Shown: one piece after another, positions 1 through 27,677 of the stretch
Layout of the letters: each line of letters starts with the position of its first letter
How positions within the stretch are numbered: the stretch's first letter is position 1
IMG/VR virus record: IMGVR_UViG_3300025892_003569
Location: 1-27,677 of that record
Strand: one strand, 5' to 3'
DNA length: 27,677 bases
Source of the DNA: a virus
Notes under the pieces: model-generated
What the model was told of the DNA's origin: nothing
Databases searched by the model: none
Seen by the model: the letters and a program-made list of their open reading frames with translations, nothing else
Position numbers and translations under genes: made by a program

Positions 1-211
1 GAGGTAAATTTTTTCTATACTGGTAGAGTAGAGATGCTATTACTAGTTTAGCTATTTCTAATGATGCTGCCATGACAATAACAGCAAAGGCAGCCCCCGC
101 AAATAGCTTACTTAAGCCACTTATAGAGTAAAATGCTGCTGATGCCGATACTGAAAGTGCGCTTAATGCTATAAGGAAAGGAAATATTCTTTCTTGTAGC
201 TTTTTAAACAT
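1..211 (-). CDS. Partial small membrane protein (C-terminus outside window)
   Basis: The reading frame opens with ATG at 211-209 and stays open to the window edge, giving about 70 residues of the N-terminus. It begins MFKKLQERIFPFLIALSALS and then has two hydrophobic stretches (about residues 10-28 and 36-63) rich in Ala, Ser and Ile, ending near LYQYRKN. It is probably an inner-membrane protein with at least two helices. The start overlaps the thioredoxin stop by one base (TAATG), the same coupling used through most of the window. I recall similar openings in conserved membrane proteins of unknown function in marine T4-like phages. That is memory, not a search, and no function is assigned. 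Confidence 0.7.
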   Translation of the reverse strand, partial: MFKKLQERIFPFLIALSALSVSASAAFYSISGLSKLFAGAAFAVIVMAASLEIAKLVIASLLYQYRKNLP

Positions 212-462
212 TAGTTTTCGTTATACATATCAAGATACATTTTTTTAGGAGCATTTCCTACTTTACGGGATACTTCTTCTCCATTAACTGTAAGTATTAC
301 AGTAGGAATATTGCGGATTCCATATTTTTGGGATAATTCAGTATTAGAATCTACATCAACTTTTTGGACATTATATCCTTCAGTATTTAGTTCTTCCATT
401 ACTGGACCCAACATTTTACAAGGCCCACACCATTGAGCACTAAAATATATAAATTTTTTCAT
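211..462 (-). CDS. Thioredoxin-like protein
   Basis: A compact 83-residue thioredoxin-fold protein with the active-site motif WCGPC at residues 11-15 and the cis-proline loop IRNIPT about 40 residues later, both in the expected places. It lacks a signal peptide, so it should act in the cytoplasm as a dithiol reductant. It is shorter than host thioredoxins (about 105 aa), as is usual for phage versions. A plausible role is reducing ribonucleotide reductase: NrdA in this window keeps its C-terminal CLSC redox motif, which needs such a partner. It starts next to the 52-aa ORF at 464-622 and its stop overlaps the next start by one base. A glutaredoxin is less likely because of the GP dipeptide. 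Confidence 0.92.
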   Translation of the reverse strand: MKKFIYFSAQWCGPCKMLGPVMEELNTEGYNVQKVDVDSNTELSQKYGIRNIPTVILTVNGEEVSRKVGNAPKKMYLDMYNEN

Positions 463-463
463 T

Positions 464-622
464 TTATAAGTTTTTTAAAATATTCCAAACAATAAAGGTA
501 TTACAAATAACTGCTTGAAGTACTATAAATGTTCTAAATATAGCTACCCAATCAGCATCTTTATTAGTTTCACCTGTTTTTTCTCCAAGGGCACGAGCCC
601 AATACCTCCATAATTTTTTCAT
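464..622 (-). CDS. Small membrane protein, 52 aa
   Basis: Hand translation of the gap between the cupin and thioredoxin genes gives a 52-residue protein starting MKKLWRYWARALGEKTGE and ending in a hydrophobic segment, about residues 27-48 (FRTFIVLQAVICNTFIVWNI). Its ATG overlaps the upstream TGA (ATGA), and its stop lies two bases before the thioredoxin start. This tight fit supports a real gene. Similar short proteins with a WRYWARALGEK-like head and one transmembrane helix occur, as I recall, in T4-like marine phages with no known function. It is probably an inner-membrane protein with a cationic N-terminus. Confidence 0.75.
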   Translation of the reverse strand: MKKLWRYWARALGEKTGETNKDADWVAIFRTFIVLQAVICNTFIVWNILKNL

Positions 623-1002
623 TTATTTTTGGTTTTCCATTCTTCATTAAATCCACCTACTTCTTTTCGGTGTTCATCTGATGGGTCATATTTATGTGTT
701 ACGTAATAAGCTAAAATAGTTCCAGGCTCTAATGCTTTATATCCATGATATACACCAGGAGGTATTTTTAGAACTTGGGGATTTTTATCAGAAAGATATT
801 TAAATTCACATCCATTTTCCTCAGTGGCCCAACCTACTTTTAAACTTCCTTTTAAACAAATCCAATAATCAGTTTGTTTTTCATGCTTATGCCATGCAAC
901 TATATGTTCAGTTGAATTAATATAGGATATGTTTACTTGTCCTTTTTCTAAAGGAAAAATATCTAATAATCTTTGTGCCCTATCATCCTCGTGATAATTC
1001 AT
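619..1002 (-). CDS. RmlC-like cupin (dTDP-sugar 3,5-epimerase-like)
   Basis: A 127-residue cupin resembling dTDP-4-dehydrorhamnose 3,5-epimerase. It shows HKHEKQTDYW (RmlC-type H-x-H and Q-x-D), GSLKVG, the strand KIPPGVYHGYKAL and the C-terminal YDPSDEHR that corresponds to the Y-x-P-x-x-E segment. RmlC enzymes are about 180 aa, so this is a trimmed version, and no other rhamnose-pathway gene is nearby. It may modify a nucleotide sugar for glycosylation, or be a cupin re-used for another substrate. It overlaps both neighbours by four bases (ATGA), placing it in the nucleotide and small-protein run. The fold call is fairly safe; the substrate is not. Confidence 0.72.
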   Translation of the reverse strand: MNYHEDDRAQRLLDIFPLEKGQVNISYINSTEHIVAWHKHEKQTDYWICLKGSLKVGWATEENGCEFKYLSDKNPQVLKIPPGVYHGYKALEPGTILAYYVTHKYDPSDEHRKEVGGFNEEWKTKNK

Positions 1003-1220
1003 ACTAACTCTTCGATTATACCTACTACTTCACTTACTATAAGAAGTGAGGTAGCGGCCGCTAAATTAAATGGAATGAAACCATAACCTATAATTCTAAT
1101 GCCTGATTTAAGGAATGAAATTCGTCTATGCCATTTTTGGTCTGGCATTTGGTCGAGGTTTTTTACTCGTGGGGGGTTTGACCCCGCACGTTTAGCATTC
1201 ATAATTTCTCTATCACTCAT
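999..1220 (-). CDS. Small membrane protein, 73 aa
   Basis: A 73-residue protein with a basic soluble head (MSDREIMNAKRAGSNPPRVK) and one long hydrophobic region from about residue 40 to the C-terminus (GIRIIGYGFIPF...SLLIVSEVVGIIEEL). It overlaps the MazG-like gene upstream and the cupin downstream by four bases each, so it is translationally coupled. It is probably an inner-membrane protein with the N-terminus in the cytoplasm. I do not recognise a family and assign no function. The proline-rich basic head could bind nucleic acid or the membrane surface, which is inference only. Confidence 0.65.
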   Translation of the reverse strand: MSDREIMNAKRAGSNPPRVKNLDQMPDQKWHRRISFLKSGIRIIGYGFIPFNLAAATSLLIVSEVVGIIEELV

Positions 1221-1807
1221 GCTCCTATTCCTCCTTTAATTTTAGTAGTTGTACCAAAAATATTTTTGATAGGAATCGCATCTAATTCATCTGGGGTGAA
1301 GAATTGTTTAAGGTTGGGTCTAAAATAATTAATATTTTTCATAACCTTCTTATCACGCGATCTGTATACAATATATTTATCACTACACTTTTCATAGTGG
1401 CATGCCTCCCCTTGTTCTTTTGATCGAACTTCAACTGTTTCTTTTGCTTCATCCTCAGTCGAGCAAGCCTTTGATAAGTTTGAGGCTTGCACCTCTTGAT
1501 AGGCTGGCCGAATTTTATCCTTAAGACCATGTAACATAGCTCCATTCCCCAAGGAAACATAAGTAATGTCGCACAACGCATCCAAAACTTCAACGATGTC
1601 ACCTCGTTCACATGCTTCTCTATACTCCTCAAGTTCTTCCAATATGAAGTTGTATACAAACTCCCATTCTTTTTTTTCTGGTATGATTGGCTCATAATTA
1701 TTGGGCTTATTCATTAAATCATTAAATTCTTCTACTTCATCCACAAATGGGACTAGCACAGGGGCTTTAAGATTTTCACCAAAATCTAATTTTAATTGTT
1801 TACTCAT
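1217..1807 (-). CDS. MazG-like nucleotide pyrophosphohydrolase
   Basis: A 196-residue protein with the all-alpha NTP pyrophosphatase signature: FILEELEEYREAC supplies the E-E-x-x-E helix and DIVEVLDALCDITYV the paired acidic residues (about D-x-x-D) of the second metal-binding helix. Such enzymes hydrolyse (d)NTPs to NMP and PPi. Phage versions have been proposed to clean nucleotide pools or lower alarmone levels. The C-terminal half, about residues 110-196, is an extension I do not recognise. I chose the ATG at 1807 over the upstream ATG at 1843 because 1807 overlaps the stop of the 44-aa gene by only eight bases and gives a typical MSKQLKLDF start. It lies in the folE/hpt nucleotide cluster. 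Confidence 0.8.
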   Translation of the reverse strand: MSKQLKLDFGENLKAPVLVPFVDEVEEFNDLMNKPNNYEPIIPEKKEWEFVYNFILEELEEYREACERGDIVEVLDALCDITYVSLGNGAMLHGLKDKIRPAYQEVQASNLSKACSTEDEAKETVEVRSKEQGEACHYEKCSDKYIVYRSRDKKVMKNINYFRPNLKQFFTPDELDAIPIKNIFGTTTKIKGGIGA

Positions 1808-1934
1808 AACTGTGATATTTTTGGTAAATTTTAACAACAGCATATATTCCTGCTGTTAAAAATCCCATATTGATTAAATGAGGGTGGTTGTGTTCTCCAC
1901 AAATACCCAAAAAATGATATAAAAAATCTATCAT
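1800..1934 (-). CDS. Small membrane protein, 44 aa
   Basis: Hand translation of the gap after folE gives a 44-residue ORF beginning MIDFLYHFLGICGEHNHPHL and ending in a likely transmembrane segment (INMGFLTAGIYAVVKIY) and a polar tail. Its TAA overlaps the MazG-like start as ATGAGTAA, an eight-base coupling overlap. It starts 12 bases after the folE stop. The Cys/His cluster CGEHNHPH could bind a metal, but nothing else supports that. Analogous tiny genes with an LG-x-C head and one helix are, from memory, common in T4-like marine phages. No function is known. Confidence 0.68.
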   Translation of the reverse strand: MIDFLYHFLGICGEHNHPHLINMGFLTAGIYAVVKIYQKYHSYE

Positions 1935-1946
1935 AACTTTTATGTT

Positions 1947-2642
1947 TTAAATGTTGTGTCCTCCGTTATTTATTTTTAAACTATCAAAAAACTCTTTACG
2001 AGATAAATTATCATTATCCCTAAATACTCCTGATGCTTTGGTTGTAACCATTGCTGCACCTTGGTGCTTAACTCCTCTACAACTAACGCAATTATGTGTT
2101 CCTACAATAGTTACAATTACACCTTTATTACCTTCAGTAATTTTTGATACTGCATTATGGATAGCTGATGTAAGTTGTTCTTGAATTGCTCCTCTACGAC
2201 CAAATAGTTCAACAATTCTATTAAGTTTAGACAAACCAATTACTTGACCTTCATCTCCAGCAATGTAACCAATATGTACTACCCCTCCGATAGTTTGGTG
2301 GTGATGTGAACACATTGATGTTAGTGGGATATTTCTTTCAATAACAATACCATCATAACCATCCGAAGGAAAAGATGTAATAGGAGACATTGCTGTGTAT
2401 CTACCTGCCCATAAATCATTTACATAAGCCTTAGCTACACGTCTTGGGGTTTCCATTGAATTAGGATCATTTTTCCAATCACATTTTAATGCGTCTAGAA
2501 ATTTACCATATGCATATTCTGCTTCATCAATCATTTTTTCCTTATCGTATTTAGATAAGGGGAATCCTTCAGCAACACCATTTGCAAAACCCGTTTGTAC
2601 AACTTCAAGTTCCTCGTGTACTTTTCTTCTTTTATTTTCCAT
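1947..2642 (-). CDS. folE: GTP cyclohydrolase I (FolE)
   Basis: A 231-residue GTP cyclohydrolase I that converts GTP to 7,8-dihydroneopterin triphosphate, the entry step to both folate and 7-deazaguanine. Zinc and catalytic residues are visible: C111 and H114 in MCSHHHQTIG, and H183 and C185 in THNCVSCRGVKH followed by the RGV signature. ETPRRVAKAY is the usual N-terminal family motif. The first 35 residues are a non-conserved extension. With queD, queE, queC and the DpdA-like gene elsewhere in the window, the likely role is precursor supply for preQ0 rather than folate. The gene overlaps hpt upstream by one base (TAATG). It sits about 8.5 kb downstream of the queE end, outside the cassette. 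Confidence 0.95.
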   Translation of the reverse strand: MENKRRKVHEELEVVQTGFANGVAEGFPLSKYDKEKMIDEAEYAYGKFLDALKCDWKNDPNSMETPRRVAKAYVNDLWAGRYTAMSPITSFPSDGYDGIVIERNIPLTSMCSHHHQTIGGVVHIGYIAGDEGQVIGLSKLNRIVELFGRRGAIQEQLTSAIHNAVSKITEGNKGVIVTIVGTHNCVSCRGVKHQGAAMVTTKASGVFRDNDNLSRKEFFDSLKINNGGHNI

Positions 2643-3154
2643 TAAATAGTATAAATTGTCTTTAAATTTCTATTATGTCCTTTATCGTCATCCATACCAT
2701 ATCCTATATACCAAGGATCAAATATGGAATCAGCATCTTGGTGTAATATATGAAGTACTTTATCAAAATCCCCGCTTTCTTTATAAATTGCTACGACAGG
2801 AGTAATTGATTTTGGTTCTTTTACCTGTAGGAAGTTGGAAACTGCTTTCATAGTATTACCAGAATCTAAAATATCATCTACAAGATAAACATGTTTATGT
2901 TTTATTTTGGTTTCTAAATCTTTAGTAATTACTAAATCACCTTGTTTTTTACCATAATATGATTTACAACGGATAAAATCTATTTCAATAGGTATGGTGA
3001 TTTGTTTAACTAAATCGCTAAAAAACATAAACCCACCATTTAAAACACAAACTAATACTACAGGTGTAGGATCATTTCTATGTTCATCATTTATTTTTTT
3101 AGCTAGAATTTTAATTTGAATATCTAGCTCTTTTTCACTTATTGCTTTTTCCAT
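2642..3154 (-). CDS. hpt: Hypoxanthine-guanine phosphoribosyltransferase-like
   Basis: A 170-residue type I phosphoribosyltransferase. The PRPP-binding loop LVDDILDSGNT lies at residues 91-101, preceded by hydrophobic strands (VVLVCVLNGGFMFF) that carry the first PPi loop of the HPRT family. The length matches bacterial Hpt (about 175 aa). It should salvage hypoxanthine or guanine with PRPP to IMP or GMP in the cytoplasm. It sits directly upstream of folE with a one-base overlap, so the salvage product could feed GTP into preQ0 synthesis as well as DNA. Which purine base it prefers cannot be read from sequence. Xanthine specificity is possible. Confidence 0.88.
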   Translation of the reverse strand: MEKAISEKELDIQIKILAKKINDEHRNDPTPVVLVCVLNGGFMFFSDLVKQITIPIEIDFIRCKSYYGKKQGDLVITKDLETKIKHKHVYLVDDILDSGNTMKAVSNFLQVKEPKSITPVVAIYKESGDFDKVLHILHQDADSIFDPWYIGYGMDDDKGHNRNLKTIYTI

Positions 3155-3762
3155 TAAACTAAATCGTCTGAATTAATTAAAGTGTAAGTAAATGAATTAC
3201 TCCAGGTGTCGGCAGCAAGATGGCAGATTTCCATAAATAATTTAAAATCATCATTAGCAGCAATTACTTGACATCCTGCACTCCATTTATCAATTTGGGT
3301 AGATTTTTTACCTTCCCATTTAGTAGCTCGGTGGATGTTAATCCCAAATAACCCAGTTTGAGTATTTTCTTCATCTAAGTCATAACAATTATCTAAATTA
3401 TTATCACGGTAAACTGTTACAGGTTTTTGTTGTCCTAATGCTTCATACTTTCCTTGGTGAAGTCTAATTTTATGGGAACCTCTATATTGGTCTTCTTTTA
3501 GGATAGCAACACCTTCTTCTCTCATAACATTTTCCACCCAATGTTTACCAGGATCTGTTGTACAATCAAAGCAATGGTATTGCCACTCATTGTTTTTTTT
3601 ATAAGATAAAGTTATATAATCATCAAATTTATTAGTTACTTCATTTAAAGTTTCAGAGTTTCTTACACCTACTATATTAAGGTTATAATCACCATTTTCG
3701 AACCACTTATAGCCTTTATCTTTAACTGCGGTTTCAATCTGTTGTCTTGTTGGTTTATTCAT
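3154..3762 (-). CDS. YkuD-like phage protein (SAGC motif), possible peptidoglycan enzyme
   Basis: A 202-residue protein with a pattern like the L,D-transpeptidase (YkuD) active site: GINIHRA (H144), a spacer, then SAGCQV (S161, C164), matching the H-x(14-17)-S/T-x-G-C arrangement. Upstream conserved-looking blocks are NIVGVRN, TDPGKHW, LHQGKYEALGQ and VYRDNN. I recall this whole architecture from Bacteroidota phages and prophages, usually annotated hypothetical. No signal peptide is visible, so to reach peptidoglycan it would need a holin or the virion. It could therefore be a lysis enzyme, a virion-associated wall enzyme, or a fold relative with another substrate. It overlaps thyX by eight bases and hpt by one. 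Confidence 0.65.
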   Translation of the reverse strand: MNKPTRQQIETAVKDKGYKWFENGDYNLNIVGVRNSETLNEVTNKFDDYITLSYKKNNEWQYHCFDCTTDPGKHWVENVMREEGVAILKEDQYRGSHKIRLHQGKYEALGQQKPVTVYRDNNLDNCYDLDEENTQTGLFGINIHRATKWEGKKSTQIDKWSAGCQVIAANDDFKLFMEICHLAADTWSNSFTYTLINSDDLV

Positions 3763-4417
3763 AATTAAGGGAATTGGAAATAATTGGGAATTCTTTAATA
3801 AAATATTTTTTTATTTCTTTAGCAATGAGTTGAATTTCTTTTTGGGCATGACTATCATCACGTAATTCAAGAAAATGAATCCACGAACGAATACTACCCG
3901 TCATATGTATTTTAGTAGTTGTAGCTAACGGAAGAACCATACGAGCTTGTTCACGTGCTACTCCCGCTTCTAAAAGGTCATTATACAGAGTATGAGCATC
4001 CCTAAAATGTTTATTAATAACTTGTTGAGCTGTGTAAGACTTTAACCCTGTATTGAAATCTCTATATAAGTCTGGGGTTATTATTTCTGTTGAGCTTTGT
4101 CTGTTATCTTCACATTGCGCCCGTAGTTCAAGGGGTTCGAAGATATCTCCCAAACGATTAACATCTTGATATCGTTGACTAAACTCTTGAAAAGAAAAAG
4201 AACGGTGTCTGAGGATTTGGATTCCGATTGCTTTGGAAGTTTCAATCTCGAACGTCGCATGACCGTGCTCGAACGGTGACCAGTGTTTGTGTTGTACCAA
4301 GTAGCGAAGAAGGCCCTCTGGTTTACTTTTCTTATCCTTACGTGAACTAGATACACGTGCAACCTCCACAATGTGGTCTTCAGCATTTGGAGTAACATTT
4401 AATAACGTAACTTTCAT
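3755..4417 (-). CDS. thyX: Flavin-dependent thymidylate synthase
   Basis: A 220-residue ThyX that methylates dUMP to dTMP using methylenetetrahydrofolate, FAD and NADPH. The diagnostic motif RHR-x7-S is intact at residues 70-80 (RHRSFSFQEFS), followed by QRY. HWSPFEH, about residue 45, and the C-terminal REQARMVLPL and RSWIHFLELR blocks match the family. The length is typical for phage and bacterial ThyX. It supplies dTMP alongside the phage NrdAB. The gene begins ten bases after the end of the acidic 65-aa ORF and overlaps the YkuD-like gene by eight bases. Confidence 0.95.
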   Translation of the reverse strand: MKVTLLNVTPNAEDHIVEVARVSSSRKDKKSKPEGLLRYLVQHKHWSPFEHGHATFEIETSKAIGIQILRHRSFSFQEFSQRYQDVNRLGDIFEPLELRAQCEDNRQSSTEIITPDLYRDFNTGLKSYTAQQVINKHFRDAHTLYNDLLEAGVAREQARMVLPLATTTKIHMTGSIRSWIHFLELRDDSHAQKEIQLIAKEIKKYFIKEFPIISNSLNYE

Positions 4418-4427
4418 TTTTTATATT

Positions 4428-4625
4428 TTATTCTTCTATTAGTTCAATTTCCCCATGATCTTCAAGACATTTATCATGGGATAATTCAAATTCGACTTCA
4501 TCCTCAACTTCTTCTTGTAGTGCTTCATCACCTGATTTCCACTTTTTCAATTGTTCAGGAGTTAACTCCTCGGTTTCTTCCCACCTGTAATCAGTGTAAG
4601 TAACTAGTTTTCTTAATTTAGCCAT
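4428..4625 (-). CDS. Small acidic protein, 65 aa
   Basis: A 65-residue soluble protein with a basic start (MAKLRKLVTYTDYRW) and a strongly acidic remainder with about twenty Glu/Asp residues. There is no signal peptide or membrane segment. Small acidic phage proteins often act as DNA mimics or inhibitors of host enzymes, but nothing specific identifies that here. It lies in a 12-nt and 10-nt spaced slot between the dockerin-like ORF and thyX and reads well as a gene. I do not recognise the family. The single Cys argues against a metal site. Confidence 0.6.
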   Translation of the reverse strand: MAKLRKLVTYTDYRWEETEELTPEQLKKWKSGDEALQEEVEDEVEFELSHDKCLEDHGEIELIEE

Positions 4626-4637
4626 TATATAACGATA

Positions 4638-4826
4638 CTATTTTTCTTCGTAAACTCCAACCTCGTTAGGAGAAGGTTGCATAGCTAACATATCCATTAT
4701 ATCAAAAATATCTATCTGACCATTACCATTAAAATCAAATTCTGAAGCATCATCTTGGGGGGTTAATGGTAGCCCGTAAGCGGCTACCATTAATAAAAAA
4801 TTCATTATCCAAGACCCTAGGCTCAT
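4638..4826 (-). CDS. Small dockerin-like (EF-hand-like) protein, possibly exported
   Basis: A 62-residue protein with a hydrophobic N-terminus (MSLGSWIMNFLLMVAAYGLP), a possible signal peptide or anchor. One calcium-loop-like repeat follows at about residues 28-44 (DFNGNGQIDIFDIMDML), with the D-x-N-x-N-x-Q-I-D-x-x-D pattern of a dockerin type I half-repeat. A full dockerin has two such repeats, and two occur in the phage metalloprotease at 8235-10241. One half is too short to bind a cohesin in the usual way. It overlaps the lipoprotein gene by four bases and is part of the second envelope block. The role is unknown. Confidence 0.6.
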   Translation of the reverse strand: MSLGSWIMNFLLMVAAYGLPLTPQDDASEFDFNGNGQIDIFDIMDMLAMQPSPNEVGVYEEK

Positions 4827-5089
4827 TTTTTAATATCTGTTTTGATTACTAAAACTCCTTCTTTAGTTGGATGTTTTTCTATCACCCATGTCATTCCATT
4901 CCAATCAGTAAATTCTTCACCAATTGTAATATTACTTTCCCAATATCTTACTGGATATTGTCCGTCCCAATAAGTGGGAATCATAGCGTCGAACCCAAAT
5001 TTACTTGGATTTTTATAAACTTTTGTTGGGATAATACCGTAGCATCCCGAAAACAAAAGCAAAGATAAAATTAAAATTATATTTTTCAT
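4823..5089 (-). CDS. Putative lipoprotein, 88 aa
   Basis: An 88-residue protein with a lipoprotein signal: MKNIILILSLLLFSGC, lipobox FSGC with Cys16 as the lipidation site. The mature part, about 72 residues, is polar with several Trp and Tyr residues (YWDGQYPVRYW, DWNGMTWVIE) and looks like a small beta-rich domain. It should be anchored in the inner or outer membrane. Phage-encoded lipoproteins commonly act in superinfection exclusion or as spanin subunits. The absence of a proline-rich stalk makes an o-spanin less obvious. It overlaps the 1049-aa T9SS protein upstream by four bases and so shares its transcript. Confidence 0.75.
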   Translation of the reverse strand: MKNIILILSLLLFSGCYGIIPTKVYKNPSKFGFDAMIPTYWDGQYPVRYWESNITIGEEFTDWNGMTWVIEKHPTKEGVLVIKTDIKK

Positions 5090-8000
5090 CTGAATATTGT
5101 TATGTGTCCTGTATTTGTGAATGTGTTAGATGGGTCCCATCCTACACCTTGTACTTTATATAAATATACACCATCTGCTACATAATAACTTCCACCACCC
5201 ACACTAGCAGGCCAAATCTCCCCGACAGTATTACTTTCCCACACTAAACTTCCCCACCTATTATAAATTTGAACATTCCATGCTCTCCAACAGCTTTCAT
5301 CTGCTATTACAATTTCCCAACCATCATTTAAACCATCATTATTAGGAGTAAAAGTATTAGGAATAAAGTATGACCCATCACAAGGTTCTAAATAAACACA
5401 AGAACCATCGTCATCTGTCGCTTGGAAATTATAATTTAAAGCTTCGGGGTCTGTACATCCTCCTAAGTAAATAACACACGAACCGTCATCCACAGTAGCG
5501 AGTGGGTTATAATTGGAAGCAATCGGGTCAGTACACCCAAATACATCATATTCACAAGAACCGTCATCGATATTGGCGATCGGGTTGTAATTGAGTGCAT
5601 TAATGTCAGTGCACCCAAACACATCATAAGTACAGCTTCCATCATTGATAGTAGCCAGGGGGTTATAGTTATTGGCTGAAGGGTCTGTACAACCAAGTAA
5701 GTCATAAGTACAAGACCCGTCGTCCCATTCTGCAGTTGGGTCGTAATTAGTAGCTTCTTCATCTGTACATCCATAAATACAGCTAGCAACGGCATCTTGA
5801 TAACAAGCTATAGGTTGGGGCCAAGTAATATCTGTTTCTTCACCTTCTAAAGTTTCAAGTTTGATGGTAACTCCTCCACCTCCATCAGTTGTTATAGGAC
5901 CAAATTCCATAGTAACACTTTCACCTGGGAGTAGTTCTCCTTCAAAACATTCAATTACATCAGGTCCACTTAATATATCATAATTAATACAAAAGTTTGT
6001 AATAGTTGTATTACCTACGTTATCAAAAAATAATATAGCAGTATAATAAGCCCCAGTTTCATCACAATATAAATCACACTCATAATCAATATAAAGTAAT
6101 TCGGTTTCAGGAAAAATACAACATTCTATAATAGGCTCACATGTAATATTAGCTTCAGGATTATAATTTAAAGCATCTGGAATCATACATCCTATAATAG
6201 GGTCTATACAACTTCCGTCATCTATAGTAGCAAGTGGGTTATAATTTACAGCGTTAATATCAGTACACCCCGAAATACAATCGGGCTCATCTGTTATAAT
6301 TTGGACATACATGTTATTTCCAACATTATTATCTAACCCAAAATCATTCCATGATTGATCACTAGAACCATTTACATCAATTATTCTAACAGTTAAAACC
6401 CCCCATTCATACATGTTAGGCCATTCCAATTCATAAGTTTCTCCAGGAGGTATTATAAAATTATCAAAACAAACAGTATCATCGCCCGCTAAAGTTCCTA
6501 ATATATCTTCAGTTACACATAATTCTGTTATAGGAACTTCCCCATAATTAGTAAGATAAAAAATTGGTAACCAATAGGCTCCAAATTCATTACACCCCGT
6601 TTCATATAAAATTGTATCTAACCCCACATCTACAATAGGCAAATATTCACATAAATCATTATTAGTACACTCAGTTGTCATGTTATAGTTTAAAGCTAAT
6701 GGATCTGTACAATCAGGTATACACACTGGGTAAGCAGGTAGTGTTGTACATATTACATTATCCTCGGGGGTAAGTTCTATTTGATTAACTAAAGTTGCAG
6801 TAGCACAAAGAGTATCCCCTTCTTGCCAAAGCATTTGGGTTGTAATTGTATTAATAGTAGGAGCGGTAACACCCGGAGGTAGGGGGACATTATATGGTGG
6901 TGGTTGGTTACCATCAACTCCTTGGTTAGAGGCTGCAATAAAACCATTAGGGCCTGTCCATGTAATTTTCCAAGTATATATACTATCTAAACCCGTATTA
7001 GTATAAGTAGTATGAAATCTTATACCTTCATTACATCCTACCCCAAGATTAAAAACATCACAATCTGCTTCTACTATAAATAATTCATCCATAGCTATAT
7101 CACCTGTTGTTGGGCAATTAAATAAATCAATATAATAATCCCAATAAGTATCATCATTTTGATAGGCATTACATAATTCTTCTCCATTAGGAGTATCACA
7201 AACTACACAGGACCCATCATTTACAGTTGCCTCATCATTATAATTACATGCTATAGGGTTTTGACAACCTAATATAATGTATTCACAACTACCATCATTA
7301 AAAGTAGCTACAGGATCATAATTATCGGCTTCTTCATCAGTACATCCAGGATATAAAGGTGAAGGAGGCAATTCATCAGGACACCAAACTAATGAATTAT
7401 TAGATAAATCAATATCTGGGTACATTTGAGTTTGATCCACACAAACTCCACAGGTATCTGTCCAATATTGTTCAGGAAAATCTATAATATCCGCTGTTTG
7501 GGATAAATTAATTTGCCATACTACCATTTCCCAACATTGATCGTTTTCTAAATCGGCCCCTAATAAACATTCCCAATCAAAAAATGTATTTAATTCAACA
7601 TTAAGAGTATCTCCTGTGTATAATCCTTCTCCAGCACTAAGTGTTGATTGGTTTATAGGGTAAGAAAATGTCCATCCTGGGTGATAATTGGATTGGGAGC
7701 AGGGACCATCACTAAAGTCTTCATATATGTGCAAACCAAAGACAAAATGGTTAATAGTTTCATTATTATTTACAATTGATGAACTATTATCGGGCCCACA
7801 TGTACCACCATCTGTGGTTGTAAATTCATTACACCCACAATTTTCTCCATTTATAATAGCAACAGATACTTGGTGGGTTTCGGGATCGTAACCAATTAAA
7901 TCTACATCACATTGTGGAACATCAGGTACCACAGGTACCCATCCATCATTTTCATCATAAAAATACTCAACACAACAAGAAGTTTCTGCAAAATAAATAC

Positions 8001-8235
8001 AAGTTACAATGTTGTTATAAAAATTTTCATTAAAAACAAAATGATTCTGATTCCCATCGGAATCTTGATTTATTATAGTTCCATCAAGAGCAGATGTTTC
8101 CCAGTAGTCTGGGGCTTCCCCCTCTAATGGGAGAGTCATTACTATTTGGTAGTGTGTACCTCCTATTCCTATAGATTCACATTGTGCTGAGGTAAATAGT
8201 GGGATTAAAGTTAAAAATAATAAAATATATTTCAT
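5086..8235 (-). CDS. Secreted GCTD-repeat protein with T9SS type B sorting domain
   Basis: A 1049-residue exported protein. The ATG at 8235 gives signal peptide MKYILLFLTLIPLFTSAQ and overlaps the metalloprotease stop as TAATG; the longer frame would need a TTG start. The body is Cys-rich beta structure, with CARDB-like stretches (for example VDVGLDTILYETG, LYIDYECDLYC) separated by about ten repeats of the form GCTDxxAxNYNP...DDGSC. The last five are in direct tandem. The C-terminal 95 residues, starting YFIPNTFTPNNDGLNDGW and containing IYNRWGSLVW, VADGVYLYKV and GHITIFR, match the gliding-motility-associated T9SS type B target domain. The predicted path is Sec export, then host T9SS to the cell surface. 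Function is unknown; adhesion or surface masking is a guess. Confidence 0.85.
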   Translation of the reverse strand: MKYILLFLTLIPLFTSAQCESIGIGGTHYQIVMTLPLEGEAPDYWETSALDGTIINQDSDGNQNHFVFNENFYNNIVTCIYFAETSCCVEYFYDENDGWVPVVPDVPQCDVDLIGYDPETHQVSVAIINGENCGCNEFTTTDGGTCGPDNSSSIVNNNETINHFVFGLHIYEDFSDGPCSQSNYHPGWTFSYPINQSTLSAGEGLYTGDTLNVELNTFFDWECLLGADLENDQCWEMVVWQINLSQTADIIDFPEQYWTDTCGVCVDQTQMYPDIDLSNNSLVWCPDELPPSPLYPGCTDEEADNYDPVATFNDGSCEYIILGCQNPIACNYNDEATVNDGSCVVCDTPNGEELCNAYQNDDTYWDYYIDLFNCPTTGDIAMDELFIVEADCDVFNLGVGCNEGIRFHTTYTNTGLDSIYTWKITWTGPNGFIAASNQGVDGNQPPPYNVPLPPGVTAPTINTITTQMLWQEGDTLCATATLVNQIELTPEDNVICTTLPAYPVCIPDCTDPLALNYNMTTECTNNDLCEYLPIVDVGLDTILYETGCNEFGAYWLPIFYLTNYGEVPITELCVTEDILGTLAGDDTVCFDNFIIPPGETYELEWPNMYEWGVLTVRIIDVNGSSDQSWNDFGLDNNVGNNMYVQIITDEPDCISGCTDINAVNYNPLATIDDGSCIDPIIGCMIPDALNYNPEANITCEPIIECCIFPETELLYIDYECDLYCDETGAYYTAILFFDNVGNTTITNFCINYDILSGPDVIECFEGELLPGESVTMEFGPITTDGGGGVTIKLETLEGEETDITWPQPIACYQDAVASCIYGCTDEEATNYDPTAEWDDGSCTYDLLGCTDPSANNYNPLATINDGSCTYDVFGCTDINALNYNPIANIDDGSCEYDVFGCTDPIASNYNPLATVDDGSCVIYLGGCTDPEALNYNFQATDDDGSCVYLEPCDGSYFIPNTFTPNNDGLNDGWEIVIADESCWRAWNVQIYNRWGSLVWESNTVGEIWPASVGGGSYYVADGVYLYKVQGVGWDPSNTFTNTGHITIFR
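5398..5771 (-). repeat. Tandem GCTD protein-repeat array (5 units)
   Basis: Five directly adjacent units of about 25 codons encode GCTDxxAxNYNP...DDGSC in the 1049-aa T9SS protein. DNA identity between units is partial, with many synonymous differences, so the array is not a very recent expansion. Five more diverged units lie upstream in the same gene. Confidence 0.85.
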
Positions 8236-10241
8236 TAGTTCCAAGAATTAAGGAATACTTTTTTAGTTGTTATATTACCATTTGACCAATTTTGTACAAC
8301 TATATAAATACCAGGGGCAAGTCTTCCCTTGTTATTTACTTCACGGCCAGTAAGGTCAAAATATATAGGTGGTCCTATTTTACAAAGGCCATTAACATCT
8401 ATAATTTCAGTTACATTAGCTGTAAAATTATCCTCAACTAAAATCCCGTTGCAATCGTAACTATATTGATTTAGAAATAATGTTAAATCATTTATATCGG
8501 TTTCACCATCAAAATTAAAATCAGTTGGGTGACATTCACTTTGTTGACCTGTCTCAGATAAAAATATGAGTAAATCTGAGTTGCCTGTAATACCGTCACC
8601 ATCTAAATCTGTGGGACAGTCATTTATAGGACATGGATTTGGAGCTTCAACACAAAATTGAAATTTTAAGAGTTGGGGTTCATCAATTTCTTCATCTGCA
8701 TAATAAATTTGTTCACCATTGGATAATTGTATATCTACATAACAACCAGGATATCCTAATAAATCAACTAATTCACAATCTAGGTTAGAATTACTTGTCC
8801 ATCGCCACCACAACTCATAACAACCTGGTTGTAAACAATAAGACCATTCAATAGGCCAATCATCAGCTGAGAAAAATTGACCAGTTTCCCAACATTGTGG
8901 TCCACCCCAATTACAAGAAGCAATTGGACCCGGGATATATTGGTTGTTTTCTATATCATATTCATGTATTCTCCACTGAGTACTGGAAGAAAACCCATCA
9001 TAATATACAATACTTATTTCGGTAAAAGGTTGGATAGGAAGATTTTGTATTAATGAGTTATTAAATTCCCAACCATCATCAGGGGTAATTAAATCTATAA
9101 GGACTGTGTAATCTCCAAATTGGAAAGTATAAGGATCAAAAATAATTTCAAAAGTTTCGTCTTGATCTAAAGTAACAACACCTGTATAGTTATCATAATA
9201 AACTTCTTCAAAAGTTGAATCTAATACTTGTATTTGACATTCTACAAAAAATGATCCATCTAAACCAAAATTCTTAACGGTTATTGAAGGGTCTAAGTAA
9301 GTATTACATTCTGGATTATTGTTTGTAAAACTTATTACAGCTAAATCAACATCTGAATTGCCACAAGCTATATTATTATTAATAACATCTGGTCTTAGGG
9401 TTTCAAGTTGTGCATGCATACGATCAACTTGCCCCGGAGTAAATAAAGTCCTACATTGATTAGGAGCATAGGACATATAAGAATTAATAACATCACCTGG
9501 GCATACGGGTTGGCAACTAAATGCTTGTATAGTAGGAGGAGTATCACAAACCCTATCACCCTGTGTTTCGCAATCAATTTCAGTAGAGGCGTCTTCACAA
9601 TCATCGTATGTAGGGTTAAATCCATCACTAAATGTGTGGAATAAACCACACCAATGACCCACCTCATGTATTAGAGTTTTAGATGTTGGGTCACTAAACC
9701 TATTAGTACGAACCCAACAAGTAGGACCCGTTGGTAAAGTAGCAAATCCGCTTGGGCCACTCGTCCAATTGTCTACATATATATTAAGATATTCGTTAGG
9801 TTCAATAATTGTTTGACCACTTACATAAGAATGATAATCTTGAGCATTATTACTAAAATCATATCCAGGAAATTTAGTAAGTACATTGTGGTATACAATC
9901 CCATTAATAGCTTCTCCATTAGGTCCAACAGAGGCTATGCATAATTCTAAAGAAGCATTAGAATCTTCAAACCAAGTATTAACACTATCAATAGCTTGAT
10001 ATGCTATTTCTGAGGAGAGATGGGGGGAAACACTATAAGGCTCACCTTCATGTAAAATGTGAACAATCGTTGGAATTATCTTAGGTATATTTAAAGAATT
10101 CCTTTTAATAGGTTGGATGGGAACTTCCGAGTGTGTATTAAATTTATTAACTTTATCAAACCCACACCACTGTGGCGTACTTTGGGCTCCTAAGAGCCCA
10201 ATGGAAAAAAATGCCAGTAATAGGCTTACTAATTTATTCAT
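8235..10241 (-). CDS. Secreted M43-family metalloprotease with dockerin-like repeats and T9SS tail
   Basis: A 668-residue exported zinc protease. The ATG at 10241 gives signal peptide MNKLVSLLLAFFSIGLLGAQ; a TTG three bases upstream is possible. The catalytic motif HEVGHWCGLFH (HExxHxxGxxH) is at residues 192-202, and the Met-turn SYMSY around M256 is followed by CRTLFTPGQVDRM, as in pappalysin/M43 peptidases. A CARDB-like domain (about 300-400) and a Trp/Cys-rich domain come next. Two calcium-loop repeats follow near 545-600 (DLDGDGITGNSD and DFNFDGETDIND, dockerin-like). The last 50 residues (FDLTGREV...APGIYIV...KKVFL) resemble the T9SS type A sorting domain. It probably acts on proteins at the host surface or outside the cell. 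It is the first gene after the hairpin at 10295-10321. Confidence 0.87.
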   Translation of the reverse strand: MNKLVSLLLAFFSIGLLGAQSTPQWCGFDKVNKFNTHSEVPIQPIKRNSLNIPKIIPTIVHILHEGEPYSVSPHLSSEIAYQAIDSVNTWFEDSNASLELCIASVGPNGEAINGIVYHNVLTKFPGYDFSNNAQDYHSYVSGQTIIEPNEYLNIYVDNWTSGPSGFATLPTGPTCWVRTNRFSDPTSKTLIHEVGHWCGLFHTFSDGFNPTYDDCEDASTEIDCETQGDRVCDTPPTIQAFSCQPVCPGDVINSYMSYAPNQCRTLFTPGQVDRMHAQLETLRPDVINNNIACGNSDVDLAVISFTNNNPECNTYLDPSITVKNFGLDGSFFVECQIQVLDSTFEEVYYDNYTGVVTLDQDETFEIIFDPYTFQFGDYTVLIDLITPDDGWEFNNSLIQNLPIQPFTEISIVYYDGFSSSTQWRIHEYDIENNQYIPGPIASCNWGGPQCWETGQFFSADDWPIEWSYCLQPGCYELWWRWTSNSNLDCELVDLLGYPGCYVDIQLSNGEQIYYADEEIDEPQLLKFQFCVEAPNPCPINDCPTDLDGDGITGNSDLLIFLSETGQQSECHPTDFNFDGETDINDLTLFLNQYSYDCNGILVEDNFTANVTEIIDVNGLCKIGPPIYFDLTGREVNNKGRLAPGIYIVVQNWSNGNITTKKVFLNSWN

Positions 10242-10294
10242 CAACTAAGTTTTTAAGAACGGACTGTATACTTGTTTTATCGATGATAAATATT

Positions 10295-10321
10295 AAGGGG
10301 ATGCGGTTCGCGCATCCCCTT
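10295..10321. terminator. Perfect 11-bp stem-loop, probable transcription terminator
   Basis: Arms AAGGGGATGCG and CGCATCCCCTT are perfectly complementary around a 5-nt loop, unusually GC-rich for this genome. On the plus strand a T6 run follows within two bases, the classical intrinsic terminator form. On the minus strand, where all the genes lie, the downstream stretch is only TTAATATTTAT. It sits in the roughly 100-nt gap between the 45-aa gene of the DNA-modification cassette and the metalloprotease gene. It may act in both directions, or as an RNA-stabilising 3' end. No convincing promoter was found in the rest of the gap. Confidence 0.75.
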
Positions 10322-10344
10322 GTTTTTTATGGTAAATGGTGTTT

Positions 10345-10482
10345 TTAGTCTTTTAGCTGTAGAATTATTAATTTAAGTTTATCTATTAAATCTTCAACTT
10401 CATCGGGCTCCATCGTGACTGCACAGCAGATACCAACATTAGATTTAATTTCTTCTAGTAATTCTAATGCTTCTTCCTTCAT
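10345..10482 (-). CDS. Small helical protein, 45 aa
   Basis: Hand translation of the gap after queE reveals a 45-residue ORF: MKEEALELLEEIKSNVGICC, then a polar turn containing AVTMEPDE, then a helix (DLIDKLKLIILQLKD). It is acidic and probably a two-helix hairpin. The ATG overlaps the queE stop by one base (TAATG), and the ORF ends 23 bases before the strong hairpin, so it is the last gene of the modification cassette. The CC pair could bind metal or form a disulfide. I do not recognise it. A role linked to preQ0 synthesis or insertion is suggested by position only. Confidence 0.65.
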   Translation of the reverse strand: MKEEALELLEEIKSNVGICCAVTMEPDEVEDLIDKLKLIILQLKD

Positions 10483-11258
10483 TAAACACCACGTTCTGTG
10501 TTATAAGCTATAATGTGATCTCTCCCTGTCATATTATAGCCATACTCTGCTACCATTTCAAACACTTTAGGATACATTTCAATTAATGTTTCACGTGTAT
10601 CCCCAGCAGGCATTACAAATGTTTTATCTTTAGGAATGTCCATTTTTTGTCTAAATTCCTCTATCTCAGCTAAACCTTCATCTGTACCATCCCAAACTGG
10701 TTTGTAATGGTAGTCATCATGATATTTTAGAGTTTTTTCAATATTTTCATAATGTAATCTAAACCTCTCATGAGTTTTGACAAACCTTTCATCAACAACT
10801 TTCCCACCGGGAGTAGTAATGCCAACACGAGGGACAGAATTGCTAAACTTAGGACTAAGAGATATGAGATTAATAGGATAGTCGGTTTCAACAAAATGGG
10901 ATCCTTCTGTTTCGATTGTAATAAAGATTCCTCTTTCGTTGGCGAAGTGTGTAAGTTCATTTACTAGGGCGGGATGCATTGTAGGTGAACCACCTGTAAG
11001 CATCATTTCTTTTACTTGTGGGTTCTTATCATAAATATCTACAATGTCATTAAATGTAAAAGTACCTTTTTGTGGGTGAATACTTGTGTACCAAGAATCA
11101 CACCATCCTCCCTCACCAAACCAACAACGATGGGTACATCCTGTTGTTCTTACTGCAATAGTAGGGCGGCCAAATCTAGAGCCCTCACTTTGTACACATC
11201 TATATACTTCTAATACTGGAAGTATTTTATTGTAATCTTCTATTCTTTTATTCGGCAT
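10482..11258 (-). CDS. queE: 7-carboxy-7-deazaguanine synthase (QueE), radical SAM
   Basis: A 258-residue radical SAM enzyme expected to convert 6-carboxy-tetrahydropterin to 7-carboxy-7-deazaguanine. The N-terminus VLEVYRCVQSEGSRFGRPT matches the QueE 'F.SiQGEG...G.p..FvR' block. The cluster cysteines are C41, C45 and C53 (GCTHRC, then GGWCDSW), spacing C-x3-C-x7-C instead of C-x3-C-x2-C; other QueE proteins also carry insertions here. MMLTGGSPTMH is the GGEP-like SAM motif and ETEGS the next conserved strand. The ATG at 11258 (MPNKR) is preferred to the GTG at 11267. It overlaps queD by 11 bases and the 45-aa gene by one. Confidence 0.88.
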   Translation of the reverse strand: MPNKRIEDYNKILPVLEVYRCVQSEGSRFGRPTIAVRTTGCTHRCWFGEGGWCDSWYTSIHPQKGTFTFNDIVDIYDKNPQVKEMMLTGGSPTMHPALVNELTHFANERGIFITIETEGSHFVETDYPINLISLSPKFSNSVPRVGITTPGGKVVDERFVKTHERFRLHYENIEKTLKYHDDYHYKPVWDGTDEGLAEIEEFRQKMDIPKDKTFVMPAGDTRETLIEMYPKVFEMVAEYGYNMTGRDHIIAYNTERGV

Positions 11259-11706
11259 AAATCGCACTATTTTTTCCGTGTTCCCTAAATTCTACTTGCT
11301 TAACTCTAACACGCCCTTCTGTTTCTTCTTTTACAAACGTATTAAGCTTACCATAAATATATTCAGCAAATCGTTCTGCTCCAGTAGCTGGGATTACTCT
11401 TATTTGGGCTGCTCCTGCTTCATCCATTCTTTGGAAGGATTCAAGAAATGGATCGTCTTCTGCTACAACCATAGTATGGTCAAACATATAATCCATCCAT
11501 GCTTTGGGGTTCATACCATCAATTTGGGTTTTAGCACGTTTCATACCACCAAAATCCCAAACCCAATTCTTTTCGTCAAGTTCTCCTTCAAACCATACTT
11601 TAAAACTTACCCCATAACCATGAAGAAATCTACAGTGTGTTTTTTCTGCTTTCCATTGACGGAACACACAACTAAACCCATCAAATATTTTTGTTGATTG
11701 ATACAT
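11248..11706 (-). CDS. queD: 6-carboxy-tetrahydropterin synthase (QueD/PTPS family)
   Basis: A 152-residue member of the 6-pyruvoyl-tetrahydropterin synthase family, expected to make 6-carboxy-5,6,7,8-tetrahydropterin from dihydroneopterin triphosphate. The catalytic Cys is C25 in THCRFLHGYG, followed by WVWDFGGMK, FDHTMVV and ATGAERFAEY, which supply the conserved Asp, His and Glu. EFREHGKNSA is the usual C-terminal strand. Two positions that normally hold zinc-binding His look changed: the first-strand His is Phe15 (SCVFRQW), and the second His of HGH is Tyr31 (HGYG). Other phage QueD proteins I recall also have HGY. It overlaps queC by one base and queE by 11. Confidence 0.85.
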   Translation of the reverse strand: MYQSTKIFDGFSCVFRQWKAEKTHCRFLHGYGVSFKVWFEGELDEKNWVWDFGGMKRAKTQIDGMNPKAWMDYMFDHTMVVAEDDPFLESFQRMDEAGAAQIRVIPATGAERFAEYIYGKLNTFVKEETEGRVRVKQVEFREHGKNSAIYAE

Positions 11707-12503
11707 TATACTGCGTTTAAGATTTGTTCAACATGCTTTTGTACAACATCCCAGGAGACAGGTCCAGATTCATCAGCATATGATACTGGATCTGGTCTTC
11801 CCACTTTAAGAAAAGCTTCAACCCTTTCCACCGATGAAGCTGATTTATAATCACTGTACCAAGTCCCATTAATATTAAGGGGCTTATAAGAAGTATTTGT
11901 ACGCCTGTAAACTTCATCAAATTGTAACCCCAGTCGCTCGCAGCACCTAATACCATCGTGTAGTATATCAAACTTATCCCCATTAAGGTAAGGGGTAACA
12001 TAGCTAACGCGATCAGCGTCCCAGTTGCCTTCGGTGAAAGCCTTATAGTCAGCATCCCTGAATTCTTGTCTACAATCAGGGTAAATAGCGTGATCACCTG
12101 CGTGAATACCCATAGCAATATGGACTCTAGTATTTTTTTCATTTGCAATAGATAAGGCAACAGCCTGAATTAATGATGAGAAGATTTTATTACGATTAGG
12201 AACAACGGTTTCTTTCATATTTTCTTGTTCGTAGTGTCCTTCAGGTACTTCATCCCCACCTTCTACAAGGGCACTATTAAGCATCGGAGCTAAACCATCA
12301 AGTTTAATAGTTCCATACTTTACATTTTGCCCATTATCATTAAGATAATTAACTAATGTTTGAGCTCGTTCAAGTTCTACTCTGTGTTTTTGACCATAGT
12401 CAAAAGACAGTGCTGTCACTTCATAGCCATCGGCAAGTAGATGAAGTAACACTGTGGAGCTGTCCATACCTCCACTCAGTGACAATACTGCTTGTTTTTT
12501 CAT
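11706..12503 (-). CDS. queC: 7-cyano-7-deazaguanine (preQ0) synthase QueC
   Basis: A 265-residue ATP-PPi-loop enzyme that converts 7-carboxy-7-deazaguanine to preQ0 with ATP and ammonia. The PP-loop SGGMDSS is at residues 10-16, SFDYGQKHRVEL follows at about 33, and VVPNRN at about 100 is the second family signature. DKFDIL and RTNTSY mark the C-terminal half. The four zinc cysteines normally found in this region (Cys, then CGxCxxC before the ERxEAF helix) are absent: the region reads TSYKP...YSDYKSASSVERVEAF, with Ser or Asp at those places. It is not fused to a glutamine-amidotransferase domain. It overlaps the DpdA-like gene by four bases and queD by one. Confidence 0.9.
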   Translation of the reverse strand: MKKQAVLSLSGGMDSSTVLLHLLADGYEVTALSFDYGQKHRVELERAQTLVNYLNDNGQNVKYGTIKLDGLAPMLNSALVEGGDEVPEGHYEQENMKETVVPNRNKIFSSLIQAVALSIANEKNTRVHIAMGIHAGDHAIYPDCRQEFRDADYKAFTEGNWDADRVSYVTPYLNGDKFDILHDGIRCCERLGLQFDEVYRRTNTSYKPLNINGTWYSDYKSASSVERVEAFLKVGRPDPVSYADESGPVSWDVVQKHVEQILNAV

Positions 12504-13288
12504 AACGCGTTTATTCTTTTAAATTGTGTTGTATTATATTCTATCTTACTGTAAATATCAGAATCATATTCTCCTTTCATAACCTCATCAATTTTTGTTT
12601 TAGGTTTTGAACTTAATCCCCAATGGTTGTAAATAGTCCCATCAAACGCAGCCATTACAGGATTTGAAGTATCAATGCTTTCAATTTGTTTTATATCTTT
12701 ATAATATAAAAACTCTTGTGGGAGAGAACAACCTAAGAGATGAATTCTATCAGTATGTCCTATAAGTTCCATATCAATCATATCACTAATAACTGCTAAA
12801 CGACCTATAGCTTTACCCCAATCTTTATTAGGGTGTTTGCAAATATCGTTATAATAACTAGCCCCATAACTAAATGCAATCTTCGTGTAACCTAACCATT
12901 TATACGTTTGATAACACTTTACTACGTCACTAAACGATTTACCTTGTACGACAGCGACTTTTTCTACGCCCTCTGGGAGTTCAATAAAGCTCCATTCTTT
13001 TGCTTGACGCATAGAAGTAATTGCATCTTCCCAAGCATCCGGGACTATAAATTCATCTGGTTTGATTTCTTCAATAATAGAAATCATTCTACCTTTTGAG
13101 TAAGGTACTCCAAGTTCATGGAGAGAGTTATCCATTACAATATGACGACGCTGTCTGTGGTTTTCTCTTTGAAAGAATTCTTTATATTCAGTATATTCAT
13201 CATATAAGTGGGGAAGCAAGTAATCATAGTCATTAAACTTTAGACTTTGTTCTAAATATGCAAAAGGTATTTCGTGGGATACTTTCAT
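12500..13288 (-). CDS. dpdA: DpdA-like DNA 7-deazaguanine transglycosylase
   Basis: A 262-residue protein with the skeleton of tRNA-guanine transglycosylases in a short phage form. VMDNSLHELG (D53) aligns with the first catalytic Asp region, VVQG (113-116) with the strand motif, HLLGCSLPQEF (183-193) with the family's YLMGVGxPxD, and SIDTSNP (D206) with the nucleophile-Asp block of TGT. The C-terminal zinc-binding CxCxxC...H site of tRNA enzymes is missing, which fits a DNA-acting DpdA. The inferred reaction is exchange of guanine in phage DNA for preQ0 made by the next three genes, blocking host restriction enzymes. It overlaps the AT-hook gene by one base and queC by four. Confidence 0.83.
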   Translation of the reverse strand: MKVSHEIPFAYLEQSLKFNDYDYLLPHLYDEYTEYKEFFQRENHRQRRHIVMDNSLHELGVPYSKGRMISIIEEIKPDEFIVPDAWEDAITSMRQAKEWSFIELPEGVEKVAVVQGKSFSDVVKCYQTYKWLGYTKIAFSYGASYYNDICKHPNKDWGKAIGRLAVISDMIDMELIGHTDRIHLLGCSLPQEFLYYKDIKQIESIDTSNPVMAAFDGTIYNHWGLSSKPKTKIDEVMKGEYDSDIYSKIEYNTTQFKRINAL

Positions 13289-13791
13289 TATTTTATTTTT
13301 GGGGGTCTACCTCTACGAGGTGCCGTAGTAGGCCTATTAAATTTGCCATATCTCATTTCACAATGATGATAAAATTCTTTTAACGTACCTCCAACCTCAA
13401 TTACATCTCTTTGATAATCATCTCTATCCATTTTAAATGTGTTAAGAAAATCTTTTTGCAATTGCTTAAGATTATCATATTCATATTTTTCATGGTCCTC
13501 ACGTAAACGTCTTCGGCGATTACGATCTATCGTAGTTTCAGCAACCCATTCACGAATATCAGGTAATTGTTTACGTTTTTCTTCAATTTCCCAATCACAG
13601 TAATAAATTTGCCAACGGTAAGGACTATCATCATAGTCACCATTTTTAATTTTATCAATTAAAGGAGAATATTTGTGGAGGGGTTTTCCCTTACGAGTCC
13701 ACCTCCTCCACCAAAAAAATCTATTATAATTAAGTTTTTGAAGTTTTGATAATTTCTTTTCAATAACTTCAATTGAAGGGGTATTAACCAT
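13288..13791 (-). CDS. Basic protein with C-terminal AT-hook, first gene of modification cassette
   Basis: A 167-residue, strongly basic protein rich in Arg, Lys, Trp and Tyr (FFWWRRWTRKGKP near the N-terminus, RNRRRRLRE at mid-length). The C-terminus PRRGRPPKIK is an AT-hook-like minor-groove binding motif (core RGRP). It has no signal peptide or membrane segment. It directly precedes dpdA with a one-base overlap (TAATG) and follows a host-type promoter. A role in DNA binding, such as targeting or regulating DNA modification, is plausible but inferred. I do not recognise the main domain. Because the promoter lies so close to the ATG, its mRNA may be leaderless or nearly so. Confidence 0.72.
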   Translation of the reverse strand: MVNTPSIEVIEKKLSKLQKLNYNRFFWWRRWTRKGKPLHKYSPLIDKIKNGDYDDSPYRWQIYYCDWEIEEKRKQLPDIREWVAETTIDRNRRRRLREDHEKYEYDNLKQLQKDFLNTFKMDRDDYQRDVIEVGGTLKEFYHHCEMRYGKFNRPTTAPRRGRPPKIK

Positions 13792-13794
13792 ACC

Positions 13795-13826
13795 CTAAAT
13801 ATACAAAATAAAATTTAGAAAGCCAA
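13795..13826 (-). promoter_or_regulatory. Bacteroidota-type promoter for DNA-modification cassette
   Basis: Read on the minus strand, TTG (13826-13824), 20 nt, then TATATTTA followed by G: one mismatch to the -33/-7 consensus TTG-N(19-21)-TAnnTTTG. It fills the only gap between the SNase and AT-hook genes and shares TTTGG...TATATTT with the site at 26550-26580. The -7 box ends only four bases before the ATG, so the transcript would start at or next to the start codon. Confidence 0.6.
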
Positions 13827-13828
13827 AT

Positions 13829-14209
13829 TTATCTTTTACCTCCGTTGTATTCTACAGCGTGTCCTTCGGTAATAAGTTGTTTATTTACATCAATAAGAGT
13901 AATCCCATCATCTCCATTTAAGGGAGAAAGAGATTCAACAAAAACCGTAGATAACGCTCTTCCAAATTTTCCTACTCCAGATACTCGTAAAACACATTCA
14001 TTATTATTATGTTTTAAAATTTCTTGAAGACGTGCTTTAGCGGCTAATCCCAGTTTTTTTTCTTCTAAGTCTCGAGTTCTTGATTCTGGGGTGTTGATTC
14101 CCTCCATTCTAACTCTTACTTTCTTCCAGGTTTTAAATCCTAGATCGATAGTAACATCTATTGTATCACCATCAACTACTCTATCAACAATTGCTTTATA
14201 CTCGTACAT
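13829..14209 (-). CDS. Staphylococcal-nuclease-like (thermonuclease) protein
   Basis: A 126-residue SNase-fold nuclease. VDGDT (D13, D15) gives the calcium-binding loop, VRMEGINTPE supplies R34 and E42, equivalent to the catalytic Arg35 and Glu43 of staphylococcal nuclease, and KFGRAL supplies R84 for Arg87. The second calcium Asp of the usual DTPE/DAPE motif is Asn39. There is no signal peptide, so it should act inside the cell, perhaps degrading host nucleic acid to feed phage dNTP synthesis. How it spares phage DNA is unknown. It overlaps the 73-aa membrane gene by one base. A promoter separates it from the modification cassette. Confidence 0.85.
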   Translation of the reverse strand: MYEYKAIVDRVVDGDTIDVTIDLGFKTWKKVRVRMEGINTPESRTRDLEEKKLGLAAKARLQEILKHNNNECVLRVSGVGKFGRALSTVFVESLSPLNGDDGITLIDVNKQLITEGHAVEYNGGKR

Positions 14210-14430
14210 TACTTTTTAGCAAATTTTTCTAATCCTGCTATACCAAAGCAACCTAAGGTAATAATAACAAATGAGTTATAGATTAGTTCGTTAATAACTA
14301 AGTCTTTTCCACAGTAGCCAGTTGCCAAATCTACTATAGCAAATACTGTCATTATTGCAAATGCCGAAAAACCAACTACTGATTTTTCGTTAATATCGTT
14401 ATCGTCTTTAAAAATGTCTGAAAATGCCAT
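14209..14430 (-). CDS. Small two-helix membrane protein (holin-like size)
   Basis: A 73-residue protein with a short acidic head (MAFSDIFKDDNDINEKS) and two hydrophobic helices, about residues 18-37 (VVGFSAFAIMTVFAIVDLAT) and 47-66 (LIYNSFVIITLGCFGIAGLE), ending in the basic FAKK. Its size and topology fit a class II holin or another small inner-membrane protein. Neighbours do not settle this: no endolysin lies beside it, and the nearest wall-enzyme candidate is the YkuD-like gene at 3154-3762. It is coupled to the SNase gene by a one-base overlap and starts 12 bases after the outer-membrane protein gene. Confidence 0.65.
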   Translation of the reverse strand: MAFSDIFKDDNDINEKSVVGFSAFAIMTVFAIVDLATGYCGKDLVINELIYNSFVIITLGCFGIAGLEKFAKK

Positions 14431-14442
14431 GATGTTGTTATT

Positions 14443-15474
14443 TTATAAAATTCTATAATTAAAACCAACTGAAAAATCATGCCATGCACGGTTCCAATAC
14501 TTATGGTATTTTCCTTCTGAGAAAAGACCTAATCTTTTATTTACTTGCCAACCTAAAATTAAACCCCCTGTGTAGTCAAACCATGTGTTACCATCTACAA
14601 AGTTAGTATATGAGTATTCATTTTTAGCACTTACGTGAAGAGGTAATACACTACCCCATGAATGAAACCAAAAGGATTTTGTGTAGTGGTAATAATCATA
14701 TCCTAATACTAATGAATGGTTCCACTGATAGGGTAGTAGGGATCTTTCTTGATCAACGTATTCATTTAGTACACTGGGGAGGGCAACAGCATTCCATACT
14801 ATGTTATTTTCAGCAACTACATCACCATTAGGGTTAAGCCATTCACCTTCAAAATTAGTACCATAACCTTGCTCAACAGCTATATTTGTAAAATCAGCTC
14901 CCGCTAAATCTGATAAAGGGTCAAAGCCATAGGGTTCAGAAAAGCGTTGGACTAAACCTATATTTAAGGAAAATTCTTTTGCTATGTTATATCTGTAACG
15001 TTGAGAGGCTTCGAAATACCTTAAATCAGCAAACCCATCTTGAACATATTCTATTTTTATTATCCAGTGATCGTGAACATATCTTAAAAAATGTTGTTGA
15101 TCAACAAATTTCCTTCCTTGTTGTCTTTTGTAGTCAAACTCAAATAAATATTCTAAACCTTCTACATTACCTACTGTAGCAGCATCCGAAACAGATGTTT
15201 CAGTTCCATTATAGAATACATTTTTTCTATTTTCATAATCTAAACGGGCAATTTTTCTAACACCAAAAGCTAAAGTATAATCAAAAGGAGTAGATACAAT
15301 ACTTTCTTCTAAAATACCAGTAGAAGGGTTTATTGAATATAAACTAACATCTGCTAGTGAATTATTACCTGTTACTGCAGTATAAAAAGTAGCAAACTTA
15401 AGTTGTTTTTCTAAAAATTGGGCTTGTGCCGATATAGAGCAAGCTAATAATAATATAGCTAGTAATTTTTTCAT
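14443..15474 (-). CDS. Putative outer-membrane beta-barrel protein
   Basis: A 343-residue protein with signal peptide MKKLLAILLLACSISAQAQ. Many alternating aromatic/polar strands follow (YRYNIAKEFSLNIGL, WNHSLVLGYDYYHYT, WFDYTGGLILGWQV, WHDFSVGFNYRI), the look of an outer-membrane barrel. The last strand ends FNYRIL. It lacks the DPQFTQYM opening typical of PorP/SprF proteins that serve type B T9SS cargo, so I do not call it that. It overlaps the 1010-aa T9SS protein by four bases. A phage-encoded barrel could change receptor availability or help surface display of the neighbouring protein; both are inference. Confidence 0.75.
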   Translation of the reverse strand: MKKLLAILLLACSISAQAQFLEKQLKFATFYTAVTGNNSLADVSLYSINPSTGILEESIVSTPFDYTLAFGVRKIARLDYENRKNVFYNGTETSVSDAATVGNVEGLEYLFEFDYKRQQGRKFVDQQHFLRYVHDHWIIKIEYVQDGFADLRYFEASQRYRYNIAKEFSLNIGLVQRFSEPYGFDPLSDLAGADFTNIAVEQGYGTNFEGEWLNPNGDVVAENNIVWNAVALPSVLNEYVDQERSLLPYQWNHSLVLGYDYYHYTKSFWFHSWGSVLPLHVSAKNEYSYTNFVDGNTWFDYTGGLILGWQVNKRLGLFSEGKYHKYWNRAWHDFSVGFNYRIL

Positions 15475-18400
15475 TGTTTAACGATTTTTTTAGTGAACTG
15501 GAGATCGTTGTATGTAAGGATTAGGTTGTAAATACCTGCTTTATACTTACTTAAATCTATTTGTTGTACATTATTGTTTTGATATACAGGTTGTCCTACA
15601 GCGTTGTATAATGTAGCATTAACATTTAAACTACTTGCTACAGTAATTATGTTTCTTGTTGGGTTAGGGAATACAGTAATTTGAGTTTCACCAAACTCTT
15701 CTACATTAGTTACTGTGTTTTCATCACAATAGTTGTATAAAGTTTGACACCCATCAGCCCACTCACTGTTGCAACAACTTGGGCTTACATCAATTACCCA
15801 AGCAAAACAAGAATTTTCTAAATCTAATAAATTATAAGCTTCTACTACTGGGTCAATGCAGTTAGCATATACTGTTTCGCAAGTTCCATTATCGGTATTT
15901 GCTTCTTCATTATAGTTGGCAGCTTGTGGATCGGTGCACCCATATACTATTTCAATGCAACTAAAGTTTTCAGTATTAGCTTCTGGGTTATAGTTAAATG
16001 CTGATGGGTCGGTACAACCTTCAATAAATATTTCACATCCTACATTTGTATTAGCTAATGGATCATAGTTAAAGGCAGTTTCATCTGTACAACCAAATAT
16101 TACTTCTTCACAAGATCCATTATCTGTGTTTGCTAACTCATCATAATTAAATGCTGTGGGGTCAGTACAACCAAATATTTCAGCTTCACAAGTACCATTA
16201 TCAGTATTAGCTTGGGGGTTATAATTAATGGCTTCTTCATCAGTACAACCTTCTACCACTGATTCACAACCAACATTTGTATTAGCAAGTGGATTATAAT
16301 TAAAAGCAGTTTCATCTGTACAACCAAATATTACTTCTATACACGTACCATCATCCGTATTAGCTAATAAATTAAAATTAAATGCCTCTACATCAGTGCA
16401 ACCTAAGATTGGGAGGATACAACTAAAATCTTCTGTATTAGCTTCAGGAACATAGTTTAGCGCTTCAGGGTTAGTACAGCCTTCTACAATAGATAAACAT
16501 GAATTGTCATCTGTATTAGCTAATGGATCGTAGTTAAATGCTAATTCGTTAGTGCAACCAAATATTTTATCAATACATGTTTCATTATCTACATTTGCCT
16601 CTTCTTCAAAATTAAAAGCATCTAGGTCAGTACACCCAAATATTGCTAAAGTTTGACAACTTCCATTATCAAAATCAGCTTCAAATCCTTGAGTATAATA
16701 TTCTAAATAGCCAGCACTAGTACAACCGGGTTGGTAATAACAACTTTCATCATTGGTATTTGCTTCTTCGTTGTAATTAACTGCTATATTATCTAAACAA
16801 CCATAAACAAATTCCTCACAAGTATTACCACAGTACAAGTCTATCTCGTAAACATACCACCCACTTTCCCCAGTAAATGGAATTGCACTAAAGAAAGGAA
16901 TATCTAAAATAATATCACCCTCAGGGTTGGTTAACGTAAGCCCACATTGTTGGATAGTATTAATTGATTGGGGAGTAGTAAAGAAATACACATAAGCTTT
17001 TTTAGAAGCATCCAAACCAGATACATTAAATGATAATTCAGTGCCATCATTAGGACCCATTTGGTATTGAGGTGAAAAATACCATTGTTGATATATCCCA
17101 ACCCAACTACCAAACCAACCATCCCCAACACCATCTGTAATAGTTAAAGTATAATCACAAAACTGAATAACATCTTCAGTGTTAGCTTCAGGGTTATAGT
17201 TGAATTGGGTTTCATCTAAACATCCTAATACAATAGGAGTAACACAAAATGATTCAAGTGGGTTATCTATAATAGCTTCGGGGTTGTATTCTACGTAGTT
17301 AGGGTCAGTACATCCTACTAGATCAGCTATACCCTCACATACTGTTGGAGTAAATGGGTCTGATCCTGCTATATAACCAAAATTCCCATCTGGGTATTCG
17401 TCTTGAAGATTGTATAATACTTCACCTTCACAATCTAAAATTTGAATATTACCGGGTTGTCCATTTACTCCCACTATTCCATCACCATATGAATCTTCTA
17501 TTACAATATCATAAGGTTGGGCAATAGGAACACAAACACCAGTTGTGACAGGGATACCAGGAGGAGAACCGGCATAAGTACCTACAGGGGCAGATGCTAC
17601 ACTTCCTAAATCTCCATATAAAACCCAGCTTACTTCACCACCCCAAGGGTCAGGGGTTACTACAATCTCAAGTAAGGTTTCACCTAAAGTACATTCTGTA
17701 GTTTGATCTATGCAAGAACCATCGTCAAAATTAGACCAAGGACTCCAGTTAATGGCATTAAAATTAGTACATCCAGGAATAGCACCACAAGGTAAACACG
17801 ATTCCCAACAATAATTAAGAAGAACTGTTTCTTCCTCTTCAATTACTGTTAATGTTCTATTAACGAACCCAAACTGGTCAAATTGGAAACAAGAACCTTC
17901 ACTAACACCCACAGGTAATTCTTGTAAATCAGGATTATCAAAATCAGCAAATTTCCATAAATAATTTCCTGCTGGTATAGGAATAGTTACAAACCACTCA
18001 TCATCCTCATCATATTCCATAGGAATAACTTGCCACCCATTCCAGTTGCCTAATACGCCAGGTGTTTCAATTTCAGGTGGAGCATTAGCTAGATTAACTC
18101 TGAACATTACATCTGTTGTAGGTAATTCACAAGGAGTTAAATTAAAATCATAGCTAGCTATGGATGATCCAAATTCATATTCTTCAAATATTACACCATC
18201 ACAATTATTAGCAGTTATAAAAAATCCATCTCCAAATTCACAACAAATACCATCACCAAAAGCATCAATGATTGTAAATGTGTAATCAATATTAGAATTT
18301 AAAAATACTCTTTGTTGGACTAATGTGTTAGGAGGTGTATTAGCATAACTAGGGCTAACAACAACTGTATCGGCTCCTTGAGTTATTACCCAGGCAGTTT

Positions 18401-18503
18401 CTGGTGGGTATTGATCAAGTTGAATTGTAAGGTCTAAGTATGTTGGCTGAGCCAAACATGTGAGACCAATAAGTAATAAAAGGGAAGTTAATAATTGTTT
18501 CAT
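15471..18503 (-). CDS. Secreted GCTD-repeat protein with T9SS type A sorting domain
   Basis: A 1010-residue exported protein. Signal peptide MKQLLTSLLLLIGLTCLAQ is followed by a beta domain containing DAFGDGICCEFGDG, then a starch-binding-like (CBM48/SusF-like) domain at about 130-235 (MFRVNLANAPPE, GVLGNWNGWQVIPM, GNYLWKFADF). About fifteen GCTD repeats follow; ten are in uninterrupted tandem towards the C-terminus. The last 75 residues (TQITVFPNPTRNIITV, LYNAVGQPVY, YKAGIYNLIL, KKIVKQ) are a textbook T9SS type A sorting domain. It should leave the cell by Sec and host T9SS and be anchored or released at the surface. Polysaccharide binding is suggested by the CBM-like domain only. It is coupled to the thioredoxin-like gene upstream and the barrel gene downstream. 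Confidence 0.88.
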   Translation of the reverse strand: MKQLLTSLLLLIGLTCLAQPTYLDLTIQLDQYPPETAWVITQGADTVVVSPSYANTPPNTLVQQRVFLNSNIDYTFTIIDAFGDGICCEFGDGFFITANNCDGVIFEEYEFGSSIASYDFNLTPCELPTTDVMFRVNLANAPPEIETPGVLGNWNGWQVIPMEYDEDDEWFVTIPIPAGNYLWKFADFDNPDLQELPVGVSEGSCFQFDQFGFVNRTLTVIEEEETVLLNYCWESCLPCGAIPGCTNFNAINWSPWSNFDDGSCIDQTTECTLGETLLEIVVTPDPWGGEVSWVLYGDLGSVASAPVGTYAGSPPGIPVTTGVCVPIAQPYDIVIEDSYGDGIVGVNGQPGNIQILDCEGEVLYNLQDEYPDGNFGYIAGSDPFTPTVCEGIADLVGCTDPNYVEYNPEAIIDNPLESFCVTPIVLGCLDETQFNYNPEANTEDVIQFCDYTLTITDGVGDGWFGSWVGIYQQWYFSPQYQMGPNDGTELSFNVSGLDASKKAYVYFFTTPQSINTIQQCGLTLTNPEGDIILDIPFFSAIPFTGESGWYVYEIDLYCGNTCEEFVYGCLDNIAVNYNEEANTNDESCYYQPGCTSAGYLEYYTQGFEADFDNGSCQTLAIFGCTDLDAFNFEEEANVDNETCIDKIFGCTNELAFNYDPLANTDDNSCLSIVEGCTNPEALNYVPEANTEDFSCILPILGCTDVEAFNFNLLANTDDGTCIEVIFGCTDETAFNYNPLANTNVGCESVVEGCTDEEAINYNPQANTDNGTCEAEIFGCTDPTAFNYDELANTDNGSCEEVIFGCTDETAFNYDPLANTNVGCEIFIEGCTDPSAFNYNPEANTENFSCIEIVYGCTDPQAANYNEEANTDNGTCETVYANCIDPVVEAYNLLDLENSCFAWVIDVSPSCCNSEWADGCQTLYNYCDENTVTNVEEFGETQITVFPNPTRNIITVASSLNVNATLYNAVGQPVYQNNNVQQIDLSKYKAGIYNLILTYNDLQFTKKIVKQ
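15879..16637 (-). repeat. Tandem GCTD protein-repeat array (10 units)
   Basis: Ten adjacent units of 25-26 codons with pattern GCTDxxAFNYNPxANTDNGSC-like. Units 5 and 8 of the array share a one-residue-shorter ending (NTNVGC). Their DNA (16264-16338 and 16033-16107) is nearly identical, with 33 identical bases in a row, offset by 231 bp. This indicates duplication of a three-unit block. Confidence 0.85.
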
Positions 18504-18853
18504 TAAAATTTGCTCATTATGATTTCATCAATGGATCCTTGTACTTCTTTGCGAGTAGCTTCCATGGTCATCATAATGTTTGCCTGGAACCTCGCTACTT
18601 CAGCGCCATCTTCTAGGATTAAGATGGTAGGTACAACTACTATTTTATATTCTGTGGGTAAAGTAGGATCAGCCATAATATCTACTGTAGAAATAGAACA
18701 ATCTGTTAAATTTTCTAACCACTTTACTTCATTTGCCGAATTGAATGCGGCATTAAATTGGACTACACATAGTCCATCGTTACCTGTACATATTTCTTCT
18801 TGTCCATATGAAATAAAAGGTAACAGACTTAAAAATAACAATAATTTTTTCAT
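18503..18853 (-). CDS. Exported thioredoxin-fold protein lacking the CxxC active site
   Basis: A 116-residue protein with signal peptide MKKLLLFLSLLPFISYGQ and a thioredoxin-like remainder. CVVQFNAAFNSANEVKWL aligns with the active-site strand and helix of thioredoxins, but NSAN replaces CGPC. VVVPTILIL has the cis-Pro loop, and EDGAEVARFQA the last strand. It is therefore probably redox-inactive and used as a binding or structural module in the periplasm or at the surface. Cys22, Cys28 and one near residue 52 could still form a disulfide. It overlaps the 1010-aa T9SS protein by one base and follows the coiled-coil membrane gene by two. Confidence 0.78.
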   Translation of the reverse strand: MKKLLLFLSLLPFISYGQEEICTGNDGLCVVQFNAAFNSANEVKWLENLTDCSISTVDIMADPTLPTEYKIVVVPTILILEDGAEVARFQANIMMTMEATRKEVQGSIDEIIMSKF

Positions 18854-18855
18854 AG

Positions 18856-19140
18856 TTACTGTAATTTATCTATTTTAGCTTCGATTCTATCTAGATCTTC
18901 TTTAAGTTCGGATACATCCTCTTGGGTTGTCATAATTGTTTGACGAACAAGTTGATCTTTCATATCAAACTCCATCCTTGTAATTTCGGGGGCAGTAGGT
19001 GTCGGGAGTTCTTTTGCTTCCGCTATATCTGCTTGAAGTGCAAACCACATACTGACTATAGTTGCAATTGCTACTCCAATGCCTCCTAAGGTTTTTATAC
19101 TAATTGTAAAACCCGTGTCTTCATTTAACTCTTTTGCCAT
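18856..19140 (-). CDS. Membrane-anchored coiled-coil protein, 94 aa
   Basis: A 94-residue protein with a short N-terminal tail, one transmembrane helix at about residues 15-37 (SIKTLGGIGVAIATIVSMWFAL), a Pro-rich hinge (LPTPTAPEI) and a C-terminal heptad-like helix, about 55-94 (VSELKEDLDRIEAKIDKL). This fits an inner-membrane protein with a periplasmic coiled coil, as in i-spanins or tail-associated and holin-adjacent proteins. I know similar small proteins from marine T4-like phages without function. It is the first gene after the hairpin at 19168-19196 and leads the first envelope block. No obvious host-type promoter precedes it. Confidence 0.7.
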   Translation of the reverse strand: MAKELNEDTGFTISIKTLGGIGVAIATIVSMWFALQADIAEAKELPTPTAPEITRMEFDMKDQLVRQTIMTTQEDVSELKEDLDRIEAKIDKLQ

Positions 19141-19167
19141 TATTTATTAACTTTTAATTTAAAATAG

Positions 19168-19196
19168 AAAGGTCCCATCCCGCCGGTGAAACCTTT
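19168..19196 (-). terminator. Stem-loop after the nrd operon, possible terminator or attenuator
   Basis: On the minus strand AAAGGTTTC pairs with GGGACCTTT (seven Watson-Crick pairs and two G-U) around an 11-nt loop, followed by the U-rich CTATTTTAAATT. It lies in the 89-nt gap after the 91-aa membrane gene and closes the replication/nrd block. A second copy of the 5' arm occurs just upstream (19201-19211), so a competing pairing is possible. Confidence 0.5.
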
Positions 19197-19211
19197 GAAA
19201 TGAAACCTTTG
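19187..19211. repeat. Direct repeat of 11 bp, spaced by 3 bp
   Basis: TGAAACCTTTG occurs at 19187-19197 and again at 19201-19211, separated by AAA. Both copies lie in the gap between the 91-aa and 94-aa genes. The copy nearer 19187 forms the 5' arm (minus strand) of the hairpin; the other could form the same stem in its place, or the pair may be a protein-binding site. Confidence 0.7.
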
Positions 19212-19229
19212 CTAATAAATATGTACGAA

Positions 19230-19505
19230 TTATAACTCAGTCGGAGTAAATCCAATTCTGTTTAAAAGTTTTAAAAGTGGCTCTGTTTTAAAGAAAGCAC
19301 ACGCTATAAAGTACGTAGGTAACACCCAATGGAAAAACTTAAAATTGAAAGTTACACCTACTACTAGCAAAATAGCAAATAATAAATATAAAGCTCTAAG
19401 ACCTGTCCAGGCCTTCCAGTTTTTAAAGTTTAACCACTCTAATAAAAGAATACCTTTTAAGGTAGTCCATCCATTTACGAAAAATTGTTTAATTAAATCT
19501 AACAT
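19230..19505 (-). CDS. Small membrane protein, 91 aa
   Basis: A 91-residue protein with an amphipathic head rich in Trp and Phe (MLDLIKQFFVNGWTTLKG, WLNFKNWKAW) and two likely transmembrane helices, about residues 36-54 (GLRALYLLFAILLVVGVTF) and 57-72 (FFHWVLPTYFIACAFF), then a basic/polar tail. It begins 35 bases after nrdA and is the last gene before the hairpin at 19168-19196. Size and topology would allow a holin, but position in the dNTP operon does not favour one. I do not recognise a family. Confidence 0.62.
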   Translation of the reverse strand: MLDLIKQFFVNGWTTLKGILLLEWLNFKNWKAWTGLRALYLLFAILLVVGVTFNFKFFHWVLPTYFIACAFFKTEPLLKLLNRIGFTPTEL

Positions 19506-19539
19506 GTTTTGTGTTTTTTGGTTTTATATAATAAATTTA

Positions 19540-21249
19540 TTACCCATCACAAGAAAGGCAATCAGTGGTTCTGGATCCTAGGTCCCCTTTGATTACTGAA
19601 TCTGTGCGGAGGTAATAAAGTGTTTTTACTCCTAATTTCCAAGCTTCCATATGAACTTGATTAATCCATTTTGGTGAATCTGTTGGATCAAATGATAAGT
19701 TCAATGATTGAGTTTGGTCTATGTATTTTTGTCTGATTGCTGCTTGTTTTACAAGCTCTAATTGATTTACTTCACTAAAGGTAAGGAATACAGCTTTTTC
19801 ATCTTCACTTAAAATTTCGTGAGATAGATTTTGGACGGATCCATTATCAACAAGAATTTGGTCCCATACTTTGTCTGTGTTATTTCCTTTGCCTTCTAGT
19901 AAGCATTCTAATTCTTTATTTTTTACAATAAATGTTCCTTTAGCTCCATTAAATGTGTAAATATTAGCAGGAATAGGTTCAATACCTGCTGAGCAGTTGT
20001 TTAGTCGAGAATTAGATACTGTAGGGGCTATAGCAAGTAAGTGGGTATTTCTCATACCTGTACCTTTACACCAAGTGGGTTCGCCATATTCTTGAGCTAA
20101 AGCTCTAGAGGTAGCTTCAGCTTTTTGTCTAATATCACTAAATAAAGTGTGAGTCCAGGCAGTTGAAGAAATTGAATTAAATGGTAAATTTTTCTTTTGG
20201 AGGAACGAATGCCACCCCATTACTCCTAAACCTAATGCCCTTCCTTTTTGGGCATGTCTATGAGTTCTGATTAATGAATCTCTACCATTACTTTTGTCAA
20301 TAAATTCTTGCATCACCCCATCTAAGAAACGAATAGCAGTTTCAACCACATCAGTATCTTTCCACTCATCGTATTTTGCAAGATTAAGTGATGATAAACA
20401 GCAGATAAAACTATGTTCTTCATCTGTATGAAGTGTAATTTCAGTACAAATATTAGTCATAGTTACATCTAAGTTGTTCATAGCATAAGCTAAGGGATTA
20501 TTTTTATTAACATTATCCTTAAACATAATATATGGCTCACCAGTTTCGACTCTTGTTTTCAAGATATCAAGCCATAGAGACATAGCTTCTGAGTCTCTGT
20601 CATGAAGACGTTTCATAAAAGCATCATCAATTACTACACATTGGTGGAGATTAAGGCATTGCCTATTAGGATCACCCTTGGGTCTTCGGATTTGCATAAA
20701 CTCACCAATGTCTGGGTGGTTTATGTCTAAATTTACTGAAGCAGCACCTCTTCGGACTGAGCCTTGGTTTGTTGCTATAATAGCTGAATCATAGATTTTA
20801 CACCACGGAACTACTCCTTCAGATTTACCATTTCCTGTAATGGTAGTACCTCTAGGTCGTATTCTACTTGTTGAAATACCTACACCCCCTCCTAAAGCCG
20901 TTAACTTCATAAGTTCAGCATTAGTTAATCCAATTCCCCTAACACTATCAGGTGTATCAATACCAAAGCAAGAGATAGGCAAACCTCTATCGGTCCCTGT
21001 GTTAGAAAGCACTGGACTAGCAAGACCAATCCAACCATTCCAAATATATTTGAAGAACTTATTTTCAAGATCAGGTCTGTTAATCCTAGTTGCGATAGAG
21101 TGGGCGACTCTTCTGTAGGCCTTTTTAGGTGTTTCATCTGGTAATAAGTATCCCTTAGAAATTGTAGCTACCCCTACTTCATCCATCCATTCAGGGTAAT
21201 CTTTACCTTTTACCCATTTACTTGTGTCCGCTATTAAATTTCCGTCCAT
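19540..21249 (-). CDS. nrdA: Ribonucleotide reductase class I large subunit (NrdA)
   Basis: A 569-residue catalytic subunit reducing ribonucleoside diphosphates. Visible residues are C94 in LPISCFG, N266-C268-E270 in TNICTEI (thiyl-radical triad), the partner Cys in CCLSSLNL, the radical-transfer Tyr pair in KTLYYLRTDS, and the C-terminal redox pair CLSC. It is about 200 residues shorter than E. coli NrdA: the N-terminus starts almost directly in the catalytic region, so the ATP-cone that mediates dATP inhibition is missing. Such truncation is common in phages and would allow unrestrained dNTP synthesis. It is three bases downstream of nrdB. The phage thioredoxin at 211-462 is a likely reductant. 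Confidence 0.95.
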   Translation of the reverse strand: MDGNLIADTSKWVKGKDYPEWMDEVGVATISKGYLLPDETPKKAYRRVAHSIATRINRPDLENKFFKYIWNGWIGLASPVLSNTGTDRGLPISCFGIDTPDSVRGIGLTNAELMKLTALGGGVGISTSRIRPRGTTITGNGKSEGVVPWCKIYDSAIIATNQGSVRRGAASVNLDINHPDIGEFMQIRRPKGDPNRQCLNLHQCVVIDDAFMKRLHDRDSEAMSLWLDILKTRVETGEPYIMFKDNVNKNNPLAYAMNNLDVTMTNICTEITLHTDEEHSFICCLSSLNLAKYDEWKDTDVVETAIRFLDGVMQEFIDKSNGRDSLIRTHRHAQKGRALGLGVMGWHSFLQKKNLPFNSISSTAWTHTLFSDIRQKAEATSRALAQEYGEPTWCKGTGMRNTHLLAIAPTVSNSRLNNCSAGIEPIPANIYTFNGAKGTFIVKNKELECLLEGKGNNTDKVWDQILVDNGSVQNLSHEILSEDEKAVFLTFSEVNQLELVKQAAIRQKYIDQTQSLNLSFDPTDSPKWINQVHMEAWKLGVKTLYYLRTDSVIKGDLGSRTTDCLSCDG

Positions 21250-21252
21250 AAT

Positions 21253-22233
21253 TTAAAATATTGATTCATCCCAAGACATGTTGCCTTTAGAATAGTTAGT
21301 TACTCGACTTGCAAAAAAGTCTGTGTGTTGTTTTCCGGCTGATAGAGAATCAAACCATTTCATTCTTTTTAAAGCTGTAGGATCTATACCATTGACTACT
21401 CCCTCATATCCTAAATCACCCATTTTAGTATTAACCCTATGTTTGATAAATGAAATTAAGTCATCTTTAGAACAACCTTCTAAATCACCCATTTCATAAA
21501 CTTTTTCAATAAAATCAACCTCAAGTTGGAGAGAAAGTAATGCAGCTTCTGTTATCGCCGTTTTGAGCTCCGGAGTGTTGAGCTCAGGGTTTTCCTCGAT
21601 AAGTGTTCTAAATAACCAACATCCCGCTTCGGAGTGCATTGATTCGTCTCTAATGGACCATTCAACAATTTGTCCAACTCCTTTAAGTTTGTTTCGCATC
21701 TTAAACGATAAGAGTATAGCAAAACTAGAAAAAAGATTAACTCCTTCGGTAAACGCCGAGAATATGGCCAAGCTTTTAGCAATTTCGTGCCAATCTTTTT
21801 CACCATTGAAACTATCCCTAACAGACATAAGGTTTTCAATTTTAGCCATCGTAGTCTCATCTTCGAGAAATTCTGAAAAGTCATCGAGTCCAAGTTCTTC
21901 ATTTAATAGTGAGTATGCTTCAGCGTGTATTGTTTCCATAGCCCCAAAGGTGGTCGCCATTGCTATGATTTCTGGTTTTCTAAACCATTTAGTTACCAGA
22001 CCTGTCCAATAGTCATTTACTACTGTTTCAGTTTGAGCAAATCCCTTAAGGATAGACCCAATTATATTTTTTTCAGTTTTATTTAGGTTTTGTTTCCAAT
22101 CATTAATATCACTCATCATTGGTACTTCAGTATGAATCCAGTGAGCTTGATGTTGTTTTAGCCAATAATCATGAGCTTTAGGATACTCAAAAGGTTTATA
22201 GACTACTCTCTCCTGCAATAATTTACTTGCCAT
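21253..22233 (-). CDS. nrdB: Ribonucleotide reductase class I small subunit (NrdB)
   Basis: A 326-residue radical-generating subunit of the ferritin-like fold. Metal ligands can be placed: E69 (QTET), E100 and H103 (METIHAEAY), E163 (FTEGVN), E197 and H200 (RDESMH). The spacing E163-E197 equals the canonical one. Tyr107 sits four residues after H103, where the stable tyrosyl radical forms in class Ia and Ib enzymes, so a Tyr-radical mechanism is likely. The tail NMSWDESIF is the short peptide that docks on NrdA. The gene lies between the helicase (16-nt gap) and nrdA (3-nt gap). Confidence 0.95.
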   Translation of the reverse strand: MASKLLQERVVYKPFEYPKAHDYWLKQHQAHWIHTEVPMMSDINDWKQNLNKTEKNIIGSILKGFAQTETVVNDYWTGLVTKWFRKPEIIAMATTFGAMETIHAEAYSLLNEELGLDDFSEFLEDETTMAKIENLMSVRDSFNGEKDWHEIAKSLAIFSAFTEGVNLFSSFAILLSFKMRNKLKGVGQIVEWSIRDESMHSEAGCWLFRTLIEENPELNTPELKTAITEAALLSLQLEVDFIEKVYEMGDLEGCSKDDLISFIKHRVNTKMGDLGYEGVVNGIDPTALKRMKWFDSLSAGKQHTDFFASRVTNYSKGNMSWDESIF

Positions 22234-22249
22234 TGTTTTTTGTTGTTAT

Positions 22250-23611
22250 TTAAGAATTTAATTGGAAAAATTGATTTGCTAACTGATCTCGGTCTAAGGT
22301 ATTCATATTTGTCCCATCTATTTGTTGAATGGGTTGGGGAGTATCACTAGAGTCAAAATGGTGATCAGTAACTTCGAAATGTCCCATAGAAGTATCTGCT
22401 ACTACTGAATAAGTCATACCGTCCATGCCATATCTATTTTTCATAATGTGAAATCTACCTGTACCATTTACTTTATCCTCTCTTTTACGTGAAAGAGATA
22501 TCGCTACGTCAGTAATCATGATTTTATCATAACTACCAGCTGCTTTATCCCCTTCGATTACATCATCCTTTGCTCCTGCTCTATTTACTTGTGAAACAGA
22601 CCAGATTGGCAATTGTAACTCCTTAGCAAGACCTTTAGTGCTAATATAAATATCATCTATTTCTCCTTTTCTATCCTGAGTTCGTTTCTTTGATGAAAGA
22701 AGGTCAACATAATCAATAATAATAAGATCTGGGGTAAATTCTAAATCAGTACATTTTTGGATGTGTCCCCTAATAGTATTAATAGTTGCCTGTCCTGGGG
22801 CATACTCTTTAATAATAAGTTGACCTGGGAGTTGAGGGATGATTTCATCTACATATTTTCTATTTTTAGGTAGTGTATCTACAGGCTTACCTGTGAAGAA
22901 TGCATCATAGCGTCGACCTACATAATCTTCGCCTAATTCTAACGTATAGTGCAATACATTAAAGCCCATTTTAACGGCATGGCCCCCAAGTGCTACTAAA
23001 GTCCATGACTTACCTCCTCCAGGATTACCAAAGATAAGACCAAAATCTCCATTCCCCAGACCTCCCTGCATAAAGTTGTTAAACTTGTCCCATGGAGTTG
23101 GTACAATAGTTCTTGCTTCTTCTCTATAGCGAGCTTCAGTATCTTTGATATATTCATGGCCTATGTTTTTTTCTGCACCTGCTTTTAAAGCATTATCAAT
23201 AAGACCTCTAATTGATTCAAAATCTCCAGAATTTAAGAGATCAACTGAGTTTAGTAGGGCTTTTTTAAGTTGTTGATTTTTACAAAATGATGAAAATTCT
23301 TTTTCTACATATTCTAAATCTTCATTAGAAGCCTTATAAGCTTCTCGTAATTGTTCTTTAATAGAAAGTTGAAGAACTTCATTAGTTACTTTTTTAGTTT
23401 CTACTTTTAACACCTCCATAGTAGGTGTAGTATGATACTCTTCGTAGTAATTTAGAATTTCTCCAATAATCCACTTATGAGCTTGATTATCAAAATATTC
23501 TTCACTTAAAATATCATTAATATTTTGTAAAAATTCCTTATGTGTAAGGAGAGAAGATAATACTTTAATCTGGAATGAAGCTCCGTATGTTGCTAAACTA
23601 TTTAATGTCAT
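22250..23611 (-). CDS. DnaB/gp41-like replicative helicase
   Basis: A 453-residue hexameric-type helicase. The N-terminal helical domain (about 1-150) includes a LLTHKEFLQNINDIL segment. The RecA-like motor has Walker A GNPGGGKS at residues 195-202, Walker B LIIIDYVDLL near 300, and the downstream WSVSQVNR block with an Arg-rich C-terminal strand (SLSRKRED). It should unwind DNA 5'-3' on the lagging strand as in T4 gp41 and DnaB. No primase domain is fused, and no separate primase is visible in the window. It overlaps the exonuclease gene by 14 bases, in the T4-like cluster uvsX-exonuclease-helicase. Confidence 0.9.
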   Translation of the reverse strand: MTLNSLATYGASFQIKVLSSLLTHKEFLQNINDILSEEYFDNQAHKWIIGEILNYYEEYHTTPTMEVLKVETKKVTNEVLQLSIKEQLREAYKASNEDLEYVEKEFSSFCKNQQLKKALLNSVDLLNSGDFESIRGLIDNALKAGAEKNIGHEYIKDTEARYREEARTIVPTPWDKFNNFMQGGLGNGDFGLIFGNPGGGKSWTLVALGGHAVKMGFNVLHYTLELGEDYVGRRYDAFFTGKPVDTLPKNRKYVDEIIPQLPGQLIIKEYAPGQATINTIRGHIQKCTDLEFTPDLIIIDYVDLLSSKKRTQDRKGEIDDIYISTKGLAKELQLPIWSVSQVNRAGAKDDVIEGDKAAGSYDKIMITDVAISLSRKREDKVNGTGRFHIMKNRYGMDGMTYSVVADTSMGHFEVTDHHFDSSDTPQPIQQIDGTNMNTLDRDQLANQFFQLNS

Positions 23612-24638
23612 AAACCAACCTTGTAAATGTGTCCTTTAACCAAAATTCTGTATTCTTAATAATATGATTGAGTCCATCCTCAGTGTATAAACTCATGAAT
23701 TCCAAGATACGCAATTCATTAAGAGGATCCAAAGGTAGTTGAGAAAGATATTCTTTTTCTTCATCAGATACCATAGGTATTTCAAGATCCATGATCTTTT
23801 TAGTATTAAGTAACTTATCCCAATCCTGAATTACTCTGGCATAAACTACACTTTCTTTAAGTCGTTCTTCACTTAAATCAAATAATTTATCAAATGGTAT
23901 AGGACCATCTGCTAACTCCGGGAAGCGTTTAAGTACACCTTTTTTACCTAACCCTTTAATACCAGGTACTTTATCAGAAGCATCTCCTAATAGTACTTTA
24001 TAGTGAATAAAATTTTCGGGAGCAATACCAAATTTTTCTTTTACTGTTTTAGGATCGTAAAATTCTCGTTCTATAGGACGGTAAACTGTTACGTTATCAT
24101 CTACTAATTGAAGGAAATCTCGGTCACTAGAAACAATATATGACTTAGTATCAAAGCGTTTAGCCATATCCTTTGACATGTAAGCTATAATATCATCCGC
24201 TTCTACTTTATCTATAGAACAAACCTTAACTGGTAGGCATTTTAGATATTGAACTAATCTAATAATTTGATCTACTTTAGAGTCATTTTCATCATTAATG
24301 TCATCAAAAGCATCCCAATTGGTAATTCTATTTAAATGTCTACCTGTTTTGTATTCTGGGAGTAGGTACCTCCTATTAGTGGAGGCACCCACTCCGTCGA
24401 ACACGATATATATTGAGGTTGGTTGTATTTGATTTATAAGAGCACCTAAAGAACGAAGAAAACCTGCTAAGCCTCCTATGTGAGTACCACTTGAATTTAT
24501 AAAATTTAATACTGCGAAATTTCGTAAAAATAGATTTAACCCATCTATAAAAATTACTCTTTCATGTTGTTTAGGTTTAGCAGTAGGCTCCCCTTGCTCA
24601 ATATTATTGAGCATCTTTAGATAATCTTTTTTATTCAT
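23598..24638 (-). CDS. 5'-3' exonuclease / RNase H (FEN family)
   Basis: A 346-residue PIN/FEN-family nuclease. The first acidic motif VIFIDGLNLF (D32) is followed by FDGVGAS...RRYLLPEYKTGR, then KVEADDIIAYM, VSSDRDFLQL and LLGDASDKVPGIKGLGKKG. The last is the helix-hairpin-helix DNA-binding turn with its two metal Asp residues. This is the order seen in T4 RNase H and in the exonuclease domain of Pol I. It should remove RNA primers and flaps during lagging-strand synthesis. Because the adjacent polymerase is family A but cut by the window edge, this free-standing enzyme may supply its 5' nuclease function. It overlaps uvsX by one base. Confidence 0.92.
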   Translation of the reverse strand: MNKKDYLKMLNNIEQGEPTAKPKQHERVIFIDGLNLFLRNFAVLNFINSSGTHIGGLAGFLRSLGALINQIQPTSIYIVFDGVGASTNRRYLLPEYKTGRHLNRITNWDAFDDINDENDSKVDQIIRLVQYLKCLPVKVCSIDKVEADDIIAYMSKDMAKRFDTKSYIVSSDRDFLQLVDDNVTVYRPIEREFYDPKTVKEKFGIAPENFIHYKVLLGDASDKVPGIKGLGKKGVLKRFPELADGPIPFDKLFDLSEERLKESVVYARVIQDWDKLLNTKKIMDLEIPMVSDEEKEYLSQLPLDPLNELRILEFMSLYTEDGLNHIIKNTEFWLKDTFTRLVYDIK

Positions 24639-25717
24639 TACTCGGGTTCTTTTGCGAAGTGGGAAATATCCTGTACTTCCTGATCTTCTTCAATGATGTC
24701 GAAATCTACACCCCCTAAAATTTCTCTCCAAGCTTCTGCATGGGTGTTTTTATAAGATTTAATTTCTTTATCATCATCATTAATAAACCCATGAGGTGTC
24801 ATTACGATTTTACCTCTAGTAGTAACCCCATTAATGTGGTTTTTATCTATTTGTAGATTAGTACGTTTAGCAAATTCTACCTGCTTGCCATCTTTAATTG
24901 CTTTAATTTTAGATGTACCAGCATTCATAACATTACCAAATGTAACAACAAATGTTGAATCAAACCACATTGCATATCCCCCCTTATTCATTAGTTTGGG
25001 TCTCCCCATAGGTGATTCTGCTTTCGCTGTCCATACTTTATTAATACAAACAAGTGTATTAGTAAATGGACTACTTTCCTTACGGGAGAGTGTAATGCGT
25101 TGGTTTACGTTATTACCAAATTGGGTTGACATAGCACCTGCGTTCCACTCATTATTATTTTTATTAGATTTAATAGACATTTCACAGGGTACTGATCCAA
25201 TTGAATCCCAAAGGAATAATAGATCATAAGGCAGATTACCTTTTTTCTGTTCATCAAGTAAATCTAAAATAAACCCTGCTACATCTTCAATTGAATGGAT
25301 AGCTTCTCTATCTACATAAATAAAGTTACCATTGTAATCTGTAATTTCTCCAGTCTCTTCATCAACTACCTCATTGATTTCAAGACCCATCATTTTAGCA
25401 TGCTCCCAACTCCATTTCATCTCTGTGATAATAAACACAGGGAGACATCCCCTCTTCTGACCGGAGACAGCTGCCTCAATTAAGGCAGTTGTCTTACCGG
25501 TATCAGAATGACCTCTTAACAAGACAATATGTCCTGCAGGGATGCCAGGGATTGAAGTTACATCCTGGAATGCTTGGGAAAGTGGGATCCATTGTTGGGG
25601 CTTAAACTTAGCGTTAGCATTAAGCATTTTCTTTTCCTTAAATTTATTAAGGTCAAAATTTGCTTTTAGTTCGTTAGATACAGCCGCTGATAGTGATGCT
25701 TTCTTTCCTCTAGGCAT
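24638..25717 (-). CDS. uvsX: UvsX/RecA-like recombinase
   Basis: A 359-residue RecA-fold ATPase. The Walker A motif GHSDTGKTT is at residues 69-77, and Walker B is LLFLWDSIG with D171. The switch region NVNQRITLSRKESS and the NTLVCINKVW strand match T4 UvsX and its marine-phage relatives more than bacterial RecA. It forms filaments on single-stranded DNA for strand exchange and recombination-dependent replication, normally with gp32 and UvsY. gp32 is the next gene upstream, with a one-base overlap, and UvsY is not visible here. The N-terminal 40 residues are basic and polar, and the C-terminus is acidic (EEDQEVQD). Confidence 0.9.
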   Translation of the reverse strand: MPRGKKASLSAAVSNELKANFDLNKFKEKKMLNANAKFKPQQWIPLSQAFQDVTSIPGIPAGHIVLLRGHSDTGKTTALIEAAVSGQKRGCLPVFIITEMKWSWEHAKMMGLEINEVVDEETGEITDYNGNFIYVDREAIHSIEDVAGFILDLLDEQKKGNLPYDLLFLWDSIGSVPCEMSIKSNKNNNEWNAGAMSTQFGNNVNQRITLSRKESSPFTNTLVCINKVWTAKAESPMGRPKLMNKGGYAMWFDSTFVVTFGNVMNAGTSKIKAIKDGKQVEFAKRTNLQIDKNHINGVTTRGKIVMTPHGFINDDDKEIKSYKNTHAEAWREILGGVDFDIIEEDQEVQDISHFAKEPE

Positions 25718-26517
25718 TAGCTAAATAATTGATCAAATTTATCTTCTTTACTTTGCTTCTGGGGAGTCTTCAGAGCATAGTTATTTTGTGACCCCCCCTT
25801 ATTAAAAGGCAGGTCGTCAGCCTTTCCTTCATCAATGATGTCTCCTTCTTGGGCAGATTCTTCGGGTGCTAAGAATGTTTGGAGATTATTCTTCATATCA
25901 TCAAATGAATGACGCTTAAAGACCTCTGATGGGTTCTTTTGGTCTTCCAACCACTGTTGAATTTGGTCGGCATCACCAAGTGGGGTTTGTTTAGTCTTAA
26001 CACGAACCGAAGACTTGTTATAAGCAGTACCTGTAACATCAGGGCCAACTGTGTCTACTGTAATGTCACGACCCTGATGAATGTCGGTAAAGTCACCAAT
26101 ATCATCATCATCTGCGAGAGAAAGGAATTCGAGGTAGGTATTTTTACCAAACTGCCAAAGTTTAACACCTTGATCTTCTTCACCACGAACAATAACAGGA
26201 GCAAACACCCTCATTTTTGGGTCAAGCTTTTTAGCTAAACGCCAATTTTCCTTATCACTAGTATTGCGAAGTTGCTTCGCAAATTCTACGATTGGATCTT
26301 TTTCACCAAAATTAATAGGTGAAATCATCGTGCGCTCACCAATCCCATAGTGGAAATAAACCTCTGTAAAGGGATTAGATTTGTTAAATTTGTTAGGGAC
26401 GATTCGAATTACCTGTTTACCAATACTAGGTTTCCAGAATAAACTACGATCACTATTTCCTCCTTTGTTTGTTTGCTGCAAGGAGTTCAGCTTACTGCGA
26501 ATTGCATTTAAATCCAT
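25717..26517 (-). CDS. gp32-like single-stranded DNA-binding protein
   Basis: A 266-residue protein resembling T4 gp32. It has a basic N-terminal segment that could mediate cooperativity (MDLNAIRSKLNSLQQTNKGG), an OB-fold core beginning FWKPSIGKQVIRIVP (the gp32-type 'W.P..g...iRilP' start), and a C-terminal tail rich in Asp/Glu and Lys ending EDKFDQLFS. T4 gp32 binds zinc through one His and three Cys. This protein contains no Cys at all, so the zinc module is absent or replaced. It is the first gene behind the promoter at 26550-26580, as expected for a highly expressed SSB, and overlaps uvsX by one base. Confidence 0.85.
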   Translation of the reverse strand: MDLNAIRSKLNSLQQTNKGGNSDRSLFWKPSIGKQVIRIVPNKFNKSNPFTEVYFHYGIGERTMISPINFGEKDPIVEFAKQLRNTSDKENWRLAKKLDPKMRVFAPVIVRGEEDQGVKLWQFGKNTYLEFLSLADDDDIGDFTDIHQGRDITVDTVGPDVTGTAYNKSSVRVKTKQTPLGDADQIQQWLEDQKNPSEVFKRHSFDDMKNNLQTFLAPEESAQEGDIIDEGKADDLPFNKGGSQNNYALKTPQKQSKEDKFDQLFS

Positions 26518-26549
26518 AATATAACTAATTTTTAAAATGTAACTTTTCC

Positions 26550-26580
26550 CAAATATACGAATGTAAATTCAGGATACCAA
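26550..26580 (-). promoter_or_regulatory. Bacteroidota-type promoter for gp32-uvsX-nrd operon
   Basis: On the minus strand TTG (26580-26578), 20 nt, then TATATTTG (26557-26550): an exact match to the Bacteroidota housekeeping sigma consensus TTG-N(19-21)-TAnnTTTG. The predicted start is A at about 26546, giving a leader of about 29 nt before the gp32 ATG at 26517. It occupies the only sizeable gap (64 nt) in this part of the window. Confidence 0.72.
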
Positions 26581-26581
26581 A

Positions 26582-26968
26582 TTAAAGTTCAAGAATCTGG
26601 TGGATTTTTGTCTTTAATTGTTTTAATTCATTGTGTTGAGTAAGTAAAACTGTATTTCTATAATGTTGCCAGTTTATTCTGTATCTAACATCGACTACCC
26701 CTCCATTTAATAACTTAATAAGTTCATTAAGGGCATTTATAGTATATAATGTATTAGATTCTTTTTTTCTATGTACTAATATTGTATTGGGTAAAATCCC
26801 CTCTACGCTTGACGGATCGACATTATATGTGCAAACGTATTCATCATTACTTTTTATATATAAAACAAAAATTTTCTTATAAAGTATATCATAATTGGAC
26901 TTTACCTCTACAATCGTCTTCTCCAAATCATCTAAAGAAGTAAAGGTGCAAAACAGTTTGTTGTTCAT
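26582..26968 (-). CDS. Conserved phage protein of unknown function, 128 aa
   Basis: A 128-residue soluble protein starting MNNKLFCTFTSLDDLEKTI, with alternating strands and helices (KKIFVLYIKSNDEYVCTYN, NTILVHRKKESNTLYTINAL) and a C-terminal helix (QHNELKQLKTKIHQIL). I recall closely similar proteins, with the HRKKE-x-NTLYTINALNEL block, beside replication genes in marine T4-like phages, always unnamed. It lies 11 bases after the polymerase stop and ends at the gp32 promoter, so it probably belongs to the polymerase transcript. A replication or translational-control role is suggested only by position. Confidence 0.75.
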   Translation of the reverse strand: MNNKLFCTFTSLDDLEKTIVEVKSNYDILYKKIFVLYIKSNDEYVCTYNVDPSSVEGILPNTILVHRKKESNTLYTINALNELIKLLNGGVVDVRYRINWQHYRNTVLLTQHNELKQLKTKIHQILEL

Positions 26969-26987
26969 GGATATAAATATTATATCC
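26969..26987. repeat. Short perfect inverted repeat at polymerase stop / next start
   Basis: Arms GGATATAA and TTATATCC, eight base pairs each with a 3-nt loop, overlap the stop of the DNA polymerase gene and touch the ATG of the 128-aa gene. It is AT-rich and could be a weak RNA hairpin controlling initiation, or chance. Confidence 0.45.
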
Positions 26988-27677
26988 TCTCTAAAGAATT
27001 ATAGTTATTACCTGCTTCAACTTTAGTAGAAAATCCATACTTCTTAAATATAGCTAGAATGTTTAATGCTATATACTTTTCTTCCTTATCTATGTCTAAT
27101 AAAAACGAATCATAAGTATAGTGAATAATATTTGTTTTACAATTTTTGAGTAAATGTATTATTTCTTCTAAAATAAGTACATTATAATACGTTTCCGTAT
27201 TTTGAAGTATGTAATTAAACAGTTTCTGTTTTTTCATATCTGTTTTAAAGACATATCCAGACTTACAAACAACCTCTTTTTTACTACTTATATCCTCTAT
27301 ATATTTTTCTACCCTTTTAAAAAATTCCAAATCCTTATACTCCTTAAACACCCCTCCATACAATTGCTTAAACGTAAGTTCCTTAGCTTTTTTATAATCA
27401 ACCCCATACATGTCAGCAAACGCTTGGTGTATGTCTCCTTCACCAAAATCGTAATCTACCAATTGTGCCGCTAGTGTGGGGTGGTAAGCACTAATATCAA
27501 TCTCTAGGAAAAAGTCATTATCGGGAATAAACGCTTCTCTACAACCCGATTTTTTATCTAAAGCAGCATAGTTAATTCCCCCAAATGAGTTTGAGGGTCT
27601 GGTAGTTGTTGTTTTTAGATTAAACTGCGAGTAAGTCCAATCTCGTTCTACACCAAAATACTCCTCAAATAACTTAG
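26980..27677 (-). CDS. Family A-like DNA polymerase, C-terminal part (N-terminus outside window)
   Basis: The frame is open to the window edge and yields about 230 C-terminal residues. They align with the PolA palm and fingers. TTTTRPSNSFGGINYAAL matches the TGRLSS...PNLQNI region. REAFIP...FLEIDISAYHPTLAAQ is motif A (Asp of DYSQIELR). GDIHQAFADMYG matches the DIHxxTA segment. AKELTFKQLYGG is motif B, with Lys, then Phe at the position of E. coli Phe762, then Tyr. HYTYDSFLLDID is a divergent motif C in which VHDE becomes TYDS. The metal Asp is kept, but the Glu and His are replaced. The gene ends 11 bases before the 128-aa gene. I do not recognise a named subfamily. Confidence 0.78.
   Translation of the reverse strand, partial: KLFEEYFGVERDWTYSQFNLKTTTTRPSNSFGGINYAALDKKSGCREAFIPDNDFFLEIDISAYHPTLAAQLVDYDFGEGDIHQAFADMYGVDYKKAKELTFKQLYGGVFKEYKDLEFFKRVEKYIEDISSKKEVVCKSGYVFKTDMKKQKLFNYILQNTETYYNVLILEEIIHLLKNCKTNIIHYTYDSFLLDIDKEEKYIALNILAIFKKYGFSTKVEAGNNYNSLERI

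Follow-up and report, generated by a model that had tools for sequence, protein, structure and literature searches.

Why would a phage encode large proteins that carry the sorting signals of its host's secretion machinery? The DNA analysed here (the window, 27.7 kb) is record IMGVR_UViG_3300025892_003569, an entire linear IMG/VR entry and not a host genome. A sequence-only reading had described in it three genes for proteins with Sec leaders and C-terminal sorting domains (CTDs) of the type IX secretion system (T9SS) of Bacteroidota. All three genes and their leaders are present, on the minus strand and with the implied ATG starts (Table 1).

Table 1. Features of the window discussed in the text.
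Feature	Position	Strand	Basis and remarks
Endolysin-like gene	3154..3762	-	phrog_33083 endolysin, E 1.5e-15
P0001, type B T9SS protein with leader and 8 GCTD repeats	5086..8235	-	ATG start 8235
Type B sorting domain (CHU_C) of P0001	5098..5364	-	PF13585, 55.6 bits, residues 961-1049
P0002, M43 metalloprotease with dockerin-like stretch and weak type A-like tail	8235..10241	-	ATG start 10241
Type A-like tail of P0002	8256..8432	-	TIGR04183, 15 bits; 18.9 in record search
TM73, small two-TM protein	14209..14430	-	immuto relative directly before endolysin and holin
Barrel (predicted), 343 aa with leader	14443..15474	-	alignments A1 and A2, AlphaFold2, Foldseek
P0003, 1010-aa type A T9SS cargo	15471..18503	-	ATG start 18503; leader, repeats, CTD
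Type A sorting domain of P0003	15474..15674	-	TIGR04183, 44.6 bits in record search, above cut-off
Trx-like protein with leader, 116 aa	18503..18853	-	NxxN replacing CxxC; cis-Pro motif VPT kept
TM94, one predicted TM near the N-terminus, then a coiled-coil-like tail	18856..19140	-	sequence; co-conserved in 43/45 loci

The neighbourhood is of phage type, with replication and nucleotide genes (DNA polymerase, SSB, UvsX, exonuclease, DnaB, NrdAB and ThyX); no capsid or terminase gene lies within the 27.7-kb fragment. T9SS cargos are commonplace in Bacteroidota hosts, which would favour an assembly chimera of host and phage DNA, the event that the sequence-only reading said would undo its claim. 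Such a chimera is refuted to a point where we give it practically no weight, because the independent contig L010 repeats the order of the window (UvsX-exo-DnaB-NrdB-NrdA-TM94-Trx-like-cargo-barrel-SNase-DpdA-QueC-QueD-QueE-type B-ThyX), a second contig (G012, equal to L017/L200) shares its gene set with UvsX, cargo, barrel and type B CTD, and Flavobacterium phage immuto, isolated and completely sequenced, has a type A cargo after nrdA. The barrel, moreover, is nearly virus-only. We take the contig to come from a marine phage of Bacteroidota. The window also holds genes for QueE, QueD and QueC, a DpdA-like gene and FolE (10482-13288 and 1947-2642, minus strand), likely a 7-deazaguanine DNA-modification set; one gene of the immuto genome is annotated DpdA.

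Two of the three CTDs pass curated models. That of P0003 scores 38 bits with TIGR04183 (cut-off 23) and 34.6 bits with PF18962 (cut-off 27), and that of P0001 scores 37.4 bits with TIGR04131 (cut-off 35) and 55.6 bits with PF13585 (cut-off 27), which confirms the type A and type B assignments made earlier. The tail of P0002 had been called type A-like, a fair wording; at 15 bits it misses the curated TIGR04183 cut-off of 23, and its type A signal stays unconfirmed. The leaders of all three proteins, read from sequence, are of Sec type and end in ...AQ (MKQLLTSLLLLIGLTCLAQ in P0003), fitting the Q-rule for Bacteroidota Sec leaders as given in PMC10653852. P0003 and P0001 are strong candidate T9SS substrates, P0002 a possible one. 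A 62-aa protein with a weak EF-hand or dockerin-like stretch (4638-4826, minus strand) adjoins the T9SS genes.

The sequence-only reading knew of no described phage system of this kind; in this it was wrong, and the general idea of phage T9SS cargo is already known. Like the window, the Cryophage of Bellas et al. (2020) carries phage genes with type A sorting domains, three variable genes for which the authors proposed hijacking of the host T9SS; the cargos are an endoglucanase, a GH39 glycoside hydrolase and a PA14-domain protein, and the accessible part of that report does not mention barrel, TM94 or Trx-like partners (PMC7468147). The crAss-like cluster 2 phages of de Jonge et al. (2019) likewise have ORFs with T9SS sorting domains in phage contigs; unlike the window these are gut phages, and the ORFs lie near the head section and BACON-repeat ORFs (PMC6949934). 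Export of phage proteins by the host T9SS would still be the natural reading here, given a Sec leader, curated CTDs, a Bacteroidota-phage backbone and a CTD kept across many phages; what falls is the novelty and the notion of a single three-gene system.

P0003 is strongly acidic, with 52 cysteines and 12 GCTDxxAxNYxPxAxxDDGSC-like repeats (0.012 on average in a shuffled control). Its relatives form one homologous family in which cysteines, repeats and CTD are conserved: PF18962 matched each of 24 diverse cargos scanned singly, most of them with no enzyme domain seen, and all 131 complete cargos, duplicates counted, have at least one GCTD-type repeat. Leaders were called by eye and by pattern; among 84 distinct cargos, 79 start with one that matches a Q-rule-like pattern. 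Two tandem type A CTD genes, not one, precede the barrel in L112-L116, and a single 59.7-kb contig (IMGVR_UViG_3300030330_003594; L030 and L032) has a cargo-barrel pair at each end, with differing sequences.

The sequence-only reading overlooked the partners of this cargo. We sampled 78 non-redundant barrels, 45 of which have at least 4 kb on each side, each scan covering the best 80 loci by closeness to the query. All 45 loci with enough flank have a cargo no more than 6 kb from the barrel, on the same strand and in 28 cases immediately adjacent; the Trx-like protein accompanies the barrel at 44, TM94 at 43 and TM73 at 17. TIGR04183, which is independent of our own cargo profile, finds a match in 47 of 50 barrel records. 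Of the three genes first described, that for the type A cargo alone belongs to this conserved module: type B CTDs occur in just 9 of 50 related records, and the protease has no IMG/VR relative by the scan used, so the three genes are not one system. What is new is that P0003, the best supported of the three, is part of a conserved set of envelope genes seen again and again in marine virus contigs, hundreds of them in all. We found no account of the barrel/TM94/Trx-like/cargo cassette in the literature searched, a scope that stopped short of subscription journals and preprints. None of the four has a tblastn match in 50,697 GenBank phage records, where the P0003 CTD alone gave only weak matches. 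The cassette is patchy: starting from UvsX, we found a barrel match in 7 of 31 records and a type A CTD in 3 of 30.

The barrel gene overlaps the end of the P0003 gene by 4 bp. It has no Pfam family; its product is predicted to be an outer-membrane β-barrel with a leader, from an AlphaFold2 model of moderate confidence (pLDDT 75, pTM 0.68) whose Foldseek matches are outer-membrane barrels, the closest viral model at TM 0.73. A scan with the barrel alignment gave at least 571 confirmed viral loci. Across 84,980 species genomes it gave just one, and this sits on a phage contig, binned in a Flavobacteriales MAG, that also bears NrdAB, TM73 and the cassette; the barrel is almost virus-only. An NCBIfam match to the phage exclusion lipoprotein Cor was rejected, as it covers residues 1-48 only, at 12 bits against a cut-off of 31. 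The Trx-like protein of the window lacks the thioredoxin CxxC active site, and NxxN stands at that site in 74 of 87 unique members. The best match of TM94 among known spanin families, phrog_7686 (Rz-like spanin), is not significant (E 0.083).

A clue to function comes from relatives that have no cargo. Three records carry divergent 400-aa barrels (28-31% identical) in the order NrdA-small TM-TM73-barrel-TM94-Trx-like-endolysin; they represent two independent lineages only, the near-identical pair L269/L272 and L270. The endolysin matches PG_binding_1 and Amidase_2, and in the near-identical pair, one lineage, a Phage_holin_4_1 gene comes next. Most viral records compared are fragments. One cousin record spans 164 kb and has no TIGR04183 match, and these cousins contradict an obligate tie of the barrel to the T9SS. 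Relatives of the window's own endolysin-like gene sit near the cassette in some contigs, and in immuto the endolysin and holin genes directly follow a TM73 relative. The link to lysis is suggestive, not universal. It is weakened in that a recognised endolysin or holin lies within 9 kb at only 10 of 46 cassette loci, the window's cassette being among those without, and in that the cousins are so few; the window's cassette also follows nrdA, usually not a late-expressed gene.

Our preferred explanation, to which we give a probability of about 0.4, takes the cassette for an envelope module that acts late and is linked to lysis, in which cargo placed at the cell surface by the host T9SS acts with three co-inherited envelope proteins, the type B protein and the protease being separate. 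From what is known of these families, the phage-made cargo would be exported by the host Sec system, its CTD would then be recognised, and the host T9SS would carry it to the cell surface. There it may work with the barrel, the Trx-fold protein without catalytic cysteines and the inner-membrane coiled-coil protein TM94. The last three are co-inherited, and their probable locations are the outer membrane, the periplasm and the inner membrane. The module would likely prepare or breach the outer membrane as infection draws to a close, with the fast-evolving cargo acting on the outer face; the cargo may have been gained by the envelope module in one lineage. We prefer a tie to lysis because the parts would span both membranes and the periplasm, and because the barrel group persists beside an endolysin in cousins that have no cargo. 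That TM94, the cysteine-less Trx fold and the almost virus-only barrel form a three-layer machine for breaching or remodelling the outer membrane at lysis, with host-T9SS cargo coupled to it in one lineage, is a bolder proposal, and a doubtful one. We are not aware of a clear description of the way Bacteroidota phages get through the outer membrane when they leave the cell, and to our knowledge little has been learnt about how phages exploit host secretion systems; the cassette, with its four genes and its presence in hundreds of contigs of marine viruses, offers a concrete and testable module for both. Were the cargo to arrive at the surface, infected marine Bacteroidota would display a virus-coded protein there.

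Known release proteins resemble the cassette in part. Two-component spanins such as lambda Rz/Rz1 pair an inner-membrane spanin with a small outer-membrane lipoprotein. TM94 shares the topology of the inner-membrane spanin, would have an outer-membrane partner and, in relatives, has an endolysin among its neighbours; unlike in spanins, that partner would be a barrel, there is an additional Trx-like protein, and the sequence match is not significant. Phage-encoded CsgGF pores (Melnitz) are likewise outer-membrane proteins coded by marine phages, with a proposed role in lysis timing, but CsgG forms multimeric pores, has no sequence relationship to the barrel and comes without T9SS cargo (PMC9004378).

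The main rival, which we consider somewhat unlikely, keeps the surface display proposed in the sequence-only reading and drops the role in lysis: cargo and barrel would cover or mask the infected cell, so that superinfection is excluded or progeny do not stick to infected cells and debris. Such functions do occur in lytic phages, and S-layer-like phage proteins have been proposed to act against superinfection in a marine methylophage (PMC9004378). Divergence fits as well, since an exposed protein should change fastest: among pairs with barrels more than 80% identical, median identity is 86% for the barrel, 84% for TM94, 78% for the Trx-like protein, 67% for the CTD and 60% for the N-terminal part of the cargo. 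Masking, however, needs no inner-membrane coiled-coil partner, and the barrel, TM94 and the Trx-like protein persist by an endolysin where the cargo is missing. A second and improbable rival gives the barrel the role of a T9SS shuttle or anchor dedicated to the cargo, as the phage counterpart of SprF/PorP or PorV. The barrel gene directly follows a T9SS cargo gene, as in the PorP/SprF pairs of Flavobacterium johnsoniae (PMC12618676, PMC9143113), where a type B cargo gene is followed by an SprF-like shuttle gene (PMC12618676). The CTD of the window's cargo is type A, however, and type A CTDs use PorV as shuttle in F. johnsoniae (PMC12618676). Membership of either shuttle family is not supported: in 27 records including the window there is no TIGR03519 match at E 0.1, so that by this model the barrel is not of the PorP/SprF family, and the fold search returns generic barrels, the PorV fold (8gl6_F) at E 1.9e-3 and TM 0.32 for this moderate-confidence model, with unrelated barrels scoring as well. 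Barrel distances do track those of the CTD most closely (r 0.71; partial 0.55 vs 0.33 and 0.04), but in non-adjacent loci the CTD does no better than the other partners, and we do not take the mirror-tree correlation as proof of interaction. The cousins, too, have the barrel with no T9SS cargo detected.

The exported proteins might instead come from accessory genes of host origin, such as those for a protease or an adhesin, whose products nourish or alter the infected cell or its environment; no dedicated module would stand behind them. P0002 suits this best: it matches the M43 family (PF05572, 48.8 bits, cut-off 23), its zinc motif HEVGHWCGLFH is intact, no viral relative was found, and the closest solved structures are those of mirolysin and ulilysin, M43 proteases from bacteria or archaea. 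Endoglucanase and glycoside hydrolase among the Cryophage cargos point the same way (PMC7468147). We give this reading little credence, since P0003 is tightly co-conserved with three virus-specific genes and most of the 24 cargos have no visible enzyme domain. Under the module tied to lysis, we propose that P0001 and P0002 are separate accessory exports outside the type A module.

The isolate immuto (vB_FspM_immuto_2-6A, NC_055915.1), the closest by UvsX (63%), shares with the window related replication genes, Que genes, the type A cargo after nrdA and a TM73 relative, but has no barrel-family match. Its single type A CTD lies in gp15, a 243-aa cohesin protein (Pfam Cohesin and Por_Secre_tail). 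Next to it, in the gp13-gp15 region (L184 10527-13422), lie genes for a C-type lectin and for another secreted protein, each with dockerin-like stretches seen by eye, possibly a phage-coded cohesin/dockerin surface display. Between cargo and endolysin/holin, this immuto-type lineage (L271 8512-10803; L184 13426-15868) has genes for a TM protein, a leader-bearing protein and a large protein whose C-terminus, judged by eye, resembles a barrel; this set may stand in for the barrel cassette without being related to it. We considered immuto gp17 as a CsgG and rejected it for want of Pfam support. In L271, NrdA (2763-5912) is split by an intein-like insert.

Follow-up and report, generated by a model that had tools for sequence, protein, structure and literature searches.

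The window analysed here, the whole 27,677-bp IMG/VR record IMGVR_UViG_3300025892_003569, is a fragment of a phage genome, and it raises the question of what a phage would do with a pappalysin-type metalloprotease that appears to be built for export. The gene and its parts are listed below, with residue numbers that follow, here and throughout, the 669-aa form of the protein.

8235-10241, minus strand: M43 (pappalysin-type) metalloprotease of 668 aa, from its open reading frame, the Peptidase_M43 profile and a fold match to mirolysin and ulilysin
10185-10241, minus strand: signal peptide with predicted cleavage before Gln21, from the sequence and the Q-rule
10161-10166, minus strand: Cys27-Gly28, cysteine-switch motif of the pro-segment, from its invariance and alignment with the Cys-Gly of ulilysin
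9354-10094, minus strand: catalytic domain, residues 51-297, the range aligned to the mirolysin and ulilysin structures
9636-9668, minus strand: zinc motif HEVGHWCGLFH, residues 193-203, from the sequence and alignment
9468-9485, minus strand: Met-turn region NSYMSY, residues 254-259, in which SYMSY holds the invariant M257
9459-9461, minus strand: Asn262, which occupies the position of Asp289 in the S1' pocket of mirolysin, from alignment (PMC6949598)
8451-8618, minus strand: dockerin-like repeat, residues 543-598, from a below-cut-off NF041540 match and EF-hand-like hits of the profile in this region
8238-8426, minus strand: degenerate T9SS type A-like C-terminal part, residues 607-669, from a below-cut-off TIGR04183 match and profile-profile comparison

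Translation from the ATG gives 668 residues, and from an upstream TTG at 10244, 669. The Pfam Peptidase_M43 profile matched the protein with an E-value of 9.2e-13 and 48.8 bits, above the cut-off of 23. Residues H193, E194, G196, H197, G200, H203, and M257 were invariant in an alignment with 36 relatives, indicating that the zinc motif is not a chance string. The HExxHxxGxxH motif and the Met-turn had been described as intact from the sequence alone, and they proved to be so. The comparison with ulilysin and pappalysin that had been proposed at that stage gave a clear result. The AlphaFold2 model (mean pLDDT 74.7) was matched by VIA-align to mature mirolysin (6r7w; Z 21.9, rmsd 2.5, 215 residues, 27% identity) and to ulilysin (3lum; Z 20.8), and more weakly to PAPP-A (Z about 17) and other metzincins (about 15). 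Ulilysin and mirolysin were also the best solved structures for a profile of the protease relatives (E about 1e-51 to 1e-48). A Foldseek list for the whole model, which included IgA protease and transglutaminases, had low TM-scores across domains and was set aside in favour of VIA-align.

From the N- to the C-terminus, the protein consists of a predicted signal peptide, a pro-segment, the catalytic domain, a beta-rich middle, the dockerin-like repeat, and the T9SS-like C-terminus. The signal peptide, MNKLVSLLLAFFSIGLLGA^Q, is clear by eye from the sequence and fits the Q-rule, a Gln directly after the cleavage site being usual in Bacteroidetes (PMC5837995). Cys27 was invariant in the same 36 relatives. 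A Cys-Gly cysteine-switch pro-segment is a trait of unicellular pappalysins (PMC6949598), and the switch role of the motif was demonstrated in mirolysin (PMC8259862, PMC6949598). By its profile, motifs, Met-turn, predicted fold, and cysteine-switch pro-segment, the protease is a member of the M43 (pappalysin) family. The catalytic and cysteine-switch residues look intact, and the protein would be made as a latent zymogen that is presumably capable of activity.

Mirolysin, an M43B protease of the KLIKK type from Tannerella forsythia and a T9SS cargo, has the same succession of signal peptide, Cys-Gly pro-segment, pappalysin domain, and C-terminal T9SS part (PMC8259862). The window enzyme differs from it in being phage-encoded, in its dockerin-like repeat and degenerate T9SS signal, and in the Asn that replaces the S1' Asp. 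Ulilysin and human PAPP-A share the catalytic fold and motifs, but have other accessory domains and lack a T9SS part. Cytophagalysin of Cytophaga, also a pappalysin of Bacteroidota, has a C-terminal domain that resembles a T9SS signal, but it is a chromosomally encoded protein of 137 kDa with eight Ig-like domains (PMC11674741).

The preference of mirolysin for Lys/Arg is due to Asp289, which lies two residues before a disulfide cysteine and whose pocket is occupied by an arginine of the pro-segment (PMC6949598). This Asp is kept in the viral relatives L127, L131, L135, L136, and L139, and in those of them whose N-terminus was inspected, the residue immediately preceding the switch cysteine is basic. 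The window protease has Gln-Trp before that cysteine and Asn262 in the pocket, and may prefer other substrates; L134, its nearest row in the tree described below, has neither the S1' Asp nor the basic residue. The LysargiNase subgroup, with the Lys/Arg specificity of mirolysin, ulilysin, and PAPP-A, is marked by an Asp on the floor of the S1' pocket, and the window protease falls outside it.

The closest named phage, judged by the helicase (56% identity), is Flavobacterium phage immuto (Immutovirus), a cultured T4-like isolate of 160 kb. NrdA and QueE are 73% and 68% identical to their immuto counterparts, and the replication and queuosine genes (the polA to queE block and others) are collinear with immuto and with viral contigs. 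The gene order of the window is also that of metagenomic relatives, whose helicases are 84-91% identical. The window is thus, as judged by gene content and order, a fragment of an uncultured immuto-like, T4-type phage, and protein identities to immuto of 39-73% suggest a separate genus. Its host is presumably a marine Bacteroidota. The first description of the gene as a phage-encoded M43 protease of the pappalysin type is therefore borne out by the profile score, the invariant motifs, and this genomic setting. A side observation concerns FolE, QueD, QueE, and QueC, together with a protein 39% identical to the annotated DpdA of immuto (1947-2642, 10482-12503, 12500-13288), which suggest a 7-deazaguanine modification of the DNA.

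The protease occupies a slot of variable content between the conserved queE and thyX genes. In G001 and G002-G004, the slot holds an M43 gene of the same architecture that is 29-31% identical to that of the window, with flanking genes that are mostly 80-95% identical. In G005, G006, G007, and G040, the M43 gene is missing, and a T9SS type B protein alone is kept. An M43 gene is also borne by the L136 contig, whose helicase is 91% identical to that of the window, and none was detected in immuto.

The protease had at first seemed an isolated oddity, an impression that weakened as dozens of IMG/VR contigs were found to encode relatives. A search with the window protein alone gave no viral relative, and the relatives were found only by profile search, which identified 89 viral stretches in IMG/VR encoding M43 relatives. 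A collection of named phages gave one weak match, and no cultured phage with this gene was found; PHROGs held no family for the M43 protease or for the exported proteins. A terminase large subunit match was present in 10 of 48 records tested, including window-clade records outside the immuto group. In L139 and L141, a T4-like capsid operon includes the M43 gene and a type B partner, which are flanked by the genes for the prohead protease and the gp23 major capsid protein.

In trees of 92 catalytic domains, a single branch (support 99) separated the viral rows from the cellular ones, and the window protease fell in a set of seven viral rows (support 98 and 97). The trees suggest, rather than prove, that M43 has long been resident in phages, since cellular M43 proteins were sampled to a limited extent and the search patterns were biased towards one motif variant. 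A second large viral group (L154-L206) comprises proteins of about 330-480 aa with the motif HExGHYCGLHH and a dockerin-like end, mostly without a T9SS-type end; its contigs reach 152 kb, and phage hallmark genes were confirmed for a minority of them at most. Two different M43-like zinc-motif genes were seen on single viral contigs in L157 (7968-9101 and 9138-10496) and L134 (635-2590 and 7818-9056).

How the protease would leave the cell is suggested by its C-terminus and by its neighbours. The NF041540 profile (GC-type dockerin) scored 21.4 bits against a cut-off of 29, and the repeat is called dockerin-like for that reason. TIGR04183, the type A signal profile, scored 15 bits on the C-terminus against a cut-off of 23, and a second search (E 3.5e-5, 18.9 bits) likewise stayed below it. 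In a profile-profile comparison, the C-termini of phage M43 proteins aligned with phage type A signals at a probability of 95%. The alignment spans the final two thirds of the domain, and the M43 C-termini lack the PNP motif. By the curated cut-off, the protease is not classed as a T9SS type A cargo, and it is proposed to work like one. The following genes, all on the same strand, encode further predicted exported proteins.

5086-8235, minus strand: large exported protein with a T9SS type B (CHU_C) signal at 5098-5364, from CHU_C and TIGR04131
7363-7890, minus strand: domain of this type B protein that is also present in the type B partners accompanying M43 genes in other phages, from sequence comparison
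15471-18503, minus strand: large exported protein with repeats, whose T9SS type A signal lies at 15474-15674, from TIGR04183
14443-15474, minus strand: 343-aa predicted outer-membrane beta-barrel whose start overlaps the type A gene, from its model and relatives
18503-18853, minus strand: small thioredoxin-like protein with a signal peptide at the head of this second cassette (14443-18853), from a profile match below the cut-off

The type B signal scored above both cut-offs (CHU_C, 55.6 bits against 27; TIGR04131, 37.4 against 35), as did the type A signal of the second cassette (TIGR04183, 38 bits against 23). The ATG of the type B gene overlaps the stop codon of the protease (TAATG), suggesting that the two genes form one operon. 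T9SS export of the protease is likely, not proven, since its own signal is degenerate and lies below the cut-off, and profile comparison is what supports it. The earlier claim of a secreted enzyme therefore stands in part: the features of an exported zymogen were found, whereas simple secretion gives way to the host T9SS as the more probable route, the signals being on the neighbours and, in degenerate form, on the protease itself.

An obligatory pairing of M43 with the type B partner domain was considered and rejected. The two co-occur within the immuto-like relatives, but a wider scan found proteins with the partner domain at 75 viral loci that lack an M43 gene directly upstream (in 10 of the 75, the upstream sequence was too short to tell), and M43 in that position only in L139-type contigs. 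Type B proteins with the shared N-terminal domain were seen at about 77 viral loci (L379-L458), and many of the genes for partner-domain type B proteins lie directly behind that of a secreted protein of ~120 aa beginning QCNQHVFTSVGAE. The start of the L139 M43 protein (QHVFSSVEVE) resembles this QCNQHVFTSVGAE-type protein, as if the protease had replaced it or been fused to it.

Relatives of the barrel were found at 79 viral loci, in most of which the immediately preceding gene encodes a protein with a type A signal at its end; the four such signals that were checked were all above the cut-off. The succession of a type A gene and an overlapping barrel gene was seen at about 50 viral loci (L289-L367), and a more distant barrel group adjoins other, apparently structural, genes. 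No match to the barrel was found among named phages or among 395 Bacteroidia genomes, the latter a search for which a cellular positive control was not possible. The model is a beta-barrel of moderate confidence (pLDDT 65.7). A role as a phage shuttle of the PorV/SprF kind was not supported, as the T9SS chains 8gl6_F and 6h3i_F gave Z values of about 8 and generic barrels, led by EstA, reached 11.6. The type A and barrel pair is possibly the more conserved half of a phage surface programme. Two thioredoxin-like genes are present in the window, one at 211-462 and the other, with the signal peptide, at 18503-18853, beside the exported cassette with its cysteine-rich proteins.

The protease probably belongs to a transcription unit of the phage's own. 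Two features precede it.

10295-10321, minus strand: terminator-like hairpin upstream of the protease, with similar hairpins in the same place in relatives
10286-10294, minus strand: promoter-like motif AATATTTAT, 44 nt before the ATG, recurring in relatives

The hairpin followed by AATATTTAT lies upstream of M43 in the window, G001, and G002, and in G005, G006, and G007, which lack M43, a hairpin followed by AATATTTAT or TATATTTAT lies before the type B gene. AATATTTAT occurred 39 times on the coding strand and 5 times on the other, where about 12 were expected on each. It is found 13-31 nt before tail genes in G007, and in immuto, ATATTTAT lies upstream of the genes for the tail sheath, tail tube, baseplate hub, and terminase, as well as of the exported gp013 and gp014. 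The immuto motif was counted before 12 of 57 late starts and 6 of 54 other starts; a strictly late promoter was therefore rejected. A sigma-70 scan gave no more sites than in shuffles. AATATTTAT is a candidate phage promoter, for which its placement makes a late role probable.

The reading that best explains the whole, and to which we give somewhat better than even chances, is that of a latent M43 protease that is exported by the host T9SS and cuts surface proteins. The phage would make the zymogen in the infected Bacteroidota cell, probably late and from its own transcription unit. Sec would carry it to the periplasm, and the host T9SS would then take it through the outer membrane, as it would the T9SS proteins of types A and B that the phage encodes. 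Outside, the pro-segment would be removed, and the enzyme would cut proteins on or near the cell surface. Cutting of receptors, S-layer, adhesins, or matrix was proposed in the sequence-only reading and may be among its uses. The gliding adhesins SprB and RemA are T9SS cargo. Flavobacterium phage receptors have been proposed to be parts of the gliding machinery (PMC7345892), and with adhesins travelling by the same export route, the protease could remove receptors. The likeliest use would be to strip or remodel T9SS-borne surface adhesins, so that superinfection is reduced and progeny do not stick to debris; surface adhesins as the target are plausible, with the odds somewhat against them. More tentatively still, T4-like Bacteroidota phages might carry a modular, phage-resident set of T9SS-exported proteins (the M43 protease, the type A and type B adhesin-like proteins, and the phage-only outer-membrane barrel) under their own promoters, which would rebuild the host surface, the protease acting as a receptor-destroying enzyme that blocks superinfection and re-adsorption.

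The export route and the possible late timing would fit equally well with a factor for release or dispersal, in which the exported protease, instead of attacking receptors, digests matrix or particle-bound protein and lets progeny leave biofilms or marine particles. The gelatinolytic activity of cytophagalysin, a related T9SS-type pappalysin (PMC11674741), is in keeping with such a role, whereas the dockerin-like repeat and T9SS-type signal point to a protein that stays on the surface, and we regard dispersal as having perhaps one chance in several. An auxiliary metabolic gene, whose product would release amino acids from environmental protein to feed the infected cell, is improbable. Secreted M43 proteases are common in likely hosts, related genes being present in 355 of 395 Bacteroidia genomes, but such hosts already own the enzyme; moreover, in L139 and L141, the capsid operon is a late-gene place, at which feeding would be of little help.

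Slightly less probable again is a periplasmic protease that aids lysis or processes phage envelope proteins, its T9SS-like C-terminus being non-functional. The degenerate, below-cut-off type A signal would agree with this, but the C-terminal module recurs across the whole clade of the window protease, and the T9SS signal of the overlapping neighbour is intact. A virion-associated depolymerase, packaged so as to clear the way to the next cell's receptor, is very unlikely: the gene does lie beside capsid genes in L139 and L141, but a protein with a signal peptide and a T9SS-like C-terminus would leave the cytoplasm, the site of virion assembly, and the structural proteins annotated in immuto include none of this kind.

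For phage-encoded T9SS cargo, which the protease would be in the preferred reading, one precedent was found. Cryophage, described as a unique case, encodes a variable set of T9SS cargo proteins that presumably rely on the host system; this cargo comprises an endoglucanase, a GH39 protein, and a PA14 protein, and no M43 protease was reported there (PMC7468147). A phage M43 protease as T9SS cargo was not found in the open-access literature and appears to be new, whereas the protease family and phage T9SS cargo were already known. Such cargo now extends to T4-like phages related to a cultured isolate and includes a zymogen protease that looks intact; the contents of the slot are swapped between close relatives, and the recurrent barrel partner was not found in the cellular genomes searched. 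Should this be confirmed, exploiting the host T9SS would be a strategy that recurs among phages, and alteration of the infected Bacteroidota surface by phages would become testable, for example with immuto and its Flavobacterium host. Immuto shares the replication and queuosine core with the window and has an exported cassette of its own, which differs in being lectin-like and cohesin-like. This cassette, gp013-gp018 (L002, 10527-15868), is a run of signal-peptide proteins in which gp015 (cohesin) carries a T9SS type A signal and two genes have ATATTTAT upstream, making the cultured phage a ready test system.
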